The notes beneath the pieces were generated by a model. The model searched no databases. It saw nothing but the letters and a program-made list of their open reading frames with translations, and had not been told where the DNA came from. A stretch of 64,000 bases of DNA, from the NCBI GenBank assembly GCA_023653785.1, contig JAMKCH010057901.1:272090-336089 (forward strand). Reading direction: 5' to 3'. The stretch comes from Ophioderma brevispina (Eukaryota; Echinodermata; Ophiuroidea; Amphilepidida; Ophiodermatidae). Made by a program: the position numbers and the translations under genes. Below are positions 1-64,000 of the stretch, one piece after another. Within the stretch, counting starts at the first letter, position 1. The number at the start of each line of letters is the position of its first letter.

Positions 1-967
1 ATACCCACTCACACTCCCAAACATCCCACAAGACCCTACCTCTAACCAACACTCCCCAACAGCCACAACCCTCACCCCCAAAACTCCGCAACAGCCCATC
101 ACCTCCCAAAACCCGAAACACACCTCCACAACAAACAATGCAACCACACCATTGCAACAACCCCACACCCCTCCCAACACCTGCAACACAATACCCCCTC
201 CACAACACCCCATCCTCCCCAAACACCCTGCAACCCCACCCCCTCACCCAATACCCTGCAATACCCAAACCCCCTCCCCACCCCCAACCCCCTCCCCAAC
301 CCCCACCCCCTTTAGGATATAGTAAGTCTTCATTTGTACAGCGAAGGAATTTAACCTATCCGACATACCAGTTAGTGATACAGCAATTACGATATTTAAT
401 TAGCTCCCTTGCATACCAAGCCGCATACATGACATACTTACGAATTGCAAAAAAGTGTACCCCGATCGGCTTCCGTTTTGCCAGTGCAGGGAATTTTGAG
501 TATCCATCTACCGTTTTCAAAAAAAGCAATAGCTGATTTTGCCTATTAATTAGAAGCTCTTTGCTACGCCAATTTGCCCGAAATACGCCCAAAACCCTTA
601 ATCCGTCGAAACTCTCAGGGCGCTTCCTTCCACCAAGTTACATCATTATATGCCTTATGGAACTCCAGAAAAACAATTGTAAAAGGACTTGCAGGAACTT
701 TTCATAAATTATGCAAATTAGATACTTATTAAATATTGTAACGCCCAAAATCTAATCAGGTCGAGAACTCATCAAACCCGCTTCTGTCCACCACGTTTAC
801 ATCATTGTAGCCCTAGGAAACTCCAGAAAAATGTTTATTACAACAGGGTTAACCATTTTTTATCCGGACGAAAAGGAAACGATACGGATCACACGACACG
901 GGACGGACGAACGGACGACGACGTGCTCATTTTTTATAGTTCCGTCCGAACTAGGTCGGCGGGGACA
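1..967 (+). mobile_element. TGTCCCC-family inverted-repeat element, copy 1 (5' end outside the window)
   Basis: A C-rich array of short CCCCAACACC-like units (1-310) is followed by an AT-rich body with an internal direct repeat (ACTC, CGCTTC, CCACCAAG, TTACATCATT, GGAACTCCAG twice). A GGACGGACGAACGGACG block follows, then a terminus ending GGTCGGCGGGGACA at 967. The same order of parts is seen at 27285-28456 and 37205-39096, whose outer ends are inverted repeats. Open frames across the C-rich array are compositional and not genes. Confidence 0.8.
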
Positions 968-2512
968 ATATTAGGGAAATAGTTCAGACCTTCCAAAATT
1001 ATACCTATTTATTCTGTATTTTATACTGGTTTAATAGAAGTGGAAATGTCTAGTTATGCTTTCAGCCGTGGCATTGAAAAAAAAAAATCGTTCGCTGGGA
1101 CATTACATTAAAAGAAAGATTATGAGTTATCAAAATTGTAGTTTCAAAATTTAAAAAAATTAGCTTCATCCAACATACTTCAAGTCTTTGGAAAGTTCAT
1201 GCAATGTTTGACCCAAAAAATGTAAAAGCCCAAACAACAAAATTCACCATTTGTCAATACGTCACTTTAAAGGCCTAACTTAAAACTCCAAACTAATTCC
1301 AGCAACATATTCATGGTTTTGTAGGAGTTATATGTGTATTGTACAAGGCAAGTCTACTATGCAGCAATGCGTTTTATGGGATTCTTTAAAGCCCCCCTAT
1401 GCAATCAATCCTCTGTCTGTTATGAACAGGAATACACTTACCTAAAAGCTCCTAAATATCATGATTGACATAGTCCGTGACCCTAATAGAGAAATATAAC
1501 CAACTATACTTCTGTTTTCACAGTCGTAGCAAAGAGTGGATGGTCAAGCGGCTAGCGCTGCAACCCCAAAGTGCAGTGAAATTACAAGAGTAAAAAAGAC
1601 TGGCAACGCAAACCGCATTCTTGGCTGCTGTATTTAGGTCTTAATTCGGCGATTTCCCACTGCCACAACGGGGTGACACAGAGTATAATTTCTGAACGTA
1701 TTTATCGGTTAGTGTGGAGGTTAACATTGAACATGCCCCTGTGACGGAGGTACAATTCACGATCAGTTTAAAAAAAATGTGAATTTGACGATAATACCAA
1801 AAAGGTCTGTCCCAGAAGACAGCATAGACAGACAGCTAGCTTTTGTAATTCCCATTTTAGCAATTTTGTTCCTTTGTTTGTTTAATCATCAGCCACACAC
1901 ACACCACACACAAATGGCCTAAAAATTTCAACTGTTTCTACCACCAACATGTACCTTCCCAGAGGATGACTCCATGTGGTATATGGTAACACCCTCATAC
2001 AGATGACAAACACAATATATGTACCTATCTTGTTCAGGAACCATTTTGCAATCAACATGTGGACACAATCATGAATATGCACAAAATTGAGGATGTCACA
2101 CAACTGTCTTCTGACAATACTAAAGCTTGTGGTAGGAACATATGCCATCCAGTACTGATGAATTAGAAGTCTTGAACACAGCTGCTTGGTTTGTATGTTG
2201 GTAGCGATGCGCTATTCTTATCACAAGTAGACAATCTTCCAGTAGTCAAACACACAATAAACATCTCCAATGACTCCAATGATAGGCTTCTCTTATAATG
2301 TTTAAACACACCAATTGAAAAACTGAAGGAATCAAAAATCCTTCAAGAAATATAGACTTATTTTGAAGAAAGGAAATGTACATCTCCAGTTTACACAATG
2401 TGACTAGGTCATCTTAGTCAAGTGTTTGTCATCCAGCACAAAATAGACTTTGGTTCAATTAGTCACAACATGCCCACCCTTGGTATAAAATCCCTGTTCC
2501 TATGCCAGATGG
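968..2512. other. Non-coding flank downstream of GALNT
   Basis: No gene was recognised. The tract holds a short CA-rich stretch near 1890-1912 and AT-rich unique sequence. It probably contains the GALNT 3' UTR next to 2519, but its far end is not visible. Confidence 0.5.
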
Positions 2513-2518
2513 TTTATT
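2513..2518 (-). promoter_or_regulatory. AATAAA hexamer just after the GALNT stop codon
   Basis: AATAAA on the minus strand begins two bases after the stop codon. If used, it would give an unusually short 3' UTR of about 30 nt. No other hexamer was clearly better placed nearby, but a more distal site is quite possible. Confidence 0.25.
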
Positions 2519-2519
2519 G

Positions 2520-2663
2520 TTATCTGCCATCTGTCATAGAGATGTCCACTAGTTCCCATTGTTGACCTGTTGAGCCATTACATTTGCTTAGTGTCGGCGA
2601 GTCTTTGCCTGGGGGCGCTTTGTCCATGCAATAGCCACTGGGACTGTGAATTATTGTCTTTTT
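2520..2663 (-). CDS. GALNT1/13-like: GALNT terminal coding exon: lectin repeat gamma and stop
   Basis: The exon starts after CTCTCTTTTCAG. It encodes [19 protein letters not shown], then [18 protein letters not shown], ends TDGR and stops at TAA (2520-2522). CMD, KCNGS and QQW are the gamma-repeat landmarks, and the tail length (10 residues after QQW) is close to that of GALNT1/13. The frame is open. The 3' UTR runs towards position 1 and its end is not defined. Confidence 0.94.
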   Translation of the reverse strand, partial: KKTIIHSPSGYCMDKAPPGKDSPTLSKCNGSTGQQWELVDISMTDGR

Positions 2664-5600
2664 CTGAAAAGAGAGAAAAGAAAGAGGTTGAAGTAACAGC
2701 ATTTAACATGTTACCCTTAAATCCTGATTGTTGTAACAGGTTATGTCAGTGGCTTTCAAGATGCCTCCCTGAAGGTCATTTGGAAAGCAATCTCAAAAAC
2801 TAATGACATACGACAAGCCTTATTTGGACTCATTTGAAAATGCCTAATTTTGAGGGTTTCATTATTTCTCTTCTCTAAATTTTTGATATTCACTAAATTA
2901 ACCTAGAACTTATATATTGGACAATTTAATTGCCATTTCTTAAATATTAACAAATTTGGACACCGGTCCCAAATAGGTCATCCAATTATTTGTTTTTAGA
3001 AATAAGTGTGAGGACTGTATAATGACACATGATTTTAATATACATTAATACAAATACATAATGTGGTACCTTTGTGGAAGTACTTTCAATAGAGAGGAAA
3101 AGCTAGGCAACATTTTAACCAAAAGTGTATACCACATGCACAAGATATATTGACCTTAAGTGACCCCTGAATGACCTTCGACCTCATCTGTTGCCCCACA
3201 TTACAACCCTTGTCTCAATGTATAAGCATACCAAGAATGAACTTGATCCATCACTGCACTAAAAAGCTAGGCACCTTCTAAAAGCTAGACAATAATTTAC
3301 CGTGTTGTTCCTAATAAATGCCCCTGCTCTAATAAATGCCCCTACGATTTTTGCATAAAACAATTCAAGAAAATGAGTTAAGCTTACCTAAATCACATGA
3401 TTTAATGGCCGGGACTGTCGTAATCCGTATTATATTCGCTGTTGTGCACAGTTGTAATAGTTTAATTAGTATGGAACTTTGACCTCGGGAGGTACGAAAA
3501 CAGCGTCCCCTGCTCGTTCGTTTGTATTATTGGTAATTAGCGAAAATAAGCGTGTGTAAGGCGATTTCTGACTTTCCATTTTTTACTGTAATAAACGCCC
3601 TCCGTTTTGAAAAATGCACCGCCCCCGGGGCGTTTATTAGGAACAATACGGTAACCAAGTATATATTTCCGTGTATGACCCCAGGTGACCCCTGAATGAC
3701 CTTCGACCTCATCTGTTGCCCCACATTACAACCCTTGTCTCAATGTATAAGCATACCAAGTATGAACTTGATCCATCTCTGCACTAAAAAGATAGACAAC
3801 AATTTACCCAAAGTGTATACCACATGCACAAGATATGACCCCAAGATGACCCCTTGAAGGACCTTTGGAATCGTCATCTTTTACCCTACATAAGAACCTT
3901 GTCTCAATGTATAAGCATACCAAGTATGAACTTGATCCATCTCTGCACTAAAAAGATAGACAACAATTTACCCAAAGTTGTATACCAACATGCACAAGAT
4001 ATGACCCCAAGTGACCCTTGAATGACTGACTTTCATCTTTGCCCTACCTAAGAAACCTTTCTCAATGTCTAAGCGATACCAAGGATGAACTTGATCCATC
4101 ACTGCACTAAAAAGCTAGACAAACATTTTATCCGAAAGTGTATACCAAAAGTTTGACACACACATTGACGAACTGACTGACAGACACACAAACACACTGC
4201 CATAATGTCTTTCCGCTTTCATCGGATGACCTAAAAATGTATGGCAAACTCTCTTATGTAAGGCATGCAGAGACAAACTTATTAATAAATCCTATTCAAA
4301 TAAATCTCACTATCTTTCGCCAAGCATAAGTCCTTGCATATTGACAGCCATTTTGGCACATCGCTGATTATAATATTCATATAGTAGGGATCATTACAGT
4401 TTTATACACATGCATGTGAATTAAATCCATGTAAATTGAGATCAATCAAAGTGGCAATTATCAGCAGCTACTGACTAACATGAGGGCTATGGCGCTTTAA
4501 GAGTCCAAGATATGATAAGTACAGTAGGCTGCACACATACCCACCTATTTGTTAGATTTTCATTTCCAATTAGGCAAAATAAGTTTGTCTCAGAAACTAT
4601 TTGACACAAGAGCTGTACTAAACTTTTTAGTCAAAAAAGAAAGCTAAAACGATTGGGATTTCCTTTTGCATTTTCGAGCTACTCCCCCCCATTTTTTTTT
4701 ATCTGACAACTGAAAAAAAACCAAGGTCTGAACGGGGCCAATCACAAAGCACTGCACAAATAATATGATTTTACAAAGGCTTGTGTGTGGCTTTCTGAGA
4801 CCAAAGATTCTTATTCTTGGCTTTACGGTTTTACAGTGAAATGTATATACCTCACAACATCAGTATAGCTGATTTATACTCTGTCAGAATCCTTCAGAGT
4901 TATTTACGTGCCCTGTGCATCAACACGGAAGTGAATGCCGATTGGCTTGTTTGAGTCAGGTCAGCTTCCATTGGTTAATCGTTCATGAGGACCACCCATA
5001 GGCTCTGCCCCTTTCATGCAGATATTTATGGCGCACACGTTGCCCACCTATGAACAATTCTGACGCAACTTAGGATTACAAAATAAGAAGGATTCGTAAT
5101 GAGCGGGACTGACCTGTTCATCAAATTTCCACTCCTGGTTACCATGTTTACCATGGCATTTATACATCATGACGTCAGCATAGTTAGAATTACTAGAAGC
5201 ATCTAGACATAGGTCATCATGTTTCAGCTCATTCTCCTTTGTCAAGGCAAATATCTGAAACAAATTAACAAGGAATATACAAATTAACTTAACAATTCTT
5301 TATCTGTTTTACAAGATATTGGCTATATTTGCATACACAGTGACATGCAATACACACTTCAATCAATTTCTTCATTAACCTGCTAGAAATATTGGTATTT
5401 GGTTGTTCTTTAGGATAAAATCACTTGGAGTTTACTCATCAAATGTTAAATCACACTCTTGCAATCAAAACAAGAGTGCATTCGAGGGTTTTAGGGCAAG
5501 AAGCCCCATCTGCAATAGCGCCATTTGTCAATTGTGTTCTTATTAAGTGTGATACCTACCAAATCTAACATGTGGAAGCTATTGCAGATTGGGGCCTTCT

Positions 5601-8600
5601 GCACAAACCCTCGATTTCACAAAATGTCTTGGTGGATTGTTTTGGTGAATCCCAACTCTCTTTGGATTGACTTTGGTCTAAAAATTGTTGGGTAAAATTT
5701 CAGGAATCAGAAGAGGATCTGTCAGACAGGAATCAGCTTCCACCCACTGATGATGGTGATTGGTATCACCAAAATATTCAGATTCCAAATGCAAGTGTTG
5801 TTGAAAAAGTTTTAAATTGTTCTTCAGATAAAATTTGGTTGACATTTCAAAGTGGTCACTCAATCTCGGATTACATTTAGTACTAAGTGATGCAAAGACC
5901 CAGGCTCGGTTTGTGGGGCGTGTATCCGCTAACCAATCAAAACTGACCGGCCCGGCCCAAGCTACACCCACCCACCAAGTTGCGTGATAGTACGACCCCG
6001 GGCCTCTGAGAAAAGGGGCAGACAAAACAGCAGCGTCGTGACAGATAGGGTGGCATCTATAATATAGATGGCTTTGAATTTCATACACAAAATGGACTTG
6101 GATGTGTGTAATGTAGACTGTATCTCCCATTCTTATTCAGTGGGCAGGGTTTTAGTAAGCAACCAATCACAATATTGGTGTGGACATCTTATAGAGACGA
6201 TATTAGATAGTGCGTCGGCGCGCAAGTGTTTACGTGCGTGTGTATAAGGTTACGCAGTACACGCAGCTAGTACGAGTTGGGTTTTTTTTGACAGTGGGGG
6301 AATATTTTTTGCCCGCTTGTTTTAACTAATTATTATGAAATAAAAAGATTTCGGTGATTAAAACAACCAAACTAAATAAGAATGATAATAAAAGATAGGA
6401 TTTGTTGTTTTGCCTATCGTGTCATATTGGATGGGCAGTCCAATATTTTTATCGTAGTCTGCGCCGGCATCCACTACTCAAAATATTGGACTGCCCATCC
6501 AATATGACACGATATTATAGGCAAAACAACAAATCCTATCTTTTATTCTCTAGTTCTCAACAACCACATCTTAGACCAGACATTAAGGACAACCTAAGGT
6601 GTTTGTATTCCATTCAACCAAGCAAACTTTTGTTTTTCTTGAGTCCAGTTAGTTGGGTTATGAAACCCAGTGGTGACCAAGTGGTCAAATCTAGGTCAAC
6701 AGCCTCAAGTCAGCCACACCTGCATGGTCGTCACATTTTATCATGACAGTGAAAAGTCGGTCAAAGTGGATGGCTACTCATAGCAGAATTCAACTAGATT
6801 CACACGCTGAATAATAATTCGATTGGCTTACACAGCTCAATGGAATATTTTCATCACAGTTTAATGTTGCCATTGAGTTTTGTGACTATACCAAAACAGG
6901 AAGTGTTCATCTTTAAAAATGTACTTTCAGGCACCTGTTATAGTGCATTTATCTCCTTCAGTCAGTGATGTCAGCGCGATTTTCAGTGGCCAAAGTATTA
7001 AATCGCGGTCGTTGATTGAAAGCGCTGGCATGCACACATGTGCGCGTTTAAAGCCGACACTTAGATGCGCGCAAGAAATACGTGCATGACCGTGTTGAAG
7101 TCACTTACTCGAGGAAGATAAATGCAATATAGTAAATTTATTAAATTTTGAACCTATGTAACTATACAGTCAATCAGCCAATTCGCTGTAGAAGTGCCAC
7201 GTAATAGGATTTGTTGTCCCGGCAATCGGTCCAAACAAATGACGGGGCTTATAATGCGGGGAATTCAAATCTTTCATTGTATGGCATGTGTCCTGCGCCC
7301 TGTGATTTGTTTGGACCGATTGCTGGGGAAACGAATCCTATTACGTGGCACTTCTACAGCGAATTACACTCACAGAGCTGTTTGACCTTGATTTACCTTT
7401 TATGCAGCTACTCAGTTATTTGACATTGGGTTGAAAACATGCTTTAAAAACTTGCTGTTTTACTGATTAGAATATCAAACCCTTCTAAAAACGGGGATGT
7501 TTTGATAGTTTGCAGATTGCTACATCTATTATTAGATTCATATTTCAAAACAATGGATTTTAATATGCAAACCAATTGACAAATTTAACTGCTTTCTACC
7601 TCAATAAAAACAGCCCAACCAGAATGTCACAAACATCAAATGAAAGCTTGATTCCTAAGCTAAGTAAAAATCTCTTTACATTGACAGAGCTTTCTTCAAA
7701 TACATACACTTTCACATAAACGGAATTTTATTTAGCCAAGGAATCAAAGCTTTCATTTGATGTGCATTACATTCTGATGGGTTTTTATTAGCCAAATCAC
7801 AAAATCTGTAGACTCCAGATATCCAAATTGTTTTCAAATAAAAAGACAAGATAGTAATATGGCTTCATTTCAGAGTGTCGGAATGCTTTTTCTTTCTTAG
7901 ACTGTCTTTAAGATGTTGGCATGACACTATACTCACTTGGTTGCCACCTTGGCCGTGGCAATTAAAGAATCCTACTTTTTCATTTTCTTCCGTCCCATGT
8001 TGTCTATGCATTTCCTGGTTTCCATATTTCTAACCTGTAAAGAACAAAGATAATACACACAATTTTACTTTACCTGGATAACTCAGCCACCCATTTTGGC
8101 ATGCATTATTATTTGGAAACAAAACCATATTCTAGAATTCATGATAATGGTATCAAAACTCTTTGTGATGATTCTAAAGAGGAACAGAGATTGAAACAAA
8201 TGACAAGCAAAGTTCGTTTTGCCATTAACATTCAGGCCTAATAGGCATCAATTCTGAGAATAAATTGTTTAGTTCAATTCCCTAGCATTGAATTGTTGCT
8301 GTTATGATAATTATACACAAATCTTGTTGTTTTTGTGCTGAATTGCCGAACAAAGTATAATGGCAATATATAAAGGCAGTTTTGAGTGTGCCAATTATGG
8401 CCCAAAGATAGCCATAGGTATGCTCAATGTCTTTAAAACTTGCAAACTGTTTGAACAGACCTAAAAATATTTTGTGCGGGTGCTGCCCTCTGTGGTTCAC
8501 CCAATATTCTTTTTTAATTGAAAGAAAAGTTTTTACTCTACCAAAGTATACCACCTGTGAAATTTTAGGATTTTTTTCTTTCTTTCCCATTTGTTTTGCT

Positions 8601-10922
8601 GCAAACTACTTCAAAACACTTTATATTCACATTTCAATTCAAACTGTGAAATATCTATAAGGGTTAATGTTGATTCTGAATACACATTATCCAAATACAA
8701 TAAATACATACCCCTCCTATAGATGACCTACATTTTAAAATTATGGTTCTGAATATACAATATCTAAATACAATTAATATATACCTCTCCTATGACTTGA
8801 TATCCAGTCTAAATTGTAATTCTGTATATACATTATCTAAATACAATTTATACATACCTCTCCTATAGACTTGACATCCAGTCTAAATTGTATTCTGTAT
8901 ATATATTATCTAGATACAATTTACACCTACCTCTCCTATAGACTTGACATCCAGTCTAAATTGTAATTCTGGATATATATTATCTAGATACAATTTACAC
9001 CTACCTCTCCTATAGACTTGACATCCAGTCTAAATTGTGATTCTGGATATATATTATCTAGATAACCAATCAAAACTCTTGCACTGTAGTTGACTTCTTA
9101 GAGCTTTACGAGCTGCTATATCACCATATTCTGTCTTTTTCACACCTGCAAAAGTAATCCACAAAAATTGTAAGAGAAGAAGCCCCAAATTTTACCAGCA
9201 GTGGTCAACATTTTGGTATCATAAGAAAGCTATTTTTCTCATTTACCTGGAAATCTTAGAGCCAAAGGAGTTTGGTTTGGAAGTTATGAGCGAAAATGTG
9301 CCCCCATTTTGGTCAACCAAAATTAATTTTACACAGTACTTTATGAGGCTTACAAAATCACGTTTTAGCTCTCGCATCAAAACGGATTGAAATATCGGCG
9401 CAAAACTTTACAGATGGGGTTTTGGAGTGAAGGCCTGTCTATCAGATGAAAACTTCATATCCTTAAATCTGGCCATCACCCTTTAATACCACAATTCAGG
9501 TGATGGCAGCCAAGAAATTTGAAATTAGATGTTACCATTGGTTTAAACATGTAAAAGCGAAAACTTGAAGAAAAATTCTGAAATTTTATATGTTGTCAAC
9601 GATATTTTCCTATTTCAAAACTTTTGGAAGAATCAACTCCGCTCTAAGGGTTATTTCTAATCTATATATGAATAACAGATATGGATGAGGTCATATATGG
9701 GCCAAAGGAACACCCACAATTGACTCGCATCAAAGCACCAAAATCTTTTTTTTAGTTTCCAGTCTACATTGCAGTAATCTAATTTATTACATTTGGTTGA
9801 GTTGCTATATTAAATGAGGCTTGGTCACCGTTGTCTGCCACTATTCAAATTTAAAATTCATGAACAAATTTTTTTTCTTCTGAATATTAAATCTACAATT
9901 AAAGAATCAAGCACTTATATTAACTAAAAGAGACATTGACAGAAATGGCATTCTGTGACATTTACTTGCAATATTAAAAGCTATGCATAGCCTTAAAAGC
10001 CACTTGAAATTTTCCAAGGAGATTTAGTGCAAGATGAAATTTGCAAATTTTTCAATATCAACATTGTAGTATGTCTCATTTGTCGCCGATAATATAATTA
10101 TTAGCCTTCAGAGGACTGTAAGGCAAACCTGATAAAATATAGACATATTGTATGCACACTTTATAAAGGCTATTTGACATAATCTGAGTTTCAATGTCTC
10201 TTTAAATCAAGAGGATTACACAATTTTTAAAATTATTCAAAAATAAGTTTTTTATCTTATCATTCTTATATGAAATGAGGGAGGGGGACAGAGTGAAATT
10301 TGGGGGAGGGGGAAAGTGATTTTTTTTTTTGGAAAAACATCTAAAATATTGATATTCTTAACCAATTTTTGGCCCCAAATCACTGATTTTTGCTAAAATT
10401 CTGTCAGTCATTTTTTTCGGGAGGGGGGGGGGCACTTTGGGGGAGGAGAAAGTGGGGGGAGGAATTGGAGGAAGGCAAGAAATAAAATTAGGAGGAAATT
10501 TTTTCTCCTGTGCCCCCCCCCCCGGCACTGCCACCTGGTCATTAAATATTCAATATTCTGCTCAAAAGCCTTTGCAATAAAATGGGAAAAATTAACACCA
10601 AATTCCAAAGTCACTAATTTCAGACCCACGTGCCCAGCAAAATGCCTGCCAGTAAAAATCATCACGTCACAGAAGATGTGCATCAGTAATAACTTGAGCA
10701 TTCTGAAGGCAACAATAATGACTGTGTCTCATGGAACTCACCCGGTGATATTTTATAATAGAAATTTTTGTACTGGTCCATCCACACCTCTGCTAGTCTC
10801 TGGTTGTTGCGGTTGATGATTTTACCCGTTCCACCAGGGAACGTATACGGTGTTGACTTACGGAATACATGACCTACGTGGGAACAAGTAATGATCTCTA
10901 AAGTACCGCCACACATCCATAT
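2520..10922 (-). CDS. GALNT1/13-like: Polypeptide N-acetylgalactosaminyltransferase, GALNT1/13-like (3' part of gene, five exons)
   Basis: This is the C-terminal 234 residues of a Golgi type II membrane enzyme that moves GalNAc from UDP-GalNAc to Ser/Thr, the first step of mucin-type O-glycosylation. Exons in transcript order are 10742-10922, 9005-9145, 7937-8034, 5114-5254 and 2520-2663, all with AG/GT borders and consistent phases (0, 1, 0, 0, 0). The order is the end of the Gal/GalNAc-T motif ([14 protein letters not shown]), the linker ([13 protein letters not shown]), then three lectin repeats marked by CID, CLD and CMD. Similarity along the whole length is closest to GALNT1 and GALNT13 as I know them. 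The signal anchor, stem and first catalytic half should lie upstream, above 10922, and I did not find them. Single-base indels near 9064 and 7987 break the frame. They may be sequence errors or inactivating changes. Confidence 0.93.
3112..4155. repeat. About 160-bp tandem repeat, four copies, in the last GALNT intron
   Basis: The marker ATCCATCNCTGCACTAAAAA recurs at about 3246, 3771, 3935 and 4094. The last three are 164 and 159 bp apart. The first gap is longer because a 352-bp MITE lies inside it. Each unit also carries a TGACCCC...TGAATGACC block, TGTATACCA and CATGCACAAGATAT. Confidence 0.88.
3298..3653. mobile_element. TA-flanked MITE (Tc1/mariner-like) inside the 160-bp tandem repeat
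   Basis: The element spans 3300-3651 between two TA dinucleotides (3298-3299 and 3652-3653). Its ends are inverted: CCGTGTTGTTCCTAATAAA at the left, and the complement of CCGTATTGTTCCTAATAAA at the right, followed by GCCCC. Neighbouring tandem copies without the insert show the empty site CAATTTACCCAAAG. A TA duplication is typical of Tc1/mariner MITEs. No transposase is present. Confidence 0.85.
4156..5113. other. Intron sequence, no feature recognised
   Basis: The rest of the last GALNT intron is AT-rich unique sequence with no repeat or exon that I could support. Confidence 0.5.
5114..5254 (-). CDS. GALNT1/13-like: GALNT exon: lectin repeat beta
   Basis: The exon is 141 nt (47 codons) and open throughout. 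It is bounded by TTTGTTTCAG and donor GTCAGT. It reads [20 protein letters not shown] and, after a short variable loop, [16 protein letters not shown]. It carries the CLD motif, the KCHG cysteine and an intact Gln-x-Trp (QEW), the core of a sugar-binding beta-trefoil repeat. In GALNTs this domain steers the enzyme to substrates that already carry GalNAc. Phase 0 at both ends fits its neighbours. Confidence 0.95.
5482..5614. mobile_element. Short foldback element in a GALNT intron
   Basis: The 133-bp element has arms of about 38 bp. The left arm (5482-5520) begins TCGAGGGTTTTAGGGCAAGA. The right arm (5575-5614) is its near complement, ending CCTTCTGCACAAACCCTCGA. It can form a hairpin in the GALNT pre-mRNA. 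The superfamily is unknown. Confidence 0.8.
5900..6075 (+). repeat. Dispersed repeat, copy 1 (second copy at 43905-44085)
   Basis: A diverged block with GCTAACCAATC, GGCCCAAGCTAC, a CCCAC-rich stretch and a GAGAAAA...ACAGA segment recurs in the same order and orientation at 43.9 kb. The type is unknown. A 150-codon minus-strand open frame (5678-6130) crosses it and is most likely chance. Confidence 0.6.
6135..6552. mobile_element. Dispersed element with ~160-bp palindrome, copy 1
   Basis: A ~240-bp head (ATTCAGTGGGCAGGG, ACGATATTAGAT, GTGTATAAGGTTACGCAGTA, CACGCAGCTAGTACG) leads into a near-perfect palindrome. The arms are about 6381-6451 and 6478-6552. Their outer ends read ATAAAAGATAGGATTTGTTG and the loop side reads ATGGGCAGTCCAATATT. 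A second copy lies at 22837-23229. It is in the third GALNT intron. Confidence 0.88.
7180..7365. mobile_element. Foldback element in a GALNT intron
   Basis: Inverted arms of about 64 bp (7180-7243 and 7301-7365) start AATTCGCTGTAGAAGTGCCA and continue CGTAATAGGATT. Next come GGCAATCGGTCCAAACAAA and a central loop of about 57 bp. The arms are almost identical, so the insertion may be recent. Confidence 0.88.
7602..7790. mobile_element. Foldback element in a GALNT intron
   Basis: Arms at about 7603-7659 and 7737-7789 share AATAAAAAC, CAGAATGT, then ACATCAAATGAAAGC and TTGATTCC in inverted order, with a roughly 75-bp loop. It lies 147 bp from the exon at 7937-8034. Confidence 0.8.
7937..8034 (-). 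CDS. GALNT1/13-like: GALNT exon: lectin repeat alpha (one base missing)
   Basis: The exon starts after TTACAG and ends before donor GTGAGT. It encodes [16 protein letters not shown], then [17 protein letters not shown] in a second frame. The family sequence around GRKENEKVG needs one more G, in a G/A run near 7987. The exon is therefore 98 nt instead of 99 (33 codons). As written, translation stops soon after GRK. The CID and NCHG landmarks of the alpha repeat of the beta-trefoil are present. The usual Trp of QxW is replaced by the NQ/IF junction, as in GALNT1. Confidence 0.9.
8035..8671. other. Intron sequence, no feature recognised
   Basis: AT-rich intron between the alpha-repeat exon and the donor-copy array. 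Open frames on both strands here are short and overlap each other. None resembles a protein. Confidence 0.5.
8672..9063 (-). repeat. 73-74 bp tandem array built from an exon 3' end and its splice donor
   Basis: Five donor-bearing units occur at spacings of 74, 73, 73 and 73 bp (CTCTCC core at 9005, 8931, 8858, 8785 and about 8712 on the plus strand). The unit nearest the coding exon is the exon itself. Each unit repeats the coding text of [20 protein letters not shown], then GGAGAG and a GT donor, then about 15 nt of intron. Units diverge step by step with distance from the exon. All five keep a GT donor (GTAGGTG twice, GTATGTA, GTATAT, GTATGT). Reading past the first donor meets a TAG within nine codons. 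Confidence 0.93.
9005..9145 (-). CDS. GALNT1/13-like: GALNT exon: linker between catalytic and lectin domains (frameshifted, donor copied in tandem)
   Basis: The acceptor is TTTTGCAG and the exon ends GGAGAG before donor GTAGGTG. With one base removed it encodes [19 protein letters not shown], then [15 protein letters not shown], then [12 protein letters not shown], which matches the family linker (DYGD, LQCKPFSWYLENIYPD, SLGE). As written there is one extra T at 9064-9065, between the Trp and Tyr codons. This causes a stop four codons after the Trp. The length is 141 nt where 140 is expected. The last ~58 nt and the donor are repeated downstream in a 73-74 bp array (8672-9063). A MITE remnant sits about 30 bp upstream of the acceptor. 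Confidence 0.9.
9175..9486 (-). mobile_element. TTAAAGG element family B, copy 1 (truncated)
   Basis: Similar, in inverted orientation, to 57555-57908. Shared blocks include AGTGGTCAACATTTTGGTAT, CTTAGAGCCAAAGGA, AGCGAAAATGTGCCCC and ATATCGGCGCAAAA. The outer end CACCCTTTAA (TTAA at 9483-9486) is kept. The other terminus is lost, and the remnant stops about 30 bp from the acceptor of the GALNT linker exon. Confidence 0.82.
9487..10741. other. Intron sequence with G-rich element at 10260-10545
   Basis: Mostly unique AT-rich intron. From 10260 to 10545 there is a G-rich block with runs of 5-11 G, AATCACTGATTTTTGC and a C-rich end CCGGCACTGCCACCTGG. It resembles the hAT-like G-rich elements elsewhere in the window and could form G-quadruplexes. 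Confidence 0.5.
10742..10922 (-). CDS. GALNT1/13-like: GALNT exon: end of catalytic domain with metal-binding His
   Basis: The 181-nt exon (60 codons plus one base) starts after a pyrimidine-rich tract ending in CAG and stops before donor GTGAGT. It reads [10 protein letters not shown], then [19 protein letters not shown] and ends KISPG. In the family, the His of VGHVFR is one of three ligands of the catalytic manganese, and the WMCGG block is part of the Gal/GalNAc-T motif. Both are intact. The frame is open and the sequence is nearly colinear with vertebrate GALNT1. The exon ends in phase 1, matching the next exon. Confidence 0.95.
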
Positions 10923-11731
10923 CTGGCAAAAAGAAAAACAGGACGATGCTGTGAACCATTGCATTTTATACTACACAAATATGATATGTGGTCTCACAGG
11001 AGCATTTTACCAGTCCCAACTTGCATTGCTTTGTAATTATAATGCCATAGACACACATAGGTACTTGAGCATAGTTAAGTGTGTAAGTAGGTTAAAGATG
11101 AATGCAAATTTCAAAGATCCTTTTCAAAAATTACTGAATGCTATCTTTACATAGAGAAAATAATGTTTAAGCGCTTGTGTGCTGGTAAATGGCTACCATG
11201 CTTTGTCGTATGGTGGAATTATGATGGAATTTCTTAATCGTAAAAATTATGAGCCGATTTGACAGTTATGACCAAAAATGCAACTTAATATCTGTACCCG
11301 TGATAAGCAAGCATTACCCAAAATATGAAACCAAACACACACAATTTTGTATTTCTATACACTTTGGGACTGCAACAAACTGTGTCCTCGGTCAGGAAGC
11401 CAAACACAGAATAATGCCTACTGCTTTACTTCGATCCAAAGAACCTCCCCAGGGACCATTGTTCAAAATAAAGTTCTTGGTGTTAGGTCCTCTAAAGTAC
11501 GCACACACATATACACACACACACACCACCACAACAAACACACTTAATGAACTACACCCCCCCCCCTCCGTCCCCTCCCCCCTCATGTCGGCCCTATGGG
11601 TCTCTCAATAAAACTTCAGATTACCGTACTTACAAAAAGAGTTGTATAGTTTGGTTTAATAAAAAATTGATCTTTGCAATGAATTAGAATGGGGTGAAAA
11701 TATACATGAAATTTTATATATTGATTAATCT
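10923..11731. other. Intron or upstream sequence, CA microsatellite
   Basis: No exon was recognised. A CA-rich microsatellite lies at about 11502-11540, followed by a C-rich run near 11560-11582. The next upstream GALNT exon (expected to end in a WGGENLE-like motif) was not found here. Confidence 0.5.
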
Positions 11732-12324
11732 GTACCTGGAGATTGCCAGCGCAGATAGTGTTGAAAAAAAAAACCCATGTGCGCTGGCGGATTCGAACCG
11801 GCGACCTTCGTATACATGCACGACGCTCTAACAACTGAGCTAATCAAGCAGGGTTGGTAGAAGCGCGATAGATATCATCTATAGGTGTGGTTCGAAAGGT
11901 GTCCTTCGCGTTTCTAGCGGATAGCATCAGAACTGATATTTTACATATACGATTATATTAGAATCCGCCAAGCGCACATGGGGTTTCTTTTTCAACACTA
12001 TCGTGCGCTGGCAATTTCCAGGGAAAGATTAATAATATTATACATCCTTGTCTACTGGGAACTAAGTAGTTTAAATTTCAAAACAAATATAATAGATATA
12101 TGTAAATATACAGTTCTGATGATATCCGCTAGAAAGCGAAGGACACCTTTCGAACCTACACCTATAGATGATATCTATCGCTCTTATACCAACCCTGCTG
12201 GATAGCTAGTGGGTAGAGCGTCGGCATGTAATACCGAAGGTCGCCGGTGCGAAGCCGGCCAAGCGCACATGGGGTTTTTTTTTTTTTTTTTCAAAACACT
12301 ATCGCGCGCTGGCAATCTCCAGGA
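11732..12324. mobile_element. Large palindromic element with tRNA-like arms, copy 1
   Basis: The outer ends CCTGGAGATTGCCAGCGC and its complement face inward. Each arm contains a tRNA-like block. The minus-strand one (about 11788-11851) has TAGCTCAGTTGTTAGAGC (A box) and GGTTCGAATCC (B box). The plus-strand one (about 12199-12262) has TAGCTAGTGGGTAGAGC and a mutated B box. The arms continue inward with a shared ~85-bp stretch (GATAGATATCATCTATAGGT, GGTGTCCTTCGC). A third terminus-like piece (AGCGCACATGGGG...GCGCTGGCAA) sits in the middle. The look is that of two SINE-like units joined head to head. A related copy is at 30381-30570. Confidence 0.8.
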
Positions 12325-14869
12325 AAGATAATAATATAGACCGCCTTGTCTAACCTGGAGAACTAAGGAGTTTAAATTTCATACATGTAAATTGTTGAAT
12401 GCTGACTTTAGCTCCTCAAATTGGTGAAGGGCTTGAAAGCAATAGCGATACAGCATTGTGCTAATTACATAGAAACGTCTACCCTGGCAGTAGACACTAG
12501 AAATATCAACATGCTGATTTAAATCGTGTAGAAGTATTCAACCTCATATGTGCTTCAAAACGCTCAAAACCATTAGGTATTTACAACACTCATGTTAAGT
12601 TGTTAAAACAGCTATGTCATATTGAACAAGTTCAACAAAACTGTTAATTAGCCAAAAAAGGACAACAGCACCAAAGCTTCGTTACCTGGGGTATTGACAT
12701 TGCGTACATAATTCAAAATGCGCAACGCTGCTCTTCTGATTATATTCACAAAAATCATTTCACTGATACACTTCTAAACACATGTAGGGTAATTACATTT
12801 TATTTGTTTTGCTAACATGTCTCTTGTCTAACCGGCTATTCCATTTGAAATATGTGCACCCCCTGAGATAGACATGCAAGATGACTTTTAATTCTGGCTT
12901 TCTTAAGTCTTTTCTTGACTTTATGTGGCAAGCAGCAAATGTGATGGAAATTATTGAATTGTCTTCAAGCCGTCACATCTCCTCTGGCTAATTATGTTAG
13001 AGTGCCACCACCTTTCCAATGTTTGAAATGGATCAGCTTTTTCATTTTGATGAAGGAAACCCATTTTATGCGCAGTAACATGAGATACTGTGTATAACAA
13101 AAATTCCGAATCGTAAAGGGAGGAATTTATTACAAAGTTTGTTATATATGGCCTCCATTTTTCTGATAAACGTTAAAAAATATTATTCTCAATTTTATTT
13201 GAGAAGAGATTTCTCACTGGAAAAAATACTTTGTTTACTATAAAAGAAGAAAAGGGGTTTCCCAAGAGTTGTTTTGGCAAGTGCACTGTTTAGTTGCACA
13301 ATAAGGAGAAGTGGGAATTTCCCCAAGAATGCTAACTTAGTACTGACCAAAGCTTGTTTCTGCTTTAAAAGATCAAAAATTGCAAGATCTGGGAATTCCC
13401 CCACAAAGTTATATATAAGAAGGATTAATTTCGATTGGAAATCTGATTTGATGGTAGGCAAGGTCATGTTTATGCATAGAATGAATGTCATGATTCATTT
13501 TAGGAATGAATCTATCTTTTCCGTAGTTAAATACGATCACTGGAAGGACTCTCGGCAAGCATCCACCTAGTATAGAACAGTAAGCTGCTAGAAGATAGCT
13601 AGTTTTTACTCTGCACTAAGGATCAGAACATCAAGTACATAGTGCCAGGATTATAATTCCATTTGGAGCATCGTGCTGTAATTATGCTACTGTCATCTTT
13701 GAGCCGCAAGTGCTGGTAACAAAATCGGTTCCAGAATTGGTGGACAGATATAGAATCGTGGTGATTATCTTGGACTGATACTGTGGATTATTCTCGTCGA
13801 GGTACTTAATTAACCTTGGTCGTCGTGAACTGCTGGACAGATTACCTTAGGACTGAGAAGATGCCCTTGGAATATAATACCTGAGGAGTTTTGTATGAGC
13901 TTGTGCCGCTGTCATTTTGAATCTTCGCTGTGAGGACATATCATCGTTGACTGACACACTTCTTGTGGACATTATGGACATTCTTGTTTACAATTAAGTA
14001 TACGTGTAATTTCATATTGAGTGTAATTTTTATTACCGTTGTTTTGGACATACCCAAATTCTTGAACCAACCAAATCTGAAAATCTGTTATATTATTATG
14101 AAATTTCAGATCACTTGTGCACAGGCTCTTTATGTGTTTTGAAAGGTTTTCTGACTTAGGCGTACAAAGACGTCACAACGTTTTGTGTTTTCTAATGAAG
14201 ATATCGTTCCAGCTTAGCTATTTATACAACAGGTTTATGTGGACAAGCATTACTATCTGTAAAGGTATGACTGTTTAAAGATGAGGGCACCATCCTCGGG
14301 AATCTTCTGATCAGCCTTTAAATGTATAGTCAGGAGAGAAAGATACATGTGTGTTTACCTCAAGAAATTATTTTATCTAATCGGGGATGAAACCGCAGTT
14401 TTTCTCCGCCACGCCTACATGAAATCAATTTTTCCCGTCCGGCACTAACTAGGCCTAGCCTACATTACTGCAGTGCACTTATTTCAATGAGTCCTTTGAA
14501 GTCTTACAATTACAAGATTAATTTATGTCAACCTTTCACATACTGCAGTCATTTTCAGACCAACTGCTTTTAGCAGCTAAACCACCTTGAGGAAGTTTAT
14601 GGTTCATTACCATAATGCACGGGGGTGAAAACCTTACAATCCACCACTTTGAGGGTGTGTGTCATGATAATGACAGACAACTCTCTAAGTTGGGTAAGGT
14701 AGCAATTTCATACCGGTAAGATTATACGATTGACATTATGCATGCAAACTTCCAGGCAGCCCGCAAATGTTAGCCAGTAGTTGCGATAGGAATATTCGGT
14801 TAGATCATTTAACATAGGAATGGAGGACGGTTATGTACTTGTAGACATCCTTTTGACTATTTGAATTTT
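12325..14869. other. No gene recognised
   Basis: Unique sequence. A less AT-rich stretch at about 13500-14000 has short open frames but nothing I could match. A 98-codon frame at 13274-13570 has an equally long antisense partner and is probably chance. Confidence 0.4.
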
Positions 14870-17335
14870 AAAAGTGGAAAAAACTCTCATATGAACTGGG
14901 TCAGTGGAAAAGACAAGGTGAAATCTCATGGTTGAAGTGGGTAATGGTAAGTCAAGGTGGGAATCTTATAGGATTCTGATTGGGTCAATGTTAAGTCAAG
15001 GCAGTAGATATCCCATGAACTGAGCTAAGGTGTGGAATTCACAGTAGATATCTCATGAACTGAGGTCAAGTCAAGGTGGAACTCTCACAGTAAGTAGAAT
15101 CTCATGAACTGAGCATAAGCCAAGGTGAAAAATGAAAGTCTCCAGTAGATTATCTCATGACTGAGTTCCAGCCAAAAGCGAACTGCCTGTAGATACCTCC
15201 TGACCTGCGTCAAGTCAGGGAAAGGCTCCCAGTAAGTAGATATCTCATAAACTGAGTCAAGTCAACGTGAACTACCAGTAGTTGATATCCATGAACGAGT
15301 CACGCTAAGGTGATTGAAACTCTCACAGTAGATACCTCATGAACGGAGTCAAGTCAAGGAGGAACTCTCACAGTAATATCTCATGAACTGAGTCAAGCAA
15401 GGTGGAACTCTCACAGTAGATATCTCATGGAACTGAGTCAGGTCAAGGAGGAACTCTCACAGTAGATTCTCATGAACTGAGTCAAGTCCACGGTGGCACT
15501 CTCACCGTAGATATTCATGAACTGAGTCAGCCAAGTGGAAATTCTTCCAGTAGAATCATCATGAACTGAGTCCGCGTCGAGGGAAACTCTCACAGTAGAG
15601 AATCTCATCGAAATGAGTCAGTCAGGTGAAACTCTCACAGTAGATATTCTCATGAACTGAGTCAAGTCAGGTGGTGGAATTCACAGTACGGAATCTCATG
15701 ACTGAGTCACAGCCAAGTGGAACTCTCACAGTAGTGGATATCTCATGAACTGAGTCAAGCAAGGTGGAAAACTCTACCAGTAGAGTCTATTGAATGAGTC
15801 GAGTCGAGGTGATGGAAACTCTCACAGGAGATATCTCATGACGAGTCAAGTCAAGGTGGTGAAAACTCATAAGTTAGATATCGCATGAAACTGAGTTCAA
15901 CCAAGGTGAAACTCTCACATAGATATCTCATGAACTGAGTCAAGTCAAGGTGGAACTCTCACAGTAGATATCTTAAACTGAGTCAAGTCAAGGTGGAACT
16001 TCACAGGTAGATATTCATGAACTGAGTCAAGTTCAGGTTGGAAATCGAATAGTAAATAACTCATGACTGAGAAGCCAAGTGTGGAACTCTTCCTAGTAGA
16101 CCTCATGAACTGAGTCAAGGCAAGGTTGAAACTCTACAGTAGATATCTCATGAACTGAGGAGTCAGGTGGAACTCCTAACAGTTAAATACCTATGAACCG
16201 AGTATAGCCAAGGTGGAAATCTCCCAGTAGAGATTCATGAACTGAGTAAGTTCAAGGTGGATGGAACGCGCAAGTAGATATCTCATAAACTGAGTCAAGT
16301 CAAGGTGGAACTCTTCACAGTAGATATCTCATGAACTGAGTCAATTCAGGGTGGAAACTCTAAGTAGTAAATAACCCATGACCCTGAGTCAAGCCCAATG
16401 GGGGAACCTCTCCTAGTAGATAACCTCATGAACTGAGTCAAGCCAAGGTGTGAAACTTGTCACAGTAGATATCTCATGAAACTTGAGTCAGTCAGGTGAA
16501 CTCTACAGTAGATATCTCATGCACTGAGTCTCAAGTCAAGGTGGAACTATCACAGTAGATTATCTCCTGAATGAGTCACGTCAAGGTGAATGAAACTCTC
16601 AACAGGAAGATATCTCATGAACTGAGTCAAATCAAGGTGTGAAACTTCACCGGAGCTATCTCATGAACTGAGTCAAGTCAAATCGTGTTGGAAAACTCTC
16701 ACAGTAGTATATCATAAACCTGAGTCAAGTCAAGGGGGAACTCGCACATTGATATACTCATGAACTGAGTCGTCGAGTCAGGTGGTGGAACTCTCACGTA
16801 AATACCTCAGGAACCGAAGTCAACAGGGGAATCTCCCAGTAGATTACTCAAATGAGTCAAGTCAAGGTGGAACTCTCACATTAGATATATCATGAATGAG
16901 TCAAGCAAGGTGGAACACTCCAATAGATATCTCATGAACTGATCAGCCAAGGTGAAACTTCTCAAAAGTCGTAGATATCTCCTGAAACGAGTCAAGTCAG
17001 GGGGGAACTCTCAAGTAGATAGATACTCCGAACCGGAGTCAAGTCAAGGTGGAACTCTCACAGCTGTAATGCATTGACTGAAGTCAAGCAAAGTGGAACT
17101 CTCACAGTAGATATCTCAGAACTGAGTCAAGCTTAGGTGAAACTCTCCAAGGTAGAGCTCATGAACTGAGTCAAGCAAGGTTGGATGAACACTCACAGTA
17201 GAATTCATGAACCGAGTCAAGCCAAGGTCGAACTTCACAGGAGATACTCAATATCTGAGTCAAGGCCAAGGTAGAACTCTCACAGTAGATTCTCAAGATC
17301 TGAGACACGCCAAAGGTAGAAAACTTCTCAACAGT

Positions 17336-17770
17336 ATTTTTTCAATTCAAATTAGTTTTTATTAGCATATCCTTCAGCCAATACATACATAATGATAAAA
17401 TTATGACTGTTATTATTGAATAATATTGACAATTAAGAGGGGAAAGGAAAAATTAATATACAGAATGTTGAACTGGCATGATATCAAATGCGGGAGAGGC
17501 CATAATAAGTCTGATGGGACTTTGAGAATGACCCCACCTAAAATATACATGATTATGATTAATAATTTAACTACGGGACAAGACACATGAGAAACAAGAC
17601 AGGACAGGACGATCCAGGTACGATGACAATTACAATTATTGTTTTAACAAGATAGGGGCAAAAGAACAAGGTGAACGTGGCGAACCAGTAAAGGACACGA
17701 TTAAAAGAGAAGGATAAAAAGGTATTGACAATATTGAGTGGTCAACTATAGAAATGGGGGAAAAAATACA
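17336..17770. mobile_element. Unique insert within the 45-bp array
   Basis: About 435 bp unlike the array interrupts it cleanly. It begins with a T run and TCAATTCAAATTAG and ends GGGGGAAAAAATACAGTAA. Array sequence resumes with CTCATGAACTGAGTCAAG. A 5-6 base ACAGTA is found on both sides and may be a target duplication. The oligo-T start and A-rich end suggest a retroposed or LINE-like fragment on the minus strand, but no coding motif is visible. Confidence 0.55.
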
Positions 17771-18329
17771 GTAAATATACCTCATGAACTGAGTCAAGGC
17801 AAGGTGGATGGAAACTCTCCCAGTAGAACTCATGAACCGGGAGTCAAGTCAAGGGGAACTCTCACAGTAGATATATCATGAAGAGTCAAGCCAAGGTGTG
17901 AAACACTCCCATAGATATCTCATGAACTGAGTCAAGCAAGGTGAGAAAATCCCACAGTAGATAATCTCATGAATGAGTTCAAAGTCAAGGTGGAACTCAC
18001 AGTAGATATCTCATGAACTGATTCAAGTTCAATGGTGGAACTCTCACAGTAGATACCTCAAGAACTGAGTCACGTCAAGGAGGCACTCTCACGTAGATAT
18101 TCTCATGAACTGAGTCAAAGCACGTGAGAACTCTCACAGTTAGATAATCTCATGAAATGAGTCAGCAAGGTGACAACTTTCACAGGAGATACTCATGAAC
18201 TGAGTCATAGCCAAGGTGGAAATCTCACAGTAGATATTCAGGACCTGAGTCAAGTCAAAGGTGAACTTTAACGGTAGATACCTCATGAACTGAGTCAAGC
18301 CAATGGTGGGAACTCTCAAGTAAATTCAC

Positions 18330-18456
18330 AAAGTTGTCAATAGCAATCAATAGCAAGGTCCAGAAGATAAATAAAATTCTAGAGCAGGGGTTTCCAGTAA
18401 CAACCTCATCAACATATTAAACTTCCTTCGTTAAGGTTTCATGGGTTGGTGACAAT
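18330..18456 (+). repeat. Spacer block 1 in the minisatellite
   Basis: Non-unit sequence with AATAGCAAGGT, ATAAAATTCTAG, AGCAGGGGTTTCCAGT, CATCAACAT and a TTTCATGG...TTGGTG end. Related blocks occur at about 19246-19376 and 20256-20370. They are therefore part of a higher-order repeat of about 0.9-1.0 kb. Confidence 0.8.
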
Positions 18457-19245
18457 ATCATGAACTGAGTCAAGCAAAGTGGAAAGCACTCCCATTAAGA
18501 ATATCATGAACTGAGTCGAGTCAAGGTGGAACTCTCCACAGTAGATATCTCATGAACTGAGTCAAGCCAAGGTGTGATGAACTCTCACAGTAGATATTCA
18601 TGAAACGAGTCAAGTCAAGGTGAAACTCTCACAGTAGATATCTATGAACTGAGTCAAGCCAAGGGGAACTCTCACGTAGATATCTCATGAACGAGTCAGT
18701 CACGTCAGGGGGGATACCTCACAGTAGATAGATATTCATGAACTGAGTCAAGTCAAGGTGGAACTCCACAGTAGGATATCTCATGAACTGAGTCAAGCCA
18801 AGGTGGAACTCTCACAGTAGAAGATACCTCAAGACTGAGTCAAGCCAAGGTGTGAAACTCTCACAGTAAGTATCTCTGAAAGTTCAAGTCAGGGTGTGGA
18901 ATCTTACAGTAGAATCTCATGAACTGAGTCAAGTCAAAGAGAAACCTCACCAGTAGATATCTCATAAACTGAGTCAAGTCAAGGTGAAAAACTCTCCCAG
19001 TAGATATTCATGAACTGAGTCAGTCAAGGGGAACTCTCACAGTTAGATATATCTTGATAACGAGGTAGTCAGTCAAGTGGAACTCTCAAAGTAGAATCTC
19101 ATGAAAAATGAGTAGAGTCAAGGTGGAACTCTCACAGTAGATACCTCAAGAACTGAGTCGGTCCAGTGCAACTCTCACAGTAGAGCTACCTCATGAACTG
19201 AGGTCAAGCAAAGGTGGAGATTGCTCACAGAGATATCTCACCAAA

Positions 19246-19376
19246 GTTGGCAATAGCAAGGTTCCAGACGATATATAAAATTCTAGGAGCAGGGGTTTCC
19301 AGTCACAAACTCATCAACATTTAAAGACTTTCCTCTGGATAGTTTTCATGGTGTTGGTTGTACAATATCATTGAAT
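19246..19376 (+). repeat. Spacer block 2 in the minisatellite
   Basis: Second copy of the spacer, with the same AGCAGGGGTTTCCAGTCACA core and GGTGTTGGTTGTACAATATC tail, then a return to array units. Confidence 0.8.
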
Positions 19377-20255
19377 GCAGTCAAGCGCAAAGTGGAAACT
19401 CCCATTAGATAATATCATGAACTGAGTCGAGTCAAGGTGGTGGAACTCTCACAAGTAGATATCTCATGAATGAGTCAGCCAAGGTGAAACTTTAACAGTA
19501 GCATATCTCCTGAACTGCGTCAAAAGTCAATCGGGGAAACTCTCACAGTAGATAACTCAAGATTGAGTACAAGCCAAGGTGAAAACTTCACAGTAGATAT
19601 CTCTGACTGAGTCAAGACAAGGTGACACTCTACAGAGAGACACTCAAGATCTAGTCAAGGCCAAGGTGAAACTCTCACAGTAGATATCTATGAACTGAGT
19701 CAAGTACAACAGTTAGAACTCTACAGTAGCTTATCTCATGAACTGAGTCAAGTCAGGGAGGAACGCTCACAAAGATCTATTTTTTCATGAACTGAGTCAA
19801 GTCAGGTGGAACTCTCACAGTAGATAGGCTATCTATGATAATGAGTCAAGTCCAAGTGGAACTCTCACAGTAGATCTATCATGAACTGAGTACAAGCCAG
19901 GTAAACTCTCACAGTAGATATATCATGAACTGCGTCCAAGCCAAGGTGAAACTCTCACAGTAGATATCTCATGAACTGAAGTCAAGTCAAGGTGAAACTC
20001 TCACAGTAGATATATCATGAACTGAGGTCAAGTCAAGGGGGAACTCTTCACACGTAGATCTAGATATTCATGATAATGAGTCGAGTCAAGGGGGGTGGAA
20101 CTCCACAGTTAGAATCTCATGAACTGCGCGAGTCAAGGGGCAATACCACATGTAGATATCTCATGAACGAGTCAAGTCAAGTGGGAAACTTTACAGTTAG
20201 ATCATATGAACTGAAGGCAAGTCAAGGTGGAACTCACAGTAGATATCTCACAAAG

Positions 20256-20370
20256 GGGTCATAGCAAGGTACAGAAAGCTATATAAAATTCTAGGAGCAG
20301 GGGTTTCCAGTCACAAATCATCAACATTGTAAAGACATTTATCTAAGTGTTTTATGGTGTTGGTGTAAAT
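20256..20370 (+). repeat. Spacer block 3 at the right edge of the minisatellite
   Basis: Third copy of the spacer. After TTTATGGTGTTGGTGTAAAT the array does not resume, so this marks the array boundary. Confidence 0.75.
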
Positions 20371-21911
20371 GGTTATCAACATATACCACAAAGCTGATTT
20401 CCCCATTGCACATATTATTAGTATGCCATTTCATACTGTAGAAGCATGAACAGATAGTGTTACAAGTGTGATGTTTAACTAGTTTTAATTTTCCTATTCA
20501 TGTTGCCATCTCCACTGCTACAACTCTGAAGCCCTCTCTGCATAATGCTTGTTCTGACAAGGTGTGAATTAAGGCGGCATAGTGAATCAAGTATGCCATA
20601 GCTATGCCATCCTCCATTACCATACCATGTGCTGACTGAGTGCCAAATTTTCACTGGGTACTTTTGTTCACATTTTTTTTAAAACTTGTTTCACATTCTT
20701 GCAGATCTCAACAATGTGCAATTTTGAAGTTGTAACTTTAGGTTACAACATGCGACCCTATGGATTTAAAAAATTTGTGCGCGGTTTATATTCATGCTTT
20801 GCGGTTGTTCCAAAAGTGTGAACTAATAAAACACCATGCAAAAAATTAGCGCTATAGAATATATGATTATGCTTTCGGCAAAACAGATCCAGCTTATAGT
20901 ACCAAATGATAATCATACATAGTAGAGTATTGGAATAGTATCAATATCAAGTTTGACTGCAATCCACTGCTATGTGCCATTCTAGAATTCTTGATGTTGG
21001 CATGAAATAAAAACTGAAGTCAATTACCAAAACACTAAATTGGGTAATGGATATATGTAGAGTGCATCTAATCTAACACACCCATTTTGTCTATCAGTCT
21101 ACCAACAAAACCTCCTGGGGGCGCATGTCACAAAAGGGCAGTACTGCAAATCAACTGCTCAAATAGTTCTTATTTCGGTTTTTGTTTACAAACCTAATTA
21201 AGACAAAGATCATTCTTAAATTTTAGTGGAATTTGGTCTGGAATTGTAACAGAATCTAGATCTTGTATGTATAGTGTCCCATTTTTTGTTCAAATTTGAT
21301 TAAAATTCTGGTCCATACGCTTGACGCATAGAGGCAAGTCCCTATCTGAACCAAATTCAAGTATCCCTAACATCAAGCTTTCATTGCCATAGGGGTTATT
21401 TGGATACAGATTTAACTATTTCATGCAGAAATTCCACGACAGAGAGGTGTTTATTAACTTCATACTGTAAACTCATTTCTTTCACAAGGCTATTATTTTT
21501 ATGCATATATGATACTATATTTTCTGGGTTAAAGATGAGTTGGAATCAAAGGAATTGGCTCACAATGAGGTGAGACATACTTAACCCATTTTCAGGAAGA
21601 CATTCTCTAAGGAGTTTGGATTTCCAGGTATACCTCAAAACCTTTGCTTGCGGCCATTTTCTTTATTACTACTGATTCTATTCATGGTGTGGATGTAGGT
21701 GAGAATTCACAGAGTGGAAATCTAGTTAATATCTCGTTCTTTTTTCAAAATACATTCTTCGCATTTTTTTAGTAACCTATTAAGCATACTTTAGCATTCC
21801 GATTTAGAGAATAAAAGATAAGATGTTTTGCTTTGTCAATTTGATAGTGTTGTATTGGATGGGAAGGTGCAATATCTTAATGGCATAGTTCGCGAAGGTT
21901 AAACGTTACCA
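20371..21911. other. No gene recognised
   Basis: Unique AT-rich sequence between the minisatellite and TTAAAGG element A1. No repeats or exons could be supported. Confidence 0.5.
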
Positions 21912-22254
21912 TTAAAGGTGGTTGTTCCGATTTATGTGTATTGTGTTCTCTACTTGATATGAGAGCCTGGCACTTGCACATACACCCTATCAAGTATCGT
22001 GGGAAACAAACTTGCGGTTTTGATGGTAGACGCAATAATGCATGTTGCAAAGCCCTATTCAATACTGTGCTAATAAAGTGGTTAACCCCTAAAACGGCGG
22101 TTTTTTGTTTATATCTTGGGAATGAAATGGATTCGAGGGCTCAAATTTCAGGACGACAATGAGAAAAATACGGCCTTTCATCTGATATCAAAATCAATAC
22201 TACTTCCGGGTAAATCAGGGGGGTCCCAAAGACGATCGGAACACGCCCCTTTAA
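21912..22254 (+). mobile_element. TTAAAGG element family A, copy 1
   Basis: Begins TTAAAGGTGGTTGTTCCGAT and ends in the inverted form GATCGGAACACGCCCCTTTAA. TTAA lies at 21912-21915 and 22251-22254. Internal markers are GAGAGCCTGGCACTTGCAC, ATGCATGTTGCAAAG, TCATCTGATATCAAAA and TACTTCCGGGTAAAT. Other copies are at 36546 (inverted), 45863 and 50863 (inverted). The termini fit T2/Kolobok-type MITEs. Confidence 0.88.
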
Positions 22255-22386
22255 GAATTAAAACTTTGTTTGAATGTTGTCTGATTTTGAATTCTGACCT
22301 GTATTGTTTTATGCAAGGCATTGTTGAATTGCAACACACAAATAGTGCATAAGAGCTAGCTACTACAACTTGGACAATGCATGAGT

Positions 22387-22654
22387 TATTAGGCCCCCCT
22401 TCCACCAAAAAAGTGTGTCAGAATAAATGTGAAAAGCAAATGCAATTTTTTTAGAAAAATGCTGATGCGAAATGACAGGATTTTTTTTCATTTTTTCGGC
22501 CGCTTTGCAGCCAAATTTTTCATTTTTTTCTGAAATAAAAAAAATCTTTAAAGTGAGCAAAACCTTAAATAAAATAATGGAGTAAGAGACCAATTTTAAA
22601 CAAAATGCGCATGGTCTTGTGAGACAAACATGTTTTTTTTTTCATGGCCTTATT
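22387..22654 (+). mobile_element. AT-rich MITE ending TTATTAGGCC / GGCCTTATT, copy 1
   Basis: Shares ordered blocks with 61755-62010: TTTAGAAAAATGCTRATG, TTTTTTCGGC, AGTGAGCAAAA, AAGACCAA and TTTAAACAAAATGC. The ends are short inverted TTAGGCC/GGCCTTA. No coding capacity. Confidence 0.75.
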
Positions 22655-22828
22655 TAAGTCACAATGCTTAAGTCATTTTTTTTACACAATGCACAAGTTC
22701 TTATTTCTGACACACTGCACAAGCTATTATTTGTGACACAGCAAGTTATTGTGACACAATGTCCAAGCTATTATTTGTGACCCAGTGCACAGGCAATATT
22801 TGTGACCCAGTGCACAGGTAATTGTGAC
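22655..22828 (+). repeat. Short minisatellite, ~30-bp units
   Basis: About six irregular units of the form TGTGACACAATGCACAAG plus CTATTATT. It directly joins the MITE on its left and the palindromic element on its right. Confidence 0.75.
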
Positions 22829-22836
22829 CATAAATT

Positions 22837-23229
22837 ATTCAGTAGGCGGGGTTTAGTACGGAAACACGCAATATCATTGGTTGTTGCCTATCTAATATGA
22901 GACGATATTAGATTGCGCAATTGTTAACGCGCTCGTGTATAAGGTTACGCAGTACACGCAGCTAGTACGGGTTGGTTCATTTTTGACAGCGGGGGAGTAT
23001 TTTCGCCTTTAAACTAAAATAATTGAAAAAAATATTTTCCGTGTTTAAAACAACACAAACTAAATAAGAATGAGAATAAAAGATAGGATTTGTTGTTTTG
23101 CCTATCGAATATCGTGTCATATTGGATGGGCAGTCCAATATTTTTATCGTAGTATAAATATTGGACTGCCCATCCAATATGACACAATATTAGATAGGCA
23201 AAACAACAAATCCTATCTTTTATTCTCTA
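22837..23229. mobile_element. Dispersed element with ~160-bp palindrome, copy 2
   Basis: Same order as 6135-6552: ATTCAGTAGGCGGGG, ACGATATTAGATTG, GTATAAGGTTACGCAGTA, CACGCAGCTAGTACG, then the palindrome. Arms are at about 23071-23143 and 23156-23229, with a shorter loop than copy 1. Confidence 0.88.
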
Positions 23230-24060
23230 ATTATTGGATAGGCATATCAAACCTATTTTATTGCTATTTCCTTTGGTCGTCCTTGTGCTAATATTTCACA
23301 TATGCACTCTCAACTCAACCGCTAAATAGAATTGAATTATCACAAATGTGTCCTATTATATAGAATAAGTGCTTAAGTTCCTGTATTTTTTCCCTCTATA
23401 TAGCCCATTAGGTATTCATTCTTTTCTTATTATATTCACACCAACCTAATACAAAATTTCTATGCAGCTAGGACCTGACAATTTCTGCTTATATCATTTC
23501 TTGGTCCTTCAAACTACCACATTCTAGCAAATAACTTCTTTAAAGTCAAATAAAGGGAGATGCTGAAGGTTTTAAAAAAAAATTACTGAGTTCCAAAGTA
23601 TGGTCACATTGAGTGGCATAAGCAATAGAAGTTCATCAATTGATTTGGCCAAGAAAGCGGTGATTAGGTTAAATTTTATCCCATGTAATTTACGTATTTT
23701 TATTAATTGGTTAAGGAAATTTTTTTGGATAAAGAGTGGGCAATTTTTTTCTAGAAAAGTTATGCAAATGGAGTTAATAATTTTCAATCCTTAATTGTAA
23801 TGGAGTTGTGAGCCTCAATTGCTAACAATAAATGGCCATTATAATTATGCCAATGTGTATGATTTTACTGGGTATTTTCAGCACTTAGCCTAAATTCACT
23901 CTCAAACCCAAGCCTAATGAACATGGCATCAAAATAAAATTTCCAGTTCTATCCTTTTGCAAGTATGAGTTATTATGTACACAACGGATATTATTATGTA
24001 AAAAAACCTGTTGAAAAGGGGGCGATTGTTATTTTTACTCAGTCCGAATAGAACACAGGA
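23230..24060. other. No gene recognised
   Basis: AT-rich unique sequence. Overlapping sense and antisense open frames near 23570-23790 are short and look like chance. Confidence 0.5.
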
Positions 24061-24330
24061 CAGTCCAATATAAATGGTTTCATTTAAATGGTAAGTCTGA
24101 TTTTTGTACTGAAAGTTTCCATGAAATATCCAGACTAAAAGATTAAGCTGAGGAATATTTATTTGGCCACAAAAAAATTACAAATTGTGTATCGAAGCAA
24201 ATACGAAATTCAGCCTGTTTTATATGAAATATAGGCAAATCAACATCCCATTTGTTTTCACTTTTGCGACATTTCTGTTGCCACAAATAAGGTAAGAAAT
24301 CCATGAGGAGTGGTATAATAAAATGCCTTG
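24061..24330 (+). mobile_element. TTAAAGG element family E, copy 3 (body only)
   Basis: Matches the bodies at 55733-56075 and 58255-58592 through CTGATTTTTG, AAGATTAAGCTGAG, GCAAATC, TTTCTGTTGCCACAAATA and AGGTAAGAAATC. The terminal repeats are not preserved. Confidence 0.65.
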
Positions 24331-25544
24331 AAATCGCTTGTTAAATAAGAAAATATTTGTAAAGCATATTGGCGAGCCAAATCTCCCTAAACATGACTTG
24401 AATTTTGTTATAGAGGTATATCAACTCAATTCTTATTTTGCCTCAAAAGAAAAGGTTTTAAAAACTAGGGAAATTTGTTTCAATAACCAATCATTTGTTT
24501 GCAAGTTTAGGAAAACAATGTTACATTTCTTATTGGACTGGAATTGAAAAGCGCCATTCACTGTTCCATTGTTCACTACACATATATCATTTATGTCACA
24601 GTAGTCCAAAAATAACAATGCACTGAAATGATGTTGTACAACAGATTTTGGGGCATTATGTGATGGGCAATCCAGTGACAATTTATAGTTGTTAATGGTT
24701 GAGACTTTTGAGACTTCTTCCTAACAGAAAACTATCAACAGCAATGTTGTAAGAAGAGTTTCAAGAACTGGGAGCTGTATTAAAATCAAAAAAAGAGGTC
24801 ATAATGGTAGACCACTGCATGGCATTACTAAGATAAGGCATGAGATGAACCTTACAAAAAAAAATGAAAGCGGAAAAAAAATACTCCAACCAAAGTAGTA
24901 GTTATCGTCCCCCCCCCCTATGATGAGATTGTAGGAGACCCACAATGTGAGTCAAGAATTCTGGAACATCCAGGAAACTTCTTCAGTTGTATCAGGAAAT
25001 TGACTGTGGTACGGGCGGGAAAAAAAAATTGGGTCCAGGTATTTTTATATGACAATGAAGTGTTTCCAGAGACGGTGGTGAGGATATTGGTACCATAACA
25101 ATGTTATAGGCCCAAGGTAAGTCTGGGGGGTACCTGGAGTGGCCGGGAGACCAGACGATGGCAAGTATGAACCCTTAGAGGTTCTTAGAAAGATTCCACC
25201 TCCCATTCCGTTGCGGACAAGAGGTTAAAACAGATACTTCATCTATGTTACCTGAGCAATGTGGGACATTAATAAAGCGAATCCTGCCTAGAAAATCATG
25301 CCTAGAATCAAAAATAAGTGTTCTAATTAAAGAAAATTTTCAAAAATTCAAATATATTCAGTAACCATGGTAACTGATGTTTTTGTTGGTGAAGCTAATA
25401 ATACCTTGTACTTGGGTGGAATACCTATTAAAGAACCTTAAATGTAAGTAATATGTCACTTAAAGAAAAAAAAACAAAATGTTAGTTTCAAGACAATTTG
25501 TCCAATTTTGGACACTTATACAATAACAAATATAATGCGGACAA
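24331..25544. other. No gene recognised
   Basis: Unique sequence with a C run near 24908-24918. Nothing else could be supported. Confidence 0.45.
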
Positions 25545-26550
25545 AAATCCGTCCCAGCCAACATTCAGTCCCACCAAATCGAACCAATTTTTTAAAAACA
25601 CATTGCTATGCTGAAATTGTAGGGAGTCTCTTTTTTCATTCTTTGCAGGTAATTTAGGATAGGTGGACGTATATATCAGTGTAATAATTTAATTCATATC
25701 ATTGTACTTTTGATTTAAAAATTACAGAAAGAAACGTAGGTGTTAAAAATTATGTGTAAGCTATCGTTCCGGTCCAACCACATCATATAAATTGCATTTG
25801 CCAATTGAAACACTCTACATTCTTTGATTGCTTTTTTGTTGTTCGGATATGTGTGTATAACTACTTGTTTCTCACAGACAGTATTAGATTCATTAAAAAC
25901 AACAACTAGGAGATGCAACTGTCAAACGTTCTATCAAATTCCGGCCCGCCACAAAACGTTATTTTCGGCTCTGAACACCCTTGGGTCAGAGCCAAAAATA
26001 GTCATCATCAAGGTAAATTTCAAATGCTTGTATGATGAATATTGTCATGGTTTGGGTAGAGAATATTGAATTTCATTGGATCAAACCTTTTTTTCGGTAA
26101 AAAAAATAGCGTCGTTGGCGAGATATAAACAATTAAAGATGAAATGGCACCCTCTCGTGTGGTGGGACGGAATTGAAAAAAGTGATATAATTAAATATAA
26201 TAAAATTTTTATTGTTTTGATGTTTTTGATATTTAATAGGACACTTAGTAAAGATATTTTGATACCAAAATAATGTACGTTGTGTTTCTTAGAAATTAAA
26301 AAATACAAAAAAAAAAAGAATTCCGTAACACCACCACATTTTGTGAGGTTTTTTTTTTAAGTCACACTAACAAACAAAAATATTCTTTCAGCAAAACAAT
26401 GTCAGAACCATCAAATAATTAGGCAACTAATATTTCTAAACAAAGAACTACAGTTTTATACATTATAAATTTTATTTTGGTATGGTTGTGTATTTATTGT
26501 TTTGAGTTCCTCCATTTGTGGTGGGGAGCAATTGTGGTGGGACGGAATAA
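25545..26550. mobile_element. Possible pair of elements with CCGTCCCACCACA ends
   Basis: TGTGGTGGGACGGAAT occurs twice in direct orientation (26158 and 26534). Inverted partners ATCCGTCCCAGCCAAC (25545) and ATTCCGTAACACCACCACA (26318) lie to the left of each. This suggests two short elements, about 25545-26175 and 26318-26550. The match is imperfect. Confidence 0.35.
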
Positions 26551-27284
26551 CACATTGAGGGCCTGAATTTTGCAGTTATCAGGAGTTTTAGATTTTTTTA
26601 TGTAATTCAAACTATCTAGCTTTAAGTGAAAGAAACTGTATTCACTCTGGCCCTAAATCATTTAAAAAAAATCTAGAATCACCTTGACTGAAAAACTTTT
26701 ATTCATTCTTTGAGCACTCAATTGTATGGCCCCCACCCTGTACATGGTGATAGCCCTAGCTAAACATAACCCTGTATTAATTATCTCACCCTAAATGATA
26801 GTTCTAAGTTCTCCTCCAACACATCCATGCCAGATCATAGGTTCCTATATCTTTCAGAGTAAGCCCTTATCAAATAGCCAAACAGTCCTCCCCCTTGGCC
26901 ATTGTTGGGTGTCTGAAAGCAAATCAAAATAGCAAGCATTGTAAGGCTCAATCAGCAAGATATAATTTGATTCTTCATTGAGAGTACACAAGCCAAGGGA
27001 AAAACACAATTGTGAAGACAAGGCAAAGTCTGGCAGGTAAAAAATAATTATCTACAATTTTACTGATGTGCAAAAACAAATTTCCCATTTACATTTTACC
27101 AAGGTTGAGTTTCTTTGCTATTTGCCGATTTTTAATTGTCAAATTTAAACTAGAAATCATTGCTATTGCATTGCAAATGTCCTCAAAGCATAATTCTGTC
27201 AATTAGTGTGGACCAAATAAAGGGGGACCCCCAAAGATAGATATACAAGGAGAAATCGTATTATTAAGTCAATGCGTAAAAATA
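26551..27284. other. No gene recognised
   Basis: Unique AT-rich sequence up to the left terminus of the TGTCCCC element. Confidence 0.5.
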
Positions 27285-28456
27285 TGTCCCCGCCAAAGTC
27301 GAGATCAAAACATGCGATTAAAGGCAATACAACACCCGACCCCCCCGCCGCAACAACCGTTAGCCACCCCCCCAACACCCCGCAAAACACCCAAACACCC
27401 ACCCCAAACACCCCGCAACACCACCCATCCTCAAACAACCCCATCCCCTCGCCACATCACATCAACACCAACCCCACCCCCTCTTAAACTACCTCAACAC
27501 CCCCCCTCCTTAACACCCCTCACAACCCCACCCCCACCACAATACCCCACATGCCTCCCTTCCCAACACTCCGCAACATGCCACCGATCCCCTCCCTCAC
27601 CCCCCCCCGCAACACGTACCTACCCCCTCCCCAACACCTCACCCTCCCCAACACTCCCATACCCTCACCAACACTATCACCCCTCCCAACGCACCCGCAA
27701 ACACCCCTCCCTAACAACATGCAAACCCCTACCCCCTCTCAACACACTGCAACCCAACACCCTTGCCAAACCTCTGCACACCCACCCCCTCCCGAAACAC
27801 CCCACAATACTAACCCCCTCCCTCAACACCCCACCCCCTCCCTATGACATAGTAGTATCATGTATGCGAAGGAATTTTGCCTATCGATGTACCGTTCAGA
27901 GGATACAGCAATTACGCATATTAATTAGCTCATTTGCATCTTTAAGCCGCATATATCACAACTTTCAAAATTGCAAAAAATAAGATTTGGCCCCATGATA
28001 GGCTTTCATGCCGGCAAGAATTTTGAAATCCAATGACACAGTGTCACTAAATTATAGCAATTACGCGATTTTTGCATATTAATTTTAGACATTTGCATAT
28101 CCAATTTGCCCAAAATAAGTCCAAAAATATCGGTATGAAGCAACTCTCAGCTCCGCTGCTTCCACCAAGGTTACATCATTATACGCTTATGGAACTCCAG
28201 AGAAACTTGTACAATACCTTGCCGAAAATTTTCATAAACTAGTGCAAATTAGATTCTTAATTCAAAATCTAATAGGTCGAGAAACTCATCAACCTGCTTC
28301 TTTCAACCAAGTTACATCATGTTGCCCTTACGGAAACTCCAGATAAATCGTTTACAACGTGGGTTAACATTTTATCACAGACGGACGGGCAATATACGAA
28401 ACGCACGGATGGCTGACTATTTATAGTCCGTTCCGAACTCGTTCGGCCGGGGGACA
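27285..28456 (+). mobile_element. TGTCCCC-family element, copy 2 (complete)
   Basis: Starts TGTCCCCGCCAAAGTCG and ends GTTCGGCCGGGGGACA, its inverted form. The flanking 4 bp are AATA on both sides (27281-27284, 28457-28460). Inside is a ~490-bp C-rich array (about 27340-27840) made of CCCCAACAC-like units, then the AT-rich body with an internal direct repeat, then the GGACGG block. Open frames of up to 223 codons are products of stop-poor CCN/ACN repeats. No transposase. Confidence 0.85.
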
Positions 28457-28774
28457 AATAAGAGCAGAACTTGATAGGAAATACTGTAATGGTACAGTAA
28501 ATAAATGGTTTCAGGTAGTGTGAATTTTTTTAAAAGGGGGGGCATTATTATGTCCCATTTTGTTCAGGTTAGTAGTTACCTTTGTAAACCATAGCCAGCA
28601 CTATCTGGACTACCCTTGTACTCCCACACAAAAAGAATGATGTTTGAAAGCTTTATAACATCAAAAATGACTGCATCCATATCCTTATGAAATAGCAATC
28701 TGCCAGTCAAATGGGTTATTAAACAAAATTTAAAATGCAGAGATTCAATTTCTAAGAAAATCTACACATGGGTA

Positions 28775-29165
28775 GTATACATGCATCCAACACTACCCAC
28801 ATACCAAGCGTTTCATGCAAATTTGGATATTGGGATGCTGGCAGAAATTTGCCTTTTTAGTAATGGGTCAATCGGAGCAAATATGCAAATAAGCTCTTAA
28901 TATGCATAAATAATGATGACACAGTGCATGGGTTATTACTGCATGCACCACACCCACATACCAAGTTTCGTCAAATTTGGATATTGAGTTCTGGTTAGAT
29001 CTTCAACATATAGTAATGAGCCAATCAGAGCAAATATGCAAATGAACTCATTAATATGCAGAAATAATGTGACACAGTGCATGGGTATTACTTGCATCCA
29101 CATACCCATCATACCAGGTTTGTCAATTTTGGATATTGGGATCGGAAGAAAGGTCAACCTTTTTA
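28775..29165 (+). repeat. ~153-bp tandem repeat, about 2.5 copies, with octamer motifs
   Basis: TTTGGATATTG recurs at 28822, 28976 and 29128 (spacings 154 and 152). Each unit contains AATATGCAAAT, a second TTAATATGCA, GACACAGTGCATGGGT and CCACATACCA. ATGCAAAT is the classic POU octamer, though its use here is unproven. Confidence 0.85.
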
Positions 29166-29494
29166 GTTAAAAGCAGTAACCTTATTTGAAAAAGCTGAAG
29201 TGAGATGTTAAGAGAGACTTCCACAGTATTCCAGGGGAATAAGGCGAAATCCACTTGCGTAAGGGAGTAAGAGGGAGTTTGCACAGGTTTTCTGGTGAAT
29301 AAGAGCGGAAAAAGTCTTAAAATGCACAGTATGACCTGGCCTACAGACCTGTTTGTCACAGTGAAAGTAGCAGATACTAATGGTTCTGTGGTGCATAGGT
29401 CTCGTCTAGATCGGGTAAGAGTCGATGGTTAAAGGTGGAGACAGACAGCCTAATAGACGAAGAAGATTTCAATATGACAATCCTCGAACCCAGG
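29166..29494. other. No gene recognised
   Basis: Unique sequence holding a lone TTAAAGGTGG at 29432 with no visible partner terminus. Confidence 0.4.
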
Positions 29495-29770
29495 CCTGCA
29501 ACCAGGATTTTTTTAGGGGGTGGCGATTTTCTTTTTTCAAAAAGGGACTTCCCCATTTACAAAATGGGGGGGGGGGCGGCAAGGGCAAATTGGCAAAAGT
29601 AGACAGTGTTACCAAAATGTACTTTTTTCGACAAAAAAACCCATAAAAACCCTGGTTTTTATCTTTTTGGTCTTTATGAGCTAGTTTTAGGAAGTTGGCA
29701 GCTTTTCTAAATTTTTGGGGGAGGCAGCATCTGCACCCCCGCCCCCTCCCCTGGTTACGGGACTGCCAAT
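29495..29770 (+). mobile_element. G-rich hAT-like non-autonomous element
   Basis: Runs from GCCTGCAACCAGGATTTTTT, through TAGGGGGTGGCGATTTT, a G11 run and AAAACCC, to GCCCCCTCCCCTGGTTACGG. The ends ACCAGG / CCTGGT are inverted. It parallels the host element at 36393-37022. hAT assignment is inferred from the CAG-GGCG/CCAGG style of termini only. Confidence 0.55.
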
Positions 29771-30380
29771 ACCCTTTGGGCCAGGGGGATAAAAATTGAT
29801 TTGTAGGCTAGTTAGTTATGCGTTGGTCTCATCGTGAAAATTTCTGATAAATAACATGATTCATCCCCAGCAAATAAGTAATTCCAGCTTTACATAATGG
29901 TAGTGTCTGTCTCATTTCTTCTGTCGTTTCTCGCTGTGGGACCAGGATACCATCTGAAAAGTAAGTTTCCAATTGAAGCCACCATAAGTCATATCCGACC
30001 CCGTGTGGAATGCAAAATTATCATCGCTAATTACATCATGAGGGGAACCACCATACGGATCTGTAGAAGAAGAAAGAGAAAGAGAAAAAATTTGTTTGGA
30101 AATTGTATGTCAGCAGGGACTTTAATTACAAAAGTGCAATTCTCTCTAACAATCTGGGGATTCTTTGGGTTGGATGGGGTGCACAGCTGTGAGGTCAAAA
30201 AATGATTTAGAAATTATACAGGAAAATATAAAAAGATGAGGAACAAAACAAGATTACTACTGGTCTAGATTTTTTAGCCCCCCTCCCTCCCCCCCCGCAC
30301 CCTACCCTCCCTCCCCCCCCCCCGCCCGCCAACCATTTCTGTTAAAATTAATACAAAATTTGTATATAATTAATCTTGTC
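29771..30380. other. No gene recognised; C-rich tract
   Basis: A 102-codon plus-strand frame at 29897-30205 starts with a hydrophobic stretch ([12 protein letters not shown]) but resembles nothing known and lacks supporting context. A C-rich tract lies at about 30279-30331. Confidence 0.35.
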
Positions 30381-30570
30381 TGGAGATGGGCAGCGCCACA
30401 TTAGGTTGGAAAAAAAAAAAAAAACATGTGCGACTTGGCCAGATCAAACCAGCGTCCTTAATCTTATAGCACAATGCTCTTGCCAACTAAGCGATCAAGC
30501 CAGGGTTGGTAGAGCATTGTGCTAGTAATATGAAGTCACCGGTTCGTGCGCTGGCCAACTTCAGGGGGGA
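30381..30570. mobile_element. Palindromic tRNA-like element, copy 2 (short, decayed)
   Basis: Related to 11732-12324: CTGGAGATGGGCAGCGC, an A run and CATGTGCG, then an inverted tRNA-like arm (CAACTAAGCGATCAAGC), GGGTTGGTAGAGC and CACCGGTTCGTGCGCTGGCC. The arms are short and the long inner palindrome is missing, so an internal part has been lost. Confidence 0.65.
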
Positions 30571-31224
30571 AAGGAAAGATTAATAGGAAAAACATCTTTG
30601 TCTACTGGAGAACAAAGTAGTTAAAAATTTTAAAACTAAATTTGTATTAGACGGAGTGATGCTGATTAACATGGACAACCAAAAGATGGACAAAAACAAC
30701 AACTGAAACTTGTTTCCCTGTACAAACTCCTCAATGGCTAAAGCCATGGGGCTAACAATTTGGGAAACTTTGCACATTTTGCTACAAAACCATGAAAATG
30801 AACATTACATCAGGGTGGGGATCAAAAAACCGGGTGTGTTCGCAGCCATAAATAAGCCAAAAGTAATAAAAATTTGACGCTATGTCAAGCTATAATCCAT
30901 GAAATATAAACATTTTGAAAACGTTTGTAAAAAATTTGGAAAAAAAGCACCCCTGTAAAGGGTAAGTTATTCAAATATGGTATAGTTTGGACAATGTACG
31001 ATGTATAGTTACAAGTTACACCCAACACTAACCCCGTCCCATGGGGGTTGGTGGTGGGATAGTAGAAGGATGTAGGTAACGTGGTAATTTAATCATTGCA
31101 GAGAGTCTAAACTCTACTTATTTCACTGCAAGTAACATTACAAACCATATAGACCATTTCCACTGAAATTAAAATATTAAAACTGAAACCTGTAGTTGTA
31201 AAACCAAAAGTTTTAAATCTGTTG
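30571..31224. other. No gene recognised
   Basis: Unique AT-rich sequence between the tRNA-like element and the LINE tail. Confidence 0.45.
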
Positions 31225-31745
31225 TCCAGTACACGGGGGTCGTCGGATTCACCGCTGCACTCGCGAGCAATCGTCCCTTATCCTTCCTTCCACTTCATCC
31301 CAATTCAAGCTCTTCAACCCAACCCTCCCTACTCTCCCCTCCACTTGCTTTTCCATGTATTCTTTTGGATGTGTCCCCTCCTCCTCAAACCTCCCATCCG
31401 AACTCAAAAAAGCCCCTCTTAAGCATGCTCGTATACTTCCTCAACGCATGCCTATACCAACGTACAATATTAGCCTTTGCCAACCAGTCCATTGCCTCTT
31501 CCAAACCCCAACATCTGCCTCAGTCACTCGTCTATCATCTATCCATTCAACTTCAACACCATACATCGCTCTAACCATTGTTTCCTGTTCCTCCTCAGAA
31601 TCTCCATCTCATCATTTGGTCAGGACACAATTTCTCGCTCCCATAAGCTCACTGATCTCAAACAATCTTATACACCATTCATTTCATCTTCAAAGGATAT
31701 CTCTTCCCCTGCCAACAAACTCCCCAATTCCCTAAATCCCTGTAG
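31225..31745 (-). pseudogene. LINE-type reverse transcriptase C-terminal fragment
   Basis: On the minus strand, translation gives MVRAMYGVEVEWIDDRRVTE and, in another frame, EEAMDWLAKANIVRWYRHAL followed by RKYTSMLKRGF. This matches the tail typical of non-LTR retrotransposon polymerases (MVR-MCGV...LAKANGVRWYGHVLRR). The fragment lacks the catalytic YADD region, carries frameshifts and ends 10 bp before another element (31755). Plus-strand open frames over the same bases are shadows. Confidence 0.7.
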
Positions 31746-31754
31746 AAGCTAAAT

Positions 31755-32128
31755 TTAAAGGTGCATTTTGTGAGTCCAGCACCTTCTGTTTTAATTCATG
31801 GCTCGATAGGTAGATATTCTTGAGGAAAGTTCATTCACAAAATTTGAGTTGATTACGATCTTGCGGTTTGGGTTTATGAGCAATGTCTTTGGTTCCACGG
31901 TTAACATAGGCCACGTGCTGTAATTTCCTGTCCGCTTATCGGAAAGAACAGAAAATACAAATCGCGAATTTCTTTCAAAATACGTACCCACATTTTCACG
32001 TAAGATTGGTACACGTGGATTACTAGGCTAACGGAAGGTTTCAGATGATATAAAAATTCTCAGTTTTTTCGGTAAGTAGGGGGGGTGGGGCTGGGGACGG
32101 GGGTTGTTGATCACGAAATGCCCCTTAA
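31755..32128. mobile_element. TTAAAGG element family D
   Basis: Ends are TTAAAGGTGCATTTTGTGA (TTAA 31755-31758) and the inverted TCACGAAATGCCCCTTAA (TTAA 32125-32128). The 374-bp body has no coding potential. Only one copy was seen. Confidence 0.8.
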
Positions 32129-35100
32129 CTCATGGACCTTAATAATGGTTTTCAGCTATTTAACTTCATAAGTCAAAGATAGCACAAACACATATACATT
32201 TTTTTAAGCATCATGACCACACCAACAATTGTAAGCATTGCCATACCAAAATTGGGGGACCAACAGCTTTTTAGGTTTGTTTTTGCTACCCCTACTGATC
32301 TTTTTTGACCCCCATCTCACTTAAGCTACCCCGTAAGGATAGCCCTCATACATTTTCGCGTATGTCATAGTATGGGGTTGCCCTGGTTATAAATGACTCT
32401 TTGCCCCCCCAGGTGATACCGAACACCATGCCTGGCTGAATCTTCTAGGGGGATTAAATCCACTAGCCAGATTGAAAGAGAGTTAATCTTCAAAACATGG
32501 CTGTAATCTCTTATTGGAAGGGTACAAAACAGTTTGCCTCTGCAAATCTGTAGTAAGATTCATTATAATTTCTATCCACTCGCGTTACACGCACCTTGCC
32601 GATCGCTAGGACTCACGGTTTTACCTCGTGCGTAAGAATACAAATGTCAATTAAAAGACCGGGAACCTGTTAATTTGATATAAAAAGGAGAATAACATGG
32701 ACACCTGATTCTTCCGTCAAAATAGAAATGAGTTTTAAAATTCAAGCAGTTTTCAATTATGCTAAGAAGTATTGCCACTACAAAATTAAAGATAATTTAA
32801 TCTTAAAGTACCAAAAACCCTCCTAATGTCAAATAAAATACCACAAACTTTTGAAAAAAACAAATCAGAGAAGCAAGGTAAACAAACTATCAACTATTTC
32901 TCATTGTTTTATCTTTTTAGTCTGAATTACTTTAACGACGCAGGCAAAGCATAGCAACAGCCTGCAGTATCACACCTGTACGTGCGTGTATGAAGTTTTG
33001 AAAAATCAATTGGTTTATTATCAACTAGTCAGACCCAAATTGTGATCATCGCAATATGTTGTTTTTAAATCTTCCTTCCTCCATTAAAATCATTAAAAAC
33101 AGGAATAGGGTCAATCAATGCCTTATGTACTACTACTACTAACTGACAGCATAATTTGATTCTAAAAATATAGCGTAGAAAACATCCAAAATAGATAATA
33201 TAAGATGAACCAAATGTAAACAGAAAAACGTAAGATTACATATTGTTTTGAGTATACTTCTGCTAGTTTTACATGAAAACCACTCAGCAAGTATGATGGC
33301 CCGTATAGCACCTACAAATATACAAAGCAGAGTGAAGTGGATTCTACTTTCATCTACATACCTGTGGATTGATACTATGTCACTATAATGAAAATGAAAA
33401 CATGAGTTACTAAACAATATTTTTTCAAATAAAAGGGAGCTCTTACAAATTAAAAAAACAGTACAAAGTGCTACATGAGGAGTTGATTACATAAAGCATT
33501 GAAATTGTGTGACTGGAAGGGCTAAATTGTATAAGGAATCCATCTCTCTAAGAATACAATTGTCTGGAAATCTTGAGGATTTCACAAATATTTGGCCAAG
33601 ACATATGAAAGCGAAGTATTGGTTATACAGCGTGTTCCAAAAAACTTTACCCAAAAGGTGCGCACCAATTTCAGGTATTTAATAACATTTTGTGCAAGTT
33701 AGTTTACAATTTAAAAAGTTGGTTTATTAGCTTTTCAAAACAAGCAAACCCCATTGAATTCGGATCTCAAATGTTCTTGTTAATTGAATGAAATGAAATC
33801 TGTGGTGTTTTTTTTACTTGTAACAAGTTGACAGACTTGGTTGTACCACATATAACTAGGTTTGAAGATGGGTTATGTTAAGTGTTCTTGCATTTCTGTT
33901 GAAGCTTGGGATGTAAATCATTTTAGAGGACATGGTTTTGTTTATTTCATTTATTAGGACGAAGAAGAGGAAAAATGGTTTTCAAGGGATTGCCTTTCTT
34001 TTTTCTTAAGTTTGCGTCCGTTGTCAATCTTACAAGTACAAAATCCCAATTTAATTAAATAAGGGACCAAGTGTTTATTAAAGACCTAAATGGAGGCGCT
34101 TTTCGGGTGAAGTTTTTTTTGAAAAATACCAAATGGATACAATATTCTTTGTGTATCTAGGTATGTGTATATTATAGGCAAATAAAGCCGCTCTAAGGAT
34201 GAGAGTATTAGTCAGCTCTCCCCCTGTAAAATAAAATCCTGCCATTACAATCTTTACTTTATGTATCACTTAACAAGCCGTAAATGGGGCTACCGATTTA
34301 TCAACATATTTGAATATGGCAGAAGATTTGCCTCTTTCAAATATAAGGTTGTGAAACCAAATGCTGGTTGAGAGTGAATAAAATGCGAAAAACCCGTCGT
34401 TTTCTCGTTTTCAACGTTTACGTTATCAGAATCTGGAAACAAAATGACAGGTGATTCAGGAGCCAGTCGGTATCCTGCTTCGTACAAAGTGAGTGGTTGA
34501 TCTACTTTGCTCCCTGCACTTTCCTTTCATGTTTTTGTCCCCAAGATGGTTAAAAAAGTATTTAACGCCTAGTTGCTTTGAGATTTTCAATTTAGGGGTT
34601 TTAGAGTTCCTACTGAAATGCCAGGCATATATAGTTAAATTACATTGAATAGTCTAGTCTCCTCGCCTGGGAAAAGACAGTGCTTGGTTTGACATAGCTG
34701 TGCTGTGACATAACCTTTGTTAGAGTGGGCCTAGTTGCAGGGGACCAAAAACATACTGCGGCAAAAATCGTGTCGGCCAAGCCTTTTTTACCGGATTATT
34801 TTTGTTTTATAAGGCCAAGTTAGGGACGACAAATAAATAGATGTCAATATGCCATATCTGACGTTAGACTTGAAGCCAGACAAAGTCAGATGGTGTTAAG
34901 ACCCCATGCAGACAAAATAAACAACAGATTGGCATTTGGCTCAAAGCTGTTGATGAATACATGCCGAAACAGGCGACAACCGCAGCTCAACCCAGTCTTT
35001 TAGCTGCGATTAACATTGCCGTTTCGGGAGATTGGGGTATTTGTCAAAAAATGTGCCATGTTTCCATACACGTTTTGAATGGTTTTGTTCCAGTCCTAGA

Positions 35101-35569
35101 TTTTAGGCATGCAATCCATACATTGATCAACTGACTTTCCCAGCTGTAGAGTTCAAGACTGTTTGTCACCTGGTCCGTGCTAGTATTTACCACCGCACAC
35201 GTTCATTCAATTTCTTAGAATTGTGAGAATTGGATTTACAAGTGCTACCTTCAGCCTAGTATTATTAAGCAAGTAAGTTTTATGACACACTATAACTCAT
35301 GTGCATTTTTTTTTTAAATTAAAAAATCTTACTACACATTGTATACAGGGTAGGTTTAAAGAGGTTTTAGTTTAACCCACTTTTAAAGCCCAACTTGAAC
35401 ACTCAATCTAATCTCAATTATCCTCTGTTTGAAATCAAGTTTAACATTAACACTAAACGCTATTTCATATTTTTAATCCATTGTTTAAGAATACACTCTT
35501 GAAGTGAGGTCGAATACACTCATCCACCCCCTCCCCCATTTTATATTTTTCAGAAAAAAAATATTAATT
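32129..35569. other. No gene recognised
   Basis: A long unique AT-rich stretch. Open frames are under 100 codons and without recognisable domains. No tandem repeat or terminal inverted repeat could be supported. Confidence 0.45.
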
Positions 35570-35734
35570 TTGGGCAAAAATCAGTAAATTCAATTTTTTA
35601 AAAAAAGAAAAATTCCAAATTTTGGATGTTTGGCCCCCAAAACTACCATTAACCCCCCCAAAATGTTTTTTCATTCCTTTGCCGCCCCCCCCCCCCCCCC
35701 CCCCCCCGTAAAAAGAATCCCTGGTGCGCCACTG
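35570..35734 (-). mobile_element. G-rich hAT-like element fragment
   Basis: Read on the minus strand it starts CAGTGGCGCACCAGGGATTC, followed by a run of about 22 G. CAGTGGCG...CCAGG is a common terminus of non-autonomous hAT elements in animals. The opposite end was not located. Confidence 0.55.
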
Positions 35735-36392
35735 AACACTTGCACTCAGTATATTAGTCAAAACTATTTTTATTTGTATTATCTGGAAAATTACCATGAG
35801 AAGTGCAGAACAAACCACCGAAACAAAATATCTGGCAATCCAGCATTTCACAGATGAATTGGATCACAGTCCATTTTCCTCCTAACCATTTATTTCCCTT
35901 GATTTACTTCCCATTGATCTACATCTCGAGTCAAAATTGAAAATGTCAAATTCGCTGGTTTACTTGGTTCAAAACTCCACATTTACTCAATGAGGAGGAA
36001 ATCAATAGGCGGATTATACAATGGCGCATTGCATTATCACATCATTAATCTATCTTTATTTATTAGTGCTCTGTATTTGTTCTCTCGCTTTGGGTTGAGT
36101 CAAACTGGTTTTTTATTAACTCCTAATTTTAAAATATAACAGCGTTCATCTCCTGATACTGAATGCATGTGTCCTCTGCTGTTGCGGTTTGTGAACTTAA
36201 CATGTGGTCATCTACCCAGGTCCCAGTGTATCAGGAATGTGCACGCATAGGTGAAAAGAGGGCAATTATGTTTAGGGTTAACATTTGGGTCACATTACCA
36301 CAAATACATAAACACAAACCACACCGACACCTTCAAACAATCCGTATGTCTGCTTTGCTGTGCAGACAACACAAAAGGGGTATGATCAGCCC
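35735..36392. other. No gene recognised
   Basis: Unique AT-rich sequence. Confidence 0.45.
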
Positions 36393-37022
36393 CTCACCAG
36401 GACTTTTTTAGGGGGAGGGGCGATTTTTGTGTCAAAAAGGGCCTTTTCCCCCAATTTGCCCCTCCCAAAAGGGGGGGGGGGTTGGCAAAGTGTACCTTTA
36501 GAAACCGAAATTTAAACCATTTCAACAAAACAGGCCTAAAAACCCTTAAGGGGCGTGTTACCATCGTCTTTCGGACCCCCCCGATTTACCCTGAAGTATT
36601 ATCGATTTTGGTATATCAGATAAAGGCCGTATTTTTACTCATTGTCGTCCTTAATTTGAGCCCTCGAATCACGTCAATCCCAAGATATAAACCAAAACGC
36701 CGTTTTAAGTGTAACCACTTTCTTAGCACAGTATTGAAATAGGGCTTTGCAACATGCCTTATTGCATCTACCATCAAACCGCAAGTTTGTTTTTCCCACC
36801 GGTACTTGATGGGAGTGTTGTGTAAGTGGCCCAGGCTCTCATATAAGTAAAGAACACATAATACACATAAATCGAACAACCACCTTTAACTTTTTGGCTC
36901 GTTCCACTTGCAAAATCTATTTTCTTTGCCTTTTTGAGCCATTTTAGTTTTTTTTTGGGGGTGGGGGGCTTTTGGAATTTGTGGGGTGCGATCGCACCAC
37001 CCCCCGTGTCCCACTGGTTACA
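36393..37022. mobile_element. G-rich hAT-like element split by a TTAAAGG insertion
   Basis: The left part (36393-36545) holds CACCAGGACTTTTTTAGGGG, a G12 run and CCTAAAAACCC. The right part (36890-37022) begins CTTTTTGGCTCGTT and ends CCCACTGGTTACAGC. The parts join to resemble 29495-29770. The gap is exactly element A2. Confidence 0.65.
36546..36889 (-). mobile_element. TTAAAGG element family A, copy 2 (nested)
   Basis: Inverted relative to A1. TTAA occurs at both borders (36546-36549, 36886-36889). On the minus strand it starts AAAGGTGGTTGTTCGATTT and ends TACACGCCCC after the TTTCGG-like block. It interrupts a G-rich element, so its insertion is the younger event. Confidence 0.88.
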
Positions 37023-37204
37023 GCAGGGGTATGATTAATGATACTCCAAAACTAATCCTATAATTGGACCTAACTTGGGATAAGTAAACATTCTGGGTGA
37101 AGCTCAGTTTTAGAAATATTGCTTGAAAGGCACTATCATGATTTGCTAAATCGAAAAATCTAAAACACGGCAAAAACTCCTCGTATTTACTCAATGCTTA
37201 AAAA

Positions 37205-39096
37205 TGTCCCCGCCGAATGTCGCTATCACATACATGCGATAAATGCATGACACACCCCACCCCCCCTCCCCAACACTGTGCAATACTCCACCCCATCCCC
37301 AACACCCTAAAAAAAAAAAACCCCACTACCTTTCCCCAACACCCTGCCAACACTCACCGCCCCCACACCCCGCAACACCCTCCACCCCCCCCCCCAACAC
37401 GTCCCTCTCCACCCTCCCCACCCCACCCTCGCCCAAGACCCACAACTCCGCTAACAGCCACCCCCAGAACACCGCCTTTCCCACACTCTGCAACTCACCC
37501 ACCCCACCCCTCCTTAACACCAGTTCGCCCTCACCCGAGGAAGAAGTAACACCCCCCTCAACCCCCCACCCTCACCCTTACCCCGTCACAACACCTCCCA
37601 CTTCCCTAGCACTTACTTTGGCCTCGTCACTGTATATTCTCACTATCACAAGGTTGCTCTACCACCTTTGAGGGGCATAAGGCAAGGCCAAAGTGGCAAT
37701 ATAAATGAGTTCTGGTTATCGTCTGAAATAAAGGGAGCAAATCATTGTTTTCAAAATGCGTCAAAATCACTCAAAAGTAACATGATGTCTGCGGCCCTGC
37801 TTCCACACATACACATTGCAAAGCATTTTGATGTTTATATGCTCTAGAAGGACCAATTTACATATATTTAGACACAACATTACCATTTTGTACATTCTTG
37901 ATTTTTGTGTTTGTATAACACTTGTACATTTGTTTCTCCTTCTAAAATCCATCATTTGCCAAACTCCATAAAGCACAGTGATCGCGCAACCATGACACCT
38001 TTGGTTTCGAGAACCTCCTTGTTGTGGTGGGGCCAGTTGATTGCCATAGGTTTGTATAGCAATGGCGCGCAGTCGATCGCTGAAGGAATCGCTTTTCTTT
38101 TCAGCAGCCTTGGCTTCGGCTCGGCCTTGCCTGCCTAGGGCCACATAGTGAGGCTACCCTCCCCAATTACCCTGCAAACACGTCCCCCCACCCCCACTCC
38201 CCTCACAACACCGCAACACCCCATCCCCTCCCCAACCGACCCTCCACCCCTCCCAACCTCCCACCCCCTCCCAGCACCCCGCAATCACCCCCAGCCCAAA
38301 ACCATGCAACACCCCAACCACCATCCGCACCAACAACACTGCAAACACAACACCCCCTCGCCAAACCCTGCCACACCCCACCCTCCCCAACACCCTGCAC
38401 ACCCCACACCCTCCCCAACACCCCGCAATACCTACCCCCCTCCCCAACACCACCCCATCCCTATGCATAGTTAGTTCATGTAGGAAGGAATTTGGTTATC
38501 AACTTACCGTTTCAGAGATACAGCAATACTATATTAATTGCTCAGTTGTATACACTAAGCCGCATATATACATACTTTACAAATTGCAAAAACGATTTCG
38601 GCCCATGAATAGGCTTTCATGCAGCGCAGGGAATTTTGAGTATCCAATGTACAGTGTCAAAAAATTATAGCAATTACACTGGTTTTTGCATATTAATAGC
38701 TCATTTGCATACTCAATTTGCCCAAAATCTAATCAGTCAAGAACTGTTTCCGCCGCCTTACTTCCACCAATGTACATCATTATACACCTTACAGACTCCA
38801 GAAAACTTGTACACAGACGTGCCAGGATAATTTCATTAAATTATGCAAATTATTAGATACTTAATTAGCATATTTGTAAGCCCAGAATCGAATCAGGTCG
38901 AGAACTCATCAACCGCTTCTTTCCACCAAGTTACATTCATTGTTGCCCGTAAGGAACTCCAGGATAATCATATACCAAACATGGGTTAACACTTTTTACA
39001 GACGTTCGCGGGACGACACGGCGGACGATACGATACGGAAGGATGAACGGACGCTGCTCATTTTATAGTCCCCGTTCCGATCGTTCGGCGGGGACA
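37205..39096 (+). mobile_element. TGTCCCC-family element, copy 3 (with ~600-bp internal extra segment)
   Basis: Starts TGTCCCCGCCGAATGTCG and ends CGATCGTTCGGCGGGGACA, its inverted form, with AAAA on both flanks. Two C-rich arrays (37255-37600 and 38155-38460) sandwich a non-repetitive ~550-bp segment (about 37610-38150) that is absent from copy 2. The AT-rich body and GGACGG block follow as in the other copies. A 125-codon minus-strand frame in the extra segment (37767-38144, reading DRLRAIAIQTYGNQLAPPQQ) is unidentified. Confidence 0.83.
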
Positions 39097-42000
39097 AAAA
39101 TCAAGATTGTGCACGTTTGCAGCAAGGATTAGGGTAACCTAACATAACCTACAAGTGGCAAGACTAAAAGCAACCTAATAAGAACAAAAATGGAAATTTA
39201 GTCATTACTGTCCGAAACGGACACTTATTACTACACGTAATTTAATGGGATTCGTATCTTTGAACCTGCTCTGTCTTCCTTTTCTCTCAATATTTTAACA
39301 GTGGGGAAAAATAACTACGAGAATTCTACAGAATTATCCTTCACTTTAAGCCAATTTCTGCAAAATTTTCAATATTTTGACTATCTTGGGTAAATCACTG
39401 ATGTGTCTTTAGAGTAAGCATTGACATGGAAAGTTTAACAAGATGTGTCACACAGACTGTGCAGGAGTCTAATATTTCATCACACTGTGGATGCCATAGT
39501 ATTTGCTCATTTTCATGAACATTTTCCATGACTTTTTTATTGTGGATTTGGATAGTTAGACTTACCATTTTTATATTACGTTTAAGGCTTTCAAATTGTT
39601 CTTGTAGACTAGTTTTTCATGCATGGCTAATGGCTATCATTTAAGCAGACCTGAAGTCAAGGTGTGTCAGGGCGGGATGCACCTTCCCAACTAACACAAG
39701 CGTACCCCACCTGGGATGTGGCGCCCGCATCGCAAGCACCCAGGGATTCGCAAGAAATGATACCAAATCAGCTTGGGGGCAACCCTGAAATATGGCCAAT
39801 CCTTTGATAAAGCTGTGAAAATTTGGTCAAAAAGGTTATAGTTTGAGGAGAAACGATCTATTTTTGTGTAACATGCCAAAAGACTCTCCCAAATGCCCAC
39901 TTTTTTAAAGAGGGAACAGGAGGGCCATTTTACTCTTGAAACCACGACTTGCTGTGGAAAAATGTCAGGCAGTTGGGAATCCTGCACCTGATGTAAAAAA
40001 ACATCTTGGGCTTGGGTGTGGTTGGGGTGTTTCCGTAAAATTGGGGGCCAACTTGTGACATTTTAGAGAAAAAAGGACAACAAAAATTTAGGAGGATCTC
40101 ACTAATTCTTGAATAAATCTGTGATAATACCATTCCTCGTTAAATAAAATCAAATAGTCAAAAGTACTTTATTAAAAACTTTAAATATTGCAATAAAAAC
40201 AGCATTCAGGTTCCTTGTAAATGGGACAACAACCAATTTCTGCTTTTTTTTTTTTTTAAAGATAATTTCATTACTATTGATAGTGGTATAGTTTTATGTG
40301 TACATTTTGGGTTATTTGAGGGGGCACATAAGATTAATAGTAACAAATGGTAATGACTGCATATAAAACAATGTTTTCAGGCACACAGTGTAGCGGGACA
40401 CCATTTGGAGTCCCGTTTACACGGGGGACCGCAGGATATTCAAAATTTAAAAGGTTTTAGATGACACGGTCTTTAAAAACTTTGCATGATTGATAGCATG
40501 AATTACGTTATGCAAAGCAATTGCAATGACTTTAGCATGTCAACTTACATTCAGGTTTTATCAGGAACCAACCATTGGTTACCATAGTAAACGTGAAAAA
40601 CGAAGCGGGACACCAAGATTTTTGGGGTTTGTTTACACGGGAAATCAATGACTGGCACTTATTATTATAACTTCGGCTAATTACCCAACAACAGGTCGAT
40701 TTATTTGTTATGAAAGCTTTATGTGTTTGCTTTATGATAAATCAAGAACAATATATACCATATATTTTCAAGTTTTGATCATAATCATTAAAACAAAGAA
40801 ACACAATGTTAGCTTTTTTATTCATGTAACAGCTTGGTGTCCCATTTACCACGGGAAATGAACACCTTAAATTATACATAACATTAAAAGTTAATGAGTT
40901 CAAGTTTCATATTATAATCTGAAACATTAGATGCACAAATGCTGTAATTTAAAATTGGAAATTCAAAAGTTTGAATACAGTATCTTCATGTTAATTTAAA
41001 TAACAACATGTCCACATAGTAAACGGACACCAAAAGTCTACTGGCACCCTAACTTACGGAAACACCCGGTTACAAGTTAAGCTACAATGCTCATTCAATA
41101 AGGATGAAAATAAGACAAGGTATATTTGCACTGATGTTTCACATTATGTTGGGTATCAAGATATTACGCCATTTTAAGTACCACACAATATAAGCTCAGT
41201 GACCTAGTACACTTGGTTAGTGTGGATCACTGAAGGGGATTTACAGCCCATTCTTGTTGGGAAGGGGAAACCAAATGATTGACTTGCGGTTTTGGTAAAC
41301 TCACTTTCGCAAACAATTTAAAAAATGAACTTATTTCCAAAATATACAAGAATAATTTTTGCATTATTTCTATTTATTCTGGCAACCGGTAAACATGCTG
41401 TTGATGGCCAATTTGACATCAATGGTTGCTCGATCTGAACTGGCCGTTTTCTTCGATTGTTTTGTTGATTATGTCCTTGTCTTAATATAGGCTGAACCAT
41501 TTAACTTTTTGGGTTGGACCCCCCAGTCTGAAGTGTGAAGTTTTATTGTTCAATTTGATTGTATGTCAGGTATCAACAAGTCTCAATGTTAATGGTATAC
41601 AAAAAAAAAAAAGAGAGAGAGAAAGAAAAAAACATTGGTGTGCATGGGAAAACGACTCCAAGCCAATGAACATAGTCAAGATCCCCCACAAAAAACCAGG
41701 GACCCCTTTTCCAAAAGCCCTTGATATGACTACAAATTTCTAAGGCCTAGAGGGGAAAATGAAGCATTGGTTGTCTGTCAACACAAAGTGTATGAATCGT
41801 GGGGTAACTGACCGAGTGGCCATATTAAATCCATACATCCTCTTTCACCAGAGTCCCTTCACTTTATATTTCCTTTTAATTACCATTCAAGAAGCATATA
41901 ATATGGAGTTGTGCTAAGTGATGTGTATAAGCCTTTATGACAATATATTACGACCAGTCTACCCCAGCTTAGTATTAACTCCCTCAGTCCCACAGGCAAC

Positions 42001-43904
42001 TTCAGTCTAAAGATCAAATTATTTTAATTTTTTCAAAAAATCAAAATTGGGCATTGTTATGACCATATTCAGAATGAGCATGAAAAATGCATTCAAATGA
42101 GTCCAAACAAGCCTAGTCTTAGGTCGGTATTTTTTTAGATGGCTTCCCAAATGAGGCTATTTGGGGAGCCATTTCAGAAGTCACCGAGTTATGTGCTATA
42201 ACCTATATAGAATCTAGCAGGGTTAAGCAATAATTTAGCCAGGATGTCTGTTCACAGAGTTGAAAGATGTTGTTATTAGCAAGCTGATAACAGGTTATCA
42301 GTAATGTTCAAGTCTTAGGTTGCTTGCCACTTGACTACTTACACTGCAGTGTACAAGTACTTTGGGTATATAACCTGAGCACTATGCAATTCATAGTGAT
42401 GTCGGTCTCACCTGCAAAGTGAGCAGTTCAATGGATATGTCTATTGATAACTCTAAGAAAGTTTGTAAATGAGGGTTATTTCCCAAAGAGGTTCTACTAA
42501 GATAGAGAGGCAAAACGTACGTAATCTTTAGAATTCACCGTCTCGCATGTTTTGCCGGACCCACAAAGAAAAACCTAGAGTACAACAATAGAAAGCAATG
42601 GCTGCCTCCGCTTTCTTCCACATACTGTGGTTGCGCTTTGCATTATACACTAATTCGGTAGTGATAAATATGTATGTGGTAGAGGTGGCCAGTTGTAAAA
42701 ATAGTGTACCTGGATCATTGTGCTCAGCATACTCTTTTATCATAAGGCAATGCGCGACTTAGTGAAAAGATGTATTCTTGAGGCGGTTTATTTAAATCAA
42801 GACACTGATGTGTTCAGTTCATTCGTTGTGTGGCATGGTAGGACAAAATTAACCACCCAATAGCACCCAACATCCAACGACAACTGATAATTTGGAGGAT
42901 TGTTTGTATCGAATTGACATTATGTGTGCTTACAAGCACCCAAACTGATAATTATTCCATGCAATATTCAAAATGTCAGCGCCCAGCACGTACGACTGGT
43001 TTTGAATGGTTCACCCCCTGGTATTTCCATTGGGGTCTGGGGCAGCCAAGTACATCATCCTACAATTTCTGAATGACTGGATATAGTGATGAAACTTGCC
43101 AGTGCTCACGCACATGCTAAAAATGGCCTAATCTCCATTATAGAGCTTGCTCTAAAACACACCATATATAAAACAAGTTCAACACAGTCTGCCTTTATAT
43201 AATGATGCTACTGTCAAAGATTGAATTTAACAACCAAAGTGTTCTGAGGGATTAGTCAGTAGTGAAGACTTGAACTTAGTGTATTCATAAACTGCCTAGT
43301 GAAATCACAAAATATCCATATCTAGTTCAAGGGACACTTAATAGAAATCTAGTCAAAAATGGTCAAAGATATAATGTAAATTTTTATGTGCCTTACCATA
43401 AATATATAAAGGTCTCATATCCACTTGGCAAACATGTATTGTCATAGATGACCTTTTAATTTGCATTTCACCTTTGACAATTCTGACCAGATTTCTTTCT
43501 AGTGTCTCTCGGACTAATATAATTACTGTAATTTGGCGTAGAGTCTACATGAAGTACACTGCAATGCATTGTGGTATATTGTTAAATCCCTTCCTAAATG
43601 TGAAGTCTTTTTAGTGTTGTAACTGCCTATGCACTTATCTTTTACCCTACGGCTAATGAAACCCATTCCCCTGTTACGCTTTGTTTGAGGCAGGGACAAG
43701 TTGACTTTTTCATTATTCATTATTTGACCTAACCCATTATGTGTATAGGTAGTTGGTATCAAAACATGGATTCATCGTAACGTGTCTAGCACAGTTAGAT
43801 CTTGTGATTGTTTTGCTTATTGTCGACCTTCAGCAAGAGCATGAATAACATTCCAAGGGATGTTATAATTATCAATATCATTACTAGGCAGTCCGCAGGT
43901 TTTG
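39097..43904. other. No gene recognised; recurring GGGACACC motif at 40.4-41.0 kb
   Basis: Mostly unique. Between 40390 and 41045 a GCGGGACACCA...GTTTACACGGG pair recurs in diverged or inverted form about every 200 bp. No gene or clear repeat unit follows from this. Confidence 0.4.
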
Positions 43905-44085
43905 CCTGGCCTTTTTTAAAGCACTACCTGTTTAAAACCATTTGTCTGCTAACCAATCTGGTCCTGGCCCAAGCTACCCCCATCCCCCAGTTCATACCGT
44001 ATGACCCAGCGTCCTCGCGAGAAAAAGGACATGACAGACAGACTTGGCATATTCTCATAGATACAGCATTGTTAAGAACACTTAA
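43905..44085 (+). repeat. Dispersed repeat, copy 2 (first at 5900-6075)
   Basis: Carries GCTAACCAATC, GGCCCAAGCTACCCCC and GAGAAAAAGGACATGACAGA in the same order as copy 1, with heavy divergence. A 127-codon open frame (43808-44191) crosses it and is probably chance. Confidence 0.55.
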
Positions 44086-45862
44086 AACCAGTAGAAGGAG
44101 ATGTCTTCAATTTGAGTTAGTTAATTTCAGAGATATTCCTGAAGATTTTTTTGGCCTTACCTCATATAACTTAACATCACAAATATTATAATGCGCTAGT
44201 CCTAACCTTAGTCCGTAATGCTATCCCCCAACTGTAAAGCTTAACCTTAACCCTTCATTATAACTCTGGAATAGTATGTATTACATGACAGTAAGCAATG
44301 ACTTGCACATGATTTTTTTTTAATAATGTAAAACACTTCAGCAGAAATTAATGTGATTTTTTTGTTTCGAATAATGCATAAACAAGGAATATCCAATGAC
44401 CTACGATCTGCTTACTGGTAGTCAATCAAACCCCTTTGATATGAAGCTATAAACAATTTTCAAGTCCGCCTTTCAAAATACAGCTTCATCAAATATTTCA
44501 CATTGGTCTTATTATGGTATAACAGAAAGTCTGTGTTTGGAAACAGTGGGATCATATCATCTTCACGGTGTATAATCTACAATCCCTCTGGCTTCTGTCT
44601 CAAGCACTACATTAATCTTGGTATGGCATAGTTGTAGCTCCCATTTTGGCATGTGCCTTTGTGTCAATAGAGTAAACAGTTATCATGGTAATCTTGCTTC
44701 CATGTGTAATGTTGGGCTTCATCCTGTGATAATTCGCTGCTTAAAGGTGCGTGACCCGTCGACAACTTCGTCGCCGTGTTACTTATCAAAATGGAATTTT
44801 GTATCCAAGAAGAAAGTTCATATTTTCTCATACCCCGTGAATTTTAGCCGCAAAATGTTTTCCTTTTGAATTGTAGGAACAAAACCATCTCCAAACGTGG
44901 TATACCACTTCATTAACACATCCTGTCTTACGACTAATTATAATGTTTTTGTTCTACTATCAAAATGGCTGGATCGATAAACTTAAATTTATAATCAGAT
45001 ATTTTTGGATAATATGCTTCCATGTGAGAGAGAAAACAACTATGAAAAATTGGACCATGATCGGGAGATCCCTGACGTCTGTAACACATGTGACCTGCAG
45101 ATATCCTAGTGGCTTTTGCTGAGTAAGGAATAGAAATATTGTAATGATTCATTCATATGATATGTCAATCTTCACGGGCTTGGCTCTGATGTAAAACCTT
45201 TTTGAACTATGCTCCATAGATTACAATGTATACATAACATGCTCCAGATAGCAAGGATAGCACGGGGTACTACGACTTCCTTGACAGGCAAGTACAATTG
45301 GTGAAACATACTTATTTCAAATCAGATGTATAAGTTTTGTTTACAAATGTAAGAAGCGCCGCTTTTGCAACTTGTAAAGCTTTATTAAGGTTAATAAGGA
45401 GACCGAATACGCCCTATTGGTCTATGAAAAAGGGGGAAACTTTCAAGCCACTTTAGAAAATGGAGGTTCGATTTTTTTATTCCTCCTGTAAATCTGTAAC
45501 GTATTGCATATCTTTTTCCAAAATTTGGTGCTTTTTTTTTTTTTTTTTTTAAGATTTTTTAGTTTTTTAATGATTTTTATGTATTTTTTTCTGCTGATTC
45601 TGGTTTTAATTTTTGTACGTAATTGATGTTGTATTGACGCTTGTGATTTTTGAAAATGCATACATACTGAAAGAAAAAATAATATTTAAATGGTTCTGGC
45701 CAGGAGAGTCTTCGCAAGTGAATAGAGACGGTTATGGTGCTCTCTGATCGTTCTCCTGAATACTATCAGTTTTGTTCAAAAAGCAGTAATACGCCGCTCT
45801 CCTCCATGTTCACTTGGAATTAGCAAATGAATCATGAATTCCCCCGTCCTTTCGGAGGGCCG
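44086..45862. other. No gene recognised
   Basis: Unique sequence with a lone TTAAAGGTGCGTGACC at about 44742 lacking a partner terminus, and a T run of about 22 at 45531-45552. Confidence 0.45.
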
Positions 45863-46211
45863 TTAAAGTGCTTGTTCCGATTTTATGTCTATTGTATTCT
45901 CAACTGATGTGAGAGCCTGGCGCTTGCACACATAGGCCCCCACCAAGTACCGTGGGAACCATACTTGCGTTCTTGATGGTAGAATCAATAATGCATATTG
46001 CAAAGGCCCAATTCAATACCTTGCTAATATTTCTGGTTAACCATTAAAATGTGTTTTTTTTTTTGTATGCTTGGGAAGGAAATGGATTGAGGGCTCAAAT
46101 TTCAGGAAGCGAGAATGATAAAATACTGCCTTTTCATCTGATATCAAATCGATAACTACTTCCGGGTAAATGCAGGGGTGACCCCAAATGATCGGAACAT
46201 TTCACCTTTAA
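45863..46211 (+). mobile_element. TTAAAGG element family A, copy 3
   Basis: Starts TTAAAGTGCTTGTTCCGAT and ends GATCGGAACATTTCACCTTTAA in inverted form. TTAA is at 45863-45866 and 46208-46211. The internal markers of A1 are present in the same order. Confidence 0.85.
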
Positions 46212-48299
46212 GCCATCGTAAGAGAGTTACAACTGTACATATACATCACAGACGGTTTTTCGAATAAATTAGGTGAAAACTCTCGACTGTTCCCACTCCG
46301 CCCTTATCCTTAAGGTGGGCAATGTCAGGAGCGTCCATATCATGCATACACGCGGCCGCGGATCAGCTTACTCGCTGAATAAATCCTTACACCACACAGC
46401 CATTACCAATTATGATATGAAAAAAAGTTTTTCTTTAATGATATCTTTACACACTCGTAATCTTTGCCTGATCATACAAATACTTCAGATGTTCTTTTAT
46501 TCCTTTATCTAAAACAGACTCTGTATAAAAGGAAGCCTTTCATCTAGTTTATGACAATTATATGCGGAGTCGCAATTGTATGGAATGCAACTTCCTTTCC
46601 ATGTTTAAAATGCTAAACTTTGTTTTGAATTTTTATTACTATTGCAATCTTGTTATATTGTCATGTTAATATTCTTATGCTACAATGGTATAGTTGTCAT
46701 TACCATTATAAACTCATACTTTGGTTGACTTTTACATGGCCGCCTAGGAAGAACAACCTTCATTGAATCTAGGCTTTTGTGTTGAAATATCATACAAATA
46801 GTACAATGTTTTACTGACAGTGGCTCAATGTGCTTCAGCATGCGATTCATTTTTGCCACCTTCACATGCTGTGAAAATACTACAATTTAATTGCATGCAT
46901 GAGTTTTAAACTTGTGATGCATGAAATGTGGCTACATGTCATTGTCAATTCCTATAGGGTCTAATCATAAAGTGTAATATATCTAGAGATGGAATTGAGA
47001 ATTCCTAGCTAGTAAAATGAACATTTGTTTGAAGTCACATGGTTAAAAAGTAGGCATTTTTGTGTTTTTTTTCTACTGGATTAACATTTGGTTGTATCCT
47101 TATCATGCATCGCTTTTTTTATATTTTCTCATATTTAAAATCAATTGTTTCTTTTCCGCGGCGGGAAAAAATGTGGAAATCGGGAAGCTCCTTCCCGGGA
47201 AATCCTCCGACTCGCGTGAATTTTCATAAGTTGATAACATAAATGAAGGCATAAAAACTTACTGGAAATGAAGGGAAAAAGGAGAACAAACAAGAAAACA
47301 AAATATGAAAAGTAGAAAAATTACAAGTGTAATAATCCAAGGCAAAACCTCCTTTAATCCTCCCCGAAATAAACGTCCGACTGGCCTGGGACTGGCCGTG
47401 GCTGCGCTTACAATATCTAATCCTTTCGTGCAAACCTCATTGTTATGTTGTGATACTGAGGCTCAGATATTAGTGCGGTTGTAAACATTCATGCGATAGC
47501 GAGACCATTGTGATTTCCGCAACTCGAATGAAGGTTCTGCGACAGACTCGCCGTTTCGCAGTCCCTAGCCATACGGACTTATCCACAGTAAAACGTCCCA
47601 CAGTGCGTCAAGCACATCTTTTGATGAGACGCAATAATTTCCAGTCCCTGCCCTGCGCACTCAGGGGGGGATCTGTTGACCTGAATAACACCGTCAGGTA
47701 AGTGACGGCATAAATCAAGGATGCAATCATGGTACTCCGACTAGTTTCGGCCATCTTGTAAGCAAACTGTCGCGTTGTCTATGTGTAAAGTAAATGTCCT
47801 TCCTGTATTATATACTACGCAAGTTTTCTTGTCCTTGTGAATTATCCATGTATGAATTAGTACGATTGTTTTGGAGCCACGTGTTTCACTTAAATTGTGT
47901 TATTGGGTTGCCATCTCAGACATTCAAAAATACAAGTTTTAGTGCAGCGGTCAACTTTGGTGACATGGCGTCTGGTTCAACCTTCTACGAGGCCTAAATC
48001 AACGCTTCAAATTAAATGTGGCTATTGTAAGGTCTCAATGCGAAGGGCAGACATCCGAACACACCAGTAAATCAACACCCTGGTCAACCCAAAAAAGAAC
48101 TGGGTGAAGTGAAGTAGAAAAAGCATTCTTGACCTATTTGGACAGTCGAGAGCGCCCATCCCAGCCCCAGTATGAAGTTGACCCTCTGCAGAGTAGACCG
48201 CAGAGTGCAACACCTTCTCCGAGTGCAAGCATGCTGAGTAAAAGGCCAAAAATCGGCGGCGACGGCGAGGAGAGATTGATTATCCTATGAAGTGGAGAA
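46212..48299. other. No gene recognised
   Basis: Unique sequence. GC rises near 47150-47700 and there is a 63-codon frame rich in Arg and Thr (47510-47701), but no domain or splice structure could be supported. Confidence 0.4.
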
Positions 48300-50440
48300 T
48301 TATTAGTGGAAGATGTTACACCTTAGAACCGCAGCTATACCCGAAACCCCACCCGAAACTGAGCCGGAGAGTAGGCCTAATTTGATACATGAAAAGTTAG
48401 ATACGATTCTGCAAAAAATTTCTGAACATGAAATATCGGATCATCAGTTCATCAAAATATCGACCTTTCATGTGAATTTGCAAAAATAAAACACAATCCC
48501 ATAGAGCGTGTTTGACGAAATTTCTGCCGTCAAAATTTTAGTGGTCCAGAGCAGCAAATCTGTTCAACGATATGTTAAATTGCTAAACTGACCGCGGATG
48601 TTGGTATAAACATTTTAATAGGCAATCCCTGTTCTACGTGTTCAGTGTTAGGTCCGAGGTGGTGTGGAAATTTCACTACTACTCTCACTGGATTTGACTT
48701 CGACACCAATCAACGAGTTCTTTCAGTATTTAAAGAAATCCTGTACGAGACATATACTGAAAGGCACCACACATCATAACTATGTTTTCTCAAAGGAAGG
48801 AACTGAGGAAGTCAAGAAATTTCAAGTCCAAACGCAATCCGTCTTATGACAGTGGGACAGCAGCCTATCGCTTACTGTCAGCCCATTTGCCGATTTCGAA
48901 GTAGATCGCCTGTTGCTAGGCAACGTCAAATGTACAAATTGGGAACTTGAACCATTCAAGGAAATTCCCCTCTGAACTTAGACCCACCTTCCACGAATGA
49001 TTAATAATCGCGTGCAGGATTATTGGCACACCCGTTGAACGCAACATCAATTTACCGCCTGTTGGCATAGTAGCTCGAGAAGCTTACAACAGGCGTCGCA
49101 CTGGACGAGATGTTTGCCGGATCTTGTTCACCCAGGTATGCCCAGCCTTCTTACGCTGTTTCACTGAGTGTGGAATCCGTGTCTATCTGATGGGGGATTA
49201 TAGCTCAGATATTCATGACATGTGTCAACAATACAAATTAAGCACGACCAATCTCAGATTTGGTTTTGACGGCATACTTTCATTGAACATTAAACAAAAT
49301 TAAGAGCGAAAGAATCTGAGTGATCGAGTCATTTTTGTTTGGGATGCCGCCCACTAAAAAAAAAAAAAAAAAAAAAAAAGAAAAAAAAAATATTCACTTT
49401 GCTGAAGGATTATGCGGAAAGAGCAGAGTACAGAGTGGATTGACAATATCTGCAAGGACATTGGTGCCATTCTCAGCAATTGCATTCGGCACAAATTTTG
49501 AAGCCGCACTTGACATGGCCCGCGATCTCGGCATTGATCTTAGAGGACCTCTGTGGTTTTCAGAAACTAGATTGCTGCTTATGCTTACAGAGTTTCAACA
49601 ATTTCCTTGAAATTACGGAGTTGTTAGGCCTATCCTGGCGGACATCGCTGCTCGCAATGACGATAAGGCAAAAGAGGCTGATGACCTTTTCCCGCCAATT
49701 AGAACACTTGACTTTGTTGTCAAACTAGTTTTGTGCACCGATTTCTATCGCGTTGTTGAGCATCGTCATTCAAAAGCTGCAACAAGAGTTTCCCTTCTGG
49801 AGTAAAACCAAAGCAATTGAATTATTACCTTTGTACACTTGGTGAAATGTGGATTGGAAAACTGACATTTTACCGCTTCTATACCCACAAGGCAGATCTG
49901 GAGCAGTTTATGTTGCTGATTACCTCTCCTGGCTAAAGACTCTGGCTTAATGATCCCACTACGCGAAACCCGGGGACGCACTTCTCAAGAAATGTGAGTG
50001 ACACAATGTATACCACTGTGGAGCCGATGCGGTTAAAAAAAATAATGGAAAAGGGGCCGGCTTTTGCATCAATGGAAGCCTCACATGAAAAAACGCTTCC
50101 CGCAAGAATACTTCTTGAAGTGAAGAAAAAGCCAATGCAGCAGCGCTTCTTCGATATTGGAAGGTCATCACAATCAGCAGTAATGAGGATGTCTGTCTTG
50201 TCTCAGAGGCGTTGGCTGTTTCAGTCTAACATCCCACTCAGACTGAAGGGGTGAGAAATCTTTGTGTAAACATGTATCGCATTGTGATTTCACTTCGGAC
50301 TGCAACTCGTGACACTGACTTTATATCATCGCGTCTTCACATGCCCAATCTGTACTTAGGAGCCGAGCACATTCTGAGTACAGTAACCCTAATTTTCTGT
50401 AGTATCCACCAGAATCAGTGTGGAGAGCAGGACGTATAAT
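48300..50440 (+). pseudogene. Possible decayed coding tract, identity unknown
   Basis: Several plus-strand stretches have protein-like composition but lie in different frames. Examples are PETEPESRPNLIHEKLDTIL near 48350, GRDVCRILFTQVCPAFLRCF near 49100, ARDLGIDLRGPLWFSETR near 49520, YGVVRPILADIAARNDDK near 49615 with LDFVVKLVLCTDFYRVVEHR after it, and VRNLCVNMYRIVISLRT near 50250. Stops and frame changes separate them, and an A-rich run (49357-49390) lies inside. It could be a dead transposon protein, a retrocopy, or a real gene damaged by sequence errors. I do not recognise the family, and chance open frames remain possible. Confidence 0.25.
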
Positions 50441-50862
50441 TAGAAGATAAATATGTTCGCCGCGGTCAAAGTCATCTACTATAAAAAGATGTGAAGGACA
50501 TTAGTGACTAGTTGGTGATACACTGAATGGACCACACATAGGAATGTGACAGCGTGTTAAAACAGACTTAAATCTTCACTTCAAGGGAGGACCTTGGCAC
50601 TTTATTGCTCAGGATGTACGTTTCAAAATGCACAAGTATCAGCTATAGTGTTACAGATCATCGCACCAACCAGTTTTGACATTCATGTCTCAAGTAGTAA
50701 CATCCACTTGTAGCATTCACATCTTGCGGTCAGTAGGCAGCTGTAAGTGGTTTCTAGTAACAGTTACATATTGAAATCTTACACATGATTTAAATTTTGC
50801 CCGGATCCCTTAAACAAACCCAAAAAATAAGTAAAAAATGTCTACTCGATGACTAAATCATG
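50441..50862. other. No gene recognised
   Basis: Unique AT-rich sequence before element A4. Confidence 0.45.
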
Positions 50863-51046
50863 TTAAAGGTGCATGTTGCGATCGTCTTTGGGACTCCCCC
50901 TGATTTATCCGTAAATAGTATCGATTTTGATATCAGATGAAGGCCGTATTTTTCTCATGGTCGTCTTGGGGAAATTGAGCCTCAGATCCTTTCATTCAAA
51001 AGCTATAAACAAAACTGCCGTTTTATGGTTACTATCAATATTGCAC

Positions 51047-51082
<36 letters not shown>

Positions 51083-51242
51083 AAAAAAAAAAAAAAAATT
51101 GAATACGGCTTGCAACATGCATTATTGCTCTACCTCGCACCGCAAGTTTTGTTTCCCACGGTAATTGATGGGGTGTATGTGGTGACAGGCTCTCATATCA
51201 ATTACAGAACACAATACCTAAATCGGAACAACCACCTTTCAG
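50863..51242 (-). mobile_element. TTAAAGG element family A, copy 4 (with long A run)
   Basis: Inverted copy: TTAA at 50863-50866, then AGGTGCATGTTGCGATCG, the family A body, and an end AATCGGAACAACCACCTTTC where the last TTAA is lost. An interrupted A run of about 47 bases (51051-51099) sits within it. Confidence 0.8.
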
Positions 51243-54200
51243 TGAACAAATTCTTCCTCTATGTCTATGTGATAAACTGCCCAATAAAAAAAACAAGTTG
51301 CATTTTAGATTTCAATGTGTAAAAACCTATTGTTCTAAGTTTTAAATATTAATCACTCATTAATAATGGTTTCTTTCAGTTCATGTTTTTTATCCTAGTA
51401 ACATCTTTAAAAAAAATTTCCCCTTGTCATTTCATTTCTACCCCCCCCCTATTTTCCCCATGAACAGGGGACGTCCCCTTTTCTATTTTTACACAACCTA
51501 AGACCCCGACGTTTCTATGTCTCCATTATGATTAATTAAAGCGGGCACAAAAAATTACCACGGTCCACCGCGCACGTGCCCGCCCGATTGCCATTTCTAC
51601 CCACGGCACTCTCCCTTCGTCTCAGTCTCCGATTGCAGTGTACTGACAAGCATTCGGGATAAAATACGCCTGCTGATTATTTAAAATAATAACCCTGGAC
51701 TTTGTTCGGTTTTTTTAAAAGATTTCTAAATGATTAGAACTGAGAAAAAAACACATTCAGTATACCACTATTGATAACGGTCCAACACTTTATTGGAATG
51801 ATTACTACAAAATCATGACGACGCCCCAAAATCACAATGAACAATGTCAATATTATTATTGGTTTATCATTGTCCATAGGGGGCATATTGCTAGCTTTGA
51901 AAGCACGGCTCGCGTGCAGCCGTAAATGTGCATAAATAATACGGACTGATTCCAGCTAATCTACAACTCCAACTTATTGACTCATAATACACCTAAAAGT
52001 GAAAATATGTGCAACCAAATCGCCCCAATGGACCTTCATTTTTCAAAAAGTTCCCCTTCTGAGGGGGGCACATCCCCCCCTTCAAAACTCCCCCCTGCCG
52101 CGATCGGACGCGGCGCAATGGCTGCTTCGCAGCCATTTGGTTCGCGGGAAATTAGCGACAGAAGTCCCGTTCCTTCCGGGACAAAAAAAAAATTTTGCAA
52201 ACCTGCTTTCCTGGTTAGTTATAGCTCTATTGAAGCAATTAACAGCACATTTTTTGAAGAGCAAACCCACCCCCAATTTTTCAAAATGTGATATCTTTGC
52301 ACAGTTATGTTGGTAATTGTCTAGGACAAACTACCACCTGCGGAAGGAGAATGCTCAAAAATACGTATTTATCATAAATAAATGAATTTGTTAATTAGAA
52401 TTGGGATCCCAGATTGTACTCTTAGGGCAGAGCTGGAATGCTAAGTTTATGTCCTTCCATGATGTAATAGTGCACCTCAAGAAAATGACTCTAACTTGAC
52501 TTATCCATTACAACAAGCTTCCACGCGAACAGTGACAAACTATAAATAGGATGATGTCATACACTGTCTATTTACATATTTCTCTCACCCAATTACCGCG
52601 CGCCGGCGAGGCTTCTGGCCGATAATGAAGAAGGTAATGCATAAACATTACGTGGATCTGAAGTGACCTCCAGCCCGAGGGTGAATTCCTATGTAAATCA
52701 TACGCACACCCGAAGGCTTCGGCGGACCGGTTAGTACGTAATCTGATTTCTAAATGAAAAAAAAGTTTGCGGAAATTTAAACCAGTGTTTGAAAATTCTC
52801 AAAACTGGAAAAATATCGAAGGCATTATGGGAAAAATGGATGGACCCGTAGGGATGCGTGTTCACTTTTCCGTGTGCACCGAAGTACCCGACAACAACGT
52901 TCAATTTTCTCGGATAGGTGCTAGAGGTTCAGACCCAACTCGACCACATATTCAAAACAAAAACATTAGTAACGGGACCCTGATGCAAAAACATTAATAG
53001 AACCCCTTCGTTTGCCGGAGATCTTTGAGTTAAGTTATGTACACACATTCGCTATGACGGACTGGTAACGTTAGTCTCTCGCGCAGTTAGTACCAATTTA
53101 GATAATATCTTTCGCAGTTCTGTGACACAGACTACACCGTGGGAAATAATCACCGGACCGCCGTACCCGAAGGTTGTGCAGGTACATGTAGCAAGAGGCA
53201 TCATGCAAAATACTACTCGCTGAGGAGGATCAGCTTGTTACGCAGCCATTTTTTTCAGTAAAGTAACCGAATTTCCAGAACTGGAGAGACGGGGGTACAA
53301 AGCCTGAAGTGGAATTCCAATACAGCATTTGATGTTGAGGTTTAAGCATCTTTTTGGTAGTTTTTCGACGTTTTCTGGACCATGTTGTGGTTTAACAGTC
53401 AGGCACGGGGACGTAGTTTTGGCCCGTACACATTACATTTTATGAAAGGGGTGGGATGATAGTAATATGCTTTATAAACATTGTTTTGTTCACGAAAATA
53501 AATAAGCTAGTATGCAGAAAGAAGACTAGCCGATTTTGCGCAAGCACCGTTATTTGTTTCAAAATATTGCCAGAGAAAGGAGACTACGGATTTGATTTGG
53601 AAATCAAACAGCAAACAGAGTCAGTGACAGCAAATATTGCACAGATTTATTGATTAAGTCCAGGTGAAGTTTTGGCGAGTAAGATTCATTAAAGCTACTG
53701 TGGGAATGTAGGAAATCAACCTTCCTGAAGAAAACAAAAAGATATGCAGTAGCGTAGGGGCAATAGCTGGCACAAGGGCAAGTACTTCCGGACACTATTT
53801 TGCAACTCTACTAAAACCCTTCAAGCAGCCCTTTTTTTTATAGAGCCCTCCCTATCCATTCTTAGTAAGTTGATATTGGATTCGGATTTGTTCGTCACCA
53901 CGCCCGAAGGCCGAAGTTCTCTGAATAAGGAGCGATTGTCCGTGTTTTACCAAGAAGAGATTCCTGCAATCAGTAATTAGCTATCTGGTGTAAATGAAAA
54001 GGGTTTCAACAGACTACTGGAATTCGGGTATAGTACAAGTAATGCCAAAGGGACTAAACTCTTAAGCAATATCCTCAACAAAGGGAAGATCTTGTTTTCT
54101 GCTCTGCAAACAGTGAAATGTGTTTGGATTAGTGGGCACATTGGTTATAAATAAATTAATTGATTAGTCCGTAGGTGAAATATTCAAGACAATGTAACAT

Positions 54201-55732
54201 ATATGGAGGTTTATTTGATTCGGATTTGTTCAGGTCATGCGCGCTCAAAGTTCTCAAAGAGGAAAACATTCTACGGTTTTCTTTTTAAAGTCATACACAA
54301 AAACTAAGGACATTTTACAATTTTTAACAACATCATTAAAAAAACAAAAAAACTATGGGAACGAGCACGGGAAATGTTTTGCTTTTTTGTTTTTTCTTTG
54401 TCTCATTAGTTACAAACATTTCACAAATAAGACATAAAAAACAATACGCATACATTAATTATAATTACAAAATCAAAACAAGTTACCATTAAGCAAGATT
54501 CAAAAAGAAAAAGAAAAAAGGCAATCAGAAAGTCTAACATTTATAAAGTCGGCACTCGTAAACTCGAACTGTTATCTAAATATTCTTTTGGGAGTACAAC
54601 AAAACCTAAGCCCAATGGTATAAAGGAAAGGAAAGAAATAAGCACGGGGAAGGGGCTATAAACGATATTTCCCCCCACATTATAATAGCTACACAATCGT
54701 TAAAAGGACAAAGAAGGCTGTAAAAGCAATACCAAATGATGTTAGATAAAAGAAAGAAAACAAATCGGTAAAAAAAGTTGGTATCAAAAACGAATGATGA
54801 TTTGAGTCTAACAGAACATTTCCACTAATGCATGTGTGTGAAATTAAGTAACATTTCAAATTCTGCAAACACCTCAAAAGTATATAAACACACCTTAAAT
54901 GTAAATGGATGCGTTCAACATGTTATGTTATGGATGCGTAAACAGGCATTAGCCAATCAAAAACAGCGTATGCAGAAGCATGAGGTGATTAGCTGGACCG
55001 GGTGGGTTATTAACATTTTTATGAATATTGCAAAGGTACCTATAGTAAAACTTTTCAGATTGTTTTAAAAAATTGGGCGACCTTTTCCGAAGGGTCTAAT
55101 GCAACTACCTGACCAGATAACTTTAGGAACGAAGATACCAAGTGCTAGTAATGGCCCTCCATGCCTGGCCCTGAGGAGTCAGGTTCAAAGTAATAATTTT
55201 GAAGCTGCAGGTACCTACATGAAATTTTACAAAGGAAATATTTGGTATTATAGAAAGATAACAAAGAAATTTACATTGGTTACAAGAGACTATATCCAAA
55301 ACAGGCTCTGTGGGCGTAATGCTTCACAAAGTCGAGTTACGTGCATTTTCCCTATACCCAATTTGTTGGTCTGTAGAGCCGTGCCATTTTCAACATTCCC
55401 GTTTCTCTGGAGGATGGACGTCAATTGTTGTAAGATGAGCCATAACACAAACCAAGGGATGAGTGCAGGACCGCTACATGGCGCTTATTTCCCGGCTATT
55501 TAATACTGGAAGGCGTTCCAGCAACCGTTGAATTAATTATCGGAGATCTCCGATATTAAATTATTCTAATTACAAAAAATCCTTCGTTGAGACACATTGA
55601 CATTTTGACATTTTCGAGCTTAAACCATTCACAGGTATAGTTTACAGCAGTTACCAATGCAACTGTGTTAAAAATCTCAATTTTGTAAAAAAATAGGGGC
55701 ACTCTTTAAAAAAATGTGTGCTATTATGCCTT
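51243..55732. other. No gene recognised; short G/C-rich hairpin block at 52045-52225
   Basis: Mostly unique. At 52045-52225 a block with C7 runs, GCCGCGATCGGACGCGGC and GGCTGCTTCGCAGCC is hairpin-prone and resembles the G-rich elements. TTGATTCGGATTTGTTC-like text occurs at 53880 and 54218. A 134-codon frame at 55099-55503 is open but matches nothing. ATCGGAGATCTCCGAT at 55539-55554 is a perfect 16-bp palindrome. Confidence 0.4.
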
Positions 55733-56075
55733 TTAAGGTGCAACGAGAGATTTCACATATTAGGTGTCCCTAAAAAATCGAAGTACTGATTTTTGCCCTG
55801 ATGTAAAGCCTTCCATAAAAAATCCTCATCTGAAAGGAAGTTAAGCTGAGAGAAATTTTTGGTCCAAAAATGGGAAATTTCTAATTTCGTATTAGGAGCA
55901 AATCCGAATGCAGGCATATGTTTTACATTGAAATATAAGCAAATCAAATCACTTTTCTCTCTTTTAAGACATTTCTGTAGACAAATACAAGGTAAGAAAT
56001 CTATGAGTGTCTAATGAAATTGCCTATTATGGACACAATAGTTGGTGCCTCCAAAAAATCTCTCGGACACATTAT
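55733..56075 (+). mobile_element. TTAAAGG element family E, copy 1
   Basis: Starts TTAAGGTGCAACGAGAGATT. The right end AAAATCTCTCGGACACATTA is a decayed inverted copy. The body has GGTGTCCCTAAAAAATCG, CTGATTTTTGCC, AAGTTAAGCTGAGAG and AAGGTAAGAAATCTATGAG, shared with 58255-58592 and 24061-24330. Confidence 0.78.
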
Positions 56076-57231
56076 ATCAACAAAAACTGTATGTTTTTCT
56101 TTACGTGTTCAGTTCTACAGACTAAATGCTTCCAAGTTTGAAATCAATATCAGAAGCAAAACCCATTCCCTATTTAACTTGCAAAAGGCCTGTCAAGTCC
56201 AATAAACAATTGCATTATTTTTACAAATTTCTAAAAGGCGCAACGACTGGACATTCTGAGGGAATGAAAACAAAACAAGATGCTTTTACTGACCACTGAC
56301 AGTCCCTAGCCCTAGACAGTGATGTACTTTTGTGGTTAAATTCTTGACACGATCATCAAGAGGCCTATGGACAACGCAAACACGGAAGGTACTGCAAACC
56401 ATCCTCATCAGAAACTTACCTTTTTTTATTACAGTTGAAAACTCCCTCAATTTGTAATCAAATTATTTTTTCGCACCAAATTGGGTCAGGTAATTCCTTA
56501 TTCTTAGAGGGAAATATCACATGCTGCTTGCTTGTCAAGAATTTGAAAAGGTTAGCCAACAAATAATAAAGTACTTTTTAATTGGATCTGGACTTGGAGG
56601 TTAGGAGCAAGTGCATTTTCTTTGGGTCGTCCGAGGCCACTGTGTTAGACGTTAACTGGATATTGGGCTACTGTGACATTTACTTAACCACCCTGGAATT
56701 CTACTGCATTTCTTACAATGATTGTGATTGGTTGGTTACTCAATTTGTTCATTTGGATTACCAATTATAGCAGCTTTTCTAAAATATTTCACTCCACTCT
56801 TTCCGAGGGATACCATCATTCTAAAAATGGACCGGATTGGTTCAATAAACGGTATCACCTTCTTTTTAACCAATCGGCCGGTAGTTCTCAGGGGGTTAAG
56901 TAAAAGATTCTGTCCCTGAAGAATTCAACATTCAGAATTAGTTAGGAGGAAATAAGACTTATTACTGAAATAAAAGCCAGGGCTTCAAATAATCTAGCTA
57001 TGCAGGAGCTAGGCTGTACTTCATGATGTTTGCAGAGGGCAAATATCTGATAATCTGAAAAAAATTGCAACTCTGTTGATGTAATTTGCATTCGCACAAA
57101 CCCAACAAAAAAAGGTTATATTCATTTAAATGGAGTAAAATATCTCATTGGACTTATGATTCAAATTTAAGGGTTTGCCAGCTATCAGACTTGAATTTTG
57201 AACCATAATTTACATTATCCCTAAATCATAA
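56076..57231. other. No gene recognised
   Basis: Unique AT-rich sequence. Overlapping 61-63 codon frames at 56580-56920 are short and undistinguished. Confidence 0.45.
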
Positions 57232-57529
57232 TGGGCTGTTCCAGACAAATTCAAAAAACCAAATGGAAGGCATACTTGCAACTGGGATTGAGATACATGC
57301 CTTCTCTCTATGGGGGGGACTAAATTAACTTGGAACAGCCAAACATGATCAGTGCATGGGTGTCACATCCCATGTCACATGCACTACACATGACAACCAT
57401 GCACTGATTATGACCAAGTTATTTCAAGACTATTTCAGATGAATTTAACATCCCATATGGGAGACATATACATTCAACTGCAGTTGTGCCTTCCATAAGA
57501 GGCTGTAAGGGATTAATCCGGAATAGCCT
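57232..57529. mobile_element. Foldback element of ~298 bp
   Basis: The left arm reads GGGCTGTTCCAGACAAATTC, ATGGAAGGCATACTTGCAAC, then CTCTATGGGG. The right arm is the inverted AGGCTATTCCGGATTAATCC, TATGGAAGGCACAACTGCAG, then CCCATATGGG. A second palindrome (GATCAGTGCATGG / CCATGCACTGATTA) sits in the centre. Confidence 0.8.
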
Positions 57530-57554
57530 AATGCCTTAACTTAATTTGTAATAT

Positions 57555-57908
57555 TTAAAGGGGGATGGCCCGATTTAAGTATATGAAGTTTTTATCTTGG
57601 TAGAATGGACTTCGCCTCAAAAGTCCATCTGTAAATTTTCGCGCCGATACTTCAATCTGTTTTGATGGGATACCTCAAACATGATTTTGTAAACCCCATA
57701 GAGTGCTGTGTAAAATTAATATTGGTCCACCAAAATGGGGCACATTTTCGCTCAAAACTTCCAAACCAAACATCCTTTGGCTCTAAGATTTCACAGGTTA
57801 AATGAGAAAAACAGTAGCTTTCTTCTGATACCAAAATGTTGACCACTTCCTGTAAAATTTAGGGTCCCTGGGGACGAGGCTATTAGCAATCGGGCCATGG
57901 ACCTTTAA
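57555..57908 (+). mobile_element. TTAAAGG element family B, copy 2 (complete)
   Basis: Starts TTAAAGGGGGATGGCCCGAT and ends ATCGGGCCATGGACCTTTAA in inverted form. TTAA is at 57555-57558 and 57905-57908. The body matches the truncated copy at 9175-9486. Confidence 0.87.
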
Positions 57909-58254
57909 AAAGGAATGTTGTTTGATGACATCTTTCAAATTCAGAGGCAAATAATATGTTTGACAAAACATTGCCCTTTGTTATTTACATATCTTGTAGT
58001 CCTCGCAGGTATTTTCATACCAGACATACCCAAGAGTTGTTAGTTTTCTTCAGGGATTTAAGGGGGAAATGCCTATTTTAAGCTCAATTGTAAGACTGTA
58101 AACAAATGTGAGGAAAAGGGTGGAGAAGAATGGGCAACAGCTGTTCATGTCTCTGTACTCTTGAGACATTTGATATCATGCATAAAAGTTTACCTAGCAT
58201 GGTTAATTTCTACAAATTGCAATGATTTGCAAAACTCTAAAAAAAAAAAAAAAA
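57909..58254. other. No gene recognised
   Basis: Unique AT-rich sequence, ending in an A run (about 58239-58257) that abuts element E2. Confidence 0.45.
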
Positions 58255-58592
58255 AAAACAAGATTTCAAATAACAGGTGTCCCTAAAAAATGTGAAAATT
58301 CTGATTTTTGCACTGGTGTAAAGCTTTCTATCAAAAATATCCCAATCTGAAAGGATTAAGCTGAGAACTGTTTCTTTGGTACAAAAATTGTGAAATTTCT
58401 AATTTCCTGTAGGAAATTCAGCCTATGTTTTCTATTGAAATATAACCATATACAACTCACCATTTCTTTTCATTTTAAGTTATTTCTGTAGCCAAATAAA
58501 AGGTAAGGAATCTATAGCGTGTCTAATCTATATGAAATCACAACATATTACAGAAAATATGGATGACTTGAAATCTCTCGTTGCACCTTTAA
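58255..58592 (+). mobile_element. TTAAAGG element family E, copy 2
   Basis: The right end TGAAATCTCTCGTTGCACC followed by TTTAA (TTAA 58589-58592) is the exact inverted form of the left end of E1. The left end is eroded into an A run. The body is shared with E1. Confidence 0.8.
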
Positions 58593-59914
58593 CAATACTC
58601 TTTACATTACCTACAATGTTAGTCATAACAAATAGGTATGACTTTGATTTATCTTTTTGTCAGATGATTTCTATCTTACAAGTACATCAGTTAATAACTC
58701 TTACTTCACCGTGTAGCATCTGTGCTACTTGGTTGTTATGCATCCATTCTCCTCTGAGGTGTTGTAATCAGGCATTTTGAAATATTAGAGGAATTCACTT
58801 TACTCAGGATTGTAATTTTAAACCAAACTGTTGCTACTAAATACTTAGAGTAAGATTTACCTATTTTTTCTCAGTCTGCAGAATTTTGCACCATTGACTG
58901 GCAGCCATCTTGGGATGGGTGCAGAGCATCACTCATGTTGTCTTGTCAGGGATAGTATAAACACTTGCCTAATGCCTATCCTGTTATATATTACTTGCAT
59001 TGCTGGGTGGCCTGCCTATTTGATACACTATAAGCCAATACAATCTCAATTTCCATGGCACAGTTCAGTGCCTTCCTTTCACCAGTGTATTTAGAAAATA
59101 TACCCCCTGGTCTTTGAATAAGTTCATTGGGAATGTGGCGAAACATAGTGAAACGTCACAAAAATGCGAGTAAAAAACAACATCTTTTTACTCAATTTGG
59201 GAATTGATCACAAGGAATCTATATCTAATATATACCACCTGGTTTTTAAGGCAATTTTTTATACCCAGAACACACTAGGTTAGTTCTGTTAATACAAGTA
59301 CATAGTGAAGTTCAATGAACTTAGTCCTTGGTGGATGAGCCAGGCGTAGCTCATAATGATGTTGTTGGGAGGTTCCTGTGTTGAAGGATTTTCTTTATAC
59401 CAGACACCTGTCTGATTTAAACTCATCTAATTTATTAACATAATTAGGAAGACTAATTCATTAATGTCAGTTACAAGATAAAACTTCCATTGTTCCAGTT
59501 CGGCGAGTTGTTTGGCTATGATAATCAAGCTACAAGGAAGCAAAAGCTCTTTAGTTAATCTAACAAAATATTTAAGACGACTACCGATGACATCGGCAGT
59601 GTCAAGTGCGCAATTGTCGTCGTTCGTTGACCTGGCGTGAAGCATTGTCCGTGTGTCATCAGCAGCTGTCCCTCCTGGTGAAGGATGATGTTACAGCAGA
59701 ATAACGTTGGCATGCCACTGGGCATTTGTAAACCTATAATGAGTACAGCTACGATTACTGCTAAAAATTGGTTTGGCATAATTCCTTGAAGTTGTTCAAA
59801 CCACAGATACGTGTTTTGGATATTTTCCAAGAAACAGAAATAGAAATCCAGACATTATAGGGCAGTTAATTTTAGTACATGCATGTATCACAGCATGTGC
59901 ATTCTTTAAAACAT
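58593..59914. other. No gene recognised; weak coding-like frames at 59427-59830
   Basis: Two overlapping minus-strand frames (91 and 72 codons) have hydrophobic segments (FLAVIVAVLIIGLQM, LPCSLIIIAKQLAEL). They cannot be joined without a frameshift and match no family that I recognise. Confidence 0.3.
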
Positions 59915-60060
59915 CAGGCGCAGATCTAGGGAGGGGGCGGAGGGGGCGCGCGCCTCCCGGTAATTCTGCAAAATCTTGCAAAATCAGCCCATTTTGGACA
60001 AGTTTAGCCTTTCAGCCCCTCGGTAATTTTGATGTTTTTCAAATCCTGGATCCGCCCCTG
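59915..60060. mobile_element. hAT-like MITE (146 bp)
   Basis: Starts CAGGCGCAGATCTAGGGAGG and ends ATCCTGGATCCGCCCCTG, whose complement is CAGGGGCGGATCCAGGAT. CAGGGGCGGATCCAGG is a common end of short hAT-like elements. I could not confirm a clean 8-bp target duplication. Confidence 0.7.
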
Positions 60061-60878
60061 AACATGGTACATAAGAGAAAGCGTGATGATCCAAATTCAA
60101 TCTTGTATGATATTGGTGATTGCATACTGATAATATCATATCACTGCTTTGTCAAATTCATGCTTACTCCTGGTTAAACGCATACACAAATCCACAATCA
60201 ATACACAAGTTTGTCCATTTTAAATTACAATGTACATGCTATCAATGTAGTGAATTAAAATGGGGGGTTTTAAAGTATGAATTAAAAAATAAATAAATGC
60301 ACATATTTATATAGTGCTTTATACAAGTCTCACAGTGCTTTAACATTTTCAAGTTCAAACGTTTCAGATTTTGAAGGAAAATTCTGTATGTTGCAGCATA
60401 CAATACATTACAGTGTATCACGCCCATGTTGTGGATAGGTCATACCATTCTGATACAGGGTAATTAACTTTTAATGCCATAAAACATCTAGGTGCCAAGA
60501 TGTATGTGGTGGAGAAAAATGTAGGAAACGGTTAGTGACAATTTGTACATTTAATTATTATTTTTAGGGATTATATTTGTCATGGAAAACTACTTTTTTT
60601 TTCAATCTCATTCTTTAACTTAAAAATAAAATTGCTTGGTCAATTAGTATCCATTTCTCCCTTTTTTTCCTTTCTTTTGGAAAAAATTGAAGCTTCATGA
60701 GAAAGAAAGACTCGAGCTGTAAACAGATTAAATATGTGCTACACAAAAAAAAACAGGGCCAGTCTATCAAGATTGAAGAATTTTCTTTGATTGAAGAGAC
60801 AGAATCATCAAATCTCTATTCACTGGAATGGTGGACCCAAAGTACTACGAGGAATGAGGAAATCCGATAAATTTGTGC
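60061..60878. other. No gene recognised
   Basis: Unique AT-rich sequence. Confidence 0.45.
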
Positions 60879-61522
60879 TTAAAGGAAATATGTCAAGATT
60901 TTTGTCAAGCCAGTTTGACTTACTATAAATATAGTACCTAGTCACGAATTCCCGAAAAAATAATACATTTTTGATGTTAAATTAACAAAAATGGAGAGGC
61001 ATTTTAATTTGCTTTTTGACATACGAAGGAAAACGGGCGGATTTTCGCCACGGCTTCATTGATCAAAAGACAGCCCAATTTTGTGTCTCTCGTGACGTCA
61101 AAGTGAGTGACAAAACATCGTGTTGTTGACTCGAATTGTTATTGCTGACACTGGAATATTGATGGATTAATGAAAGTAATAATAAAATTCGAAAAAATAA
61201 GTTACAGAAGACATATTTTGATTCATTTCGTTGTGTTTTAATTATTTATTAGAAAATGTGGCAAACTCTGCGATTGCTGTCACAACGACGGAAATTATGG
61301 ATGGTCATAACTTTGATGTCACCATTTGCCTGCGAAGTGGAGTGTCGGAAGCGTTGTCGGAATCGTAAGCTATTGGGCGGAAAATTAATAAAAGGGGGGC
61401 AAAATACTCAATAAAATGTGGACAATTTTCAACTTATTTTGATTTATATTAATCTACGTTACTTAAGCTTTCCATCCAGACCAAATTTTCCAAATATTCA
61501 GAATCATGAATATTCCCTTTAA
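60879..61522. mobile_element. TTAAAGG element family C (644 bp)
   Basis: Starts TTAAAGGAAATATGTCAAG and ends ATGAATATTCCCTTTAA in inverted form. TTAA is at 60879-60882 and 61519-61522. It is longer than the other families and contains TGACGTCA (CRE palindrome) near 61092 and a second TGATGTCA near 61314. No transposase-like frame. Confidence 0.75.
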
Positions 61523-61559
61523 GATGTGGGATTCAGATAAGTCACTCATAAAATATCTT

Positions 61560-62215
61560 AAAGATTTTGGGGTACAATATCAGGACAGAAATACTGGAGT
61601 TCATTTTGGTTGATGTGATAAGATCCTTACGATATCTGTTAAGCAATGTGAAGAGTTAATGCTATGATGGTAATATGATAACAAATATCCTTACAATATC
61701 TGTTAAGCAATATCTGGTGTTGATTTATGCTAATAATAGTAATTAATATTATTAGGCCCAAAAAAAGTTTGACTCAGAAGAAATGTGAAAAATGCAAATG
61801 CAAATGTTTTTTTTTAGAAAAATGCTAATGTGATATGCGTTTTTTTTTTATTGCTTTTTTTACCCACTTTTTAATTTTTTCGGCTGCTCATTTTCATTTT
61901 TTTTTCTCAAAATTTTTCTCAAAATTTTTCAAGTGAGCAAAAACCTAAAAAAAAATAATGCGCTAAAAGACCAACTTTAAACAAAATGCACACAGTCTTC
62001 TTGGCCTTATTATTATTATTACAATATTAGTTAAGCAATATCTGGAGTTAATTACGCCATGGTGATAAGATATAAAAGATCCTTAGAGTATCAGTGTAGC
62101 ATGCTATGATATTATGATATTAAAAGATCAACACAGTATCAGTTAGGCAATATCTGGAGTTGATTTATGATAGACTGATATGATATCAAAGACCCTTGCA
62201 ATTGTGGATATTTTC
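61560..62215 (+). repeat. ~64-bp tandem repeat, about five copies, split by a MITE
   Basis: Units carry TATCNGTTAAGCAATATCTG, GAGTTNATTTATG and TGATATNATA. They occur at about 61620-61750 and again at 62020-62200. The interruption is the AT-rich MITE at 61755-62010. Confidence 0.78.
61755..62010 (+). mobile_element. AT-rich MITE ending TTATTAGGCC / GGCCTTATT, copy 2
   Basis: Same order as 22387-22654: TTAGAAAAATGCTAATG, TTTTTTCGGCTGC, AAGTGAGCAAAA, AAGACCAACTTTAAACAAAA and GGCCTTATT. It divides a tandem repeat, so it inserted after the repeat formed. Confidence 0.75.
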
Positions 62216-63106
62216 AGTTAGGGGCAGTTTCAACACTCAACAACTGGATGCTCCCCATTTCCACCTGGTTCGTGCTGGTTGGAACCAGCTTTAATGCTAA
62301 TGATAGACCAGGTTCACTGCCAAGAACATGGGTCAACCAACAACTGTGTTTTGAAGCCAGCCCATAATGAAAAGCAAATACTGAAACAATATGAAGCCAA
62401 ACAGGTTAGCTAAGAAGATAATATGCTTCCTACATTATGAGTGAATACATGTCGATATGTACGCAAGGGATCTCAGATATAACCAATTCATTTTGCATTA
62501 TGTGTCAGGGTTTTTAATTACAATCTTAAAAAATAAAAAAAAATGCTACACGAAGTGAGTTGCTCAGCTACTGAAAATAATTCATGAAAGTTTCCAAATG
62601 AAATTCCACTTGCTTTGCTTAATCGTGAATAATTTGGACAAATAGGTTTTCTCCAAACAACAATCAGAAACTTCTCTAAATATCGTTCTGTTTCAATTAT
62701 TAACCTCTTCCTTGATTGAAAAAAATATGCAATTATCCAAAATGTAAACACCATAGAACCATTTGATTTGCTGGTGACTAAACCCACTCAGATTCTAAAA
62801 TTGTTTGCAACTTTTTGTTACAAAGTTCTGAAGTATGCAATTTGTGTTTATTTCCACAATCAAATTCAGCATGAAAAGTGGAACGTTTTGATTTTTGTTC
62901 ACATTTTCAAATTCTAGCCCTTGCCAATGTTCAGTGTCATAAAAAGATCAATTTGATATAAAAATCCTAAGAGAGCCCACCATTAGACATATGCAAAAGT
63001 GTGAGATGACAATGAGCCCATGCACTACAGGGTACAATTCTATTCAGCAGGCACTGCCCCCTGGGAAGAAGGCATGATACTCAGCTCTGTGGTGGATTGT
63101 AGTCAT
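62216..63106. other. No gene recognised
   Basis: Unique AT-rich sequence. An 89-codon minus-strand frame (62518-62787) shows no known domain. Confidence 0.45.
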
Positions 63107-63598
63107 CTAAAACCGAGTGACTGAAGATCCACTCGGTCGATATTCGCATTTATTATTTGCAAACGCTGTGTGTTTGCACAGTGACACCTTATACCTGCGT
63201 CTGGGCTTGTAGCAGTTTAACATATATATTTTGCACTCTGGGGTTTTTTTGGGTAAATCTGTCCTCTCATCACGGTGATGAATCTGTGGATATGGCTTGT
63301 CCTTATTATATTTCCCCAATGTTGGTAATTTGATTAGTAGTTGCATTGTTGTTGTTTCATATTGTTTGGGTTTGGTGAACTCTTGGAAGTTCACTGAATG
63401 TAATGAAATATATGTATCCGTTTCTATACTTTTAAGGAAGAGGGTATTTGAATACAACTTACTTAGTTTTGTGAATTGACAAAAAAAAAACAAACCCAAG
63501 ATCATTGCAACACTGTTTTTACAATGTTTTAAACTCCATCCAATGTATCCTAGTGTACCATTACGATAAATCAATAGGTGCAGTGAATCTGTTGTCAA
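63107..63598 (-). CDS. Unidentified 163-codon open frame
   Basis: Apart from frames over C-rich repeats, this is the longest uninterrupted frame in the window. The protein starts MTTDSLHLLIY, has one hydrophobic stretch (SVAMILGLFFFCQF) and ends in a basic, Cys-containing tail (MLNCYKPRRRYKVSLCKHT). I see no domain. In a 64-kb AT-rich window, one chance frame of this length is not surprising, and shorter frames overlap it on the other strand. It may be a terminal exon or nothing. Confidence 0.15.
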   Translation of the reverse strand: MTTDSLHLLIYRNGTLGYIGWSLKHCKNSVAMILGLFFFCQFTKLSKLYSNTLFLKSIETDTYISLHSVNFQEFTKPKQYETTTMQLLIKLPTLGKYNKDKPYPQIHHRDERTDLPKKTPECKIYMLNCYKPRRRYKVSLCKHTAFANNKCEYRPSGSSVTRF

Positions 63599-64000
63599 TT
63601 TCGTTTCACAAAATAGAGTACACTGAATTTCCCAGTAACATTCTTCATCATTGTTTTAACGCTCTATATTTCACATTTTTTAAACTTTTCATTTTCTTGG
63701 CGACCTCAGCACAGTTTTTTTTAAGTACTTGGTTATACTAATTAAGCTAATCTTGTCTAACATCACATCATTCACTCGAGGTTTGACAAACAGACAAAGG
63801 ACATAACTCAACTGAAAAGAAATATTAAAGAATTTTCTTTTTAATTCTACTGTAATACTGCTTTGAGAATGCGATGATTTAATATGTTTCTAACTAAGCA
63901 AATCTATTCATTATTCAAAATGTAAACATCTCATAAAGCTCATATATTGTACTGTAAGCAAACATTATATAAACAAAGAACAATTTTTAATTATGAACAG
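63599..64000. other. No gene recognised
   Basis: AT-rich window end with no feature. Confidence 0.5.

Follow-up and report, generated by a model that had tools for sequence, protein, structure and literature searches.

Introduction

In the human gene IFI6 (6-16), a minisatellite carrying multiple splice donors was reportedly described by Turri and colleagues in 1995. Two downstream repeat units of IFI6 serve as donors and give rise to three mRNAs (PMC4526556, section consulted). In amphioxus, "mirages", repeats that span an exon/intron border, are described in the globin genes BflGb6 and BflGb9 and in Adh3, TnC and PGBD5 (PMC3087553, PMC3902484), and the consulted sections of these papers state that splicing is normal. 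Tandem duplication of AGGT segments is a described route of intron gain (PMC3443670, in part), and the amphioxus globin paper, in the section consulted, proposes intron gain of this type for mirages (PMC3087553). Among the literature matches listed, as far as the sections consulted go, none besides the lancelet papers concerns a mirage in an echinoderm or in another phylum.

Here we analyse an array of comparable anatomy within a window of 64,000 nucleotides (the whole stretch of DNA analysed) from the brittle star Ophioderma brevispina. A preliminary description of this DNA had put forward two proposals for the array, a ladder of decoy donors acting through nonsense-mediated decay (NMD) or a selectively neutral minisatellite.

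Results

The presence of a tandem array in this sequence was confirmed by two approaches. TRF reported a repeat at 8673-9064 with a period of 73, 5.3 copies and a score of 530 (556 at a period of 147), the maximum among 500 dinucleotide shuffles of 8600-9170 being 62. Alignment resolved five full units of 73-74 bp (74, 74, 73, 73 and 73 for units 1 to 5) and a sixth fragment, arranged on the minus strand from 9064 to ~8671 (Table 1), in agreement with the head-to-tail array of five copies of an exon end and its donor described previously. Each full unit consists of 59-60 exonic nt followed by 14 intronic nt, and unit 1 combines the terminal 60 nt of a GALNT1/13-type exon, a coding part earlier put at ~58 nt, with the 14 nt of intron that follow. 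A GT donor is present in 5/5 full units, and the four extra donors that had been placed near 8931, 8858, 8785 and 8712 were recovered at the same last exonic bases. The outermost position is occupied by the real exon: unit 1 is continuous with exon 9145-9005, and units 2-6 lie downstream, in the intron. Among the best candidates scored, the array query had one match in the assembly. The ATTG/TATC microhomology that had been put forward as a possible seed of the array at the exon is a mere 4-nt match in AT-rich DNA.

Table 1. Positions in the window of the repeat units, the first in-frame stop and the GALNT exons.
Feature	Position	Strand	Remarks
Repeat unit 1, native copy	8991..9064	-	60 nt exon + 14 nt intron; donor after 9005
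Repeat unit 2	8917..8990	-	Donor after 8931, 9-mer shared with unit 1; in frame, with one residue altered
Repeat unit 3	8844..8916	-	Donor after 8858 (GAG/GTATGT)
Repeat unit 4	8771..8843	-	Weak donor after 8785 (GAG/GTATAT)
Repeat unit 5	8698..8770	-	Donor after 8712 (GGG/GTATGT); two stops by substitution
Partial sixth unit, ~27 nt, distal array edge	8671..8697	-	From alignment; edge placed by eye; TRF reaches 8673
TAG hit by every extended isoform (GALNT frame)	8984..8986	-	18 nt into intron; first in-frame stop
GALNT exon, end of catalytic region / linker	9005..9145	-	Unit 1 at 3' end; ends GAG/GTAGGT, phase 0
Upstream GALNT exon	10742..10924	-	Clean frame; donor CCGG/GTGAGT
Downstream GALNT exon, start of lectin domain	7937..8034	-	One frameshift
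Downstream GALNT exon, lectin	5114..5253	-	Clean
Last GALNT coding exon	2520..2664	-	Clean; ends MTDGR, then stop
Upstream GALNT exon	26787..26912	-	7 frameshifts in assembly
Upstream GALNT exon	29895..30054	-	5 frameshifts in assembly

The host appears to be a brittle-star polypeptide GalNAc-transferase gene. Its assignment to the GALNT1/13 type is based on catalytic-region and ricin-type lectin sequence in seven exons, which lie in order with consensus splice sites; at the place tested, no GT donor was found for the 29.9-kb exon. In a protein search, the closest protein was that of the brittle star Amphiura filiformis (93%, a model labelled LOW QUALITY PROTEIN), with the lancelet at 58%. An amphioxus host, which the literature on mirages had brought to mind, was rejected on these values. 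The exon bearing the array corresponds to residues 444-490 of A. filiformis P0121, its acceptor TTTTGCAG ending at 9146, and the 20 residues encoded by unit 1 are identical (20/20) in the A. filiformis protein. A frame-mended translation of 235 aa matched PF00652 (E 9.9e-31) and gave no match to catalytic-domain Pfam models, so that the catalytic part rests on exon alignments to A. filiformis; a mended 44-aa exon peptide matched structure chain 1xhb_A (E 1.7e-11). Pfam matched 0/10 of the other window ORFs searched. At the SIGE/VRNMET junction no inserted residues are present in the A. filiformis database protein, nor in two sea urchin proteins and one each from a sea star, a sea cucumber, a hemichordate and a lancelet (an alignment of eight rows, the window's own translation among them).

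Across the seven GALNT exons 14 frameshifts were counted. One of these, overlooked in the preliminary description, falls within the array's own exon at the array edge, where an extra base near 9068 causes the literal assembly frame to stop inside the exon (TAA 9056-9054). Together with the tendency of repeat arrays to be assembled with the wrong copy number, this is what might be expected if array and frameshifts alike came from a broken or misassembled locus, either an assembly artefact or a decaying pseudogene. However, substitutions distinguish the copies, at up to 16/72 positions, so that no single stretch was repeated by the assembler, and several observations speak against gene decay. 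The residues flanking each frameshift match A. filiformis, 3/7 exons are free of frameshifts and the seven exon alignments to the A. filiformis protein gave a count of zero in-frame stops. Moreover, a second assembled copy (contig C57058), which starts opposite window position 12737 and does not extend to the array, is in frame where the window exon at 26787..26912 has its frameshifts, and itself loses the frame over part of the exon that follows. Since C57058 is intact at the place of seven of the window's frameshifts, long-read errors are the best account of them. An artefact or pseudogene is very unlikely. Given frameshift errors in the same region, the single-base differences in unit length may also be assembly error.

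Divergence from unit 1 rises away from the real exon, as had been noted before, with mismatches/gaps in pairwise alignment of 1/0, 3/1, 9/1 and 15/3 for units 2-5 (for unit 3 the multiple alignment counts 4). Exonic substitutions that change a residue make up 1/1, 2/2, 4/5 and 10/11 in units 2-5, a count that took substitutions only and is thus unaffected by single-base gaps. The 14 intronic nt are changed at 0, 2, 4 and 4 sites in the same units and, in units 3-5, proportionally more than the exonic part. Unit 3 loses its literal reading frame through a 1-nt gap that may be an assembly error, and no weight was given to the loss of frame in units 3 and 4, which hangs on such single-base gaps. 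A coding or structural role of the copies is disfavoured by the residue-changing drift.

Scored with a position table, the native donor reached 10.06, and the donors of units 2, 3 and 5 scored 10.06, 8.94 and 7.65, near native or moderately lower, so that some use of them is plausible; unit 4 scored 4.32. Furthermore, units 1 and 2 show 1 difference in 74 over the exon end and donor, and local sequence alone therefore gives the splicing machinery no basis to choose between them. Splicing from the distal donors would add 74, 147, 220 or 293 nt (mod 3 = 2, 0, 1 and 2), lengths that reproduce those given before, and the early TAG previously claimed for all longer forms was likewise found, upstream of three more coding exons. 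The accompanying claim that only the 147-nt form keeps frame is unreliable, because it depends on 1-nt differences where the assembly has frameshift errors.

These features would suit a working ladder in which the distal donors are partly used, the longer mRNAs run into the TAG and are either degraded by NMD or translated into a lectin-less GALNT, and copy number tunes output. The lectin domain begins at the exon junction and is missing from the truncated conceptual product, and human IFI6, in the section consulted, makes its three mRNAs from repeat-unit donors (PMC4526556). Against this, the donor of unit 4 is weak, and the donor 9-mers of units 2-5 showed no extra conservation relative to other positions (Fisher p 1.0, 0.42, 0.31 and 1.0; four copies give the test little power). 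With 53/74 columns invariant, the chance of an invariant GT is ~0.51. Selection on the distal donors thus finds no signal in this low-powered conservation test, and the amphioxus papers, in the sections consulted, report no aberrant splicing (PMC3087553, PMC3902484). We regard such a ladder as unlikely, and it is quite unlikely that array length sets the share of transcripts diverted to the TAG by use of intron-proximal donors, leaving less GALNT through decay or an enzyme with its catalytic part but no lectin domain.

G/GT stands at the unit border in 5/5 units and AG/GT in 4/5. Together with the described route of AGGT duplication and its proposal for mirages (PMC3443670 and PMC3087553, sections consulted), this could indicate an intermediate in intron gain or recursive splicing, in which the AG/GT units would permit stepwise removal or a new exon between copies. 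However, inspection by eye showed no polypyrimidine tract ahead of the borders between units (coding strand), and residue changes are present in the copies, with stops in unit 5. Such an intermediate is highly improbable.

The same array test, by self-comparison and TRF, was applied to other GALNT-family matches in the assembly and was positive in 0/50. The sample comprised 50 of 52 such matches (L002-L031 and L035-L054); the two omitted lie in the window, one being the array's own exon. Four sampled matches (L002, L005, L007 and L029) are exons of the array's gene inside the window and two (L008 and L026) lie on C57058; the sampled stretches partly overlap and, with E as weak as 7e-4, some may not be exons. 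As a positive control the known array was recovered (L001), and 1/7 window exons, with edges placed by eye, was positive, namely exon 9005-9145. The idea that mirages are common in the Ophioderma genome found no support in the 0/50 result among these other matches.

Discussion

The array is probably a mirage-type minisatellite that was seeded in a brittle-star gene of the GALNT1/13 type, at an exon/intron border, neutral and with the first donor in use. It would have begun when the final 60 exonic nt were duplicated together with the adjoining 14 nt of intron, and later rounds of expansion and turnover would explain why similarity is highest among copies close to the exon and divergence greatest at the distal edge. 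The exon's own donor, 9005, most likely remains the site of splicing, in which case the extra copies would be removed with the intron and free to drift; the array is then probably slowly decaying, neutral repeat DNA. Of the two earlier proposals, the neutral minisatellite fits better, given the residue-changing drift, donors that are no better conserved than other positions and the amphioxus arrays with normal splicing, whereas the decoy-donor ladder with NMD finds no support here.

The locus extends border-spanning minisatellites from lancelets and one human gene, as covered by the sections consulted, to an echinoderm, and they therefore need not be a peculiarity of cephalochordates. The near-identical units 1 and 2 offer a natural test of position versus local sequence in donor competition, and the locus likewise offers one for the possible birth of new introns from such arrays. 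Were the ladder to operate, for which we see only a slender chance, array length would set GALNT output or the lectin-less share.

The comparisons that follow draw on the consulted sections of the papers cited above. Head-to-tail units across an exon/intron border (59-60 + 14 nt, five full units) give the brittle-star array the anatomy of amphioxus mirages, and its 73-74 bp units are comparable in size to those of Adh3 (10-72 bp), PGBD5 (60 and 108 bp) and the globins (150-160 bp). In BflGb9, too, it is the 3' border of an exon that is duplicated, and array-edge units in amphioxus escape homogenisation, as the distal edge is most diverged here. The amphioxus mirages differ in phylum and in genes, and copy-number variation and normal splicing are reported for amphioxus. 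All published cases consulted for comparison are from cephalochordates, whereas the closest protein here is from a brittle star, so that "mirage" denotes anatomy and not common descent. Human IFI6 likewise has units at an exon end, each offering a donor; there the donors are used, whereas the longer brittle-star forms, as predicted from sequence, would all stop early. AGGT-type intron gain shares the AG/GT within the duplicated segment but occurs inside an exon, in contrast to the duplication here at an existing exon end. Lancelets and a single human gene had already provided examples of the kind; its echinoderm member is new.

The host gene and its array

The exon that carries the array codes for the last portion of the catalytic region and for the linker of a GALNT1/13-type polypeptide GalNAc-transferase, its frame-mended 44-aa peptide matching chain 1xhb_A with an E-value of 1.7e-11. 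The minus strand carries seven GALNT exons, in order, from 30.05 to 2.5 kb, the final one (~2.5 kb) terminating with a stop codon, and the PF00652 lectin domain starts at most three residues from the junction between the array exon and the next. The window forms the terminal 64 kb of contig C55035. Because it ends where the contig ends, a match in the assembly searched (2.51 Gb, 65,844 contigs) to the N-terminal 37 residues of the GALNT protein (L031, at C19134:8788-8898; 81%, one internal stop) may be this gene's first exon, placed on another contig. Further matches resembling GALNT lie on the other strand of C55035 at 113-237 kb (L004, L009, L013, L018, L019 and L027) and suggest linked GALNT paralogues.

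When a query as long as a normal GALNT was searched, 1698 proteins matched; the best of the 120 listed came from Amphiura filiformis, a brittle star (Ophiuroidea, order Amphilepidida), with 93% identity over query residues 330-568; across the 328-aa translation, identity was 91%. Identities among the matches listed were 72-80% for sea urchins, 77% for a sea star, 71% for a sea cucumber, 59-72% for hemichordates and 58% for a lancelet. By these values the window most likely belongs to a brittle star, and the 91-93% identity makes Amphiura filiformis itself an improbable source.

The array was detected by TRF with a period of 73 bp, 5.3 copies and a score of 530, against a maximum of 62 in 500 dinucleotide shuffles of the array region. 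Unit 1 comprises 60 nt of the exon's 3' end and 14 nt of intron, a GT stands at the equivalent position in all five full units, and substitutions relative to unit 1 increase with distance. The array first noticed in the preliminary description is confirmed.

Features of the array and its exon (donor scores derive from a position table; ratios under "Residue-changing" refer to substitutions in the exonic part)
Feature	Position	Strand	GT after	Length (nt)	Substitutions vs unit 1	Donor score	Donor 9-mer differences	Differences outside 9-mer	Residue-changing	Remarks
Array exon	9145-9005	minus								preceded by TTTTGCAG; phase 0 at 3' end
Following exon										opens with GTTAGAAAT; junction residues E|VRN
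Tandem array	8673-9064	minus								
Unit 1	start 9064	minus	9005	74		10.06				
Unit 2	start 8990	minus	8931	74	1	10.06	0/9	1/65	1/1	
Unit 3	start 8916	minus	8858	73	3	8.94	1/9	3/64	2/2	
Unit 4	start 8843	minus	8785	73	9	4.32	2/9	7/64	4/5	
Unit 5	start 8770	minus	8712	73	15	7.65	2/9	13/63	10/11	
Fragment	at 8697	minus								

One of this gene's seven window exons is overlapped by an array. In the assembly, neither direct repeats nor TRF arrays of period 10 or more overlapped any of 50 GALNT-family matches, 46 of them outside the window and two of these on a second copy, contig C57058. Within this sample, the array is a local event.

Frameshifts and assembly quality

Frameshift-aware alignment of the Amphiura filiformis protein with the seven exons, taken in sequence from the one at 30 kb down to the one at 2.5 kb, gave 5, 7, 0, 1, 1, 0 and 0 frameshifts, and no in-frame stop in any of the seven alignments; identical codons ranged from 23 of 28 matched to 61 of 62. 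Where unit 1 begins, near 9068, the array exon has one additional base, which makes the literal assembly frame stop at TAA 9056-9054.

Contig C57058 is colinear with the window over 12.7-35.7 kb (12737-35650; L032, L033) at 72-86% identity, with gaps about equal to or exceeding mismatches in several aligned stretches. It is probably the other haplotype of this part of the gene, or conceivably a duplicate of it. C57058 keeps the reading frame across residues 341-384, a span with seven frameshifts in the window, and is out of frame in part of the next exon. The simplest reading of the frameshifts is residual long-read indel error, worse toward the contig end; on this reading, the 1-nt differences in unit length are unfit for deciding reading frames. 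The Amphiura filiformis GALNT model is itself labelled LOW QUALITY PROTEIN, and the assembly of that species is described as based on nanopore R9.4.1 reads, with 3.22% heterozygosity (PMC11310086).

Other repeats in the window

A 5.2-kb minisatellite (15002-20250; 45-bp unit, ~115 copies, 67% matches) lies within a GALNT intron, and related repeats occupy the colinear place in C57058, where the aligned pieces overlap heavily. Separate C-rich minisatellites of similar composition occur at 65-311, 27365-27726, 37334-37400 and 38217-38451; ORFs 3-533 and 38152-38667, each adjoining one of them, have SAGNFEYP in common, as if minisatellites and ORFs were carried by a dispersed element. A 45-bp stretch upstream of the array exon acceptor (9183-9227) has an 89% copy in reverse orientation at 57820-57864. 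A marginal tRNA match at 11778-11849 (29.8 bits, cut-off 29) is perhaps a tRNA-derived SINE.

Splicing and constraint on the copies

In the GALNT frame, a transcript extending past 9005 gains V-G-V-N-C-I and then meets TAG 8986-8984, whichever distal donor is used. This bears out the earlier expectation of a TAG soon after the first donor in all longer forms, and whether a given added length keeps the frame no longer matters. The exon-junction rule predicts the decay of early-stop transcripts. As three coding exons remain downstream of the TAG, extended transcripts would be expected to decay if this rule applies to brittle stars; one that escaped would, from the position of the lectin domain at the junction, yield an enzyme lacking that domain.

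The preliminary description had proposed a decoy-donor ladder, in which distal donors of the array are in use, or a neutral minisatellite. The ladder is possible, though of low probability, and the evidence for it consists of the donor sequence of the distal units and the human IFI6 precedent. By the same position table, 19 of 3805 GT sites on the minus strand score at least 10.06, 59 at least 8.94, 99 at least 7.65 and 442 at least 4.32. Judged by sequence only, the distal donors are credible, unit 4 excepted. No sign of selection on them was seen when the donor 9-mer was compared with the rest of the unit (Fisher p 1.0, 0.42, 0.31 and 1.0 for units 2-5), a test of four copies with little power; with 53 of 74 columns invariant, chance would leave the GT unchanged in roughly one case out of two.

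The 20 residues encoded by unit 1 are identical to those of Amphiura filiformis. Unit 2 keeps the frame and 19 of the 20 residues, and unit 5 has gained two stops by substitution. The substitution pattern is as expected if constraint acts on unit 1 only. The best-supported reading is a living gene that is spliced at the first donor and carries a minisatellite of the type known from amphioxus.

Comparison with known systems

Arrays with the anatomy of the brittle-star array have been named 'mirages' in amphioxus, where globin genes contain border-spanning tandem repeats, including a duplicated 3' exon border, and where Adh3 is cited as having 10-72 bp units with somatic instability (PMC3087553). 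Further mirages are described in PGBD5 (60 and 108 bp) and TnC (PMC3902484). Among the literature matches listed, whose coverage leaves out most subscription papers, there was no border-spanning array in an echinoderm. Intron gain through tandem AGGT duplication has been reviewed (PMC3443670).

Both the evidence from Adh3 and RT-PCR of globin transcripts by the authors of the globin study suggest that mirages leave regular splicing undisturbed, the same authors noting that repeated sites could serve as cryptic splice sites (PMC3087553). Human IFI6 provides the counter-example: there, two downstream repeat units are used as donors, giving three mRNAs (PMC4526556), a precedent that by analogy would lend support to a ladder of donors in the brittle-star array.
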